This document shows, piece after piece, positions 1 through 46,533 of a stretch of DNA of 46,533 nucleotides (its first letter is position 1; every line of letters starts with the position of its first letter). A model generated the notes under the pieces. It saw only the letters and a list, made by a program, of their open reading frames with translations, made no database searches and was not told the DNA's origin. A program made the position numbers and the translations under genes. Source of the DNA: Clostridia bacterium (GTDB taxonomy: Bacteria > Bacillota > Clostridia > Oscillospirales > CAG-272); NCBI GenBank assembly GCA_017456545.1, contig JAFTJE010000013.1, positions 1 to 46,533 on the forward strand. The letters run 5' to 3'.

Positions 1-360
1 ATAGGCGGAAAGGCGGTTATCGATACGTCTAAATGCACAAGCTGCGGCGTTTGCGTTGGAAAATGTCCTTTCGGTGCTGTTCCCAAGGAAGCGGCATCGG
101 TCTGCCGTATCTTTGTGGGTGGAACTTGGGGAAAGACTCAACGCATGGGAACACTCCTCAATAACGTATATTCGGCAGATGAAGTTCCGACCGTTATTGA
201 AAAGGTTATGCTCTGGTATAAGGAAAACGGATATGTCAAGGAGCGTCTTGGTGCAACAGTTGACCGCATAGGCACGGATGCTCTTGAGGCTGCTCTTGCA
301 ACGAATGAACTGCTTGACAGAAAAGAGGAGATTTTAGCAAAGCCTCTGTTTGAAAGATAA
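1..360 (+). CDS. C-terminal part of a 4Fe-4S sulfite/nitrite reductase-like protein (5' truncated by window)
   Basis: The reading frame is open from base 1 and ends at TAA 358-360, giving the last 119 residues of a longer protein. It starts with a ferredoxin-type cluster motif, CTSCGVCVGKCPFGAV, that would bind one [4Fe-4S]. After it comes VCRIFVGGTWGKTQRMG and a helical tail with RLGATVDRIG. This order, a ferredoxin insert followed by a VGG...G strand and a helical tail with RLG..IDRIG, matches the C-terminus of siroheme-dependent sulfite/nitrite reductase-like proteins of anaerobes. The siroheme-binding part lies outside the window, so substrate and activity cannot be judged. A strong hairpin terminator follows 34 bases after the stop, so this is the last gene of its transcript. 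Confidence 0.72.
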   Translation: MGGKAVIDTSKCTSCGVCVGKCPFGAVPKEAASVCRIFVGGTWGKTQRMGTLLNNVYSADEVPTVIEKVMLWYKENGYVKERLGATVDRIGTDALEAALATNELLDRKEEILAKPLFER

Positions 361-393
361 TAAATATTTGTTTGTTTTCTTCAACGCAATTTT

Positions 394-427
394 GAGGGCT
401 GACGATTGATTTCGTCAGCCCTCTTTG
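394..427 (+). terminator. Rho-independent terminator after the reductase-like gene
   Basis: A perfect 12-base stem (394-405 with 412-423, GAGGGCTGACGA) with a six-base loop is followed by a short T-rich run. It lies 34 bases past the stop codon. Confidence 0.85.
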
Positions 428-535
428 TTATGCGTTCTTTGCTGTCTTTTTCATCTCCGCGATTTCCGCTTTCATGGCTTTGATCAGCTCAAGAGTCATC
501 GGGTGAGAATACGCCGCCGCAAGAAAGTCGTTCAT
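428..535 (-). CDS. Small hypothetical protein, 35 residues, coupled to a broken upstream ORF
   Basis: An ATG (533-535) overlaps the TGA of the upstream frame (532-534) as ATGA, the arrangement of translationally coupled genes. The 35-residue product is mostly one charged helix (MTLELIKAMKAEIAEMKKT near the C-terminus). No family is recognised. It ends exactly beside the terminator of the left-hand gene. The short size and the broken partner make this a probable remnant of an accessory element rather than a functioning gene. Confidence 0.35.
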   Translation of the reverse strand: MNDFLAAAYSHPMTLELIKAMKAEIAEMKKTAKNA

Positions 536-770
536 TCGGGAAATTCATCGGCGATGGCGACCAAGGTGGAAAGCTCAAGACAGTACGTAAGTGGAGAGCT
601 TTTTTCCTCGTCTGCGGCATTCTCCATCTCTTTCCATTGGTGATCGATCATCATCTGTACGAGTACCGCTAAAATATGCTCCTTAGTCGTAAGGCGTATT
701 TGAAGATGGCTGCTTCGGCAAGGCTTACATACTCGTACCGAAAGTCAAAATTCTTAGTGCGAGTCTGCAT
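532..770 (-). pseudogene. Frameshifted small ORF, probable accessory-element remnant
   Basis: A start at 768-770 opens MQTRTKNFDFRYEYVSLAEA and runs in frame to FKYALRLRSIF then stop. A second frame beginning near the same place reads TTKEHILAVLVQMMIDHQ and continues protein-like to IADEFPE and TGA at 532-534. Joining FKYA to LTTKEHIL by a one-base change near 690 would give one protein of about 79 residues, so this looks like a single gene broken by a frameshift. I do not recognise the family. The stretch 771-884 upstream has no ORF that I can support. Confidence 0.4.
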
Positions 771-884
771 TTCAAGTGTCTGACACTGAACCCTTATGTC
801 TTATACCTTTTACATTCACGAAGCACCCGAGCGAGTGCCAGCCTTAATTGAAAAATATATTTTATTTTGAATAGCTCGTATCCA

Positions 885-1802
885 TTATATATGGTCAGAG
901 TAACGTTCAGCCGTGATTACCCCATCATTCATATGCAATTTGCACACTCTTGCCGTACATGCTTCGGTAAATTCATTACGCTTTTGACAGTCTAAGTCAC
1001 GGGCGTGATAGATTGCGTAATACTGTCCCTTGTATTTAATTACACTGTGGTGTCCCGAACCCTCTTCAAAATCGTTTTTGTACATAACAGGGGCAAATTT
1101 ACCGTTATTCGTGTGTTTGACAAACTGCACCTTTGTCAAATCGCTCTCGTGTGAGCGTGCAGCAACATATCCAATATGGTACGAGTCATTATCATAGCAA
1201 CCACCACTATACATAACATATTGCCACTCTCCCTCGCGAAACCAGAAAGCCCCCTCTATGGTGTGCCAATCCTTGTCGCCATTGCGACCTCGTTTGAAGA
1301 TTTCCTCGTCCATAGTCGGTACAATGACCTCACGAGGCTGATTTGTGGGTGTCATAGGATCAATCAGCTTATCTACGAAAACTCGTGTGCCTATGCGGTC
1401 ACAATCTTTGTTATCTTCAGAATACCATAGGAACAGTCCCTTTTCGGTTTCTACCACATGGGAATCTATTGAAAATCGCTTGTAAAAGCAAGTTGGATTT
1501 GTAAACGGACCAAGGGGAGAATCTGCAACCATTGCGTGCATAAATTGACATTCATCATCTGATGAGCAGGAAAAATAAAGGTAATAACGACCTTTGTATT
1601 TTGTAACAGACGGTGCCCAATAACTATGCCGTCCGTCAATTGAGGCAACAATCCCTTCGTAATGCCAAATACCAAATAAATCATCAGTTGAATACGCTTC
1701 TACTCCTTTTTTGCCCGTTACATACAGATAAAGCTCACCACAGTCTTCAAAAATAAAAGGATCGGGCTGGTACTTATCAGCTACATCAAATTTTAATTTC
1801 AT
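885..1802 (-). CDS. GH43-family glycoside hydrolase (beta-xylosidase/arabinofuranosidase-like)
   Basis: The 305-residue protein has the five-bladed propeller pattern of family GH43. Asp14 in YQPDPFIFED would be the general base, Asp113 in SIDSHV the pKa modulator and Glu183 in TIEGAFWF the general acid. Blade repeats such as YYLYFSCS, LFLWYS and YYAIYHAR are visible. There is no signal peptide, so it should act on imported oligosaccharides in the cytoplasm. Family members cleave xylosides or arabinosides; specificity cannot be read. The start is uncertain: an AAGGAG lies 12 bases before the chosen ATG, and an out-of-frame ATG between them opens MKGYEIKI then stop, which resembles the expected family N-terminus (see findings). 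It has its own promoter at 1863-1891 and no operon partner. Confidence 0.82.
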   Translation of the reverse strand: MKLKFDVADKYQPDPFIFEDCGELYLYVTGKKGVEAYSTDDLFGIWHYEGIVASIDGRHSYWAPSVTKYKGRYYLYFSCSSDDECQFMHAMVADSPLGPFTNPTCFYKRFSIDSHVVETEKGLFLWYSEDNKDCDRIGTRVFVDKLIDPMTPTNQPREVIVPTMDEEIFKRGRNGDKDWHTIEGAFWFREGEWQYVMYSGGCYDNDSYHIGYVAARSHESDLTKVQFVKHTNNGKFAPVMYKNDFEEGSGHHSVIKYKGQYYAIYHARDLDCQKRNEFTEACTARVCKLHMNDGVITAERYSDHI

Positions 1803-1862
1803 AACCTTTCATTGCTCCTTAACTGCATTATCATAGCTTACACCTCGTTATATCTTCACTTG

Positions 1863-1891
1863 ATTATACCATAAAATCATTCTCTTTTCAA
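1863..1891 (-). promoter_or_regulatory. Sigma-A promoter for the GH43 gene
   Basis: On the minus strand TTGAAA (1886-1891) and TATAAT (1863-1868) are separated by 17 bases, 60 bases before the GH43 start. Confidence 0.8.
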
Positions 1892-1949
1892 TATCATTAA
1901 TACAAAAGAAAAACATAAAAACCGCCCTCTCGTTAATATTTGAAAATTT

Positions 1950-2000
1950 CTTATGCCACAAGGCTTTGTCACACTTTTTAAGGATGGTTCGAATTAGATG
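1950..2000 (-). repeat. Degenerate intergenic segment shared with 7506-7556
   Basis: On the minus strand this stretch contains TTAAAAAGTGTGACAAAGCC, which lines up with ATAAAAGTGCGACAAACC upstream of the MFS gene, with further weaker similarity on both sides. Each copy lies upstream of a minus-strand carbohydrate-related gene. It does not encode a credible protein here. Confidence 0.4.
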
Positions 2001-2020
2001 ACGCCACTTCGACCACCTAT

Positions 2021-2061
2021 GACTAAGTTTAACTCACGGGATTATAAGCCCAAGCTTAGTC
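2021..2061. other. Nested inverted repeat (hairpin) in the GH43-ktrB intergenic region
   Basis: GACTAAG (2021-2027) pairs with CTTAGTC (2055-2061) and an inner GGG/CCC pair closes the loop. It is not followed by a T-run, so a terminator is unlikely. It lies between two divergent promoters. Confidence 0.4.
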
Positions 2062-2075
2062 ATACTTTGTTTAAT

Positions 2076-2120
2076 AAAAGGGACCACTCATATAGAGTGT
2101 TACTCTAAAGAATAGTTTTA
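2076..2120 (+). repeat. Left copy of a ~45-base repeat bracketing ktrBA
   Basis: The segment holds an imperfect hairpin (AGGG...CTCT outside, CACTC/GAGTG inside) followed by AAAGAATAGTTTTA. Its near copy lies in inverted orientation at 4494-4537, with about 82 percent identity by eye. Most differences are transitions, and the hairpin pairing is largely kept. Confidence 0.6.
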
Positions 2121-2191
2121 AGAGCACTCGACTACCGACAGAAAAAAAGCAAGAAAACACATTGTTTGATACTGTACGATGCAAAAATATA

Positions 2192-2220
2192 TTGACAGTA
2201 ACGGCAAAATGTGATACAAT
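2192..2220 (+). promoter_or_regulatory. Sigma-A promoter for ktrBA
   Basis: TTGACA (2192-2197), a 17-base spacer and TACAAT (2215-2220). Transcription should start near 2227, leaving a leader of only about 74 bases. Confidence 0.85.
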
Positions 2221-2227
2221 TATAAAA

Positions 2228-2290
2228 ATGAATAATTATAAATGGAACCAGCTGACTGCAGAGGACATTGGTTCCTTTATGCTTTTTTAG
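2228..2290 (+). promoter_or_regulatory. ktrB leader: 20-codon upstream ORF overlapping an attenuator-like hairpin
   Basis: ATG at 2228 sits at the predicted transcript start and opens a 20-codon frame (begins MNNYKWNQ, ends SFMLF) that stops with TAG at 2288-2290, inside the ktrB ribosome site. The same stretch holds a seven-base stem, GGAACCA (2244-2250) with TGGTTCC (2269-2275), followed by TTTATGCTTTTTT. No ribosome site is available, so the ORF would have to be read leaderless. The peptide is protein-like, but its use is inference. Confidence 0.4.
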
Positions 2291-2300
2291 AGGAAATTTT

Positions 2301-3662
2301 ATGGTTAGGAAAAAGAAATTCACGCTTTCGACCACGCAGATCATATTGCTCAGCTTTCTCGTGACCATTCTCGTGGGAAGCGGACTTTTAGCATTGCCGA
2401 TCAGTTCCGCAAGCGGTGAAGCCGTGTCGTATCTTGACGCTCTTTTCACGGCAACCACCTCCACCTGCGTAACGGGACTCGTTACACTTCCCACAGTATC
2501 TACTTGGAGTGTGTTCGGTCAGATCGTCATACTGCTTCTGATACAGGTCGGAGGACTTGGTATTATCACCATTATGTCGGGGCTGATGCTTCTTCTCAAT
2601 AGAAAAATGGGCATTGGCGACCGATTGCTTATTCAGGATGCCTTCAATCTCAATACAATGTCGGGACTTGCAAAATTCGTTAAGAACGTGCTGTTCGGAA
2701 CGCTGATTATCGAAGGCATCGGCGCTCTGCTATATATGCTCGTGTTTGTTCCCGAATTTGGGGCTGTGGGCATCTGGATATCGCTGTTCAATTCGGTTTC
2801 AGCCTTTTGTAACGCAGGTATTGACATAATAGCGGAAAACAGTCTTTGCAATTACGCCACAAATCCCTTGATAAACATCGTCACCTCCGCACTCATCATT
2901 CTCGGTGGACTTGGATATATCGTATGGTGGGACGTGCTTCGTGTGGTCAAGAGCCGTTCGCCAAAGAACCGCAAAATATTCAGGCATTTGACATTACACT
3001 CAAAGATTGCGATTACCGTTACCGCAGGACTCATTCTCGTCGGTGCTCTCCTCATTTTTGTTTTTGAATATTCAAATCCCTTGACCATCGGAGAAATGTC
3101 CTTGTTTGATAAAATTCAGGTATCATTCTTCCAATCGATCACCACGAGAACGGCTGGCTTTGCTTCTGTTTCGCAAGAGAATTTGACAAACGCCTCCGCT
3201 GCCGTATCTATTATCTTGATGCTGATCGGTGGCTCACCCGTTGGAACGGCAGGCGGTATGAAAACGGTTACGATTGCTGTTCTCATTTGTTCGGCATTCG
3301 CAACGATAAGGAACAAGAACAGCGCAACCCTGTTTGGTCGCCGCGTTTCCGAAGAATCGATAAAAAAGGCGGTTGCTGTTGTTGTAATTTTCCTTACGAT
3401 GTGTGCCACCTCAACCGTGCTTTTGATGGCAACAAGCAATGCTTCTGCCATTGATGCAGTCTATGAAACGGTCAGCGCGACGGCAACAGTCGGTCTTTCA
3501 AGAAACTTAACGGCAACGCTGAACACCTTTGGAAAGCTAATTATCATCGTAACGATGTATTTCGGCAGAGTCGGTCCAATATCGTTGGCTGTCGCTCTCG
3601 GAAGAAAAAATGAGAGTCAGAATGTCATTTCCGAGCCGACGGAAGATATCAGTATAGGATAA
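2301..3662 (+). CDS. ktrB: KtrB/TrkH-type potassium channel subunit of the Ktr uptake system
   Basis: The 453-residue membrane protein imports K+ (Na+-assisted in KtrB) and pairs with KtrA. It shows the fourfold membrane-pore-membrane pattern of the TrkH/KtrB superfamily, with pore-loop filter segments ATTSTCVTGL (about residues 51-60), SAFCNAGID, SITTRTAGFAS and SATATVGLSRN. Length is normal for KtrB. The ATG at 2301 was chosen over an upstream TTG because AGAGGA lies seven bases before it and the residues before it are poor. ktrA follows 12 bases downstream. The pair has its own promoter and a leader that could attenuate expression. No c-di-AMP (ydaO-type) riboswitch motif is recognisable upstream. 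Confidence 0.93.
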   Translation: MVRKKKFTLSTTQIILLSFLVTILVGSGLLALPISSASGEAVSYLDALFTATTSTCVTGLVTLPTVSTWSVFGQIVILLLIQVGGLGIITIMSGLMLLLNRKMGIGDRLLIQDAFNLNTMSGLAKFVKNVLFGTLIIEGIGALLYMLVFVPEFGAVGIWISLFNSVSAFCNAGIDIIAENSLCNYATNPLINIVTSALIILGGLGYIVWWDVLRVVKSRSPKNRKIFRHLTLHSKIAITVTAGLILVGALLIFVFEYSNPLTIGEMSLFDKIQVSFFQSITTRTAGFASVSQENLTNASAAVSIILMLIGGSPVGTAGGMKTVTIAVLICSAFATIRNKNSATLFGRRVSEESIKKAVAVVVIFLTMCATSTVLLMATSNASAIDAVYETVSATATVGLSRNLTATLNTFGKLIIIVTMYFGRVGPISLAVALGRKNESQNVISEPTEDISIG

Positions 3663-3674
3663 AGGAGAACATCA

Positions 3675-4325
3675 ATGAAAGCAAAAAAAACATACGCAGT
3701 CTTCGGACTTGGAAGATACGGTACAGCTGTGGCAAAAGAGCTTGTAGAGAACGGTATGGAGGTCATAGCAATTGACACCAATCAAAAGATCGTCAACGAT
3801 GCGGTGGCATACCTGCCCGTATGCAAGTGCGCCGACGTGACAGATGCGGAGGTCGTCTCCCGTCTTGGAATCGGCAACATTGATACCGTTATCGTTTGTA
3901 TGGCGAGCAATCTTGAAGCGAGCGTTATGGCGATAACTCTTTGCAAGGAGGCAGGAGTTAAGACTGTTATCGCAAAATGTGCAAACGAGATGCACCAAAA
4001 GATATTGCTTCGTGTGGGCGCGGATCAGGTGGTATTTCCCGAGAATGAGTCGGGAATACGCCTTGCCAAGAACCTCTTAAGCTCCGGATTTATTGATATG
4101 ATCTCTCTGTCAAAAGACGTGTCTATGGTTGAGATCGATGTGAAGGATGAGTGGTGCGGCAAGAACTTAATTGAATTAAATCTCCGTAAAAAATACGGAT
4201 TCAATATCGTTGCTGTTAAGAAGGGCGATAAGGTCAACGTAAATATCAATCCCGAACAGGTGCTTGATGCAGAAACGACGCTGATTGTTATTGCAAATAC
4301 TGCAAAATTGGGGAAATTGAAATAA
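3675..4325 (+). CDS. ktrA: KtrA/TrkA-family RCK regulatory subunit of potassium uptake
   Basis: The 216-residue cytosolic protein gates KtrB. The N-terminal RCK_N domain has the Rossmann signature FGLGRYGTAVAKEL and an acidic residue after the second strand (AIDTN), typical for ATP/ADP or NAD binding. The C-terminal half (from about residue 135, SMVEIDVKDEW onward) is the RCK_C domain, which in several KtrA proteins binds c-di-AMP. AAAGGAG lies just before the ATG, and the gene follows ktrB by 12 bases. A hairpin terminator lies at 4451-4490. Confidence 0.92.
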   Translation: MKAKKTYAVFGLGRYGTAVAKELVENGMEVIAIDTNQKIVNDAVAYLPVCKCADVTDAEVVSRLGIGNIDTVIVCMASNLEASVMAITLCKEAGVKTVIAKCANEMHQKILLRVGADQVVFPENESGIRLAKNLLSSGFIDMISLSKDVSMVEIDVKDEWCGKNLIELNLRKKYGFNIVAVKKGDKVNVNINPEQVLDAETTLIVIANTAKLGKLK

Positions 4326-4450
4326 ACCATCAAATTCCAATTTTTTGATCAATATTGGTGAGCTGATTCTGAAAAGAGATCCTTTTCTTTATGCTCATCT
4401 ACGACTTGTCAATTTTCCTGACAAGCATTGCTTTTGTGGACACAAACGCA

Positions 4451-4490
4451 AGATACGGCATACATCCGAAAGAGGCATGCCGTATCTTTA
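4451..4490 (+). terminator. Terminator after ktrBA
   Basis: Eleven-base perfect stem AGATACGGCAT (4451-4461) with ATGCCGTATCT (4477-4487), followed by TTTA. A weaker hairpin (TTGTCA/TGACAA, about 4416-4433) precedes it. Confidence 0.75.
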
Positions 4491-4493
4491 TAA

Positions 4494-4537
4494 AACTGTC
4501 CTTTAGGGTACCGCTCTATCGAGTAGTCCCTTTTTTG
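4494..4537 (-). repeat. Right, inverted copy of the repeat bracketing ktrBA
   Basis: On the minus strand the segment reads AAAAGGGACTACTCG and ends AAAGGACAGTTTTA. It matches 2076-2120 with one gap and about seven mismatches. Outer AGGG/CCCT pairing is intact, and the inner stem has one mismatch. The copies face each other across 2.4 kb that holds only ktrBA. Confidence 0.6.
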
Positions 4538-4591
4538 TTTTCAGTTTAGAGCTTTTTTGTTATATGCTAAAAAATGTTCAAATAGTGTTAT

Positions 4592-6085
4592 TTAATCACC
4601 TTTAGCTTCAACAATGATTTCTGCCCGTTCAACATTTATACTGTCCGAATCCAGCATATAATTTATTCTGTCAATAACGGCTATTGAAAGTGTGTTTGTT
4701 CCATTCTTAATAAGGCTTCCGTCAACCTTTGCTTTAATTTCTAAAATAGGTGTAGGATTTAAGTTTAAGCAGTTAGCCGTATATATTGCAGGTTGTGGCT
4801 CAGGCCAAAAAATCTGCTGATCCGTATAGGAATAATCCTCTGAAAAGTTCTCTATCAGAGCCCCATTTAAGAATATCTTAAATTTATCGCAAAATGATTT
4901 TGCATTGGTTATAACAAATCTTACCTCTCCTTGTCTATCATAAAAATCTCCGCACACATCAATTTTTACATCCAGCGGCGTTTCATCGTTTGGAATAGGT
5001 GCAGGAAGCGGTGCAAAAGCATTATTTCCTCCACAGCCCGTTAAAAACGGATAACCTCCTCTTCGTTCTGCAACATATCTTAATGCTTTATCAACAGAAT
5101 TTTCCTCACTCAAAATATTATAAAAATCGGCATAATCCCGTCCAAGGCAATTCATTATTTCTTCAGGAGGAAGCAATTTAGTAAGCTCTTCTTGAGGGGA
5201 TGGTGCAAAGTTAAATGCAACGATTCCATCAGTACCCTTATGAGTCCAATTAGATAACATTCCACGATAGAAATCACTTGTTTGATTATGGCTTGCGTCC
5301 GATAAGTGCCAAGCATCCCAACAGGTATAGACTAAAGTTCCTGTACCCTCTGTGATTTTTTTATACCAATCAATATCAGGGTTAATCGTTCTTGAGCCTC
5401 CAATAACAAAGTCTACCAAGTTATTTTTAGCCCACTTTTCAACATCAAAGCCATCTGCATGACACGCTTCCCCATTCTCGGGAAGCTTCGCACCAACTAC
5501 AACTTGACGCCCCAGCTTATTCATATTATCTTTTAGCTTACTTATAAACTCCGTAGCACATTCTCTGTATTCCCATTGCTTACCTACGGGAAGACAAGGA
5601 AGGTGTCTTAAAAAGTCTATACAAATTCCGTCAAACGAGTATTCGGTCATAATTTTCGTTATGTAATCAAGCTTAAATTTCTGAAGGTCCGGCGATGCTA
5701 AATTCCATAACCCTTCTTGCCACCAGGTTTTAATGACCCAATCTCTATGCTTTTGCTTTATTTCATTTCTGCCGAATTCCAAATTTAACTCTACCTCAGA
5801 AAAACGGTGATGATAATATGCTTTAATTCCACGCTTATGGCACTCATCTATAATGCGTCCCATAATATTTATGCCCTTATCTTGAAATTTCTCATATATT
5901 CCGGTATTGTTACAGGAGCATTCCTGTGGGATAAAGCAATGCCCTTCCCAAAGAATCTCATCTACCCTTACGCCCTTCTTATCGACACAGTAAAAAAGCC
6001 ATTCAATAAGCTTATCTTCCGGGATATTTGCAAGCTCTCCCGTGTAAGGATCCATTTGAATTATAAACCTTGCTTGTTGTTTCAA
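4592..6085 (-). CDS. TIM-barrel glycoside hydrolase-like protein (GHL10/DUF187-like)
   Basis: About 497 residues. The order RFIIQMDPYTGEL, EILWEGHCF, ECHKRGIKAYYHHRF, LWNLASPDLQKF and FDGICIDFLRH follows the strands of a TIM barrel of the kind found in glycosidase-like family 10/DUF187 proteins; the conserved Asp in GICIDFLRH sits where such barrels carry a catalytic residue. The last ~130 residues form a beta-sandwich-like tail. A longer frame reaches 6160 but overlaps the MFS gene. TTG at 6083-6085 is preferred because AAAGGAG lies nine bases before it and the spacing to the MFS stop becomes 20 bases. No signal peptide. It sits downstream of an MFS carrier, so a role in using an imported glycoside is inferred. 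Confidence 0.7.
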   Translation of the reverse strand: MKQQARFIIQMDPYTGELANIPEDKLIEWLFYCVDKKGVRVDEILWEGHCFIPQECSCNNTGIYEKFQDKGINIMGRIIDECHKRGIKAYYHHRFSEVELNLEFGRNEIKQKHRDWVIKTWWQEGLWNLASPDLQKFKLDYITKIMTEYSFDGICIDFLRHLPCLPVGKQWEYRECATEFISKLKDNMNKLGRQVVVGAKLPENGEACHADGFDVEKWAKNNLVDFVIGGSRTINPDIDWYKKITEGTGTLVYTCWDAWHLSDASHNQTSDFYRGMLSNWTHKGTDGIVAFNFAPSPQEELTKLLPPEEIMNCLGRDYADFYNILSEENSVDKALRYVAERRGGYPFLTGCGGNNAFAPLPAPIPNDETPLDVKIDVCGDFYDRQGEVRFVITNAKSFCDKFKIFLNGALIENFSEDYSYTDQQIFWPEPQPAIYTANCLNLNPTPILEIKAKVDGSLIKNGTNTLSIAVIDRINYMLDSDSINVERAEIIVEAKGD

Positions 6086-6105
6086 TTGCTTTTGCTCCTT
6101 TTTAA

Positions 6106-7299
6106 TTAATTTTGCTTGCCAATTGTCTGTTTTGCAACAGCGTAATATGTTATGCCACAAACAAATAGCATCCCCGTTGCGAAAATCAATACACCTGTAT
6201 ATCCGATTACGTTTTTAAGCGGTGTTATAAGTAAGGTTGCAACCGCTTGTGCTCCCGTAAAGATGAGCATACGGATAGATGTATATGAACCGATTTGTTC
6301 TTTGGGAATAATTTCAGTAATAATGACTGGAATCGCTGTATCGGTAACGAACCTAAAAAAGGAAGCTATCGCAAAACAACAGAAAAAACCGATGGTCCCA
6401 AGCTCAAGGGAAAACGGGAAGCTTACGCATACGCCCAGTGTAGCAATTAAAAGTAAATTCTTCGTCGAAAGCTTTTTATATGTAAACGCAAAAAACACAT
6501 TACCTGCGAAAGCCGCTATTTGTAAAATTACATTCACATAGGAGGAAGTCGTTTCGTTCAAAATACTCATAGAAATGGCAATTGTAGCGATCACATTAAA
6601 TATCCCTACTGATAATCCGCGTACAAAATTCGGGATCAATAATACATATGTATTCTTATTCTTAAGCACCGATGCAACACCGTTTCTTTCCCGGTCCTCT
6701 TTGTTCTTTTCCACATTTTTCACTCGCATAGATGCACACACGATACTTGTTAGGATAAAACATACTATAGCAATCACGAAAAAAGCTGATGTTGTTTTCA
6801 TATACGAGAATTTTGATAAAAAAATAGAATAAGCGAGTGACACTAAAAAAGATACGCCCCCTGCGATTGCCGTACTAATACCCGTCATTTTTCCATAATC
6901 CTTCATATCAATCGTATAATATGGCAAGCAGTATGAAAGAATAGTATACAAGCCGACGCCTACATAGGATATGCCTGCGACGATAAAAACGGCGATCACA
7001 TATCCGTGTTTTATCAATTCGGGGTTTATTGCACCTATTAAAAATACAGCGGTTAATACGCTTAGCGATAAACAGGATATACTCGTAACCATTTTTACAT
7101 ATTTTATTTTGTCTGATAAAAAGGTTAGAACGAGCATCATAGCTACTTGCATAATCTGCATTAACGAATTCAGAACATAAACCTGTTCTGCCGAGAATCC
7201 CGCTTGAATCAAAAATGTTTGCATAATCGTTCCCGTGCAAAGCATGAATCCTACATTATAAATCGTCGTATAAATACAATATTTTTTTATGTTTGACAT
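6106..7299 (-). CDS. MFS transporter, probably for a sugar or glycoside
   Basis: The 397-residue protein has about twelve hydrophobic segments. Its start TIYNVGFMLCTGTIMQTFLI is like the GPH/MFS-type carriers of Firmicutes, and a basic loop (CASMRVKNVEKNKEDRER) separates the halves. Typical loop motifs are FLSDKIKYVK after helix 2 and FTYKKLSTKN in the second half. Length is normal. GAGGG lies before the ATG, and a strong promoter lies at 7348-7376. It is followed 20 bases later by the glycosidase-like gene, so co-transport and processing of a sugar is likely, but no substrate can be assigned. Confidence 0.8.
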   Translation of the reverse strand: MSNIKKYCIYTTIYNVGFMLCTGTIMQTFLIQAGFSAEQVYVLNSLMQIMQVAMMLVLTFLSDKIKYVKMVTSISCLSLSVLTAVFLIGAINPELIKHGYVIAVFIVAGISYVGVGLYTILSYCLPYYTIDMKDYGKMTGISTAIAGGVSFLVSLAYSIFLSKFSYMKTTSAFFVIAIVCFILTSIVCASMRVKNVEKNKEDRERNGVASVLKNKNTYVLLIPNFVRGLSVGIFNVIATIAISMSILNETTSSYVNVILQIAAFAGNVFFAFTYKKLSTKNLLLIATLGVCVSFPFSLELGTIGFFCCFAIASFFRFVTDTAIPVIITEIIPKEQIGSYTSIRMLIFTGAQAVATLLITPLKNVIGYTGVLIFATGMLFVCGITYYAVAKQTIGKQN

Positions 7300-7347
7300 A
7301 TATCCCTCAAATTAAGAACGGAATTTTTATCTAAATATCTCTATTTG

Positions 7348-7376
7348 ATTATACCACGAAAAGTATCACGCTTCAA
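7348..7376 (-). promoter_or_regulatory. Sigma-A promoter for the MFS-glycosidase operon
   Basis: Minus-strand TTGAAG (7371-7376), 17-base spacer, TATAAT (7348-7353). The flanks (GTGG before and CAA after the -10) resemble the GH43 promoter. Confidence 0.8.
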
Positions 7377-7505
7377 CACATTAGTTCAAATTTGCACCCT
7401 TAAAATGAAACTCCAAATTTCAAAAAATGCCATTATTGAGGTCATTTTGGTATGAGATTTTACATTTTTCTCAAAAATTTCGCCTCGCACAAAAAAAGTC
7501 CCGAA

Positions 7506-7556
7506 AGTCCTTTTGTCATAATGGTTTGTCGCACTTTTATAATGATGTTCAACCGG
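7506..7556 (-). repeat. Degenerate intergenic segment shared with 1950-2000
   Basis: Minus-strand ATAAAAGTGCGACAAACC matches the segment upstream of the GH43 gene. A 64-codon minus-strand frame (7386-7580) spans it but has no ribosome site and no recognisable domain, so I treat the stretch as a remnant. The rest of 7377-7582 shows nothing supportable. Confidence 0.4.
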
Positions 7557-7582
7557 GGTTGGTCCACTGCAAATAGACAAAG

Positions 7583-7626
7583 AATAATCCGAACATTCTA
7601 TTACCCGAAGAGTAGTTCGGATTATT
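7583..7626. other. Long inverted repeat between the MFS promoter and the catalase
   Basis: AATAATCCGAAC (7583-7594) pairs perfectly with GTTCGGATTATT (7615-7626). On the plus strand it is followed by TGTTTTATTTT. No plus-strand gene precedes it, so it may be a backup terminator or a remnant. Confidence 0.5.
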
Positions 7627-7660
7627 TGTTTTATTTTATTATACTATTTTAATAGCAATA

Positions 7661-7702
7661 AATGAAAAGAGCCTCCACAAAATAATCCTGCCGGAGGCTC
7701 TT
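7661..7702 (-). terminator. Terminator after the manganese catalase gene
   Basis: Stem AAGAGCCTCC (7667-7676) with GGAGGCTCTT (7693-7702), then TTTTCATTT on the minus strand, 25 bases past the stop. Confidence 0.75.
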
Positions 7703-7726
7703 ATGCTGTTTTTTAATGTGGAGATT

Positions 7727-8389
7727 TCACTTAAATGACGGTGCGTGGGTCTCGCCAGTTGAAAAGGTATCCGGTCCCGGGTTCGACATGGAAAAATACA
7801 TTTTTGCAGCCTTTGTAGTGCCGAAATCACGGTTTGAGCCTGTTTCCTGTACCTTGTTGAAGGCATCACGGAACATCTGATTATGGGCCTCCTCTCTATT
7901 GAGCAGAAAATCAATAGTCTCTCTTACCTTTTTATCCTCAATCTGACGGTAGAGGTATTCATAAACCACCTTAGCTCTCTGCTCCGATGCAATGTTGGAT
8001 AGCAAATCAGCACATAAATCTCCTGTAACAGTAACATAGTCTGCAGTCCAGGAGTATCCTGAGGAATTTATAAGTCCGGGGTTGAGTCCAAGCAAAACAT
8101 GTGTCTGTACCTCGCCTGCCTGCACCTTTGCAGCGTCCACATCGTGACCGTTAAGGAGATTGATGGTCTGTGCCACCATTTCCATGTGACCAAGCTCCTC
8201 CGCAGCGATATCAAGAAAAAGGTCCTTTATCTGGGGGTCCTTAATTCTGAAGCTCTGTGACATATACTGCATAGCTGCCTTAAGCTCACCGTTTCCTCCT
8301 CCCAGCTGTTCCTGAAGCAAAACTGCATACTGAGGATTTGGTCTTTCCACCTCTACGGGGTGAAATAACTGTTTTTCGTGTTTGAACAT
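7727..8389 (-). CDS. Manganese catalase-family protein (CotJC-like)
   Basis: The 220-residue protein has the four-helix-bundle pattern of non-haem manganese catalases: Glu in NGELKAAMQYM, the EELGHMEM metal-binding motif, ASEQRAKVVYEYL and NREEAHNQMF. Such proteins dismutate hydrogen peroxide, and relatives (CotJC) are part of the spore coat. ATG at 8389 was chosen over an upstream frame extension because CGGAGG lies 12 bases before it. It is the last gene of a minus-strand group with the Rieske oxidoreductase (80-base gap) and a small helical protein, which points to peroxide defence. A second, broken member of the family lies at the right edge of the window. Confidence 0.87.
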   Translation of the reverse strand: MFKHEKQLFHPVEVERPNPQYAVLLQEQLGGGNGELKAAMQYMSQSFRIKDPQIKDLFLDIAAEELGHMEMVAQTINLLNGHDVDAAKVQAGEVQTHVLLGLNPGLINSSGYSWTADYVTVTGDLCADLLSNIASEQRAKVVYEYLYRQIEDKKVRETIDFLLNREEAHNQMFRDAFNKVQETGSNRDFGTTKAAKMYFSMSNPGPDTFSTGETHAPSFK

Positions 8390-8469
8390 AATAAATATTA
8401 ACCTCCGATTATAGATTAATACTATTATTTCCCAAAACAATGGTACATATGCCTCGATTTTTTATGGCT

Positions 8470-9783
8470 CTACATTTTTTTATCGTCTGTAGCAGGATTA
8501 TCAATCAGCTGACCGTCTCCTGTAAAGCGTGAGCCGTGGCAGGGACAATCCCAGCTGTGCTCGGCACGGTTATATTTAAGTGCACATCCCATATGAGGGC
8601 ATCTTGGAGTGGTGGGAGTGAGAAGTCCTATTATGGATTCAAGGGCGTTGACAGCAAGCTGAGGACGAAGTATACTGCGTGAGGGTGAAAACACATCAGT
8701 GTATTTATTCGGTCTGTCTGTTACGAGGTCAAAAAGAATGCTTGATGCAACCATAGCGTTTGTTATGCCCCATTTATTGAATCCCGTCGCCACAAACATA
8801 TCGGGAGTATGCCTTGAATACTGTCCAATGTAGGGAACGCTATCTAAGGTCATACAGTCCTGTGTTGCCCATTTACCAACAATTTCAGCATTCTTGAAAT
8901 GCTCACTCGCAAATTTTTCAAGCTCCTGCCAACAGCCACCCTGCTTACCTGTACGGTGTCCTCCCCCTCCAAGAAGCAAAAGGTCACCGTAGCCTCGGAG
9001 GGATAAGCCTCTGTCGGATTCATCCACATACATACCCTTTATATTCCGTGCACCCCTCAGTGCAAGGACATATGAACGGTGCTGATAGAGCTTCAACGGA
9101 TATAAGCCATGCTTATTGATAATGGGAAAATGGGTTGCCACAATAAGCCTTTTGTAGGTGATATCTCCGTGGTCTGTGATTGCTCTGCCCGGCTTTAGCT
9201 CCACCACCTTAGTGTGCTCGATAATTGGCAGATCCTTTGCCACGGTGTATAAGAATTTCAAGGGATGAAGCTGTGCCTGATTTTTGACGCATACAGCACC
9301 TGCAACAGGAAACGGAAGCTCACCGGCGTATGAAAGCTCAGCCTTTATGCCCAAAAGATTCAGTGCTTTTATTTCCTTTTCTATCTTTTTTATACTGTTA
9401 AGAGAATAAACATAGGAGCTTGCCCTTTCATAATCACAGTCTATATTACTGCAGAGGTCGGCGTATTCCTTACATGCATTTATCTGTGCATCTGCATAAA
9501 GCCGTGCTTTATCCTTACCGAGCTGTCTCAACAGCTTATCGTATATTAAGCCGTGACACAGGGTTATTTTTGCCGTAGTATTTTTTGTAATTCCACCACA
9601 AATCTCGTTAGCCTCCGCAAGCATACAATCTACTCCTGCATTTCTTAGCTTATACGCACACAAAATTCCCGTAATGCCACCACCGATTATCAGAATATCG
9701 GTGCTTTTGTTACCCTCTAACGAAGGAAAGTGTATGCTTTTTTCTGTTTCTGTCCAGATGGAATTTATAATGTTATCACTCAT
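8470..9783 (-). CDS. FAD-dependent oxidoreductase with C-terminal Rieske [2Fe-2S] domain
   Basis: The 437-residue protein begins with a DAO-type FAD site (DILIIGGGITGILCAYKL, about residues 29-46) and a second FAD contact MFVATGFNKWGIT near residue 340. The last 45 residues form a Rieske domain: CPHMGC and CPCHGSRF supply the Cys/His pairs for a [2Fe-2S] cluster. This fusion is known in Firmicutes as a Rieske 2Fe-2S protein with a DadA-like FAD domain; its physiological substrate is unknown. Start and upstream stop overlap as ATGA, so translation is coupled to the 60-residue gene at 9780. Gene order with manganese catalase suggests a redox or oxidative-stress role. Confidence 0.88.
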   Translation of the reverse strand: MSDNIINSIWTETEKSIHFPSLEGNKSTDILIIGGGITGILCAYKLRNAGVDCMLAEANEICGGITKNTTAKITLCHGLIYDKLLRQLGKDKARLYADAQINACKEYADLCSNIDCDYERASSYVYSLNSIKKIEKEIKALNLLGIKAELSYAGELPFPVAGAVCVKNQAQLHPLKFLYTVAKDLPIIEHTKVVELKPGRAITDHGDITYKRLIVATHFPIINKHGLYPLKLYQHRSYVLALRGARNIKGMYVDESDRGLSLRGYGDLLLLGGGGHRTGKQGGCWQELEKFASEHFKNAEIVGKWATQDCMTLDSVPYIGQYSRHTPDMFVATGFNKWGITNAMVASSILFDLVTDRPNKYTDVFSPSRSILRPQLAVNALESIIGLLTPTTPRCPHMGCALKYNRAEHSWDCPCHGSRFTGDGQLIDNPATDDKKM

Positions 9784-9962
9784 TGCGGACGATTTATCAG
9801 AGAATCCACATATTGGTGCATCTCTTTCCTGCTTTTTACATTATGTGTTCCCTTTATGACCTCCCTTTTTTGCTCCTCGCTAAGCGTCTCAAATTTTTGC
9901 ATAGCCTCAGGGTTCATTGCCAAGGACATAGCAAATCCCACCGGCATTTCTTCTCTCTTCAT
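9780..9962 (-). CDS. Small helical protein resembling the YdeI/OmpD-associated C-terminal domain
   Basis: Sixty residues, mostly helix: AMSLAMNPEAMQKFETLSEE then a KREVIKGTHNVKSRKEM helix. The pattern F..LSEEQKRE.I....KSR.EM resembles the C-terminal module of YdeI/OmpD-associated (bacteriocin-protection) proteins, here without the N-terminal domain; this is a weak similarity. A perfect CGGAGG lies eight bases before the ATG. Its stop overlaps the start of the Rieske oxidoreductase by four bases, so it is the first gene of that operon. Confidence 0.75.
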   Translation of the reverse strand: MKREEMPVGFAMSLAMNPEAMQKFETLSEEQKREVIKGTHNVKSRKEMHQYVDSLINRPQ

Positions 9963-10082
9963 ATTTTTACCTCCGATTCATATACAAATATTATTTGTAG
10001 TCTGCAAGCTTACATACATGCCATTTTTTCGCATAAATCATCTCTGTTAAGATAAAACTAAAGACACAACGGAGGTAAAAAT

Positions 10083-10223
10083 ATGAGTAATGAATTAACA
10101 AAGAAGCCAAAAAAAGAACAGGAATCCAAAGAGAAAAAGCCTCTTACCAATCCTTATGAGATTAAGGGTAAAATCGAGGTTCCCGACACCCGTGAACGCA
10201 GAGACGGTCCCGGTGGAAATTAA
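10083..10223 (+). CDS. Small charged hypothetical protein, 46 residues
   Basis: A perfect CGGAGG eight bases before ATG 10083 opens a 46-residue, very hydrophilic frame: a Lys/Glu-rich start (KKPKKEQESKEKKP), then NPYEIKGKIEVPD and RRDGPGGN before TAA. No hydrophobic core is visible, so it is probably disordered. It is divergent from the Rieske/catalase group, and the 13 bases GGAGGTAAAAATA before ATG are identical on both sides of the shared intergenic region. A strong terminator follows. The function is unknown; a spore- or stress-associated peptide is a guess from the neighbours. Confidence 0.65.
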   Translation: MSNELTKKPKKEQESKEKKPLTNPYEIKGKIEVPDTRERRDGPGGN

Positions 10224-10245
10224 AGCATATAATATTCGGCAAGGG

Positions 10246-10290
10246 AAACAGCCTCCCACAAAAAATGTGGGAGGCTGTTTATCTGTTTTC
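10246..10290. terminator. Terminator between the small protein gene and the amidohydrolase gene
   Basis: A perfect 15-base stem AAACAGCCTCCCACA (10246-10260) with 10266-10280, loop AAAAA, followed by T-rich sequence on the plus side. It lies between convergent genes and could serve both. Confidence 0.85.
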
Positions 10291-10320
10291 TTATTAAGAA
10301 TTTCAGGTTGCCTTGCATTA

Positions 10321-11361
10321 TTACAGGTATTTTTTTATAAGAGGCTCTATATTCTTTTTATCCTCTTCTGTAAGGGCAAAGTTGTATTTTTCAATATACG
10401 ATCTTAATTTTTCCTTACACATAAGCTTAGGAGAGCTACCTACTCTTCTCTCAAAATTGGCAAAAAGGATATTATCAATTTTATCCTGTGTAAGAGAAAG
10501 ACCCTTAAGCTCCTTATTATCAAAGCTCTTTACCGTTTTATCTGTACCTATAAAGGTGGTAACTACATTAAAGAGCCAGCTTGCATATTCTTCATCTCCC
10601 ATATAACTACGGTCTGTGCCGAATATAAGTCTGTCTGAATACCTATTGAAGAAATCCTTATAATAGCTGTAATTCTTTTCAAATTCCACATACATCTCTC
10701 CCCCGGGGGTCAGATCCACGCAGAAATTCGGATAAAGGGAAAACAGCTCCTCAAGAATTTTAGGCTCCTTACTGCAGAAAAAGAAATGTGCAAGGGTGAT
10801 AGACAGGTTGGGATGGTCCTTAAGAATTTTTATCGTCTGCTCCCTTATTTCCTCAAAGGAGGAGTATGTTCCGTCAAGATATGCCCACCCGTTTTTCACT
10901 GCCCAATCCGGTGCCCTGTCGGGATCCCAGAACTCATCCGGGTCATTAACATGCATTAAAAGATGTGTGCCATCCCTCTCCATTTCACGGTAGAGGCTGT
11001 TAAGTGACGGATGGTTAAGATTCTTGCCTATCCTTTTATGCTCTGTGGGCTTACCCTCAAGCATTTTTATACCATCAAAGCCTATTTCCATAAGCTCCCT
11101 ATACTGTGTAACCGCATCCATATCCTCGAGCATATTGTCTATGGGTACTTCAATAAGCTCTATTCCACCGTGAATATAAGTATCCGGGTTAGCAAGCTTG
11201 TAAAAGCCTACCATTATATTATTACATACATTTGACTGCTTGAATGGAATAGCACAAATATTTATGGAATGTACCTTTTCTCTGTATTTGTCGAAGCAGG
11301 AGATAAAATCATCTTCTCCCCATTTTGAAATATGTAAATGGCTATCAATTATTTTTCTCAT
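10321..11361 (-). CDS. Amidohydrolase-2 family metal-dependent hydrolase
   Basis: The 346-residue protein has the marks of an amidohydrolase TIM barrel: HxH in IIDSHLHIS (His8, His10), a later His in HLLMHVNDPDEF, His in ITLAHFFF and Asp in LIFGTDRSYMG. Members hydrolyse or decarboxylate small ring or amide substrates using Zn2+. The conserved residues are all present, so it should be active, but no substrate can be named. AAGGAG precedes the ATG. It lies 23 bases after the tocopherol-cyclase-like gene, with which it shares a promoter at 12580-12608. Confidence 0.82.
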   Translation of the reverse strand: MRKIIDSHLHISKWGEDDFISCFDKYREKVHSINICAIPFKQSNVCNNIMVGFYKLANPDTYIHGGIELIEVPIDNMLEDMDAVTQYRELMEIGFDGIKMLEGKPTEHKRIGKNLNHPSLNSLYREMERDGTHLLMHVNDPDEFWDPDRAPDWAVKNGWAYLDGTYSSFEEIREQTIKILKDHPNLSITLAHFFFCSKEPKILEELFSLYPNFCVDLTPGGEMYVEFEKNYSYYKDFFNRYSDRLIFGTDRSYMGDEEYASWLFNVVTTFIGTDKTVKSFDNKELKGLSLTQDKIDNILFANFERRVGSSPKLMCKEKLRSYIEKYNFALTEEDKKNIEPLIKKYL

Positions 11362-11384
11362 TTTCTATAATCTCCTTATGATAT

Positions 11385-12503
11385 TTATGTGGCGTCATAT
11401 TCTCCGTATTCACATCCTACATTCCGGCATATAACCTCGTCAATCAGTCTCCTTCCACGGTAGAGCTTGACTGTTCCTCTTCCGTTTCCACCGTTCCACA
11501 GGCGATTATGCAGCTTCTTGCCGTTCGGTGCTTCATAATTTACAAGAAGCATATCCTTTTTTTCACACACTATATCCGTCACCATTCGGTTACGCCAGGT
11601 TTTTTGCTCCACATGCCAGATTATTTGTGTATCCGTCTCCCGACAGTTGAATTTAGTGCGTGTAAGGGTCCAAAACTTTGAAAAGTTAAATTCGTAGCAC
11701 TTACCCTCGTACCAATAAGCAGATAAGAGCTTTCTCTTAAGTGCTATGGGTCCTATCTTCGGACATCCGCCTCCTATATCAAATACACTGTCGGTCAGCC
11801 TTTTACCCGTAACCTTGCTTGTCAGATTGTTGGAGGACAGCCATACCCAGGGTGATGTAAAATCCTTACCCCAGTTTTTGTCTGCATATCCGTAGCAGGT
11901 CTCCGGGCTTACAGTGTATCTTTCACCGTTCCATATAACCTCACCGGAATAAGCTGTTTTCATTCCCTCTGCGTGCCAGAACATCTCAAAGAGTTGGAGC
12001 TTACGAAACAGCCACCCTGCTCCGTATCCCACATTAAATGCAGTCCTTTTATCAATGGTCAAGTTCCATGACATTTCTCCATTCTGACACATCCATTCAG
12101 GATGGTCATCGGCATTTTCTATCTTAATATGTCCGTGCATTTCCGTTTCTGTGCAGTAGCAGTCCTCTGCCTTAACAAAAAAGGGAACACCATATGATAC
12201 CTCTATTTTATTCCAACCGAAAAATCTATGTAGCTGTGAGGCGTCCTCTCCCCAAGAGCCTGCCTTTACCATCAGGTAGGATGGCTTAACGCCATTTTCC
12301 TTATTTTCCGGGAGCTGTCCGTATACGGGCTCGTCTCCACCACTCCTCGGATTGCAGAGAAAGTACTCAATAAAAAACGGTCTTTCCTCCCCTGTCCTGT
12401 CGTTTATTGCAGTAAAGGAATGCCACCACCAATCGTAGCCTCGCTTTGCCTGTCCACCGAAAAGCTGACATGCATTGCGTGAAATTCTATGCTTGTTAAA
12501 CAT
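11385..12503 (-). CDS. Tocopherol cyclase-like / CrtC-like beta-barrel protein
   Basis: The 372-residue protein is rich in Trp and Tyr and consists mainly of beta strands. GGQAKRGYDWWWHSFT near residues 17-32, FFIEYFLCNP, GWLFRKLQLFEMFWHAEG and CYGYADKNWGKDF..PWVWLSS match the layout of tocopherol cyclase-like proteins (and the related CrtC/AttH lipocalin-like group). In plants the family closes the chromanol ring; anaerobe members are uncharacterised, so a role on a lipid or isoprenoid is only a suggestion. There is no signal peptide. GAGGAG precedes the ATG. First gene of a two-gene operon with the amidohydrolase. Confidence 0.6.
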   Translation of the reverse strand: MFNKHRISRNACQLFGGQAKRGYDWWWHSFTAINDRTGEERPFFIEYFLCNPRSGGDEPVYGQLPENKENGVKPSYLMVKAGSWGEDASQLHRFFGWNKIEVSYGVPFFVKAEDCYCTETEMHGHIKIENADDHPEWMCQNGEMSWNLTIDKRTAFNVGYGAGWLFRKLQLFEMFWHAEGMKTAYSGEVIWNGERYTVSPETCYGYADKNWGKDFTSPWVWLSSNNLTSKVTGKRLTDSVFDIGGGCPKIGPIALKRKLLSAYWYEGKCYEFNFSKFWTLTRTKFNCRETDTQIIWHVEQKTWRNRMVTDIVCEKKDMLLVNYEAPNGKKLHNRLWNGGNGRGTVKLYRGRRLIDEVICRNVGCEYGEYDAT

Positions 12504-12579
12504 TGCAATTCTCCTCCCTCAAAAAATAAGCCATCCACATTAAAAAATCAAAAGAGTAATGAATATTATCTTATTTATG

Positions 12580-12608
12580 ATTATATCACACAATCTCTGT
12601 ATTTTCAA
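12580..12608 (-). promoter_or_regulatory. Sigma-A promoter for the tocopherol-cyclase-like/amidohydrolase operon
   Basis: Minus-strand TTGAAA (12603-12608), 17-base spacer, TATAAT (12580-12585). Confidence 0.8.
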
Positions 12609-12630
12609 TCAGATAAGACTGTATTTACAT

Positions 12631-12664
12631 AAAAAATCAGGTGTCAACTGACACCTGATTTTTT
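12631..12664 (-). terminator. Terminator after the ligase-ACT operon
   Basis: A 16-base stem AAAAAATCAGGTGTCA (12631-12646) with its complement at 12649-12664. The A and T tracts on both sides fit bidirectional use; the ACT gene ends at 12667. Confidence 0.85.
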
Positions 12665-12666
12665 AA

Positions 12667-13098
12667 TTAAAGCTTTAATACATCTGCATTTGTAATAAGA
12701 TGGAAGCCTGCATTCTGAAGAGCCGATTCAGCAATATCATCATCCTCTACTCTGAATACAACATATGCGTGCTTTTCGGTACGGGTCATAAATGCATAGA
12801 GATACTCCATATTTATTCCTGCCTTGTCAAGAACGCCGAGTGCCTCGGTAAGCTTACCCGGTGCATCTCCGATTTTAACTCCCACAACATTTGTAACCTT
12901 AATAAGATATCCCTTATCGGTAAGAGTCTTCTTCGCTGTTTCAACATCGTTTACAATAAGACGCAAAATTCCGAAATCCTCTGTTTCAGCTATGGAAAGT
13001 GCTCTTATATTGATATTATTGCTTGCAAGTGTATCTGTAATGGAGACAAGTGCTCCCTGCTTGTTTTCAACAAAAACTGTTAACTGCTGTATTGCCAT
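12667..13098 (-). CDS. Tandem ACT-domain protein of the ligase operon
   Basis: The 143-residue protein is two ACT domains in a row: IQQLTVFVENKQGALVSITD (residues 3-22) and VVGVKIGDAPGKLTEALGVL (about residues 71-90), each starting with the strand-Gly-helix pattern that binds amino acids. ATG at 13098 was chosen over an upstream start because GGGAG lies just before it. It follows the phenylacetate-CoA ligase by 16 bases; this gene pair is common in anaerobes, often with indolepyruvate ferredoxin oxidoreductase. It probably senses an aromatic amino acid and adjusts the ligase, which is inference. Confidence 0.88.
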   Translation of the reverse strand: MAIQQLTVFVENKQGALVSITDTLASNNINIRALSIAETEDFGILRLIVNDVETAKKTLTDKGYLIKVTNVVGVKIGDAPGKLTEALGVLDKAGINMEYLYAFMTRTEKHAYVVFRVEDDDIAESALQNAGFHLITNADVLKL

Positions 13099-13114
13099 TT
13101 TGTATTCTCCCTTC

Positions 13115-14422
13115 TTATACCAATTTACGCTTATCAATTACACGGACAGCCTTACCCTCACTGCGGACAATGGTCTTAGGTGCAACAAGATGTACGGCAG
13201 GATTGATGCCGAGCATAATCTTCATTGCATTAGCAAGAGATTTTTCCATAGCGAGAATTTCACTTACCTTATCTGTGAACTTCTCGGGAGTCATCTCTAC
13301 ATTAACATCAAAGGTATCATTGTTATTTACTCTGTCTACTACTATCTGATAGTTGGGCTCATAGCCTTCCTTCAAAAGAACTGTCTCTATCTGGCTGGGG
13401 AACACATTAACTCCACGGATAATAAGCATATCATCAGTTCTGCCCATGGGCTTAGCCATCTTAATAAGAGTTCTTCCACAGGAGCACTTCTTACGGGAAA
13501 GAACGCAGATATCACGGGTACGGTAACGAAGAAGGGGAAATGCCTCCTTATCAAGAGATGTAAATACAAGCTCTCCCTTCTCCCCCTCGGGAAGAACCTC
13601 TCCTGTATCGGGGTTAATGATTTCTGCTAAGAAGTGGTCCTCATTGATATGCATACCTGTCTGCTCAGAGCATTCAAAGGCCACGCCGGGGCCGGAGGTT
13701 TCTGTAAGACCGTATATATCATACGCCTTAATACCGAGAGTTGACTCTATACCTCTTCTCATTTCATCTGTCCAGGGCTCAGCACCGAAAATACCTGCCT
13801 TCAAGGGAATATCCTCAGGCTTGTATCCCTGCTCCTTAAGGCTCTCTCCGATATATGCAGCATAGGAGGGAGTGCAGCAAAGGATTGTAGCACTTAAGTC
13901 TGTCATAAACTGTATCTGTCTCTCTGTATTACCTGATGACATAGGAAGGGTCAGGCATCCTACACGGTGGGAGCCACCGTTAAGACCGGGACCACCTGTG
14001 AAAAGACCGTAGCCGTATGCAACCTGGCAAACATCCTTGTTTGTGCCACCTGCTGCAACAATTGCTCTTGCACAGCAATCCTCCCAAAGGTCAACATCGT
14101 GCTGAGTATAGAATGCAACTACTCTTCTGCCTGTTGTTCCGGAGGTTGACTGAATACGAACGCACTCGTCAAGAGGCTTAGCCAAAAGTCCGTAGGGATA
14201 TGCGTCACGAAGGTCTGCCTTTGTAAGGAAGGGAAGCTTATGTAAATCCTCTATTCCGTGGATGTCCTCGGGCTTAACTCCCTTTTTATCCATAAGGTCA
14301 CGGTAATATGCAACATTTTCATAAACATGCTTTACCTGCTTAACAAGCTTTTCCGATTGGAGCTTTTTCATCTCCTCCACGGGCATTGTTTCAATTTCTT
14401 TCTGATAGTAATTCTGTGCCAT
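13115..14422 (-). CDS. paaK: Phenylacetate (aryl-acetate)-CoA ligase
   Basis: The 435-residue AMP-forming ligase activates phenylacetate-like acids with ATP and CoA. It has the ATP loop QSTSGTTGRR (residues 91-100), the DIYGLTETSGPGVAFEC adenylate motif and GRTDDMLIIRGVNVFPSQIE of the hinge and C-terminal domain. A CxCG pair (KKCSCGR) is typical for the clostridial subgroup. ATG 14422 was chosen because AAAGGA has eight-base spacing to it, while the ATG nine bases earlier is too close. The T-box leader upstream has a Phe-like specifier, so the gene should be induced when Phe-tRNA is uncharged. This favours aryl-acetate use for Phe synthesis rather than Phe breakdown. Confidence 0.92.
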   Translation of the reverse strand: MAQNYYQKEIETMPVEEMKKLQSEKLVKQVKHVYENVAYYRDLMDKKGVKPEDIHGIEDLHKLPFLTKADLRDAYPYGLLAKPLDECVRIQSTSGTTGRRVVAFYTQHDVDLWEDCCARAIVAAGGTNKDVCQVAYGYGLFTGGPGLNGGSHRVGCLTLPMSSGNTERQIQFMTDLSATILCCTPSYAAYIGESLKEQGYKPEDIPLKAGIFGAEPWTDEMRRGIESTLGIKAYDIYGLTETSGPGVAFECSEQTGMHINEDHFLAEIINPDTGEVLPEGEKGELVFTSLDKEAFPLLRYRTRDICVLSRKKCSCGRTLIKMAKPMGRTDDMLIIRGVNVFPSQIETVLLKEGYEPNYQIVVDRVNNNDTFDVNVEMTPEKFTDKVSEILAMEKSLANAMKIMLGINPAVHLVAPKTIVRSEGKAVRVIDKRKLV

Positions 14423-14504
14423 TTTAATCATCCTTTCTTAGTATTACGACCCGACACCTTGCTGTTCGTAATATCATTTGGTTTTAGCTCGGATTGTGTA
14501 TGGA

Positions 14505-14790
14505 GAAACAAAAATCGCCCTCCGCATTCCGAAAGAATACAGAGGACGAGAAATATAATCCCGTGGTACCACCTCAGTTCGCCACTATCTCACGACAGCG
14601 ACCTTTTCAGGTACTTATATACCTTAGTTCTGTTACGGGAACTCCCGTTGCATCCTACTTAAGACTAAGCTTGTTCAGTGCACTGCTTGCAAAATGAATT
14701 CAATAAGGCTGTCCTCTTTGCCTCGCACCACCCGGCAACTCTCTCCAGATTCTTTCCATATCTACTTGTTTCTGCTCTGACGCATTTATG
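14505..14790 (-). promoter_or_regulatory. T-box leader (specifier TTC, Phe) upstream of paaK-ACT
   Basis: On the minus strand the order is stem I (AGAGAGTTGCC...GGTGGTGCGAGGC), specifier loop, T-box GGTGGTACCACGGG (about 14561-14574) and terminator stem (14535-14549 with 14515-14529) followed by TTTTT. The specifier side reads GAA-TTC-A (TTC at 14696-14698), opposite AAGTAGA on the 5' strand. The companion T-box has GAA-TAC-A at the same place, which supports the frame. The antiterminator bulge TGGT fits a tRNA with discriminator A. Uncharged tRNA should allow read-through. Confidence 0.9.
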
Positions 14791-14795
14791 TAAGT

Positions 14796-14824
14796 ATTGT
14801 ATCACTTGTGGACAAATATGTCAA
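14796..14824 (-). promoter_or_regulatory. Sigma-A promoter of the paaK T-box transcript
   Basis: Minus-strand TTGACA (14819-14824), 17-base spacer, TACAAT (14796-14801). Confidence 0.85.
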
Positions 14825-14882
14825 TAGTTTTTGTGAAAAAATGCTAATTAATTATTCACACTTATGAATAATTTTTAGCTTT

Positions 14883-16439
14883 TTATTCTTCGTTATAGCA
14901 CTCAAAGATTTTATCTATTCTATCGTTATCCTTAGCTGTTTTTCTTGTAAAGTAGCTTACAACAGGTACTACAACAAGGGATACTGCCATTGCACAAACA
15001 CCCATTTCGGGAGACTTCGCCGCAGCTGAGGAAAAGCCGGATGCAATAGATATAACAAGAGTAGCTATACCTACTGTGGCAAGACCGGATATCATACCTG
15101 CGTAGGCACCGATTTTTGTGATTTTCTTTGAAAAAAGACCCCAGATGTAAGGACCGATAAAGCAACCGGAAACAACTCCCCATGAGAAGGACATAAGGCT
15201 TACTATAATCGGAATATTCATTGTTGCAAAAATAAATGAGCATACAATAAATGCAAGACAAAGTATTCTTGTAAGCTTCATCTGCTTTTCAGGCTTGATT
15301 TCCTTCCTGCTAACAGCAGGGATAAGATCAACAGCTACCGCAGATGCAGATGTAAGAACCACTGCCTCAAGAGTTGACATTGATGCCGAAAGCAAAAGTA
15401 TGATTATAACTGCAAAAAGTATAAGTCCGATAATACTGTTACCCAGAACCTCAATAAGCACTGTAGGAATTACGGAGTCAACTCCTCCCTCGGGAAGCTT
15501 ACCGTCAAGGATAAGTCTTGATGAGCTGCCAACAAGGTATGCACCACAGCCGATAATAAGGCAGAATGCAGTTGAAATAATGGTTCCACGCTTAATGGAA
15601 GCAGTATCCTTTACTCCGTAGAACTTTCCTATCATCTGAGGAAGTCCCCATGTACCGAAGCTGGTTAGCATAATGTTCACACAAAGGAACTTAAAGGATG
15701 AGCCTCCAAAGATACTTGATAGCTGATCTCCCGTTACAGGGTTGGTATCCCCCTCTATGGGTCTGAAATTCTTAAGGTTTTCAAAAAGGCCCGTAATTCC
15801 TCCCACATTATCATGGCAGAGCACTGCAATAACGAGACAAATAACGCCAACTATCATAATGATTCCCTGTACAAGGTCTGCATAAGCAGAAGCTATATAT
15901 CCTCCTGCCACTAAATAGATTGCGGTAAGACAAGCGATAATCAGCATCCATACCCATGTCTCCACACTTGGAAATACTGCACTGAACAATGAACCAAGTC
16001 CCTTGTATACTGCCGCAGAGTAAGGAACAAGGAATACAAAGATAATTATCGCCGCAAATATCTTCATATTCTTCGAATCGTATCTTTTTTCAAAATATTC
16101 AGGCATTGTTTTTGTGCCTAATTTTCTTGTGATTTTTCTGGTTCTGTCAGCAAACAGAAGCCAGGAAAGCAGACAACCGAGAACAGCGTTACCTATACCT
16201 ATCCAAATTGCACCGATACCTATGTTCCAGCCGTGCTGTCCTGCGTATCCGACAAAAACAACCGCCGAGAAATATGCTGTTCCGTATGCAAATGCAGTGA
16301 CCCATGCATTAACCTTTCTGCCACCGATAAGGAACCCGTCAAGGGTCTTTGATTTACTGTAGCTTTTAACACCGATAAGCATCATAGCTGCAGCATAGAT
16401 ACATAATGCTACGATTATGTAGATTTGTGCATTTTCCAT
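14883..16439 (-). CDS. Sodium:solute symporter (SSS family), T-box controlled
   Basis: The 518-residue protein has about 13 membrane spans of the SSS fold. Family marks are FLIGGRKVNAWVTAFAYGTAYFSA near residues 36-59, the loop TMPEYFEKRY, YLVAGGYIASAYADLVQG and SASMSTLEAVVLTSASAVAVD at the second Na+-site region. Members import sugars, proline, pantothenate, acetate or phenylacetate with Na+. A Tyr-type T-box in its leader points to tyrosine or a Tyr precursor such as 4-hydroxyphenylacetate as substrate; this is inference. It ends 59 bases before the next promoter and is transcribed separately from paaK. GGGGG precedes the ATG. Confidence 0.88.
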   Translation of the reverse strand: MENAQIYIIVALCIYAAAMMLIGVKSYSKSKTLDGFLIGGRKVNAWVTAFAYGTAYFSAVVFVGYAGQHGWNIGIGAIWIGIGNAVLGCLLSWLLFADRTRKITRKLGTKTMPEYFEKRYDSKNMKIFAAIIIFVFLVPYSAAVYKGLGSLFSAVFPSVETWVWMLIIACLTAIYLVAGGYIASAYADLVQGIIMIVGVICLVIAVLCHDNVGGITGLFENLKNFRPIEGDTNPVTGDQLSSIFGGSSFKFLCVNIMLTSFGTWGLPQMIGKFYGVKDTASIKRGTIISTAFCLIIGCGAYLVGSSSRLILDGKLPEGGVDSVIPTVLIEVLGNSIIGLILFAVIIILLLSASMSTLEAVVLTSASAVAVDLIPAVSRKEIKPEKQMKLTRILCLAFIVCSFIFATMNIPIIVSLMSFSWGVVSGCFIGPYIWGLFSKKITKIGAYAGMISGLATVGIATLVISIASGFSSAAAKSPEMGVCAMAVSLVVVPVVSYFTRKTAKDNDRIDKIFECYNEE

Positions 16440-16477
16440 ATGCTACCCCCTTCTTGAATCACGGAGGTACAACCTAA

Positions 16478-16777
16478 AAAAATACGCCCTCCGTATTCCT
16501 GATAAGAATACAGAGGACGAGATATCCCGTGGTACCACCTCAATTTACCGCATGCTCACGCACACGGCCTTTTCAAGTGTCTAACAACACTCCTGTTCTG
16601 TTACGGGAACTCCCGTTGTAATCTACACACCCCAAAGGGGCTTCGGTACACAGCTCCTGAAATGTATTCTCTGTCTTACTAAGCTACCGTCTCGCACCAA
16701 CCGACGGCTCTCTGCAAGCACTTCTGACAGATACTTCTTTTCAATCATCGCATTTGACACTTTATCGAAATAAAGTA
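16478..16777 (-). promoter_or_regulatory. T-box leader (specifier TAC, Tyr) upstream of the symporter
   Basis: Minus-strand stem I contains the classic AGAGAGCCGTCGG...TTGGTGCGAGACGG. The lower stem TGAAA/TTTCA and upper CTGTC/GACAG enclose a specifier loop AAGTAT opposite AGAATACA, reading TAC at 16664-16666. T-box GGTGGTACCACGGG lies at about 16525-16538. Terminator arms are 16506-16518 and 16486-16498, followed by a T-run. Pairing is clean, so the Tyr call is firmer than the Phe call in the sister leader. Confidence 0.92.
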
Positions 16778-16782
16778 TCATC

Positions 16783-16811
16783 ATTGTAGCACTTTTGATA
16801 TGGGTTGTCAA
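16783..16811 (-). promoter_or_regulatory. Sigma-A promoter of the symporter T-box transcript
   Basis: Minus-strand TTGACA (16806-16811), 17-base spacer, TACAAT (16783-16788). Confidence 0.85.
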
Positions 16812-16924
16812 TAGGTTTTTACAATTTTTTGTCAAATTTTTATTCGCTTTTCATCAAAAATATTCACAAAAATATTCATGTATCCACAATATAGATTTTT
16901 CACAGTATTATTTAATATTCTCAC

Positions 16925-16953
16925 TTGAAATTTGTATGCAAATGTGATACAAT
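16925..16953 (+). promoter_or_regulatory. Sigma-A promoter of the GH27 operon
   Basis: TTGAAA (16925-16930), 17-base spacer, TACAAT (16948-16953), 35 bases before the GH27 start. Confidence 0.82.
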
Positions 16954-16987
16954 CATATCGACTACATATAATACAAGGAGAGTACCT

Positions 16988-18103
16988 ATGCTTGCAAAAA
17001 AACCTCCTATGGGTTGGAACTCATGGAATACATTTACAAACAAAATTGACGAAAAGCTTATTATGGAGACTGCCGATGCAATGGTGGACAACGGTCTTCT
17101 TGATGCCGGATATGAATATCTGGTTATTGATGACTGTTGGAGTGAGAAGCAGCGCGACGAAAACGGAATGCTTGTAGCCGATAAGGAAAAATTCCCACAC
17201 GGTATTAAATATGTTGCAGACTATGTTCACTCCAAGGGACTTAAATTCGGTATGTATTCATGCTGCGGCACTCTTACCTGTGCAGGATATCCGGGTAGCT
17301 TCGGTCACGAATTTGACGATGCTAAATACTTTGCCGAGGTGGGAGTTGATTTTCTAAAGTATGATAACTGCTACAAGACCAAGATGGAAAATTATCTTGC
17401 ATACATGCGAATGTCTGTAGCTTTGCGTTCCTGTGGCAGAGAAATTCTTTTTTCTGCCTGCAATTGGGGAACAGATAATGTTCACAGCTGGGCAAGGGCA
17501 GTTGGAGCGCATATGTACCGTTCCACCTTTGATATTACCGACACCTTTGAATCTATAAAAGAGCTCTCCGAAAGTCAAAAGGATAAGCTTGTTTACTCTG
17601 CACCCGGATGTTATAATGACATCGATATGCTTGTAACAGGGCTTCATGGAGAGGGTTCTATCGGCTTCGGTCACGGATGTACCGAGGCAAATTACAGATA
17701 TCACTTTGCATTCTGGTGTCTTGCATCCTCACCTCTTATGATAGGATGCGATGTTCGTAACCTTTCAAAGGAAAACAAGGCACTTCTTACAAATCCTCTA
17801 CTTATCAGAATAAATCAGGATGAAGAGGGCCGTCCTCCAATTTTCTTTGGAGATTATGAGTACCATGCATTTAAGGTACTGTCAAATAACGAATATGCTA
17901 TTGGATTTTTCAATCCCCTTGACAAAGAACGCAAAATAACCTTCAATTTCCATGACCTCGGTCTTATGCCGAATGACAGATGCGTATTGAAGATTACCGA
18001 CGCATTTACAGGTGAGGATCTCGGTGTGTACAGAGATTACTTCAGTGCCCATGTTGGCTCAGGCGATGCGAAAATGTTTATCGCCACTCCTGTATTACTA
18101 TGA
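16988..18103 (+). CDS. GH27 alpha-galactosidase
   Basis: The 371-residue enzyme removes terminal alpha-galactose (or alpha-N-acetylgalactosamine). It starts with the family signature KKPPMGWNSWN; the catalytic nucleophile is Asp126 in FLKYDNCY and the acid/base Asp182 in YRSTFDITDTF. GYEYLVIDDCW and LASSPLMIGCD are further GH27 landmarks. A short C-terminal beta domain begins near residue 290. No signal peptide, so it should act on imported oligosaccharides. The ATG at 16988 follows AAGGAGA by five bases, and the upstream frame extension overlaps the promoter. Its stop overlaps a zinc-ribbon ORF by four bases. Confidence 0.93.
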   Translation: MLAKKPPMGWNSWNTFTNKIDEKLIMETADAMVDNGLLDAGYEYLVIDDCWSEKQRDENGMLVADKEKFPHGIKYVADYVHSKGLKFGMYSCCGTLTCAGYPGSFGHEFDDAKYFAEVGVDFLKYDNCYKTKMENYLAYMRMSVALRSCGREILFSACNWGTDNVHSWARAVGAHMYRSTFDITDTFESIKELSESQKDKLVYSAPGCYNDIDMLVTGLHGEGSIGFGHGCTEANYRYHFAFWCLASSPLMIGCDVRNLSKENKALLTNPLLIRINQDEEGRPPIFFGDYEYHAFKVLSNNEYAIGFFNPLDKERKITFNFHDLGLMPNDRCVLKITDAFTGEDLGVYRDYFSAHVGSGDAKMFIATPVLL

Positions 18104-18291
18104 GGGGATGCATAAAGTGCGGCGCACCCCTTACCGCTGATGAAATAGCGATATTCAAAAGACTTATAAATCGAGGGGCTACAGATTGCGAATGCAAAAA
18201 ATGCCTTGCTGTTCACTTAAAAATTGACCCTGCCGAAATAGATAGGAAAATCGAGTTTTTCAAGCGACACGGATGTACATTATTTACATAA
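18100..18291 (+). CDS. Small zinc-ribbon-like protein coupled to GH27
   Basis: Sixty-three residues with CIKC at residues 4-7 and CECKKC at 30-35, enough for one zinc ribbon. Between them is a helix (ADEIAIFKRLINRG), and the tail is helical (AEIDRKIEFFKRHGC). Its ATG overlaps the GH27 TGA as ATGA, so it should be made by coupled translation. I do not recognise the function; small DNA- or protein-binding ribbons are possible. A terminator follows directly. Confidence 0.75.
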   Translation: MRGCIKCGAPLTADEIAIFKRLINRGATDCECKKCLAVHLKIDPAEIDRKIEFFKRHGCTLFT

Positions 18292-18298
18292 AAATGCA

Positions 18299-18352
18299 GA
18301 CTGCCTTAGCATATTATCCATAACGGGAAATACGCTGAGGCAGTCCTTTTTC
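18299..18352. terminator. Terminator between convergent GH27 and GH36 transcripts
   Basis: A 12-base stem, GACTGCCTTAGC (18299-18310) with GCTGAGGCAGTC (18334-18345), contains one G-U pair and is followed by CTTTTTC on the plus strand. Confidence 0.75.
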
Positions 18353-20090
18353 ATATTATTTTAACCATTCCACAGTTGTCAACAGGTAATTTAGATACGC
18401 CTGCGGGAATCATACCCTCACTCTGTTTTTCGCCGAAAATACTGTAAATCTCATATTTGGATTCTTTTTCGGTCTCCACATAAATTCCTTTATTTCCCGT
18501 TGAATTAAATATGTAGCTTACGAGACTTGAATCTATATCAGCCACAACTCTCTGATATAAAACAGCCACACTCTCCACATCATTTTGGCTCTTTACCATA
18601 GAATAGTTAGCCTCTGTGTCACGGGCTGAAATATTACCGTCAAGTATAGCATCCCTATGCTCCCTCCAGAAGGAAAGAAAATGCTTAAGGAGCTTTTTAT
18701 GCTCTTCGGTTATATTATCAAAGCGTACGGAAATCTGAGGCACTGTAAACATACAGGCAAAAAGCTGATATCCGACACTCTCCGGTGTATCGTTGCTATT
18801 CCACATCAGCATATCGCTGTGGACCGAGGCACCTCCCATGGTAAGGCGGAGGTCTACTGCTCCTATTCTGTTAGCCAGCGAGTCACAGGGGCAGTCTGTA
18901 ACCCGGAAGAAATTGCCGTATTTTGCAACCACCGGTCCCACATATGACTGACGGAACTCTATCATAAATTCGGGATTTTTAGCCTTTAATCTTGCAGATA
19001 CCTCGGAAAGGAGCTTATTAACTCCCTCCTCCACGGAAACACAATCCATCCTATCATAATCCTTTGAGCTGCACTCCTCGGGCAAAAAGCTATCTATAAA
19101 ATCGAGCTTAAGTCCGTCCCAGCCGTACTTTTCCACATATCCACAGTAAATATCAACAAGGAAATCCCGTACCTCCCTGAATCTCGGGTCAAGAACCGAT
19201 GCTCTTGAATATTCACGGTGTCTCAAATACATTCCCTTAAAGCGTTCATAGTTTTCACTCATATAACCTACATAAGGCACGGAAAACCATATTACGAATT
19301 TCATACCCAGGGCGTGAATACGGTCTACAAAATCCTTCATATCGGGGATTTTCTTTTTGCTGATCTTCCAATCTCCGCAGTAGGCGTATCCACGGGCGTT
19401 ATCCTCTGTCTGCCATCCGTCGTCTACTATTACAGTATCCATACCAAGGGATTTAGCTACCTCGCACTCCCTGACGATAGCGTCCACATCTATCTCCTGA
19501 TGATAGCTGTACCATGCAGAATACATAGGAAGCCTTGCATACTCGGGAGAGTGGCACACAGTATAGCCGAGCTCACTCCACCACTCCCTCGCAGATTTTA
19601 CGCTGTCACAGAACGGTATACTTCTTTTATCTATTCTTAAAGTAATGGAATACTCCGACATAAGGGGACTTATATCGGGGAAAAGCTCCATCTTTATCCT
19701 TAACCTTCCGTTTTCCTCTACCGCACCGGCAGATAGAATCGTAGTGTTTGCAGGGTCGGACAGAGCTACTGTTATTCTGTTCATATTAGCCTTGCTGTAA
19801 ATACAGATAAGGGGCATTCCCGTAGCTGTTCTGCTAACCTCACTACGCATATTCCAATCGGGAGTAATATTCTTGCTGAATTGACTCTTCGATGACCAGA
19901 AGCCCATCATATCTATCTGGTCCTCCTCCCAAACAAGGGAGTACCTTGTGGGATATACAGCTTTACCGAAATCCAGGTGCAGACTGTATTCACACACATC
20001 TCCTTCCTTAACAAGAGTAAGGCTCTCCTCCTTTAGCTCGTTCTCTGTAAAGCTCTCAAAAGTAATTCCGTGATAAGTAAATTTTGACAT
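18351..20090 (-). CDS. GH36-like alpha-galactosidase (melibiase-type)
   Basis: The 579-residue protein has an N-terminal beta domain (to about residue 160) and a clan GH-D TIM barrel. Landmarks are TVIVDDGWQTED (220-230), GMKFVIWFSVP, the nucleophile Asp330 in DGLKLDFID and the likely acid/base Asp near 399 in FFRVTDCPCDS. A small C-terminal beta domain follows. It is shorter than classical GH36 (about 720), so its subgroup and substrate, alpha-galactoside or alpha-N-acetylgalactosaminide, are open. No signal peptide. It lies 48 bases downstream of thioredoxin reductase, and no promoter of its own is seen. Confidence 0.85.
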   Translation of the reverse strand: MSKFTYHGITFESFTENELKEESLTLVKEGDVCEYSLHLDFGKAVYPTRYSLVWEEDQIDMMGFWSSKSQFSKNITPDWNMRSEVSRTATGMPLICIYSKANMNRITVALSDPANTTILSAGAVEENGRLRIKMELFPDISPLMSEYSITLRIDKRSIPFCDSVKSAREWWSELGYTVCHSPEYARLPMYSAWYSYHQEIDVDAIVRECEVAKSLGMDTVIVDDGWQTEDNARGYAYCGDWKISKKKIPDMKDFVDRIHALGMKFVIWFSVPYVGYMSENYERFKGMYLRHREYSRASVLDPRFREVRDFLVDIYCGYVEKYGWDGLKLDFIDSFLPEECSSKDYDRMDCVSVEEGVNKLLSEVSARLKAKNPEFMIEFRQSYVGPVVAKYGNFFRVTDCPCDSLANRIGAVDLRLTMGGASVHSDMLMWNSNDTPESVGYQLFACMFTVPQISVRFDNITEEHKKLLKHFLSFWREHRDAILDGNISARDTEANYSMVKSQNDVESVAVLYQRVVADIDSSLVSYIFNSTGNKGIYVETEKESKYEIYSIFGEKQSEGMIPAGVSKLPVDNCGMVKII

Positions 20091-20138
20091 TTTTTCTCCT
20101 TATTTTTTCAGTACCGTTATATATTTTTTGTTACATTT

Positions 20139-21062
20139 TTAGTATTGATGCGACAAATATTCCTCTGCATAGTGGGCAGCTGTTGCCCCATCGGAGGCTG
20201 CAGTTACTACCTGCCGTAATGCCTTAGTACGGACATCTCCCGCAGCAAACACACCGTCAATATTTGTTCTTGTGCTTTCGTCGGCTATTATATATCCGTT
20301 TTTATCAAGGTTTATTTGTCCCTTGAAAGCTTGGGTTATCGGCTCTCTTCCTATACTTACAAATACACCGTCGCATTCTACTGTGTCTGTACTGCCGGTT
20401 TTGAGATTATTTATTTTCACTCCCCTGACTCTGCCGTCTGTAATATAATCTGTCACAATGCTATCCCACATAAATTCCACATTTTCCGCCTTCATAAGGG
20501 GTTCATGATATATTTTAGTTGCACGGAGAGTATCTCTTCTGTGAATTATAATAACCTTTTTGCAAAGATGAGAAAGGTATAATGCATCGGATACAGCGGA
20601 ATTTCCACCACCGACAACTGCAACAGTCTTATTTTTATAAAATCTTCCGTCACAGTGGGCACAGTAGTGGAGCCCCTTTCCTACAAGCTTATCCTCCCCT
20701 GTTATTCCAAGCCTTCTCGGGTCAGCTCCTGTAGCTATAATTACCGTCCTTGCAAGTAAAACACCCGTAGGAGTGGTTAATTTTTTTATCTTATCACTAA
20801 GGTCAACGCCCGTTATCTCCCGATACTCGGTCCTTGCTCCAAATCTTTCGGCACCCGATTGCATATTCATAGCAAGAGTAAAGCCGTCAATACCCTCGTT
20901 AAATCCGGGGTAGTTATCTATAATATCTGTAAGTGTCATCTGTCCACCGGGTGCAGACCTTTCCGCAACTAAGGTATCAAGCCCTGCACGGGATGTGTAA
21001 AGTGCCGAGGAATATCCTGCAGCGCCTCCACCGATAATTATTACATCATAAATGTGCTCCAT
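20139..21062 (-). CDS. trxB: Thioredoxin-disulfide reductase
   Basis: The 307-residue flavoprotein transfers electrons from NADPH to thioredoxin. It has FAD site VIIIGGGAAGYSSALYTSRAG (near residues 8-28), redox pair CAHC (134-137), NAD(P) site VAVVGGGNSAVSDALYL and C-terminal FAD contact GVFAAGDVRTKALRQVVTAA. Length is standard. ATG 21062 was preferred to an upstream start because AAGGAG precedes it. No thioredoxin gene is adjacent. It has an overlapping divergent promoter region with the MBL-fold gene. Confidence 0.94.
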   Translation of the reverse strand: MEHIYDVIIIGGGAAGYSSALYTSRAGLDTLVAERSAPGGQMTLTDIIDNYPGFNEGIDGFTLAMNMQSGAERFGARTEYREITGVDLSDKIKKLTTPTGVLLARTVIIATGADPRRLGITGEDKLVGKGLHYCAHCDGRFYKNKTVAVVGGGNSAVSDALYLSHLCKKVIIIHRRDTLRATKIYHEPLMKAENVEFMWDSIVTDYITDGRVRGVKINNLKTGSTDTVECDGVFVSIGREPITQAFKGQINLDKNGYIIADESTRTNIDGVFAAGDVRTKALRQVVTAASDGATAAHYAEEYLSHQY

Positions 21063-21074
21063 AATTCTCCTTCC

Positions 21075-21103
21075 TTGACATACGCCAGATAAAGTGGTAC
21101 AAT
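21075..21103 (+). promoter_or_regulatory. Sigma-A promoter for the MBL-fold hydrolase gene
   Basis: TTGACA (21075-21080), 17-base spacer, TACAAT (21098-21103). It lies just inside the trxB promoter, so the two divergent transcripts overlap at their 5' ends. Confidence 0.82.
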
Positions 21104-21123
21104 CTATATATAATTCTACCATA

Positions 21124-21153
21124 ATAATACCATAAAAATACATTGGTTGTCAA
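21124..21153 (-). promoter_or_regulatory. Sigma-A promoter for trxB
   Basis: Minus-strand TTGACA (21148-21153), 18-base spacer, TATTAT (21124-21129). Confidence 0.7.
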
Positions 21154-21166
21154 CATTGGAGGACAG

Positions 21167-21943
21167 ATGAAAATAACCGTACTTACAGAAAATATAACCG
21201 AAAATCCTATCATATGTGCCGAGCACGGTCTTTCTCTTTATATTGAAACGGATGCACACAAAATTTTATTCGATATGGGACAGACCGATCTTTTTTATAA
21301 AAACGCCACTATCCTTGGTGTAGACCTTGCAGAGGTGGATATTGCCATTCTTTCCCACGGTCATTACGACCACGGAGGAGGTTTGTCTACATTTCTCAAA
21401 ATAAATAACAGTGCTCCTGTATATATAAGCCCCTATGCATTCGAGCCACACTATAACGGCAAAGAAAAATACATAGGGCTTGATTCATCATTACAGGGTA
21501 GCTCACGGCTTATTTTTACGGCAAATACCGAAATTATCGACACCTCCCTGTCAATTCACTCCTATAACGACAGGGAAATGCCTAATTTTCTTGGCTCCTT
21601 CGGGCTGACAAAAAGATTGGGAGATGAATTTATCCCGGATGATTTTATTCATGAGCAATATCTGCTTATCCGTGAAAATGGGAAGCGAGTGCTTATCAGT
21701 GGGTGCTCACATAAGGGCATTATTGATATTGTGGACTGGTCCTGCCCGGATGTGCTTATAGGTGGCTTTCATCTTTCCAAAATATCGGATACTGCCGAGC
21801 TCGATAAAATCGCAAACGCATTATCATCCCATAAAGCCTCATATTATACCTGCCATTGCACAGGGACAGCTCAGTATGAATACCTGAAATCAAAAATGCC
21901 GTATCTTGAATATTTATCCTGTGGAAAAGTAATAGAATTATAA
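21167..21943 (+). CDS. MBL-fold metallo-hydrolase
   Basis: The 258-residue protein has the metallo-beta-lactamase signature LSHGHYDHGGG (HxHxDH, near residues 66-76) and later metal-binding His in SGCSHKGI and GGFHLSK. This subgroup is annotated as 7,8-dihydropterin-6-methyl-4-(beta-D-ribofuranosyl)-aminobenzene-5'-phosphate synthase-like, mostly of unknown role in bacteria. ATG 21167 follows GGAGGACAG; the upstream frame extension lacks a ribosome site. It is a single-gene transcript with a terminator at 21943-21968. Confidence 0.88.
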   Translation: MKITVLTENITENPIICAEHGLSLYIETDAHKILFDMGQTDLFYKNATILGVDLAEVDIAILSHGHYDHGGGLSTFLKINNSAPVYISPYAFEPHYNGKEKYIGLDSSLQGSSRLIFTANTEIIDTSLSIHSYNDREMPNFLGSFGLTKRLGDEFIPDDFIHEQYLLIRENGKRVLISGCSHKGIIDIVDWSCPDVLIGGFHLSKISDTAELDKIANALSSHKASYYTCHCTGTAQYEYLKSKMPYLEYLSCGKVIEL

Positions 21944-21968
21944 AAGCCGAGGTGCCTCGGCTTTTTTA
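21943..21968 (+). terminator. Terminator after the MBL-fold gene
   Basis: GC-rich stem AAGCCGAGG (21944-21952) with CCTCGGCTT, tight loop, then TTTTTT. Confidence 0.85.
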
Positions 21969-22136
21969 ACTGTATTTTCTGTATGCTATTCTTCTCCACG
22001 CTTCTCTGAAATAGACGGAGTAGAATTTATAAGTGCTCTCCTTGTGGAATATTATCTGCTCTCTTGATGCTTCCTTAGAAGTACTCTCCCTGTGACGGAC
22101 TGTATTCTCCCTTAACATTCGTGTTTCTTTTTTCAT
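21966..22136 (-). CDS. Small strongly basic hypothetical protein, 56 residues
   Basis: A near-consensus promoter (22159-22187), an AGGGGGGA ribosome site eight bases before the ATG and a 56-codon frame support a real gene. The product is rich in Arg and Lys and in Ser/Glu (RENTVRHRESTSKEASRE), with an aromatic-basic tail (FREAWRRIAYRKYS). No transmembrane or Cys motif. No family is recognised; nucleic-acid binding or a spore small protein would fit the composition, but nothing proves it. Its stop overlaps the MBL terminator, and the genes are convergent. Confidence 0.6.
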   Translation of the reverse strand: MKKETRMLRENTVRHRESTSKEASREQIIFHKESTYKFYSVYFREAWRRIAYRKYS

Positions 22137-22158
22137 TAAAATCCCCCCTAGCAACAGT

Positions 22159-22187
22159 ATTATATCAAGTTATTTTTTCAAAAACAA
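22159..22187 (-). promoter_or_regulatory. Sigma-A promoter of the small basic protein gene
   Basis: Minus-strand TTGTTT (22182-22187), 17-base spacer, perfect TATAAT (22159-22164). Confidence 0.75.
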
Positions 22188-22190
22188 GAC

Positions 22191-22219
22191 TTGTAATATA
22201 CCGTTTTTTATGGTATAAT
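22191..22219 (+). promoter_or_regulatory. Candidate plus-strand promoter leading into a hairpin
   Basis: TTGTAA (22191-22196), 17-base spacer, TATAAT (22214-22219), directly before the hairpin at 22230-22259 and antisense to the end of the deacetylase gene. There is no ORF behind it. Confidence 0.45.
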
Positions 22220-22229
22220 AGATACAGAA

Positions 22230-22259
22230 AACAGGACTGACTCGGTGGTCAGTCCTGTT
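22230..22259. terminator. Hairpin at the end of the miaB-mutS-mutL-tgt operon
   Basis: Perfect 12-base stem AACAGGACTGAC (22230-22241) with 22248-22259. It lies four bases after the deacetylase stop on the minus strand. The minus-strand T-run after it is weak. Confidence 0.65.
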
Positions 22260-22262
22260 CTG

Positions 22263-23108
22263 TTATTTAACATTTACAGTCTTGCCTGCCGGCACTACAA
22301 ACGGTACACCGTCCTTGGCAAGCCAGATGTCGTAGGCTGAGGGATTTGAAATAACACTCATATCTATGGAATAAATCAGAGATTTATATGCCATTACATA
22401 ATTGTAAAGCTCTATTGTGGTGGGATACCACACATCCTCTCTGCCACTTACCCTTTTGCAAAAGCTTTCTATTCTCTCCCAATTTTCGGGACTGTCAAAC
22501 TCATAGGAGTGTCCCCATACGCTGAAGAGATAGCCTGCTTTTCTGTGATGGTTGGTAAGAGGATTTTCGTTTATAAATCTTTCTGCCAGGTCGAAAAGAC
22601 GGCTGTCGGACTGATGGCAGGTGGTATCCATTTCAAGCCAGTTTTCGGGCACATCAAATTCATGATTCTTTGTGAAGCCTATGCAGGTACGGGCATAGAC
22701 AAGTCCGTTTATTTTAAGAGCAGTAATTGTATCGTCGTTGTAATTGCCGTAGGGGTATACAAAGCCCTTTATAATTTCCCCGGTGTACTCCTCAAGGGTA
22801 AGTCTGTCCTTGTAAAGCTCGTAGTTCATAGCCTCTGAGGGGAGACGGTCAAGGTGGGGATGGGTATAGCCGTGACAAGCTATTTCGTGCCCCTTATAAA
22901 GCTCCTTAATTTCGGAAATAGGTATATTCCAGGGGTCATTTTGTCCCTCTGCCCTTACACAGTTGCAGGATGATATATTAAAGCTGCTTTTAAGTCCGTA
23001 TTTATTAAAAAGTGCCACCAGGGGTCTGTCATTTTTGCAGGCATCGTCAAAGCTCAAGGTAAGAGCCTTTGCTTTGCCCCGGGGGTACAACATCATATAA
23101 TGCTTCAT
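22263..23108 (-). CDS. Polysaccharide deacetylase (NodB/CE4 family)
   Basis: The 281-residue protein has the CE4 metal triad: Asp-Asp in ALTLSFDDACKND (near residues 19-31) and the HGYTHPHLD His pair, followed by FVYPYGNYND as the third motif. Such enzymes remove acetyl groups from peptidoglycan or other N-acetyl sugars. No signal peptide or membrane anchor is visible, which is unusual for a cell-wall enzyme, so a soluble sugar substrate is possible. ATG 23108 follows AAAGGAG. It starts 11 bases after the tgt stop and is the last gene of the operon. Confidence 0.86.
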   Translation of the reverse strand: MKHYMMLYPRGKAKALTLSFDDACKNDRPLVALFNKYGLKSSFNISSCNCVRAEGQNDPWNIPISEIKELYKGHEIACHGYTHPHLDRLPSEAMNYELYKDRLTLEEYTGEIIKGFVYPYGNYNDDTITALKINGLVYARTCIGFTKNHEFDVPENWLEMDTTCHQSDSRLFDLAERFINENPLTNHHRKAGYLFSVWGHSYEFDSPENWERIESFCKRVSGREDVWYPTTIELYNYVMAYKSLIYSIDMSVISNPSAYDIWLAKDGVPFVVPAGKTVNVK

Positions 23109-23119
23109 ATTAGCTCCTT

Positions 23120-24256
23120 TCAATCGGGATTGCGTTCTCCCAGAAGGATTCTGTATTTATGATAAAAGCTCTCGAAGTATTCATTGTCAAGGGCATCTCT
23201 TATCTTCTGCATGAGCTCATTGTAGAAGTAAAGGTTATGCAATACACAAAGACGCATACCAAGAGTTTCCTTTGCCTTTATAAGGTGTCTTATATATGCT
23301 CTGGAATGATTACGGCAGGCAGGACAGCCACAGTTTTCATCTATCGGTCTTGAATCCCTTGCGTACTTTTCATTCATTATATTCATTTTTCCGTGCCAGG
23401 TAAAGAGATTACCGTGACGGGCGTTACGGCTTGGCATTACGCAGTCAAAGAAGTCTACGCCTCTGTGCACTGCCTCAAGGATATTACAGGGGGTGCCGAC
23501 ACCCATCAGATATCTTGGCTTATTTACCGGCATATAGGGCTCAACCACATCAATGATTCTGTACATTTCCTCAGTTTCCTCACCTACTGCAAGACCACCG
23601 ATGGCATAGCCGTCAAGATCAAGCTCTGCAATCTCCTGCATATGCTTGATGCGTAGATCCTCAAAGGTACTGCCCTGATTTATGCCGAAGAGCATCTGAT
23701 GCTTGTTAATGGTTTCAGGCAAGGAATTAAGTCTTTCCATCTCCTTTTTACATCTTACAAGCCATCTGACTGTTCTGTCACAGGACTGCTTTGTGTATTC
23801 ATATGTGGCAGGGTTTTCAATGCACTCATCAAACGCCATAGCAATGGTGGATGCGAGATTTGACTGTATCTGCATACTCTCCTCGGGCCCCATAAAAATA
23901 CGCTTACCGTCTATATGAGAAGCAAATTTTACACCCTCCTCGGTAATTTTACGGAGCTGAGCAAGTGAAAATACCTGAAATCCACCACTATCCGTAAGAA
24001 CAGGCTTATCCCAATTAAAGAACTTATGTATACCACCGAGATCGTGAATGAGCTTATCGCCCGGACGGATATGAAGATGATATGTGTTGGAGAGCTCTAC
24101 CTGACAGTTAAGCTCCTGTAAATCTATTGTGGAAACTCCACCCTTTATTGCGGCACAGGTTCCCACATTCATAAACACAGGGGTCTCGATTTTACCGTGT
24201 ACCGTATCCATTGTACAGCGTCTTGCTCTACCCTCTGTTTTCAAAACCTTAAACAT
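23120..24256 (-). CDS. tgt: tRNA-guanine transglycosylase (queuine insertion)
   Basis: The 378-residue enzyme swaps guanine-34 of GUN-anticodon tRNAs for the queuosine precursor preQ1. It shows catalytic-Asp motifs LTDSGGFQVFSL and FDCVMPSRNARHG, the GGLAVGE loop and the zinc site CGCPACRNHSRAYIRHL. Length is normal. Its ATG overlaps the mutL stop by one base (TAATG). Terminal reductase and transport genes for preQ1 are not in this window. Confidence 0.96.
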   Translation of the reverse strand: MFKVLKTEGRARRCTMDTVHGKIETPVFMNVGTCAAIKGGVSTIDLQELNCQVELSNTYHLHIRPGDKLIHDLGGIHKFFNWDKPVLTDSGGFQVFSLAQLRKITEEGVKFASHIDGKRIFMGPEESMQIQSNLASTIAMAFDECIENPATYEYTKQSCDRTVRWLVRCKKEMERLNSLPETINKHQMLFGINQGSTFEDLRIKHMQEIAELDLDGYAIGGLAVGEETEEMYRIIDVVEPYMPVNKPRYLMGVGTPCNILEAVHRGVDFFDCVMPSRNARHGNLFTWHGKMNIMNEKYARDSRPIDENCGCPACRNHSRAYIRHLIKAKETLGMRLCVLHNLYFYNELMQKIRDALDNEYFESFYHKYRILLGERNPD

Positions 24257-26250
24257 TATTTGATCCTTTCAAACTGTTTTTCAAGAAAATGCTTTGTTAT
24301 TTCAAAGGCCACCGGCCTACCGTGGGGACAATATCTTATATTATCAAGGGTAAGCACTCTGTCGCATATCCACTTGATTTGTGCCCTGTCATATATACGG
24401 CCTGCCTTGATTGCTGCCTTACATGATGCCTGATACAGTGCCCTTTCGTAATATTCGTCCCTTGTGTGCATGGCATCGCCCTCGCCCGTCAAAAGCTTTG
24501 TGGCAAAGGTTATAAACATATCGGATGCACAGGATGGCTCAATCCCCGTAGGAATCTCGTAAATTGAGACACATCCCCCATTTATTTCAAAGCTGAAGCC
24601 TGTTTTGTTTATATGCTCACGCCATTCCTCAATTACTCCGATTTCGTCGCTTGTAAGATACACCTCAATAGGTATCATAAGCATTTGGGATGAGGGAGTG
24701 GCTGATTTTGTTATTGCCTTCAAGTCCTCAAATATAATTCTTTCATGGGCTGCGTGCTTATCTATCATATACATAGTCTCGCCAAGCTCCACTATTACAT
24801 AGGTATTGAACACCTCGCCAACGAGATTATAATCGGGAACCACGATTTCCCTTGTCTCAGCCTTAGCCTCAACAAATGATGGCACCTTAACTGTTTTGGG
24901 GAATGCTTCAGGACTCTGCTGAATTTCGGGTGCTATAGCCTCTGTTTTTTCCGCCTTTTGGTTGGAAAATTCGGTAACGGTGCCCAAATTCGGTGACGGA
25001 TTGGTCCTCTGCTGTATCTTTAAGTCCGAAATATCAAGTGCCTTATAGGGTGCTGTTTCATTCTTTTTCTCGGTGGAAATATCATATTTTATCGATGCTC
25101 CACTCCTCAGAACTCCTACATTACCCTTTGAATCGAAGACAATTCTTTCAGGCTTTGGCTCATTCTTATCCCTTACCTGGAAAATAGTACTCATATAGGC
25201 CTTTGCCTTTTCTGCCACAGGGTCCTTCTCCTGAGGAGAGTCAAAAAGCTCGGGGCGGGAAACCTGATTTGTAAGGGCTGTTTTTACTGCGTAATATACT
25301 GCCTCAAAAATCAGCTTCTCGTTTGAGAATTTAACCTCCAGCTTGGAGGGATGAACATTTACATCCACGCTTGAGGGGTCTATTTCAATATTAAGAACGC
25401 AGAAGGGGAATTTATCCGAGGGGATGTAGGACACATACGCCTGCTCAATTGCCGCAGAGGCAGTCTTACTCTTTACAAATCTCGAATTAATATAGAAATT
25501 TTCAAAATTTCTGTTTGCTCTTACAAGCTCGGGAGTGGAGATAAAGCCCTCTACTCTTATTCCGTTATCCTCTCTGTCAACTCTTACTGTCTTTTTTGCT
25601 ATATCCCTACCGAGGAGGGCGTATACCGTATTTATAAGACTTCCATCACCCGAGGTGATATATTTTATTTCTCCGTCCATTATGTATCGGAATGAAATAT
25701 CCGGCTTTGACATAGCTACCTTTTCAATTACAGCGGTAATTGCGGCTGCCTCTGTCATATCCTTTTTCAAAAATTTCTTTCTTGCAGGAACATTGTAGAA
25801 AAGATCCTCCACAATAACGGTCGTGCCCTTGGCACAGCCCGTTCTCATGTGACCTGAAATTTCTCCGCCGTGGCACTCCAGGAGTCCACCCATTTCCTCT
25901 CCGTCCTGCTTTGACATAATGCGAAGTTTTGATACGGAGGCGATTGCGGCAAGTGCCTCTCCCCTGAAGCCGAGAGTCATAATTGCCTCTAAGTCAGCTT
26001 GGTCCTTTATTTTACTTGTTGCATGGCGTAAGATGGCAACGGGTAAATCATTATACTCGATTCCGCATCCGTCGTCACTTACCCTTATAAATGCAACTCC
26101 GCCCTTTTTAATTTCTACCGTGATGCTTTTTGCTCCCGAATCAATTGCATTCTCAAGAAGCTCCTTTACAACAGATGAGGGACGGTCAACCACCTCTCCT
26201 GCCGCTATAAGATTGGCAACATCAAAGCCAAGAACATTTATTCTTCCCAT
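24256..26250 (-). CDS. mutL: DNA mismatch repair protein MutL
   Basis: The 664-residue protein has the GHKL ATPase N-terminus (VANLIAAGEVVDRPSSVVKE, NAIDSGA, VSDDGCGI, TLGFRGEAL), a variable linker (about 350-470) and a C-terminal dimerisation domain. The metal-binding endonuclease motif is present as DKHAAHERIIFE, and CPHGRP is near the end, so it should be the nicking type found in bacteria without MutH. It follows mutS by 56 bases. Confidence 0.96.
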   Translation of the reverse strand: MGRINVLGFDVANLIAAGEVVDRPSSVVKELLENAIDSGAKSITVEIKKGGVAFIRVSDDGCGIEYNDLPVAILRHATSKIKDQADLEAIMTLGFRGEALAAIASVSKLRIMSKQDGEEMGGLLECHGGEISGHMRTGCAKGTTVIVEDLFYNVPARKKFLKKDMTEAAAITAVIEKVAMSKPDISFRYIMDGEIKYITSGDGSLINTVYALLGRDIAKKTVRVDREDNGIRVEGFISTPELVRANRNFENFYINSRFVKSKTASAAIEQAYVSYIPSDKFPFCVLNIEIDPSSVDVNVHPSKLEVKFSNEKLIFEAVYYAVKTALTNQVSRPELFDSPQEKDPVAEKAKAYMSTIFQVRDKNEPKPERIVFDSKGNVGVLRSGASIKYDISTEKKNETAPYKALDISDLKIQQRTNPSPNLGTVTEFSNQKAEKTEAIAPEIQQSPEAFPKTVKVPSFVEAKAETREIVVPDYNLVGEVFNTYVIVELGETMYMIDKHAAHERIIFEDLKAITKSATPSSQMLMIPIEVYLTSDEIGVIEEWREHINKTGFSFEINGGCVSIYEIPTGIEPSCASDMFITFATKLLTGEGDAMHTRDEYYERALYQASCKAAIKAGRIYDRAQIKWICDRVLTLDNIRYCPHGRPVAFEITKHFLEKQFERIK

Positions 26251-26306
26251 CCCTTCACCGTCCTTTCGGGAATATGCACAACGGCTACGCCATATTGTGT
26301 CATAGA

Positions 26307-28892
26307 TTACTGAAATAATTTTTTAAGCTCAAAAATGAAATTCATAGCCTCTATGGGGGTCAGTGTATTTATATCCACCCTTTTAATCCTGTCTGCAGCC
26401 TCATAAACACTGATATCCTCAATCGACATCTCCATAGGCATACTTTCCTGTATTCTTGCACGGGGCGTACGCCTTGTATCCTCTGTGCCGTTTACCATAT
26501 CGGCAAGGATAGCCTTAGCCCTTTTGATTACCTCATTCGGAACTCCGGCAAGCTTTGAAACCTCGATTCCGTAGCTGTCATCGGTGGGGCCCTTAACAAT
26601 TTTACGAAGGAAGATAATATCCTCGCCTCGCTTCTTTGCCGCTATGTTATAATTAACCACTCCGTTTATTTCCTCTTCAAGGGAGGTAAGCTCGTGATAG
26701 TGGGTAGCGAACATAGTTTTCGCACCGATTTTTTTACCTGCCGTATATTCTGCTATTGCCTTTGCCATACTCATACCGTCAAAGGTGCTTGTACCTCTGC
26801 CAATCTCATCGTAAATGATAAAGCTACGCTTTGTGGCATTGGCAAGTATATATGCAACCTCGGTCATCTCCAGCATAAATGTGGACTGTCCGGATGCCAA
26901 ATCATCGGATGCACCGACACGGGTAAACAGCTTATCCACAACTCCTATCCTTGCATCCTTGGCAGGGACGAAGGAGCCAATCTGTGCCATAACCACTATT
27001 AAAGCACTTTGTCTCATATAAGTAGATTTACCTGCCATATTAGGTCCTGTAATCAGGGCAAGCTTGTCTGTGGTAGTGTTAAGATATGTATCGTTAGGCA
27101 CAAAGTAGCTGTCCTTTACAAACTGCTCAACCACGGGATGCCGTCCGTCCTTAATGTCGATTATATCGCTATAATCAACCTCGGGGCAAACATAATTATT
27201 CTTCATTGCTACCTCTGCAAGAGATATATAAACATCAAGCTTGGCAAGAAGGTTAGCACTCTTTTGTATTCTTTTAAGATTCTTTGCAATCTCGTCTCTT
27301 AAGATAATGAATATATCGTATTCAAGGGCACACACCTTATCGGTAGCACCGAGAACCGTTGCCTCCATGCTCTTAAGCTCCTCTGTGATGTATCTTTCAC
27401 AGTTGGAAAGCGTTTGCTTTCTGATATATGTATCGGGTACCTGGGATACAAGGGATTTTGTCACCTCTATATAGTATCCAAATACTCTGTTATATCCGAT
27501 TTTAAGGGTCTTTATACCCGTCTTTTCCCTCTCGCTTTCCTCAATCTGAGAAATCCAGCCCTTACCGTCTGTCATTATAGCACGGAGGCTGTCTACGGTT
27601 TCGTCTACTCCGTCCTTGATAAAGCCTCCCTCTCTTATGGAGAACGGTGGATTTTCAACTAAGGTGGAGTCAATGGCGTTATAGATATCCTCAAGTGTAT
27701 CTATTTCATCCCTGATGGCAGAAAGCTCGGGAGTGTTTACGGTATAAAGTAAATTTTTGATTTCGGGAATTACTGAAACGGTGGAGGAAATTGCCCGTAG
27801 GTCCTTGCCTCCCGCTGTGCCGTACACTACCTTGGTCATGAGCCTTTCAAGGTCCAAAACTCCCGATAACAGGTGAGAAATTTCCTCTCTTAAGACAAAA
27901 TTATTTACAAGCTCGGAGACTGCCCCCTGACGGGCTGTGATTTTTTTTACATCAACTAACGGATGCTCCACAAAATTGCGTAGCATTCTTGCTCCCATAG
28001 CTGTTTTTGTCTTGTCGAGAACCCAGAAAAGAGAGCCTCTCTTTTCCTTACTTCTCATGGTTTCACAAAGCTCAAGATTACGGCGAGTGTTAAGGTCCAT
28101 TTCAAGATACTGTCCCTCTCCGTATACATTGAGATTGTTTATGTAGGAAATATCCGTCCTCTGTGTGGAACGGATGTAGTCAAGTATAGCTCCGAGAGCA
28201 CAAATCATAGGCTCATCGTTACCGTACTTAACAATAAAGTCGCTGCCAAAGTGATCTGTAACCTCTTTACTTGACTTGGCATATTCAAAAATATCATAGA
28301 AATCAAATTCGCAAAGGGCACCGAGCCTGGTCTTTGCAAAATCGTAAAGATATGACGCATTATCCATTGATGCGTTTACAATAATTTCCTTCGGTGCATA
28401 GGTGCCGAGCTCGTTCAATACCTTGCTCCTCTCGTTTTCAACGGAGGTGGCACTGATTTCTCCTGTGGAAACATCGGCAAAGGAAATACCGACTCCCTTG
28501 GGAGAAAGACATATAGCACAAAGATAGTTATTTTTGTTTTCCGAGAGAAGATTTGATTCAACCACGGTACCGGGGGTAATTTCCCTTACCACCTCTCGCT
28601 TAACAAGTCCCTTTGCTGTGGATGGGTCCTCCATCTGCTCACAAATTGCAACCTTGTAGCCCTTGGAAATAAGCTTACCGATATATGATTCCGCACTGTG
28701 ATACGGAACACCGCACATTGGTGCTCTTTCCGGCTCTCCACAGTCCCGACCTGTCAGGGTAAGCTCCAGCTCTCTTGACGCCCTTATAGCATCGTCAAAG
28801 AACATTTCATAAAAATCTCCAAGACGATAAAACAGTATAAAATCCTTATACTGCTGTTTTATATCAAGATATTGTTGCATCATGGATGTCAT
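26307..28892 (-). CDS. mutS: DNA mismatch recognition ATPase MutS
   Basis: The 861-residue MutS1 protein has the mismatch-wedge motif FYRLGDFYEMF (near residues 21-31, Phe-x-Glu), Walker A GPNMAGKSTYMRQ, Walker B FIIYDEIGRGTSTFDG and the helix-turn-helix tail. Length is typical. It starts 31 bases after the YlbF-family gene, and the first ATG has GAGGA upstream. Confidence 0.96.
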   Translation of the reverse strand: MTSMMQQYLDIKQQYKDFILFYRLGDFYEMFFDDAIRASRELELTLTGRDCGEPERAPMCGVPYHSAESYIGKLISKGYKVAICEQMEDPSTAKGLVKREVVREITPGTVVESNLLSENKNNYLCAICLSPKGVGISFADVSTGEISATSVENERSKVLNELGTYAPKEIIVNASMDNASYLYDFAKTRLGALCEFDFYDIFEYAKSSKEVTDHFGSDFIVKYGNDEPMICALGAILDYIRSTQRTDISYINNLNVYGEGQYLEMDLNTRRNLELCETMRSKEKRGSLFWVLDKTKTAMGARMLRNFVEHPLVDVKKITARQGAVSELVNNFVLREEISHLLSGVLDLERLMTKVVYGTAGGKDLRAISSTVSVIPEIKNLLYTVNTPELSAIRDEIDTLEDIYNAIDSTLVENPPFSIREGGFIKDGVDETVDSLRAIMTDGKGWISQIEESEREKTGIKTLKIGYNRVFGYYIEVTKSLVSQVPDTYIRKQTLSNCERYITEELKSMEATVLGATDKVCALEYDIFIILRDEIAKNLKRIQKSANLLAKLDVYISLAEVAMKNNYVCPEVDYSDIIDIKDGRHPVVEQFVKDSYFVPNDTYLNTTTDKLALITGPNMAGKSTYMRQSALIVVMAQIGSFVPAKDARIGVVDKLFTRVGASDDLASGQSTFMLEMTEVAYILANATKRSFIIYDEIGRGTSTFDGMSMAKAIAEYTAGKKIGAKTMFATHYHELTSLEEEINGVVNYNIAAKKRGEDIIFLRKIVKGPTDDSYGIEVSKLAGVPNEVIKRAKAILADMVNGTEDTRRTPRARIQESMPMEMSIEDISVYEAADRIKRVDINTLTPIEAMNFIFELKKLFQ

Positions 28893-28923
28893 ACTGTTTT
28901 TATCCTCTCTTTGATAATTCTAA

Positions 28924-29319
28924 TTAGTGATTGTGGGAGCAGCCACCGCCACAGGTGGAGCAATCGTGAGTGCATGAGGGACGCTGACCTGTAATCTGGA
29001 ATTCGATCTCCTCATTTACCTCCTGCATAAGCTTGTTAACCTCCTCCTGGGCTCCGTTAAGAGCTATAAAGGCGGGGTTGGTTGTAACCTCTGTTACGAT
29101 AGCCTGAAGTCTGCCTTCGATTGCTGATACAACAGCTGTATCAACGGGGTCAAGCTTATATGCTTCTGCAAGAGCATTCTGCTGAGCTGCATACTCTGTC
29201 ATAAGCTCGCCAATCTTTTCATCCTTTTCATAGGCCTCTCTTGCCTCATTCATCTTAGCAATTCTCTCATCAGCCTTGATAGCCTGACCGAGCTTTGCCG
29301 CAAGTTCCATAATTTCCAT
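28924..29319 (-). CDS. YlbF/YmcA-family protein with Cys-rich tail
   Basis: The 131-residue protein is mainly long helices (AAKLGQAIKADERIAKMNEA; GELMTEYAAQQNALAEAY) as in the YlbF/YmcA (RicF/RicA) family, which in Bacillus works with YaaT on RNA processing and sporulation control. The C-terminus CTHDCSTCGGGCSHNH has four Cys and three His, fitting the cluster-binding Cys reported for that complex. No YaaT gene is in view. It lies between miaB and mutS, 18 bases after miaB. Confidence 0.82.
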   Translation of the reverse strand: MEIMELAAKLGQAIKADERIAKMNEAREAYEKDEKIGELMTEYAAQQNALAEAYKLDPVDTAVVSAIEGRLQAIVTEVTTNPAFIALNGAQEEVNKLMQEVNEEIEFQITGQRPSCTHDCSTCGGGCSHNH

Positions 29320-29337
29320 TTTTGTTTCTCCTGAAAT

Positions 29338-30738
29338 TTATATTTCACCGTAGAGGGCAAAGGTGTCCCCACGGGTGATTTTAATATTGATAAACTGTCC
29401 CGTATAGTCCTCATCACTTTCAAAATGGACTATCCTGTTGTTTTCTGTACGGGACATATAAACACCGTCATTGTTTTTGCTCTTACCGTCCACAAGCACC
29501 TTTACGGTTTTGCCAACCATAGCATCGTTAAAGTCCTTGGATATGGAGTTCTGTAAATCTACAAGACGGTTAAACCGTTCCTTCTGGATATCCTCGGGGA
29601 CCTGCTCCTCCATTTCGGACGCCGGGGTTCCCTTTCTTGGGGAATATATGAAGGTATAGATGGAGTCGTATCTTACTCTCTTTACCACATCAAGTGTCCT
29701 CTGAAAGTCCTCCTCGGTCTCCCCCGGGAAGCCAACGATTATATCGGTGGTAAGTGTAATACCGGGATTTTTAGCCTTCAGCTCATCCACTACGGACAGG
29801 TATCTTTCTATATCGTAGTGTCTGTTCATTCTCTTAAGCACGGCATCGGAGCCCGACTGTAAGGGAAGATGAAAGCAGTTAGCACAGTATTTACTGTTTG
29901 CTATCGCATCTATCATTTCGGTTGTGGCATCTTTGGGATGGCTTGTCATAAGATGTAGCCAGAAGTCACCCTCCAGCCTTGAAATTTCTTTTATAAGGTC
30001 AGCTACCGTTGGCTTACCCTCAAGGTCCTTTCCGTAGGAATTCACATTCTGTCCGAGAAGGGTTATATCCCTGTATCCGTTTTCAACAAGCTCCCTGACC
30101 TCGGCAATAATATCCTTTGGCAAACGGCTCCTCTCCCTGCCTCTTACATACGGTACTATACAGTATGTACAGAAATTGTTACATCCGTACATAATGCTGA
30201 CCCACGCTTTATATCCGCTTTTTCGGAGAACGGGTATATCCTCGCATATCTGCATTTTATCGGGGTCGGCAATAAATTTACGCTTTCCCTTAGTTAAAGC
30301 TGTATAGACAAATTCGGGGAGCCTGTGCATTGAGCCTGTACCGAAGGCAAAGTCTACATAGGGAAAGGTTATAACCTGCTTCATCCTATGCTCCTGTGCC
30401 ATCATACATCCACAAACACCGAGCACCATATCGGGATTTTTAGCCTTATTATGCTTATACCTACCTATAAAGGATAGTGCCCGTCTTTCCGCATGTTCAC
30501 GAATTGCACAAGTATTTATGATAATCAAATCGGCGGAGCTGTCATCCTCGGTGACGGTGTAGCCCAGACTTACGAGTGCACCGCTTATTCTTTCACTGTC
30601 CGCCTCATTCTGCTGACACCCAAGAGTTATCACATAGGCACAAAGACCCTTACCCTCGGTAATTTCTCTTACCTTATCCGCAAAGGCAGACTGTCTTGCT
30701 ATCTCATCCATAGGAACAAACTTACCGTTTTCTGTCAT
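29338..30738 (-). CDS. miaB: tRNA-2-methylthio-N6-dimethylallyladenosine synthase
   Basis: The 466-residue radical SAM methylthiotransferase has the three-Cys N-terminal domain (YVITLGCQQNEADSERI, INTCAIREHAERRA, GVCGCMM), the radical SAM motif CNNFCTYCIVPYVRGRERSR near the middle and a TRAM domain at the C-terminus. It adds the 2-methylthio group to i6A37 of tRNA. ATG 30738 follows AAAGGAGG; the longer frame begins within the promoter region. First gene of the operon. Confidence 0.95.
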   Translation of the reverse strand: MTENGKFVPMDEIARQSAFADKVREITEGKGLCAYVITLGCQQNEADSERISGALVSLGYTVTEDDSSADLIIINTCAIREHAERRALSFIGRYKHNKAKNPDMVLGVCGCMMAQEHRMKQVITFPYVDFAFGTGSMHRLPEFVYTALTKGKRKFIADPDKMQICEDIPVLRKSGYKAWVSIMYGCNNFCTYCIVPYVRGRERSRLPKDIIAEVRELVENGYRDITLLGQNVNSYGKDLEGKPTVADLIKEISRLEGDFWLHLMTSHPKDATTEMIDAIANSKYCANCFHLPLQSGSDAVLKRMNRHYDIERYLSVVDELKAKNPGITLTTDIIVGFPGETEEDFQRTLDVVKRVRYDSIYTFIYSPRKGTPASEMEEQVPEDIQKERFNRLVDLQNSISKDFNDAMVGKTVKVLVDGKSKNNDGVYMSRTENNRIVHFESDEDYTGQFINIKITRGDTFALYGEI

Positions 30739-30770
30739 ATGAGCTCCTCCTTTCTGAAAATATCTATAAT

Positions 30771-30799
30771 ATTTTATCATAAACAATCTAATTATTCAA
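30771..30799 (-). promoter_or_regulatory. Sigma-A promoter of the miaB-mutS-mutL operon
   Basis: Minus-strand TTGAAT (30794-30799), 17-base spacer, TAAAAT (30771-30776). Confidence 0.75.
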
Positions 30800-30858
30800 G
30801 TCTTTTTATAAATAAAGAGTAAGTCTGTTTTGTACAGAATGTGTTTATTATAAGCATA

Positions 30859-30887
30859 TTGACGGAGCAGCTGTACAATGGTATGAT
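30859..30887 (+). promoter_or_regulatory. Sigma-A promoter of the TMEM164-like gene
   Basis: TTGACG (30859-30864), 17-base spacer, TATGAT (30882-30887). It is divergent from the miaB promoter. Confidence 0.75.
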
Positions 30888-30919
30888 AAATTAAGAATAC
30901 GACACTCAAGGAGATGCTT

Positions 30920-31741
30920 ATGAAGGAATTTTTCAGTTACTTTTTCGGACAGGGAGAGGATGTAGAGTTTACCAATTTTTCATTCGCCCATTTTTTACCC
31001 ATCCTTTTAATGATAGGTGCCATAGTATTTATCTACAAATTCAGGGATGTTATCAGAGATTTCAAGCATGAGAAGACAATTCGCTTTGTCCTTGCATTTA
31101 CTATGATAATCTGCGAGATGTCATATTTCTGGCGTCTTGTAGGTGTTCCGTCCCTTGATGCAAATCCTGTTGACCATCTTCCTATCACTGTTTGTGGCTG
31201 GAGTATTATATTCTGCTCATATCTTGTTGTTACAAAATCCCAGTCACTCTTTGATATCGCTTATTTCTGGCTCTTTTCCGGAACAATATTTGCCCTTATC
31301 ACCCCAACGGTAATCACACACACAGGACCGACACGGTATCGCTATTATCAATTCTGGCTTGAGCACACTCTCGGATACATAACCATATTCTATATGATTT
31401 TCGTACACAGGATGCGTCCCACCGTAAAATCAGCAATCAAATCCTACTCTCTACTTGCTGTTTTAGCTGTGATTGCCGGATTTGCAAATTCCATAATAGG
31501 TCCGGGTGCCAATTATTTATTTATGGCAAAGCCCGAAAGCACGGAGTCTATCCTTGACTTCCTACCTGCAAATTATGCCCTCCGTATATTTGTAATGGCA
31601 CTTGCAATTACTGCTCTGTTTGTTATTTCATATCTCCCCTGGTTCTTTATGGACAGAAGGACAAAGGGGAAAAATACAGCAGAAGAAGTAAAGGCAGAGG
31701 AATGCTCCTGCTTCGAAAACCCGGAAATATCTGTTAAATAA
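30920..31741 (+). CDS. YwaF/TMEM164-family membrane protein (TIGR02206)
   Basis: The 273-residue protein has about seven transmembrane segments and the features of the YwaF/TMEM164 family: an early Phe-rich segment, YFWRLVG, DHLPITVCGWS and WLEHTLGYITIFYMIFVHR. Eukaryotic TMEM164 is an acyltransferase acting on ether lipids; bacterial members are uncharacterised. It ends in a short charged tail with CSC. ATG 30920 is preferred because AAGGAG touches the ATG at 30914 but has six-base spacing to 30920. Single-gene transcript. Confidence 0.85.
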   Translation: MKEFFSYFFGQGEDVEFTNFSFAHFLPILLMIGAIVFIYKFRDVIRDFKHEKTIRFVLAFTMIICEMSYFWRLVGVPSLDANPVDHLPITVCGWSIIFCSYLVVTKSQSLFDIAYFWLFSGTIFALITPTVITHTGPTRYRYYQFWLEHTLGYITIFYMIFVHRMRPTVKSAIKSYSLLAVLAVIAGFANSIIGPGANYLFMAKPESTESILDFLPANYALRIFVMALAITALFVISYLPWFFMDRRTKGKNTAEEVKAEECSCFENPEISVK

Positions 31742-31755
31742 TGCCGAAAAGGAAT

Positions 31756-31786
31756 AAAAAATCGCCACCGTGTGGCGATTTTTTGT
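31756..31786. terminator. Bidirectional terminator between convergent genes
   Basis: Stem AAAAATCGCCAC with GTGGCGATTTTT and loop CGT, with A/T tracts on both sides. It serves the TMEM164-like gene and probably the ABC-F gene (stop at 31831). Confidence 0.8.
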
Positions 31787-31830
31787 TTCAATAGATATTG
31801 AAAGTGTATTTTACAGCTATACTTATACCT

Positions 31831-33468
31831 CTACCTGTTCTTTTCCTCGTCGGGGGTATTTACCTCATAGTAATACTGTAAAAGCTCCGGGGAGTAATGC
31901 TCTATTCTTCCCGAGGGGAGAATAAGCATACGGCTGATGCCAATCTGCTCCACAAAGGAGGGATTATGGCTGACTACGATAATCGTTCCCTCATAGGTAT
32001 TGAAGTTGCCTCCGATTATTGCCTGAGTCTCCGGGTCTAAATGGTTTGTAGGCTCATCAAGAAGTAACAGATTTGCCTTTTGCATAAGCACCTTGCAAAG
32101 GGCAATTCTCGCTTTTTCTCCGGGGGAGAGGACCTCTACCTTTTTGAAAACATCCTCGTCATAAAAAAGGAAATTGCTAAGAGTACCACGAAGCTGCCAT
32201 TCGGCACACTCCGGTCTGTCTACATTTTCCAATACCGTCTTATTAGGGTCAAGATATTCAAGCTCCTGGGCGTAGTATGCAATATCCGTTTTTGGATTGA
32301 AGCGAATTTTACCCGAATTCGGAGTAAGAATTTGCATAAGGAGCTTTAAGAGTGTGGACTTACCAACACCGTTTTCTCCCACTACCAAAAATCTCTCTCC
32401 ACCGTTTATCTTAAAGGATAAATCCTTGTAAAGAAGAGGGCTGTCGGGATAATTGAATGCCAGATGCTCCACCTCTAAGGGAATAAGGGCACCCTCTCGC
32501 TTTGGTTTAATATCCATTTTAACCCTTTTATAGACACGCTCCCTGACTAAAAGCTCCTTTTTCTTCTTCTCAAGCTTGTTTTCCCTGTCCTGTCCGACAC
32601 GCTTTATACGGTGGTTTGTCTGGCTTGCCTGCTTTGCCTTTAATACAAAATCGGAAAGCTCCTTTATCTCCTTTTCCTGCTGAGCTATAAGCCTTTCTCT
32701 TGCCTTCTTCTCCTCGGCATGCTTTTTCTTGTATGTATCATAATTACCATCATACACAAGAATTTTGTGAGTTACCTTATTAACATAAAGAACCTTATTT
32801 ATTATCTGATTAAGGAAATCCACATCGTGGCTTATGATAAGAACGCTACCCTTGTAATTTTTCAGATATTCGGTAACATATGCCTTTGTTTCTGCATCAA
32901 GATGGTTTGTAGGCTCGTCAAGTAGCAATATCTCCGGCTTGGAGAAAAGCACACGACAAAATGCCATCTTGGATTTTTGTCCACCTGACAGCTCACTCAT
33001 AGGTCTTTCCACAAGGTCAAGATCTATATCCATCTCCACCACAAGGTCAAGCAGCTTATCCTCATAGTCATAGCACTCGTGATACTCTAAAAGCTCCTGT
33101 ATCCTTTGCATACGGCGAAGAAGTGGGGCTTGCTTTTCCTCGTCATCTTCCGTTTCCAGGGTCTTGTATATTTCAGCAAGCTCCCTTTCCAGCTTTCTCA
33201 CAGGTCGACCGTCTAAAAGGTATTCCCACACAGTCTGCCTTTCATCCTCTATGATTATCTCCTGGGGCAGATATCCTACCCTTGCATTTCCTATGCTGAG
33301 TGTACCACTGTCAAGCTCTATCTCCTTTAATAAAAGTCGGAAAAGCGTTGTCTTACCTGCGCCGTTAACTCCAACTATGCCGACCTTATCCTTATCGCCT
33401 ATCTGAAATTCTGCGTTGTCGTAAATAACCTCGAGCCCGAAGGCAAGATTCATATTCTGTCCTCTCAT
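31831..33468 (-). CDS. ABC-F family ATPase (ribosome-associated)
   Basis: The 545-residue protein has two ABC domains without membrane parts: Walker A VNGAGKTTLF and GENGVGKSTLLK, signatures LSGGQKSKM and LSPGEKARI, and two LLLDEPTNHLD Walker B motifs. A charged linker of about 80 residues (AKQASQTNHRIKRVG, then a Lys-rich coiled segment) joins them; in ABC-F proteins the linker reaches the ribosomal P-site. The subclass (EttA-like, Uup-like or antibiotic-protecting) cannot be settled by eye. ATG 33468 follows AAAGGAGG. It has its own promoter. Confidence 0.9.
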   Translation of the reverse strand: MRGQNMNLAFGLEVIYDNAEFQIGDKDKVGIVGVNGAGKTTLFRLLLKEIELDSGTLSIGNARVGYLPQEIIIEDERQTVWEYLLDGRPVRKLERELAEIYKTLETEDDEEKQAPLLRRMQRIQELLEYHECYDYEDKLLDLVVEMDIDLDLVERPMSELSGGQKSKMAFCRVLFSKPEILLLDEPTNHLDAETKAYVTEYLKNYKGSVLIISHDVDFLNQIINKVLYVNKVTHKILVYDGNYDTYKKKHAEEKKARERLIAQQEKEIKELSDFVLKAKQASQTNHRIKRVGQDRENKLEKKKKELLVRERVYKRVKMDIKPKREGALIPLEVEHLAFNYPDSPLLYKDLSFKINGGERFLVVGENGVGKSTLLKLLMQILTPNSGKIRFNPKTDIAYYAQELEYLDPNKTVLENVDRPECAEWQLRGTLSNFLFYDEDVFKKVEVLSPGEKARIALCKVLMQKANLLLLDEPTNHLDPETQAIIGGNFNTYEGTIIVVSHNPSFVEQIGISRMLILPSGRIEHYSPELLQYYYEVNTPDEEKNR

Positions 33469-33503
33469 GCTTTTCCTCCTTTCATTATTCTCATTTCCTC
33501 TGT

Positions 33504-33532
33504 ATTTTAACACAGGGAAAAAAGGGTGTCAA
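33504..33532 (-). promoter_or_regulatory. Sigma-A promoter of the ABC-F gene
   Basis: Minus-strand TTGACA (33527-33532), 17-base spacer, TAAAAT (33504-33509), starting right after the upstream terminator. Confidence 0.82.
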
Positions 33533-33536
33533 TAGA

Positions 33537-33560
33537 AAAAACCTCATAATGAGGTTTTTT
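33537..33560 (-). terminator. Terminator containing the stop codon of the Pr6Pr-like gene
   Basis: AAAAAACCTCAT pairs with ATGAGGTTTTTT; the TGA of the gene lies in the loop and stem, so termination follows translation closely. Confidence 0.75.
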
Positions 33561-34263
33561 TATCTCTTTTATCAAGTATTATAGATGTTAGCACAGCATA
33601 TGGTGCTGCAATTGTAAATATCATAAAAAGGAACAGCACAATCCAGTAAAATGAACCCATAACGAAGGGGGGAGTGTCTGAAAATCCGAAAATCCCGGCA
33701 GGAGATTTGAGATTAAGGAAGAAATAGGGATAGGTTTCCCCTTTTCCAAAATCCACATCTAAAATATTCAAAATACCTGCAAAGGTAAAGTAGCATAAAG
33801 GTGGAATAGCACACAAAACGACATGAGTCTTATTAAGCCTTATTTTATACTCATCGAGGAAAAAATCGATAAGGGAAAGCAAGGGAGCAATAACATGGGT
33901 AAGCACGCTTGGAGCTGTCCACGGAACAAATTGCCCCTTCTCTGCAAAGGGAGCCAAAATAAAGCAGTATACAATTCCGGTTACGGTAATAGATACAGTA
34001 AAAACATATCTTAAAACATATAGCCGTCTTTTGCCCTCCTCCGTGGAAAAGGCTTTTATATAGGGAGACACCAATATCACTGCCACACAAAAGCCAATCC
34101 AGATATTTGAGAGCCCTGTAAAATACATAAGCCTTGCAGCCCAATGGGAATACCCGTCAAACTCAGCGTAAAAGAAGCTAAGTATAACGCCTCCGATGGA
34201 TGACAGTACAATAAACATTTTAATAACAAAAGAAAATTTCTTTAATAAATCATTTTTCAACAT
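33544..34263 (-). CDS. Pr6Pr-family (FAR-17a/AIG1-like) membrane protein
   Basis: The 239-residue protein has six to seven membrane segments. YFTGLSNIWIGF, VLTHVIAPLLSLIDFFLDE and the later YPYFFLNLKSPAG match the bacterial Pr6Pr proteins related to FAR-17a/AIG1 (androgen-dependent TFPI-regulating lipid hydrolases). The conserved Thr and His of that family (FTGLSN and THVIAP) are present, so a lipid hydrolase activity is possible; bacterial roles are unknown. AAGGATG precedes the ATG and a good promoter lies upstream. Confidence 0.78.
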   Translation of the reverse strand: MLKNDLLKKFSFVIKMFIVLSSIGGVILSFFYAEFDGYSHWAARLMYFTGLSNIWIGFCVAVILVSPYIKAFSTEEGKRRLYVLRYVFTVSITVTGIVYCFILAPFAEKGQFVPWTAPSVLTHVIAPLLSLIDFFLDEYKIRLNKTHVVLCAIPPLCYFTFAGILNILDVDFGKGETYPYFFLNLKSPAGIFGFSDTPPFVMGSFYWIVLFLFMIFTIAAPYAVLTSIILDKRDKKTSL

Positions 34264-34287
34264 CTTATCACATCCTTCTTCCGTATT

Positions 34288-34316
34288 ATTTTACCACATT
34301 CACCCCGATTAGTCAA
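34288..34316 (-). promoter_or_regulatory. Sigma-A promoter of the Pr6Pr-like gene
   Basis: Minus-strand TTGACT (34311-34316), 17-base spacer, TAAAAT (34288-34293). Confidence 0.78.
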
Positions 34317-34367
34317 CCGACCTAAATATTTTACAAATAACTAACCCATTAACTCTTATTGTAAAAT

Positions 34368-34394
34368 AAAAAACCATCCTTTTGGATGGTTTTT
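34368..34394 (-). terminator. Terminator after tRNA-Leu
   Basis: Stem AAAAACCATCC with GGATGGTTTTT and loop TTTT/AAAA, two bases past the tRNA CCA end. Confidence 0.82.
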
Positions 34395-34396
34395 CT

Positions 34397-34479
34397 TGGT
34401 GCGAGAAACGGGACTTGAACCCGTACGGTTGCCCACACGCCCCTCAAACGTGCGCGTCTGCCGATTCCGCCACTCTCGC
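34397..34479 (-). tRNA. tRNA-Leu (anticodon GAG)
   Basis: On the minus strand the 83-base gene begins GCGAGAGTGGCGGAATCGG, typical for class II tRNA-Leu. It has a D-arm ending GCAGACGC, an anticodon stem CACGT/GCGTG with loop TTGAGGG (anticodon GAG), a variable arm GTGGGCAACCGTAC, T-loop GGTTCAAGTCC and acceptor end CTCGC-A with encoded CCA. It reads CTC/CTT codons. It has its own promoter and terminator. Confidence 0.95.
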
Positions 34480-34510
34480 ATATAGATCGTTCTTGCGAAC
34501 TTGCTCAGTT

Positions 34511-34539
34511 ATTATAGCAAATGTTTTCGCCTTTGTCAA
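34511..34539 (-). promoter_or_regulatory. Sigma-A promoter of tRNA-Leu
   Basis: Minus-strand consensus TTGACA (34534-34539), 17-base spacer, TATAAT (34511-34516). Confidence 0.88.
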
Positions 34540-34589
34540 TACCTTTTTACAATTTTTTTCAATTTTTTATTATTATTTTATAAAGCTTA

Positions 34590-34622
34590 GTCCCTACCCG
34601 ATTTTATTACCGGATAGGGACC
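34590..34622 (-). terminator. Hairpin after the coaE-prfA-parC operon
   Basis: GTCCCTACCCG pairs (with wobble) with CCGGATAGGGAC just after the small membrane protein gene. The T-run is poor, so termination may be partial. Confidence 0.5.
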
Positions 34623-34630
34623 TAAAATTA

Positions 34631-34744
34631 TCACAAAAGAAGTGTAACAATTGTTATTACGGCACCGCTGACCATTAAGGCAGCGAGCACGATTGCCATT
34701 ATCTGTACTGCTCTATTGGGCTTTTTTCCGTTATTATTTGCCAT
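34631..34744 (-). CDS. Prli42/DUF4044-like small membrane protein, 37 residues
   Basis: A GGAGA site before ATG 34744 opens a 37-residue protein: a short polar start with GKKPNR, then a single membrane helix (VQIMAIVLAALMVSGAVITI) to the end. Layout and size match the DUF4044/Prli42 membrane miniproteins of Firmicutes; Listeria Prli42 anchors the stressosome. No stressosome genes are in view, so the role here is unknown. It follows the topoisomerase gene by 13 bases and is the last gene of that operon. Confidence 0.7.
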   Translation of the reverse strand: MANNNGKKPNRAVQIMAIVLAALMVSGAVITIVTLLL

Positions 34745-34757
34745 TTTTGTTCTCCGT

Positions 34758-36989
34758 TTATTTCAGCTTAATTTGCTTTTTTGTTATATCCTTGTCACTT
34801 AAAAGCGTACCCGTTGCAGGAATTTTTGTCTTTCTGTATTGCTGATAAGCCTCGGGATAGCGTTTTTCATAATTATCTATAATTTCCACAAGCTTCTGAT
34901 TCTTTTTAAGATTCATAGCAAAAACCGTAGTTCCTATGGAGGTTCTTGTGGTCTTTATGGGGATTAGTGACGGACGGATAAGTATTGCCTTATCCTCTGA
35001 GTTTAGGATAAGTATGTGCTTATCGGATGTTTCATATATAGCACCCACAATGGGAGATGCCGAGGAATACGCCTTCTTCAGCTTTTTTCTTGAGCCCTGT
35101 GTCGCATATTCACTCATTGGCACTCTTACTGCTTTACCGTTTTCAAAGGCGAAAATGATATTCTGCTTCTCACTGAAATCGGGATTTACTATCATAAGAA
35201 TAGGTCTTTCTCCCTCGTCAAACTTAAGACGCTTTCCTACATATTCTCCAAGCTCAGATGCCTTTGTCAGCTCAAAATCAGATACTCTGGAGAAGTAAAC
35301 CTGTGCTTGATTTGTAAAGAACATAAGCTCGTCCTTATTATTGACCTCGCCTGCGTAAACAAGGCTGTCTCCATCCTTAAGCCTCTGCTCGGAATTTCCT
35401 CTTAAGGACTGATTTGTAATCTTCTTCAAGTAGCCGTCCTTTGTATAGAAGAGATTAACCTCGTAATCCTCTATCATATCATCCTTTGTAAGCTCTACTA
35501 TATCGGATGCATACATTATCTGAGTTCTTCTCGGCTGACCGTACTTTTTCTTTATATCAAGAAGCTGCTTTACAATATATGCCTTTATCTTAAGCTCGTC
35601 TGCAAGTATTTCCTTAAGAGTTGCAATATCCTTCTGCAAGGATTCTATATCTGCAAGTCGGTTAATAATATACTCCCTGTTAAGGTGACGGAGCTTGATA
35701 TCAGCAATATATTCTGCCTGTGGCTCGTCTATTCCAAAGCCCTTCATAAGGTTGGGTACTACATCCTGGTCCCTCTCTGTCTCCTTAACTATCTTTATTG
35801 CCTTGTCAATATCAAGAAGTATTTTACCAAGTCCCAGTAACAAATGGAGCTTTTCACTCTTCTTGTTAAGGTCGAAGGTAAACTCACGGCGAAGGCATCC
35901 AACACGGAATCTTATCCATTCCTCAATAATACCCTTTATTCCCAATTGCTTGGGCACACTGTCTACTATAACATTGAAATTACAGGAGAAGGAATCCTCC
36001 AATGAGGTAAATTTATACAGCTTTTGTATAACCTTATCCGGCTCTGCATCCCTTTTCAGTCCCAGGGAAATCTTAAAGCCGTCCTTACCTATTTCGTCAT
36101 TGAAGGCAGTTATCTCCTTAAGCTTATCATCCTTGTTATCCATAATATCCTTTCTTATAGCCTCTATAGAGGTGGAATACGGTATTTCAAGAATGTCTAT
36201 GCAATTATCGTTTTTGTTATACTCACACTTTGCACGGAGCTTTACAGAGCCCTTTCCGGTTTCGTACACCTTGGTCATCTGCTCTCTGTCATATATAACA
36301 AAGCCACCACCCGGAAAATCGGGAGCCTTTACAATTTCAAGGAGCTTTTCTGTATTGGTCCTGGGGTTTTTAAGTATTGAAATGGTAGCGTCGCATATTT
36401 CCGACAGATTGAAGGAGCAAATCGACGATGCAAGACCTACTGCAATACCTAAGTTTGGTGATACAAGAATATTAGGAAAGCTGGTGGGAAGAAGCCTTGG
36501 CTCCTTCATTGTTCCGTCATAGTTATCCACCATATCTACAGAATCCCTGTCTATACCTGTGAATATCTCGGAGCAGAAGGGCTCCAGCCTCGCCTCAGTA
36601 TATCTCGGTGCGGCAAACGCCATACTGCTGTACTGCTTACCGAAGCTGCCCTTTGAATCTATAAACGGATGTAAAAGCGTTTCGTTATCCCTTGTAAGCC
36701 TTACAAGAGTCTCGTATATGGACATATCTCCGTGGGGATGTAGCTTCATGGTTTCTCCCACAATATTGGCACTCTTTCTCCTCGGTCCGTTCATAAGTCC
36801 CATTTTATACATTGTATAAAGGAGCTTTCTGTGTGAGGGCTTGAAGCCATCTATTTCGGGAATAGCTCTTGATACCATTACGCTGACTACATAGGGCATA
36901 TAGTTGGTTTCTATGGTTTCGGTAATGGGCTGAAGAGTTGGCTCCCTCTCCACATACTGTTTTATCGCTTCTTTTTTTGCCTTAGCCAT
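34758..36989 (-). CDS. parC: Type II topoisomerase subunit A (topoisomerase IV ParC-like, divergent)
   Basis: The 743-residue protein has the DNA-cleavage domain with catalytic Tyr in AFAAPRYTEARL and FKPSHRKLLYTMY, GETMKLHPHGDMSIYETLV near residues 78-96, a coiled region (SLQKDIATLKEIL) and a C-terminal DNA-wrapping domain with degenerate blades. In the quinolone region the usual Ser after HPHGD is Met and the usual Asp/Glu four residues on is Glu. No subunit B gene (parE) is adjacent, although parE-parC is the common order. Assignment to ParC rather than GyrA is by its short, degenerate C-terminal domain and is uncertain. It overlaps the tsaC stop by eight bases. Confidence 0.85.
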   Translation of the reverse strand: MAKAKKEAIKQYVEREPTLQPITETIETNYMPYVVSVMVSRAIPEIDGFKPSHRKLLYTMYKMGLMNGPRRKSANIVGETMKLHPHGDMSIYETLVRLTRDNETLLHPFIDSKGSFGKQYSSMAFAAPRYTEARLEPFCSEIFTGIDRDSVDMVDNYDGTMKEPRLLPTSFPNILVSPNLGIAVGLASSICSFNLSEICDATISILKNPRTNTEKLLEIVKAPDFPGGGFVIYDREQMTKVYETGKGSVKLRAKCEYNKNDNCIDILEIPYSTSIEAIRKDIMDNKDDKLKEITAFNDEIGKDGFKISLGLKRDAEPDKVIQKLYKFTSLEDSFSCNFNVIVDSVPKQLGIKGIIEEWIRFRVGCLRREFTFDLNKKSEKLHLLLGLGKILLDIDKAIKIVKETERDQDVVPNLMKGFGIDEPQAEYIADIKLRHLNREYIINRLADIESLQKDIATLKEILADELKIKAYIVKQLLDIKKKYGQPRRTQIMYASDIVELTKDDMIEDYEVNLFYTKDGYLKKITNQSLRGNSEQRLKDGDSLVYAGEVNNKDELMFFTNQAQVYFSRVSDFELTKASELGEYVGKRLKFDEGERPILMIVNPDFSEKQNIIFAFENGKAVRVPMSEYATQGSRKKLKKAYSSASPIVGAIYETSDKHILILNSEDKAILIRPSLIPIKTTRTSIGTTVFAMNLKKNQKLVEIIDNYEKRYPEAYQQYRKTKIPATGTLLSDKDITKKQIKLK

Positions 36990-38019
36990 TTTCTCCTCCT
37001 AATATCCTATGTGCACAGGCTCTTATCATTCTGTTATAAATTGCAAGAGCCTCTCCGTCCTTACTCGGCAGATGTGCGTATATTGTACAGACTCCCATAT
37101 CATCTGCTCTACGCAGTATATCAAAGAGTCGTTTTGTCTGTTCCTTAATATCCCTTTCCCCACCTACGGGCAAAAGAATCTCATCTGTGTATTTTTCAAT
37201 CTCCTCGTCATAGCACATAACAGCACATTTTTCCATCCTGTGCTTTTCCTTGGTGAAGGAAACAAAATCTATGTATCTGTCATCCACAAGATACAAATCT
37301 GCCCTTGGGGCATAGTGCTTATATTTCATACCCGGGGAAAGTGCCTTTTCTCCAGGCTTCAGCTCCTCTGTGACAGCAGAAGACACGGTTACATTATCAC
37401 ATATCTCCTTAAGCATCTCGAGGGTTACCTGTCCGGGGCGAAGAAGAATTATGGAATCCTCGGTTATGGAAATTACGGTAGATTCAACACCTACCTCACA
37501 TTCTCCACCGTCAAGTATCATCGGTATTATGCCGTCCATATCCTTGAACACATGAGAGGCACTTGTGGGAGAGGGCATACCCGACCTGTTAGCCGAGGGG
37601 GCGGCAATGGGTACTCCCGACAGTCTTATAAGCTGATTTGCCACCTTATTTTTTGGACATCTTATAGCTACTGTATCAAGACCTGCAGTTACGGAATCGG
37701 GAATAATATCCCTTTTAGGCATTATAACAGTAAGGGGTCCCGGCATAAATCTTTCTGCAAGCTTATAGTATAAAGAATTGGTATAGGCGATTTTTTCTGC
37801 ATCCTCAGGCTCAGCTATATGTACAATCAACGGATTATCGGCAGGACGGCCCTTTGCCTTAAATATATCAAGGCATGCATCCCTGTCAAATGCATTGGCA
37901 CCGAGCCCGTATACGGTCTCGGTGGGTATACCGACAAGAGAGCCACTGCATATAAGCTCTGCCGCCCTTCTGAGAATGATATCTGATTTTTCTGTTACCC
38001 GGAATACTTCTGTCTTCAT
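36982..38019 (-). CDS. tsaC: L-threonylcarbamoyladenylate synthase (Sua5/TsaC type)
   Basis: The 345-residue protein makes threonylcarbamoyl-AMP for t6A37 of tRNA. The YrdC domain shows GIPTETVYGLGANAF, IFKAKGRPADNPLIVHI and the APSANRSGMPSPTSA nucleotide site. Beyond residue 205 it has the Sua5-specific C-terminal domain joined by the LSPGMKYKHYAP linker, so it is the long Sua5 form. Start and prfA stop overlap by one base. Confidence 0.93.
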   Translation of the reverse strand: MKTEVFRVTEKSDIILRRAAELICSGSLVGIPTETVYGLGANAFDRDACLDIFKAKGRPADNPLIVHIAEPEDAEKIAYTNSLYYKLAERFMPGPLTVIMPKRDIIPDSVTAGLDTVAIRCPKNKVANQLIRLSGVPIAAPSANRSGMPSPTSASHVFKDMDGIIPMILDGGECEVGVESTVISITEDSIILLRPGQVTLEMLKEICDNVTVSSAVTEELKPGEKALSPGMKYKHYAPRADLYLVDDRYIDFVSFTKEKHRMEKCAVMCYDEEIEKYTDEILLPVGGERDIKEQTKRLFDILRRADDMGVCTIYAHLPSKDGEALAIYNRMIRACAHRILGGENG

Positions 38020-39080
38020 TATTCTTCGCCCTTTAATTTTTCTGCTGCATCTGCTGTTGCCAATTTATCAAGCATCTGTCCGATATCTCCGTTCAAAAAC
38101 GCCTCAAGTGAATACACGGTAAAGCCTATTCTGTGGTCTGTAACTCTGCCCTGAGGGTAATTATAGGTTCTCATTCTTTCACTTCTGTCGCCTGTACCCA
38201 CCTGGCTCTTTCTCTCTGATGCGATTTTTGAGTCCATCTCCTGCTGCTTCATATCATAAAGCTTGGTACGGAGGAGCTTGAATGCCTTATCCTTATTCTT
38301 GAACTGGCTTCTCTCATCCTGACATTCCACCACTATACCTGTAGGCTTATGGATAAGTCTTATGGCAGATTCGGTCTTATTTACATGCTGTCCTCCTGCA
38401 CCGCTGCTCTTACAGGTCTCTATAATTACATCGGTGGGAGCAATCTCTACCTCCACCTCCTCAGCCTCCGGTAATACGGCTACTGTGGCTGTTGAAGTGT
38501 GTATTCTGCCCTGGGTCTCTGTCTCGGGCACTCTCTGTACTCTGTGTACTCCGCTTTCAAACTTGAATCTGGAAAAGGCACCCTCACCCGATATCATAAA
38601 GGTGACCTCCTTAAAGCCTCCGAGCTCTGTTTCATTACAGCTTAAAAGCTCGGTCTTAAAGCCTGCTGTCTGGGCGTACATATTGTACATTCTGTAAAGC
38701 ACATAGGCAAAGAGGGCTGCCTCCTCACCACCTGCACCTCCTCTGATTTCAACCACTACATTCTTGTCATCATTGGGGTCCTTCGGAATAAGGAGCATTT
38801 TCAACTCCTCCTCTGCCATGGATATCTTTTCCTTGCAGTCCTTATATTCCTCAAGTGCCATTTCATAGAGCTCGCCACCCTCCTCCATAAGGAGTCTTGC
38901 TTCCTCCATGTCATCGTTCAGCTTTTTATGCTCACGGTATTTTTCTATAATGGGAGTAAGATTTTTATACTCCTTCATTATTTTTGTAAACTCCTCCTGG
39001 TTTTGTGCCACATCGGGAGAAGCTAATTTTTCCTCTAATTGCAGGAATCTTTCCTCTGCTGTCTTTAACTTGTCAAACAT
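38019..39080 (-). CDS. prfA: Peptide chain release factor 1
   Basis: The 353-residue class I release factor has the GGQ loop (CKSSGAGGQHVNKTESAIRL) that triggers peptide release and the N-terminal PCRF domain with its helical start (LKTAEERFLQLEEKL). Length near 355 and the following sequence fit RF1 (UAA/UAG). prmC (its usual methyltransferase partner) is not adjacent. It begins one base after the VOC gene stop. Confidence 0.95.
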   Translation of the reverse strand: MFDKLKTAEERFLQLEEKLASPDVAQNQEEFTKIMKEYKNLTPIIEKYREHKKLNDDMEEARLLMEEGGELYEMALEEYKDCKEKISMAEEELKMLLIPKDPNDDKNVVVEIRGGAGGEEAALFAYVLYRMYNMYAQTAGFKTELLSCNETELGGFKEVTFMISGEGAFSRFKFESGVHRVQRVPETETQGRIHTSTATVAVLPEAEEVEVEIAPTDVIIETCKSSGAGGQHVNKTESAIRLIHKPTGIVVECQDERSQFKNKDKAFKLLRTKLYDMKQQEMDSKIASERKSQVGTGDRSERMRTYNYPQGRVTDHRIGFTVYSLEAFLNGDIGQMLDKLATADAAEKLKGEE

Positions 39081-39081
39081 A

Positions 39082-39489
39082 TTATTTCTTCTGTACCAAA
39101 TGGATTGCGAAGCCGCAAATCTCTTCCTTCAAATAAATTACCTTGAGGCTTCCGTTATCATCATATGCAGCCGTTTCCTCAATAAACTCAACGCCCTGTG
39201 CCTCAAGATATTTTCTTGCTCCGTCAGGGGAATTGGTGGCAATGGCTATATGTCCGTTCTTACCGTAAAAGGGCATATGCATAAATTCAAAATCCGTTCC
39301 CGAAAAGGTGGATTTGTTACCCGGCTTATACTCAAGTCCAAAGAGTGTGGAAACGAGCATAGCACCCTTCTGTGCCTCTTCCTTATTTTCACAGTTTATG
39401 CCGATGTGTACAAGCCCAAAGCCGAGAAGCCCGAGTGCCTCCTCCTTAGGAAGAGCTGTTATATTTTCTATTTTAGCCTTTTCTATCAT
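39082..39489 (-). CDS. Stand-alone VOC-like domain protein (KDPG aldolase C-terminal-domain homologue)
   Basis: The 135-residue protein is a glyoxalase/VOC-like beta-alpha fold. Its second half, FYGKNGHIAIATNSPDGARK and VIYLKEEICGFAIHLVQKK, closely resembles the extra C-terminal domain attached to some clostridial bifunctional 2-keto-3-deoxy-6-phosphogluconate aldolases, here encoded without the aldolase part. No clear set of metal residues is seen. ATG 39489 was chosen because AAGGAG lies seven bases before it. It starts 11 bases after the aminopeptidase stop. Confidence 0.68.
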   Translation of the reverse strand: MIEKAKIENITALPKEEALGLLGFGLVHIGINCENKEEAQKGAMLVSTLFGLEYKPGNKSTFSGTDFEFMHMPFYGKNGHIAIATNSPDGARKYLEAQGVEFIEETAAYDDNGSLKVIYLKEEICGFAIHLVQKK

Positions 39490-39500
39490 AATGTAACTCC

Positions 39501-40895
39501 TTATTTGCAAAATGCACAGAATGCCTTGTGTGTTTCATAAAGGTCATTTTTAGCAATAACCTCATAGGGTGCGTGCATAGAAAGAACGGGAACACCGAGG
39601 TCTACTGTGGTTATATTCTGGTTGGCAATATATTTAGCAACAGTTCCTCCGCCTCCTGCATCTACCTTACCGAGCTCTGCAGTCTGCCAGATAACTCCCT
39701 CCTCTTGGAAAATCCTGCGGATGTATGCCACATACTCTGCACTGGCGTCACTTGTGGAGCTCTTTCCACCTGAGCCTGTGTACTTGGACATTACAACACC
39801 GCAGTTCATAATAGCACTGTTTCTCTTTTCGTAAACCTCGGGGAACATGGGGTCATAGCCTGCGTTTACATCTGCTGACAGACACATGGAATTTGCTCTT
39901 ACTACACTTGCATTGGCACCTGTTGCCACAGCAATTTCATTTATGATATCTACCATCAACGATGACTTCATACCACTTACACCGTCAGAGCCTATTTCCT
40001 CCTTATCGGCAAGAATGCACATAACCGTATGCTCGCTGTCCTTACAATCAATAACAGAGGTAAGTGCAGGATATGCACATACCTTATCATCGTGTCCGTA
40101 GGCGTGAATCATAGACTTATCAAGTCCCATATCCCTTGCCTTACCGGCAGGGAGAGCCACAAGCTCTGCACTCATAAAATCATTTTCGGAAATGCCGTAT
40201 TTTTCATTAAGTATGCTCAGCACATTAAGCTTTACTGCCTCATCGCATTTACCGAAGGGCTGAGAGCCTATAAGAAGATTCATTCCCTCTCCTGTAAATA
40301 CAGAGCCCATAGGCTTAGATACCTGCTCCTTTGCAAGATGGGGGAGAAGGTCTGTTATACAGAATACAGGGTCATTTTCATTTTCCCCTATTGTAATTTC
40401 AACATTCTCTCCGTTTATAAGGGTCACAACACCGTGGAGAGCCAGAGGAATTGTTACCCACTGATATTTTCTTATACCACCGTAATAATGGGTCTTGAAA
40501 TAAGCAAGTCCCTCGTTTTCATAAAGAGGATGCTGCTTCAGGTCAAGACGGGGAGAATCTATGTGGGCTGCACAAATTCTTATTCCCCTTTCAGGATTTT
40601 CCTCACCTATTCTGAAGGCGTACAGGCTCTTGCCTCTGTTATTAAAATAATAGGCTCCACCCTTTTCTATCTTATCCCCGAGATTGTACTCGGTATATCC
40701 TGCGTTCTTAAGCATTTTTATGCTCTCACACACAGCCTCTCTCTCTGTCTTGGCATTATCAAGAAATGCTTTATAGCCCTCGGCATAATCACTGACTCTC
40801 TTGCTGTAAGTCTCATCTGCATTTGCAAATGTATTTTCTTTTTTGTAAAAGAGCTTTTCCTTAAGGAGCTCCTCCCTTGTCTTTTCGTTATCCAT
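39501..40895 (-). CDS. M18-family aminopeptidase
   Basis: The 464-residue zinc peptidase has metal-site motifs ICAAHIDSPRLDLK, YGHDDKVCAYPAL, ADKEEIGSDGVSG and the final SMHAPYEVIAKND. M18 enzymes remove acidic or neutral N-terminal residues in the cytosol and form large tetrahedral complexes. Length fits. It lies between coaE and the VOC gene with 25- and 11-base gaps. Confidence 0.92.
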   Translation of the reverse strand: MDNEKTREELLKEKLFYKKENTFANADETYSKRVSDYAEGYKAFLDNAKTEREAVCESIKMLKNAGYTEYNLGDKIEKGGAYYFNNRGKSLYAFRIGEENPERGIRICAAHIDSPRLDLKQHPLYENEGLAYFKTHYYGGIRKYQWVTIPLALHGVVTLINGENVEITIGENENDPVFCITDLLPHLAKEQVSKPMGSVFTGEGMNLLIGSQPFGKCDEAVKLNVLSILNEKYGISENDFMSAELVALPAGKARDMGLDKSMIHAYGHDDKVCAYPALTSVIDCKDSEHTVMCILADKEEIGSDGVSGMKSSLMVDIINEIAVATGANASVVRANSMCLSADVNAGYDPMFPEVYEKRNSAIMNCGVVMSKYTGSGGKSSTSDASAEYVAYIRRIFQEEGVIWQTAELGKVDAGGGGTVAKYIANQNITTVDLGVPVLSMHAPYEVIAKNDLYETHKAFCAFCK

Positions 40896-40920
40896 ATTAT
40901 CCTCCTCGGCGTTATATCTG

Positions 40921-41535
40921 TTAATTATTCTTAATTTCTATGCCTAAGGCATACATTATCCGACGCACATCTTTATCAATATCGGTTATATCGTCGTTTA
41001 TAATTTCGTAGTCGCAACGACTCCTCAGCTCATCATCAGTGAGCTGACTGCCGAGCCTTGCCTCTGCCTTTTCCCTGGTTATTCCGTCACGCTTGATTAT
41101 TCTCTGTATTTTAAGCTCCTTGGGAGCTGTTACGCATAAGGTTACATCGCACAAATCGTCAAATCCACTTTCAAAAAGAACAGGGGCGTCTATGAGAGTG
41201 GCAGCTACACCGTTTTTTTCATTTTCCGAAAGTATACGCTTTGTTTCCAATCTGATGTATTTATGTGTTATGGTATTGAGCATTTTAAGATTCTTGGCAG
41301 AATCCTCTCCCTCGAATACTCTTTTTGAAAGCTCTCTTCGGTCAAGCCCTCCGTTGCTGTCAAGTATTCCGTTGCCAAAGTAATCGGAAAGAGCCAGAAC
41401 ACAGGGGGAGCCGCTGACTGCAATTTCCCTGTATATCTTATCCGTATCTATATGTTCAACTCCGTATTTTTTGAACTTAAGGCAGGTATATCCCTTACCC
41501 GAGCCACTGGAGCCGCAAATACCTATTTTAATCAT
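40921..41535 (-). CDS. coaE: Dephospho-CoA kinase
   Basis: The 204-residue P-loop kinase performs the last step of CoA synthesis. Walker A is GICGSSGSGKGYT (residues 5-17), followed by HIDTDKIYREI and the lid region (RRELSKRVFEGEDS). ATLIDAPVLFESGFD and RIIKRDGITREKAEARL are family landmarks. It lies 14 bases after the oxidoreductase gene. Confidence 0.93.
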   Translation of the reverse strand: MIKIGICGSSGSGKGYTCLKFKKYGVEHIDTDKIYREIAVSGSPCVLALSDYFGNGILDSNGGLDRRELSKRVFEGEDSAKNLKMLNTITHKYIRLETKRILSENEKNGVAATLIDAPVLFESGFDDLCDVTLCVTAPKELKIQRIIKRDGITREKAEARLGSQLTDDELRSRCDYEIINDDITDIDKDVRRIMYALGIEIKNN

Positions 41536-41549
41536 AGTTTCTCCTGAAA

Positions 41550-42668
41550 TTATATTTTTATCTCCTTACCCTGTCTGTCGGACAAATAGGCACATTCCAT
41601 TATCCTCTGCACATAGGCTCCGTCATCGAAGGATGGGGAGAGTGGCTTGTTATTTATAACTCCGTCGCAAAAAGAGAAAAAGCTGCCGATATGACCCCTG
41701 AGCCAGCCTACAGGAGCCTTAATCCCCGGGAAAACGCCACCGGGCGATGGATATCTGTTTACACATTCTATTTTAGTAAATCCCCGTTCTCCACCTAAGT
41801 CCCCACCTACTCTGTCATTTGAATAAAATTCAAGAAAATTCGGGTCCATAAGACTGAAGCGTATAGCTCCCTTTTCTCCGTTTATACGGAATAAAAAATC
41901 ATCATTGGCACCTACGGTAATTTTACTTACCTCAATAGTGCCAACAGCCCCACACTTAAGTCCGGCAATTATATAAAATGCCTCATCGGCGTTGGTCACC
42001 CAGCTCTCCCCATTCATACCCTTTCTTAAAGGATAGGCTATCTGACCCTTTCCTATTACGCTTTCAAATTCTCCGCAAAGGTAATAAATAAGGTCGATAA
42101 TATGGGAGCCCAGATCAAAAAGAACTCCACCGCCGCATATATCGCTATTCTGCTTCCATCCGGCGTTTTTATTCACATCCGTTGCACTGGAATGAAGATA
42201 TTTACCCTCGAAGGAAAGGATGGTACCGATATCCCCGTTTTCAACAATTTCCTTTGCCCTCATCACAGCTGAAAGAAACCTGTTATTAAAAACTACCATA
42301 GCCTTAAGCTTTTTACCCTTGGCAAGGTCAGAAAGCTCCTTTGCCTGCTCATAGGTTACAGCAAGCGGCTTTTCACAGTATACATGCTTACCGGCTAAAA
42401 GAGCCTTTTTTACCGTTTCATAGTGATAAATATTGGGTGTGCAGATATCAACTGCATCAATCTCGGGATCGTATATTACATCGTCCTCGTTATCTGTGTA
42501 GGAATCAATACCGTACCTTTTGGAGGCAAGTCTTGCATTTTCGATATTTCTTGTACACACCCTTGTTATCCTCACATCAATATCCGTATCAAAAAAGTAT
42601 CTTAAATTTGCGGCACAGTAGGTGTGAGTTTTACCCATAGAGCCAAAGCCCAAAAGTCCGATTTTCAT
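41550..42668 (-). CDS. Gfo/Idh/MocA-family NAD(P)-dependent oxidoreductase
   Basis: The 372-residue protein has the N-terminal Rossmann motif GLLGFGSMGKTHTYC and the family KPLA motif (HVYCEKPLAVTYEQA), plus GGGVLFDLGSHIIDLIYYL with the likely catalytic Asp/His. These enzymes oxidise or reduce sugars or inositol; substrate is open. ATG 42668 follows GGAGGCAGA. It is the first gene of the long operon and has its own promoter. Confidence 0.9.
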   Translation of the reverse strand: MKIGLLGFGSMGKTHTYCAANLRYFFDTDIDVRITRVCTRNIENARLASKRYGIDSYTDNEDDVIYDPEIDAVDICTPNIYHYETVKKALLAGKHVYCEKPLAVTYEQAKELSDLAKGKKLKAMVVFNNRFLSAVMRAKEIVENGDIGTILSFEGKYLHSSATDVNKNAGWKQNSDICGGGVLFDLGSHIIDLIYYLCGEFESVIGKGQIAYPLRKGMNGESWVTNADEAFYIIAGLKCGAVGTIEVSKITVGANDDFLFRINGEKGAIRFSLMDPNFLEFYSNDRVGGDLGGERGFTKIECVNRYPSPGGVFPGIKAPVGWLRGHIGSFFSFCDGVINNKPLSPSFDDGAYVQRIMECAYLSDRQGKEIKI

Positions 42669-42701
42669 ATTCTGCCTCCAAAAATAATATTCCAAAATAG
42701 A

Positions 42702-42730
42702 TTATATCATTTTTTATAAAATATTTCAAG
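42702..42730 (-). promoter_or_regulatory. Sigma-A promoter of the long coaE-prfA-parC operon
   Basis: Minus-strand TTGAAA (42725-42730), 17-base spacer, TATAAT (42702-42707). Confidence 0.8.
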
Positions 42731-42791
42731 AACAAAAAATAAAATATACAGATATAATTCCGTATTACATACAATTTAATCAGCCGAAAGC

Positions 42792-42822
42792 AAAAAAGAA
42801 GCGATTTTCTCGCTTCTTTTTT
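42792..42822 (-). terminator. Terminator of the nadK-nfnAB operon
   Basis: AAAAAAGAAGCGA pairs with TCGCTTCTTTTTT, 28 bases past the nfnB stop, with T-tracts on both strands. Confidence 0.82.
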
Positions 42823-42849
42823 ATTTTTATCCACACCCCTGTGGGGATT

Positions 42850-44265
42850 TCAATGCTTGGATCTGATATATTCGTCAATGGCAGATGCTGCTGTTTTACC
42901 TGCTCCCATAGCAAGAATAACAGTTGCCGCACCCGTTACGGCATCTCCACCTGCAAATACGCCCTCTCTGGAGGTCTGCCCTCTTTCATCAGCACAGATT
43001 CCACCCCATCTCTGGGTATCCAGATTATCCGTTGTATCCTTAATAAGTGGGTTCGGAGTTGTGCCCAGTGCCATAATAACACAATCTACATCAAGGGTAA
43101 ATTCGCTACCCTTTTTCTCAACAGGACGGCGTCTACCCGATGCGTCCGGCTCTCCAAGCTCCATTTCAATGCACTTAATTCCACATACGGTACCGTTTTT
43201 TTCATCCCTTTTGTTCTCGGAATTGTAATATCCGAGCACCTCTGTGGGATTTGTAAGGGTCTTGAATACAATACCCTCCTCTATAGCGTGCTCTACCTCC
43301 TCAGCACGGGCAGGGAGCTCCTCCATGCCTCTTCTGTAAACAATGTACACATCTGCTCCAAGTCGCTTTGCACATCTTGCGGCATCCATAGCTACATTGC
43401 CACCACCGACGACGGCAACACTCTTGGATTTTTTAATTGGTGTATCGCTTGATTCAAGATACGCCTTCATAAGATTGATTCTTGTTAAAAACTCGTTTGC
43501 CGAGTATACTCCCTTAAGGTTTTCTCCGGGGATGCCCATGAATTTCGGCAGACCGGCACCTGTGCCGATAAACACAGCCTCATAACCCTCCTCATCCATA
43601 AGCTCATCTATGGATACGGTTCTGCCGACTACTGTGTTTACACAGATTTCTACTCCTAAGTCCTTAAGTCCGTCTATTTCTCTTTGTACAATGGACTTAG
43701 GTAGACGGAATTCGGGAATACCGTACATAAGAACTCCACCTGCCAGATGCAATGCCTCAAAAACAGTCACAGAGTATCCCATTTTTGCAAGATCAGAGGC
43801 ACACGAGAGCCCTGCTGGACCAGAGCCTATTACAGCCACCTTATGCCCATTTGCCTGTGGGAGTGTCGATTTTTCCTTTGAATTTGCATTATGATAATCG
43901 GCTACAAAGCGTTCAAGTCTTCCAATGGCAACACTCTCACCCTTGATTCCTCTGACACACTTTCCCTCGCACTGATTCTCCTGGGGGCATACTCTGCCAC
44001 AAACGGCAGGAAGACTTGTCTGGAGACTGATAATTCTGTAAGCCTCATCGAAATTACCCTTTGCCACCTGCTCTATAAATGCGGGAATATGTATTTTAAC
44101 GGGACATCCACCCACACAGGGCTTGGTCTTACAGTTCAGACATCTTTGTGCCTCGGATACCGCCATTTCGGGCGTATAGCCGAGTGCCACCTCGTCAAAA
44201 TTCTTGTTTCTGATATGAGGCTCCTGGGTGGGCATAGGGTTTTTCATTTTAGACATATTAGCCAT
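42850..44265 (-). CDS. nfnB: NfnB: large subunit of electron-bifurcating ferredoxin-NADP oxidoreductase
   Basis: The 471-residue flavoprotein belongs to the glutamate-synthase-beta-like group. It has two cluster motifs, CLNCKTKPCVGGCPVKI and CGRVCPQENQCEGKCV, an FAD site VIGSGPAGLSCASDLAKMG and an NADPH site VAVVGGGNVAMDAARCAKR. With NfnA it couples NADH and reduced ferredoxin to NADP+ reduction. The neighbouring 2Fe-2S subunit, rather than a glutamate synthase large subunit, decides the identity. ATG 44265 follows AAGGAGG; the longer frame runs into nfnA. It overlaps nfnA by eight bases. Confidence 0.9.
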   Translation of the reverse strand: MANMSKMKNPMPTQEPHIRNKNFDEVALGYTPEMAVSEAQRCLNCKTKPCVGGCPVKIHIPAFIEQVAKGNFDEAYRIISLQTSLPAVCGRVCPQENQCEGKCVRGIKGESVAIGRLERFVADYHNANSKEKSTLPQANGHKVAVIGSGPAGLSCASDLAKMGYSVTVFEALHLAGGVLMYGIPEFRLPKSIVQREIDGLKDLGVEICVNTVVGRTVSIDELMDEEGYEAVFIGTGAGLPKFMGIPGENLKGVYSANEFLTRINLMKAYLESSDTPIKKSKSVAVVGGGNVAMDAARCAKRLGADVYIVYRRGMEELPARAEEVEHAIEEGIVFKTLTNPTEVLGYYNSENKRDEKNGTVCGIKCIEMELGEPDASGRRRPVEKKGSEFTLDVDCVIMALGTTPNPLIKDTTDNLDTQRWGGICADERGQTSREGVFAGGDAVTGAATVILAMGAGKTAASAIDEYIRSKH

Positions 44266-45109
44266 TGTTCTCTGCCTCCTTCTTAAAAAGATTGCAGGTA
44301 TCCTCATGCTTTCTTCTTTCAAAACCACGGTACATATCGGAACGGGATATTGCCTCATCAAAATCAATAAGATGTCCGTCAAACTCGGGTCCGTCAACAC
44401 AGGCAAATACGGTCTTACCGCCTACGCTTAGGCGACAGCCGCCACACATACCTGTTCCGTCTATCATAATGGGGTTCATGGATGCAACAGTCTTTATTCC
44501 GTACTCTTTTGTAAGGGCACATACAAACTTCATCATTACAAGAGGACCGATAGTAATCACCTCATCGTACTGCTCTCCTGCATCGATAAGGGATTTCAAT
44601 GCGTTTGTTACAAGACCCTTTTCTCCCACTGAGCCGTCATCGGTCATAAGGAGCATCTTATCCGATACGGATGCGAATTCCTCATTAAGAATAACAAGGT
44701 CCTTAGTACGGAAGCCTATTACAGAGTGCACCTCACATCCAAGCTCGTGGAGCTTCTTAGCCACGGGGTACGCAATGGCACATCCAACTCCTCCACCTAC
44801 TACACAAACCTTTTTCAGCCCTTCTGTATGTGTAGGTCTGCCAAGAGGCCCTACAAAATCGGAAAGACAGTCTCCCTCCTCCATATGATTGAGCTTCTCG
44901 GTTGTTGCACCGACTATTTGAAAAATAATGGTTACTGTTCCCTTTTCTCTGTCAAAATCAGCCACAGTTAAGGGGATTCTCTCTCCGTTCTCGTCAGTGC
45001 GAAGAATTATGAACTGTCCCGGCTGAGCCTTTTTAGCCACCTTCGGTGCTTCGATATCCATTAAAGTTACCGTAGGATTCAAGGACTTTTTCCTAACTAT
45101 TTTATACAT
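44258..45109 (-). CDS. nfnA: NfnA: FAD/[2Fe-2S] small subunit of ferredoxin-NADP oxidoreductase
   Basis: The 283-residue protein resembles dihydroorotate dehydrogenase PyrK/sulfide dehydrogenase subunits. An FAD domain with AQPGQFIILR and RIPLTVADFD comes first, then an NAD domain with VCVVGGGVGCAIAYPVAKKL. The [2Fe-2S] Cys are in MCGGCRLSVGG and VFACVDGPEFDGH. It binds NADH and carries the bifurcating partner flavin. It lies 17 bases after nadK. Confidence 0.9.
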   Translation of the reverse strand: MYKIVRKKSLNPTVTLMDIEAPKVAKKAQPGQFIILRTDENGERIPLTVADFDREKGTVTIIFQIVGATTEKLNHMEEGDCLSDFVGPLGRPTHTEGLKKVCVVGGGVGCAIAYPVAKKLHELGCEVHSVIGFRTKDLVILNEEFASVSDKMLLMTDDGSVGEKGLVTNALKSLIDAGEQYDEVITIGPLVMMKFVCALTKEYGIKTVASMNPIMIDGTGMCGGCRLSVGGKTVFACVDGPEFDGHLIDFDEAISRSDMYRGFERRKHEDTCNLFKKEAENNG

Positions 45110-45126
45110 TTTACAATTTCCTTATA

Positions 45127-45957
45127 TTACTCTGCACGGTAGAGCTTTTCCCTTAAGGTCTGATAGAAGCTCTTATCCGTTGCTTTTATTATTTTTGTCA
45201 TATACTCTGCTTTTCTTACATTTACGGTATCTCCGTCATAGAGCTCATATCTCTCATTACCGTCCACCTCAAGAAATGCACAGTCCTTATCCTCGGGATT
45301 GCCGAAGGATATTTTTACAGTTGAGGTATCGCCACCGTCTGTCACAATCGAGGGTTGTGAAAAGCTATGGGCAGCAACAGGGGTTATAACAATATTTTGA
45401 GATGTTGGAGTAAGCACGGGTCCCCCTGCCGAAAGATTATAGGATGTAGAGCCTGTGGGTGTAGAAATAATGAGTCCGTCGCCACTTACCGTCTCCGTAT
45501 GCTTACCGTTTATACTGAGCTCGGCTGTCAGTGCATGCATAAGAGTAGCTCTGTATGCACAAACCTCGTTAAGAGCAATAAAGGCTGCGACCTTTTTACC
45601 GTTTCTTATTATTTCTCCCTCCAGCATCATTCTCTCTTCTATGGTGAATTTACCGGACACAAGCCTTTCAAGGCCCTCCATTGCATCCTCACAGCCAAAC
45701 TCCGTGAGATAGCCGAGATGTCCGAAATTAATACCGAAAATAAGAACATCCTTACCGTAGAGCTGACGGGACGCACGAAGTATGGTTCCGTCTCCTCCAA
45801 GCACAAGAGCTATATCTGCGTAGGAAACATTATCTGCTCTGTCCAATATTATTTCCGTCTCATAGCCGTTTGCCTGTAAATAAGCCGATGCTATGGGTGC
45901 AAATTCAACACTTTTTTCTTTAAGAGAATTGGGTATGATAACTGCCTTTTTCTGCAT
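45127..45957 (-). CDS. nadK: NAD kinase
   Basis: The 276-residue protein phosphorylates NAD to NADP. Signature motifs are ALVLGGDGTILRASR (GGDGT at 54-58), FGINFGHLGYLTEF and the GDGLIISTPTGSTSYNLSAGG active-site stretch. Length is normal. As first gene before nfnA-nfnB it would supply NADP+ for the bifurcating enzyme. The promoter is at 46002-46030, and AAAGGAG lies just before the ATG. Confidence 0.95.
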   Translation of the reverse strand: MQKKAVIIPNSLKEKSVEFAPIASAYLQANGYETEIILDRADNVSYADIALVLGGDGTILRASRQLYGKDVLIFGINFGHLGYLTEFGCEDAMEGLERLVSGKFTIEERMMLEGEIIRNGKKVAAFIALNEVCAYRATLMHALTAELSINGKHTETVSGDGLIISTPTGSTSYNLSAGGPVLTPTSQNIVITPVAAHSFSQPSIVTDGGDTSTVKISFGNPEDKDCAFLEVDGNERYELYDGDTVNVRKAEYMTKIIKATDKSFYQTLREKLYRAE

Positions 45958-46001
45958 ATATGCTCCTTTCTGTCAAAACGCTTGTTTTTTTGGGTTTTAT
46001 A

Positions 46002-46030
46002 ATTCTAACACTTTTTTTCTCTCTTGTCAA
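46002..46030 (-). promoter_or_regulatory. Sigma-A promoter of nadK-nfnAB
   Basis: Minus-strand TTGACA (46025-46030), 17-base spacer, TAGAAT (46002-46007). Confidence 0.82.
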
Positions 46031-46090
46031 TTATATGATATAAAATATAGGTTTTTTTCAAAAATAATATCATTAAAGCACCCTGTCAGT

Positions 46091-46126
46091 CAAATAACCG
46101 CACAGCATAAGCCATGCGGTTATTTG
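46091..46126 (-). terminator. Hairpin after the broken manganese catalase gene
   Basis: A 12-base stem CAAATAACCGCA (46091-46102) with TGCGGTTATTTG (46115-46126). No T-run on either side, so termination is uncertain. Confidence 0.45.
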
Positions 46127-46148
46127 ATCAAGCTATTAAAAACGGTTA

Positions 46149-46352
46149 TTATTTATCAAAGGCGGGATTGTAGCCGTAAAAATTCTTCTCGTTCATTTTA
46201 TCCTGTGCGATACCGAGTGCCTCGGCAAAGCGTTGATAATGGACTACCTCTCTTGCCCTCAGGAATTTGATGGCATCGCAGACATCGGGGTCATCAACAA
46301 GACGCAAAATATTGTCATAGGTTGCCCTCGCCTTCTGCTCTGTTACTATCAC
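46149..46352 (-). pseudogene. 5'-truncated manganese catalase (CotJC-like)
   Basis: From the TEQKARATYDN motif onward, 60-odd residues (VDDPDVCDAIKFLRAREVVH..., ending NFYGYNPAFDK) match the C-terminal third of CotJC-type manganese catalases. Upstream of about 46345 the same frame reads FCKTQFRCEYV with no resemblance to the family and meets a stop near 46413, so the first ~120 residues are missing. The only in-frame start is a GTG without ribosome site. Either an insertion/rearrangement removed the 5' part, or the sequence is joined wrongly here. Confidence 0.75.
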
Positions 46353-46425
46353 GTATTCGCAACGAAATTGAGTCTTGCAAAAGTGCGAAAATCCATATAA
46401 ATCAAGGGGTTACCACACACAGACC

Positions 46426-46533
46426 GAGAAAAAATTTCGGGTACAAGGCGCACCGCAGAAAGCAAGGCGAAGGCGTAGTATTCTACGTCGAGCCGCTTTC
46501 GAGGAGCAACGCAGTAACCGGAAGAATTTTCGA
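46426..46533. repeat. Imperfect palindromic repeat-like element at the window edge
   Basis: The centre CGTAG-TATT-CTACG (46474-46487) is flanked by longer imperfect arms: GCAAGGCGAAGG opposite TCGAGCCGC, and GAGAAAAAATTTCGG (46426-46440) opposite CCGGAAGAATTTTCGA (46518-46533). It abuts the broken catalase and looks like a dispersed repeat or mobile remnant that continues beyond the window. Confidence 0.5.

Follow-up and report, generated by a model that had tools for sequence, protein, structure and literature searches.

Why would genes for an aryl-CoA ligase and a sodium symporter sit behind leaders of the kind that sense uncharged phenylalanine and tyrosine tRNAs? We addressed this question for a 46,533-nucleotide stretch of a Clostridia bacterium genome (contig JAFTJE010000013.1; the window), where a symporter gene and the paaK1-ACT1 pair lie in tandem on the reverse strand (Table 1). 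A sequence-only reading had proposed that two adjacent, full T-box leaders place these genes in a starvation-induced aryl-acetate salvage route. Both leaders matched RF00230 across all 219 model positions and scored above its gathering score of 93, at 120.4 bits for the symporter leader and 94.0 bits for the paaK leader, which exceeds the threshold by just 1 bit; alongside this marginal score, related leaders precede paaK in many genomes. The proposed specifiers, TTC (Phe) and TAC (Tyr), were borne out by direct reading of the loops, GAA-TTC-A (14698-14696) and GAA-TAC-A (16666-16664), and, in a covariance-model alignment with 107 rows, by the codons at a single fixed column. This genome's own pheST leader carries the loop GAA-TTC-C. 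With class I T-box riboswitches (RF00230) the two leaders share the AGAGAG/GGTG-type motifs of Stem I, the GAA-NNN-A specifier loop, the TGG(T)ACC bulge of the T-box and the exclusion between antiterminator and terminator, but they differ in their targets, which are predicted aryl-acetate assimilation genes. The gene range first proposed, 13115..16777, holds for paaK and the symporter, whereas the ACT gene lies outside it, at 12667-13098. We note that paaK1 could start at the ATG at 14422 (MAQNYY...) instead of at 14431.

Table 1. Features of the two T-box-headed units, in window coordinates
Feature	Position	Strand	Evidence
Promoter-like site TTGACA-17-TACAAT, symporter transcript	16783..16811	-	Consensus match 11/12
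Tyr T-box leader, symporter gene	16506..16763 (Rfam span 16510-16757)	-	120.4 bits; wider span from model R1, trained on this leader among others
Specifier codon TAC (Tyr), flanks GAA...A	16664..16666	-	Direct reading and alignment column
Intrinsic terminator, symporter leader; overlaps 3' arm of antiterminator	16485..16519	-	Terminator scan and folding
SSS-family sodium:solute symporter, 518 aa; putative aryl-acetate importer	14883..16439	-	PF00474, 180.6 bits; operon homologue; tree
Promoter-like site TTGACA-17-TACAAT, paaK-ACT transcript	14796..14824	-	Consensus match 11/12
Phe T-box leader, paaK1-ACT1	14535..14795 (Rfam span 14539-14789)	-	94.0 bits; wider span from model R1
Specifier codon TTC (Phe), flanks GAA...A	14696..14698	-	Direct reading and alignment column
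Intrinsic terminator, paaK leader	14515..14549	-	Terminator scan and folding
paaK1, PaaK-like aryl-CoA ligase (AMP-forming), 438 aa (435 from 14422)	13115..14431	-	PF14535 and PF00501
ACT1, paired ACT-domain protein, 143 aa, 3' of paaK1	12667..13098	-	PF19571, 86.7 bits

Each leader has a promoter-like site upstream and, at its 3' end, a hairpin of 16 pairs followed by a T tail. Promoter-like sites in 14400-17000 numbered 13, compared to 6.5 ± 2.4 in shuffled sequences, and terminator-like sites numbered 8, compared to 1.6 ± 1.4. Folding energies were -24.5 kcal/mol (z -7.6) and -23.1 kcal/mol (z -7.7) for the two terminators, while the antiterminator pieces showed no gain over shuffles (z about -0.1), in keeping with a helix that depends on the tRNA. 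From the overlap read in the sequence, terminator and antiterminator are mutually exclusive in both leaders. Across 28 leaders, 25 of 32 predicted pairs showed a compensatory double change that preserved pairing in at least one leader, the pairs having been predicted on that same 28-leader alignment. Since each leader has its own promoter-like site and terminator, the symporter and paaK-ACT likely form two separate transcripts, as had been claimed. ACT1 is likely co-transcribed with paaK1, which an ACT gene follows in many relatives, and its product is possibly a feedback sensor.

We surveyed specifiers across related leaders with the covariance model R1, built from 28 leaders chosen in this analysis; because these include both window leaders, its ranking favours leaders of this type. 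R1 was used instead of an early regular expression for the T-box core, which gave at least one false match (L097). Forty matches were taken between G068:C19 and G281:C173, leaving out G000, G043 and one contig-end match in G127, and the leader alignment drew on 100 sources, with L136-L142, L145, L148, L158, L160, L190, L224 and L225 omitted as duplicate, short or off-topic (L224, metN). Two identical leaders were removed before counting. Among the matches listed, the specifier was TTC in 49/49 distinct leaders examined from paaK-first units, TAC in 30/30 from SSS-first units, and TAC in all 7 leaders examined from units that begin with a second ligase. Nearly all paaK and SSS leaders had the standard flank (exceptions: L071, L181, L185, L204, L209 and L234). 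In five of six tyrS leaders the fixed column read ATA instead of TAC, with GAAA-TAC found one base on, so this column can slip by one base in leaders with other loops. The genes tyrS, metN and those of TrpX-like ABC systems were named by eye, without family searches.

What the two genes encode was then assessed from family models and relatives. The symporter scored 180.6 bits with PF00474 (gathering score 22.8), which places it in the SSS family, a family that includes phenylacetate permeases. Its TIGR00813 score of 176.9 is below the cut-off of 184, and it is not a PutP-type sodium/proline symporter, with 187.3 bits against the 515.5 required by TIGR02121. In G302 a Tyr T-box operon, SSS-ligase-iorA-iorB-paaK-ACT, opens with a symporter gene whose product shares 80% identity with the window symporter, and symporters from the same tree occur within ior-paaK operons. 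We infer that the window symporter imports an aryl acetate, for which phenylacetate and 4-hydroxyphenylacetate are candidates, together with Na+. PaaK1 is a PaaK-like adenylate-forming ligase by PF00501 (52.2 bits) and PF14535 (101.6 bits), both above cut-off, and is assigned only that broadly, as its TIGR02155 score of 520.2 bits is under the equivalog cut-off of 646.3. This shortfall would fit an enzyme for some other acid, such as one of the cinnamate type or a branched one, with the Phe signal serving a different pathway, and PaaK relatives in the PDB do include enzymes for other acids, such as 2-hydroxyisobutyryl-CoA synthetase (6hdw). We consider such a substrate quite improbable: the nearest solved enzymes are phenylacetate-CoA ligases (4r1l, 2y27), and proteins nearly identical to PaaK1 are encoded directly 3' of iorB in L073, L079, L081, L082, L084 and L085.

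The ferredoxin oxidoreductase that a salvage route would call for was found elsewhere in the genome, in the string paaK2-iorA-iorB-ACT2-amidohydrolase-aminotransferase. IorA and IorB (contig C13) reached 706.4 bits with TIGR03336 (cut-off 650.9) and 260.5 bits with NF005325 (cut-off 230), respectively, and the aminotransferase reached 562.3 bits (cut-off 376). Genes for uptake, ligation, IorAB and transamination are all present in this one genome (window and L021). No T-box was found at its ior operon with Rfam (E up to 1) or R1. The sequence-only reading had also called for a check on missing pheA and tyrA, which turned out to be present: both lie in the string pheA-aroB-aroC-aroE/K-aroQ-aroA-tyrA-aroF, near which no T-box was found. 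Several members of this string, pheA and tyrA among them, scored below equivalog cut-offs; the genome encodes one PDT-domain protein. An explanation of salvage by absent pheA/tyrA was rejected on the presence of this protein and this string. As de novo genes for Phe and Tyr are present, the route would be salvage beside de novo synthesis.

In relatives, T-boxes stand directly on ior operons. A Tyr T-box heads them in at least eight genomes (G043, G038, G033, G302, G398, G194, G187 and G022) and a Phe T-box at at least two loci (G030, L120), one arrangement being T-box(Tyr)-ligase-SSS-iorA-iorB-paaK-ACT-aminotransferase. The operons of G043 and G038 end in an aminotransferase gene, with identities of ∼50% either to the aminotransferase of this genome or between the two; G194 has a weaker match (24%). 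In L076, L080 and L087 the gene order is ligase-iorA-iorB-[Phe T-box]-paaK1-ACT, and in G067 a Trp T-box precedes a trpB-SSS-paaK2-iorA-iorB-ACT string. Further support for salvage comes from G414, where the same leader type, specific for Phe, precedes aroF-pheA (L178); in G030 and L120, aroF follows immediately on the ior operon that a Phe T-box heads. These genes carry the same Phe signal and are surely biosynthetic. No T-box was found at the iorAB of this genome, in five of six same-genus ior operons read or at seven further ior-paaK loci searched, so the core enzyme is not generally under T-box control.

The distribution of the symporter bears on whether it might instead import Tyr or aromatic amino acids in general, leaving only paaK1-ACT1 to salvage. 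Across 96 genomes, 58 had both SSS and iorA, 3 SSS only, 3 iorA only and 32 neither; with one genome per genus (n = 62), the counts were 37, 0, 3 and 22. Of the genomes with the symporter and no iorA, G006 and G085 would fit an amino acid importer (the missing iorA of G014 is a contig break), as would the many SSS-first Tyr T-box units with no ior or paaK within 8.5 kb, and amino acid importers are commonly under T-box control. We nevertheless regard this alternative as unlikely, because symporter presence tracks iorA across genera, the same-tree symporters described above belong to ior-paaK operons, and in 18 of 29 same-genus genomes the symporter stands at the head of an ior operon that also contains a second paaK. 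Four of the 29 have the split form, with T-box paaK1/SSS away from iorAB, and seven lack iorA and paaK, among which G006 has SSS only.

Taken together, these data suggest that the symporter and paaK1-ACT1 units probably provide uptake and activation, respectively, in a biosynthetic aryl-acetate salvage route. Leaders, specifiers, terminators, genes and their linkage in relatives' T-box-headed operons are established by computation, and the salvage idea, drawn from two leaders alone, is supported by further genome evidence in IorAB, the aminotransferase and the relatives' operons. Uncharged tRNA-Phe would pair with the TTC specifier and stabilise the antiterminator, so that RNA polymerase enters paaK1-ACT1, and uncharged tRNA-Tyr would act likewise on the symporter leader; genes for uptake and activation of phenylacetate-type acids thus appear to be switched on in this gut bacterium only under Phe or Tyr shortage. 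Na+-coupled uptake by the symporter would supply an aryl acetate, which PaaK1 (and PaaK2) would convert to aryl-acetyl-CoA; IorAB would form the aryl pyruvate reductively with ferredoxin and CO2, and the aminotransferase would yield Phe (or Tyr), supplementing the intact set of de novo genes, with ACT feedback possibly acting in the route.

The opposite direction, in which IorAB and PaaK would ferment Phe and Tyr to aryl acetates and the T-boxes would be incidental, seems highly improbable. IOR is used oxidatively in peptide fermenters, and in the available text of PMC13285125 the Bacteroides thetaiotaomicron IOR takes part in conversion of Phe to phenylacetate, so an IOR enzyme can run that way. 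T-box induction, however, signals starvation for the very amino acid that would be degraded, and leader type and operons are shared with aroF and aroF-pheA. The same text holds that AMP-forming ligases favour CoA-ester formation and argues that such a ligase beside IOR indicates synthesis.

The paaK-ACT unit also looks horizontally mobile: in the compared genomes PaaK1 is 88-92% identical, compared to 51-57% for IorA. As a clock, IleRS gave 68% in G041 and 59% in G094, 32-35% in G045, G055, G059, G067, G068, G073 and G084, where it is apparently another IleRS type, and no match in G018; ThrS identities were erratic already within the genus, at 53% in G016 and 42% in G003. With IleRS only partly comparable and ThrS erratic, the case for transfer consists of the PaaK1-IorA contrast plus IleRS in two genomes.

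Parts and route were already known. Rumen bacteria form Phe from phenylacetate by reductive carboxylation (Allison 1965, as cited in PMC7356843), and a stimulating effect of phenylacetate on Ruminococcus albus is cited in PMC7201606. As far as the citing text goes, our system shares the predicted chemistry, and its relatives come mostly from ruminant gut metagenomes, but it adds named candidate genes and Phe/Tyr T-box control. A methanogen anabolic IOR (Tersteegen 1997, as cited in PMC13285125) has likewise been put forward as a reverse-running enzyme that serves amino acid synthesis, whereas here bacterial operons combine IorAB with an SSS symporter, AMP-forming ligase(s), ACT and T-box control. 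In Bacteroides, another phylum, IOR also adjoins an AMP-forming aryl-acetate ligase and a biosynthetic role is suggested, with no T-box mentioned in the available text (PMC13285125). The targets noted from a C. difficile T-box survey (PMC11477304, available text) do not include paaK or ior. The T-box link would be the new element: the literature searched yielded no report of one to aryl-acetate salvage, and an earlier mention in the main T-box surveys is possible.

More tentatively, one IorAB-centred system may rebuild aromatic amino acids in gut Clostridia of this order, with the specifier on the feeder genes (Phe for paaK, Tyr for the symporter and second ligase, Trp for the G067 string) naming the amino acid served and the Phe T-box-paaK-ACT cassette spreading between families as a self-regulated plug-in. 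A sixty-year-old rumen pathway gains testable candidate genes, and the regulatory logic gives it a direction, that of synthesis. If true, the route would explain aryl-acetate cross-feeding among gut microbes, and T-box codons would serve to predict the substrates of transporters and ligases whose specificity is unknown.

The two T-box leaders that the sequence-only reading had placed in the window, one specific for Phe before the PaaK-like aryl-CoA ligase and ACT-domain genes (paaK1-ACT1) and one specific for Tyr before the gene of a sodium:solute symporter (SSS), are real; both have Rfam matches, with specifier loops reading GAA-TTC-A and GAA-TAC-A, respectively. With one tRNA, they are the only above-cut-off Rfam matches in the window. 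Both have a TTGACA-17-TACAAT site upstream and are closed by a hairpin of 16 pairs followed by a run of T, for which folding was also computed, and 25 of the 32 pairs of the T-box leader structure show a double-sided change somewhere. As judged from sequence, every T-box part is present in both. The window's own genome, G000 (1.9 Mb in 43 contigs, 90.55% complete), has ten T-boxes with E ≤ 0.001, eight of these above cut-off; target names and codons of the eight outside the window were assigned by eye. Since the named targets among these are ordinary starvation targets, paaK1 and the symporter belong with genes for biosynthesis, charging, and uptake. The top-scoring T-box in G000 (L011, 146.6 bits) lies close to a contig end, with an apparent Gly specifier (GGT) and no target identified.

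T-box leaders, gene strings, and other features in the window, in G000, and in relatives' genomes
Feature	Location	Strand	Specifier	Basis
T-box leader before symporter	window 16510-16757	(-)		Rfam
T-box leader before paaK1-ACT1	window 14539-14789	(-)		Rfam
Two overlapping genes	window 42850-45109	(-)		
Tocopherol-cyclase-like domain protein	window 11385-12503	(-)		PF14249
T-box, top-scoring	G000:C5 (L011) 734-939	(-)		
Amidohydro_2 protein	G000 (L021) 6504-7313	(-)		
paaK2-iorA-iorB-ACT2-amidohydrolase-aminotransferase	G000:C13	single strand		gene reading
T-box, target trpB	G000		TGG	
T-box, target aspS-gatAB	G000		AAC	
T-box, target pheST	G000		TTC	
T-box, target thrS	G000		ACC	
T-box, target leuA-ilv	G000		CTC	
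T-box, target ileS	G000		ATC	
T-box, target serS	G000		TCC	
T-box-second ligase-SSS-iorA-iorB-paaK-ACT-aminotransferase	G043, G038 (L135, L146)		Tyr	
T-box-SSS-iorA-iorB-paaK	G033 (L145; contig as long as that of L112)		Tyr	
T-box-SSS-ligase-iorA-iorB-paaK-ACT	G302, both ends of one contig		Tyr	
T-box-ligase-iorA-iorB-paaK-ACT	G398		Tyr	
T-box-SSS-ligase-iorA-iorB-paaK-ACT-(aminotransferase, 24% match)	G194		Tyr	
T-box-ligase-SSS-iorA-iorB-paaK-ACT	G187		Tyr	
T-box-SSS-paaK2-iorA-iorB-paaK'-ACT-..-aminotransferase	G022, same genus (L234)		Tyr, flank GAAG-TAC-A	
T-box-iorA-iorB-paaK-ACT, then aroF	G030, L120		Phe	
T-box-aroF-pheA	G414:C5 (L178) 1501-3257		Phe, TTC	
T-box-trpB-SSS-paaK2-iorA-iorB-ACT	G067:C5 (L134) 1375-9101	same strand	Trp, TGG	

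T-boxes of this class induce genes when the cognate tRNA is uncharged; PaaK1 and the symporter would therefore be needed at Phe or Tyr shortage, which points to synthesis. In the proposed route, PaaK would activate an aryl acetate with ATP and CoA, IorAB (indolepyruvate ferredoxin oxidoreductase) would carboxylate it reductively with reduced ferredoxin as donor, and transamination would be the final step; the ACT protein, going by its ACT domain alone, may add feedback. IorAB, which the sequence-only reading had proposed looking for in the genome, is present on contig C13, where IorA, IorB, and the aminotransferase exceed NCBIfam equivalog cut-offs and PaaK2 is 49% identical to PaaK1; an Amidohydro_2 protein is encoded between ACT2 and the aminotransferase. 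The absence of pheA/tyrA that it had also proposed checking was not borne out: contig C40 carries a de novo string from pheA through aroF. From the C13 and C40 strings, G000 thus has genes for both salvage and de novo routes. No T-box was found on the C13 ior operon with Rfam or with R1 (a covariance model built here from selected leaders, the window's included), and none at the C40 string, so that among the Phe/Tyr genes of G000 the T-boxes sit on pheST and the salvage feeders. Two overlapping window genes match a gltA-type NADPH-dependent glutamate synthase and a sulfide/dihydroorotate dehydrogenase-like FAD/NAD protein, the make-up of an Nfn transhydrogenase; the pair could affect ferredoxin supply to IorAB. 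The window also encodes a tocopherol-cyclase-like domain (PF14249, 35.9 bits versus a cut-off of 26.6), odd for an anaerobe.

The route and its parts are already known. One report describes arylacetate-CoA ligase activity for a Bacteroides AMP-forming ligase beside IOR, suggests biosynthesis, and also cites IOR-dependent phenylacetate formation from Phe (PMC13285125); another cites rumen Phe synthesis from phenylacetate (PMC7356843). A T-box regulon of aryl-acetate assimilation is apparently unreported in the literature searched, a scope outside which the main T-box surveys fall.

A genome scan gave 80 paaK loci in relatives; the titles of many of these name MAGs from the gut of goat, sheep, deer, cattle, buffalo, or another animal. 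The R1 search placed a T-box immediately upstream of paaK at 28 of these and at the operon head, with paaK further inside, at two more (L112 and L120). Thirty-one loci reach 88% identity or more and have upstream DNA; of these, 25 have a paaK T-box, and in the remaining six paaK lies directly behind iorB; three loci (L076, L080, and L087) show both arrangements, as ligase-iorA-iorB, Phe T-box, paaK1-ACT. A second AMP-dependent ligase of ∼546 aa, a candidate 4-hydroxyphenylacetate-CoA ligase, occurs in Tyr T-box units (L135, L146, L189, L195, L198, L201, L205, L214, L221, and L222). It was not found in the six same-genus genomes tested, G000 among them, and a Tyr arm there, if existing, would therefore need PaaK1 or PaaK2. 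The aroF-pheA leader at L178 scores 212 bits with the paaK-type model, which suggests an exchange of leaders between the de novo and the salvage genes. The Trp T-box string of G067 is possibly an indoleacetate-to-Trp version; ∼220 bases separate its trpB from SSS, and a joint transcript of the two is putative. At five further loci (L192, L193, L206, L210, and L215), Phe (three) or Tyr (two) T-boxes control ABC transporter genes that are TrpX-like by eye.

Specifier and first gene were compared in 105 distinct leaders; because the model used to select them had been trained on leaders of this kind, they show codon-gene pairing rather than unit frequency. The codon was TTC in 49/49 paaK-first leaders and in the single iorA-first and aroF-first leaders, and TAC in 30/30 SSS-first and 7/7 second-ligase-first leaders; TrpX-like ABC genes had TTC (three) or TAC (two), and trpB had TGG. 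For tyrS, the fixed column gave ATA five times, which becomes TAC with a one-base shift, and TAC once. The other five leaders gave CTC, CTG, and three gaps.

The symporter tree, with 51 distinct sequences and an outgroup, places the window symporter in a 10-row clade, fully supported by FastTree values only, together with the gene that heads the operon in G302 (80% identity); rows marked as lacking ior or paaK have none in the fetched DNA. Of 96 genomes, 58 have both SSS and iorA, 3 SSS only, 3 iorA only, and 32 neither (37, 0, 3, and 22 with one genome per genus, n = 62), and the corresponding counts for paaK and iorA are 58, 1, 3, and 34; Fisher values for this co-occurrence disregard relatedness. 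In one SSS-only genome, G014, a contig break cuts iorA.

Within the genus, 4 of 29 genomes (G000, G011, G018, and G020) are split, with paaK1 and SSS on one contig and iorA and paaK2 on another, and 18 are joined, with SSS and iorA grouped with two paaK genes (in G009 and G014 the group is broken and spread over two contigs); iorA and paaK are absent from seven, of which G006 has SSS alone. The ior region was read in all four split and six of the joined genomes, and only G022 among these six has a T-box. The feeders in this genus thus lie within the ior operon, where a T-box is mostly lacking, or outside it with T-boxes, and the window has the latter form.

PaaK1 of G000 is 88 to 92% identical to its counterparts in other genera (G045 and G041) and other families (G068, G073, G067, G094, and G059), with 51 to 57% identity for IorA in the same genome pairs; IleRS identity, in the comparable genomes, is 68% (G041) and 59% (G094). 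ThrS was unusable as a molecular clock. The PaaK1, IorA, and IleRS values fit transfer of a T-box-paaK-ACT unit between families. Substrates, flux, and tRNA response are predicted; the T-box aryl-acetate finding is itself real, and operon structure in relatives supports its interpretation as starvation-induced salvage.
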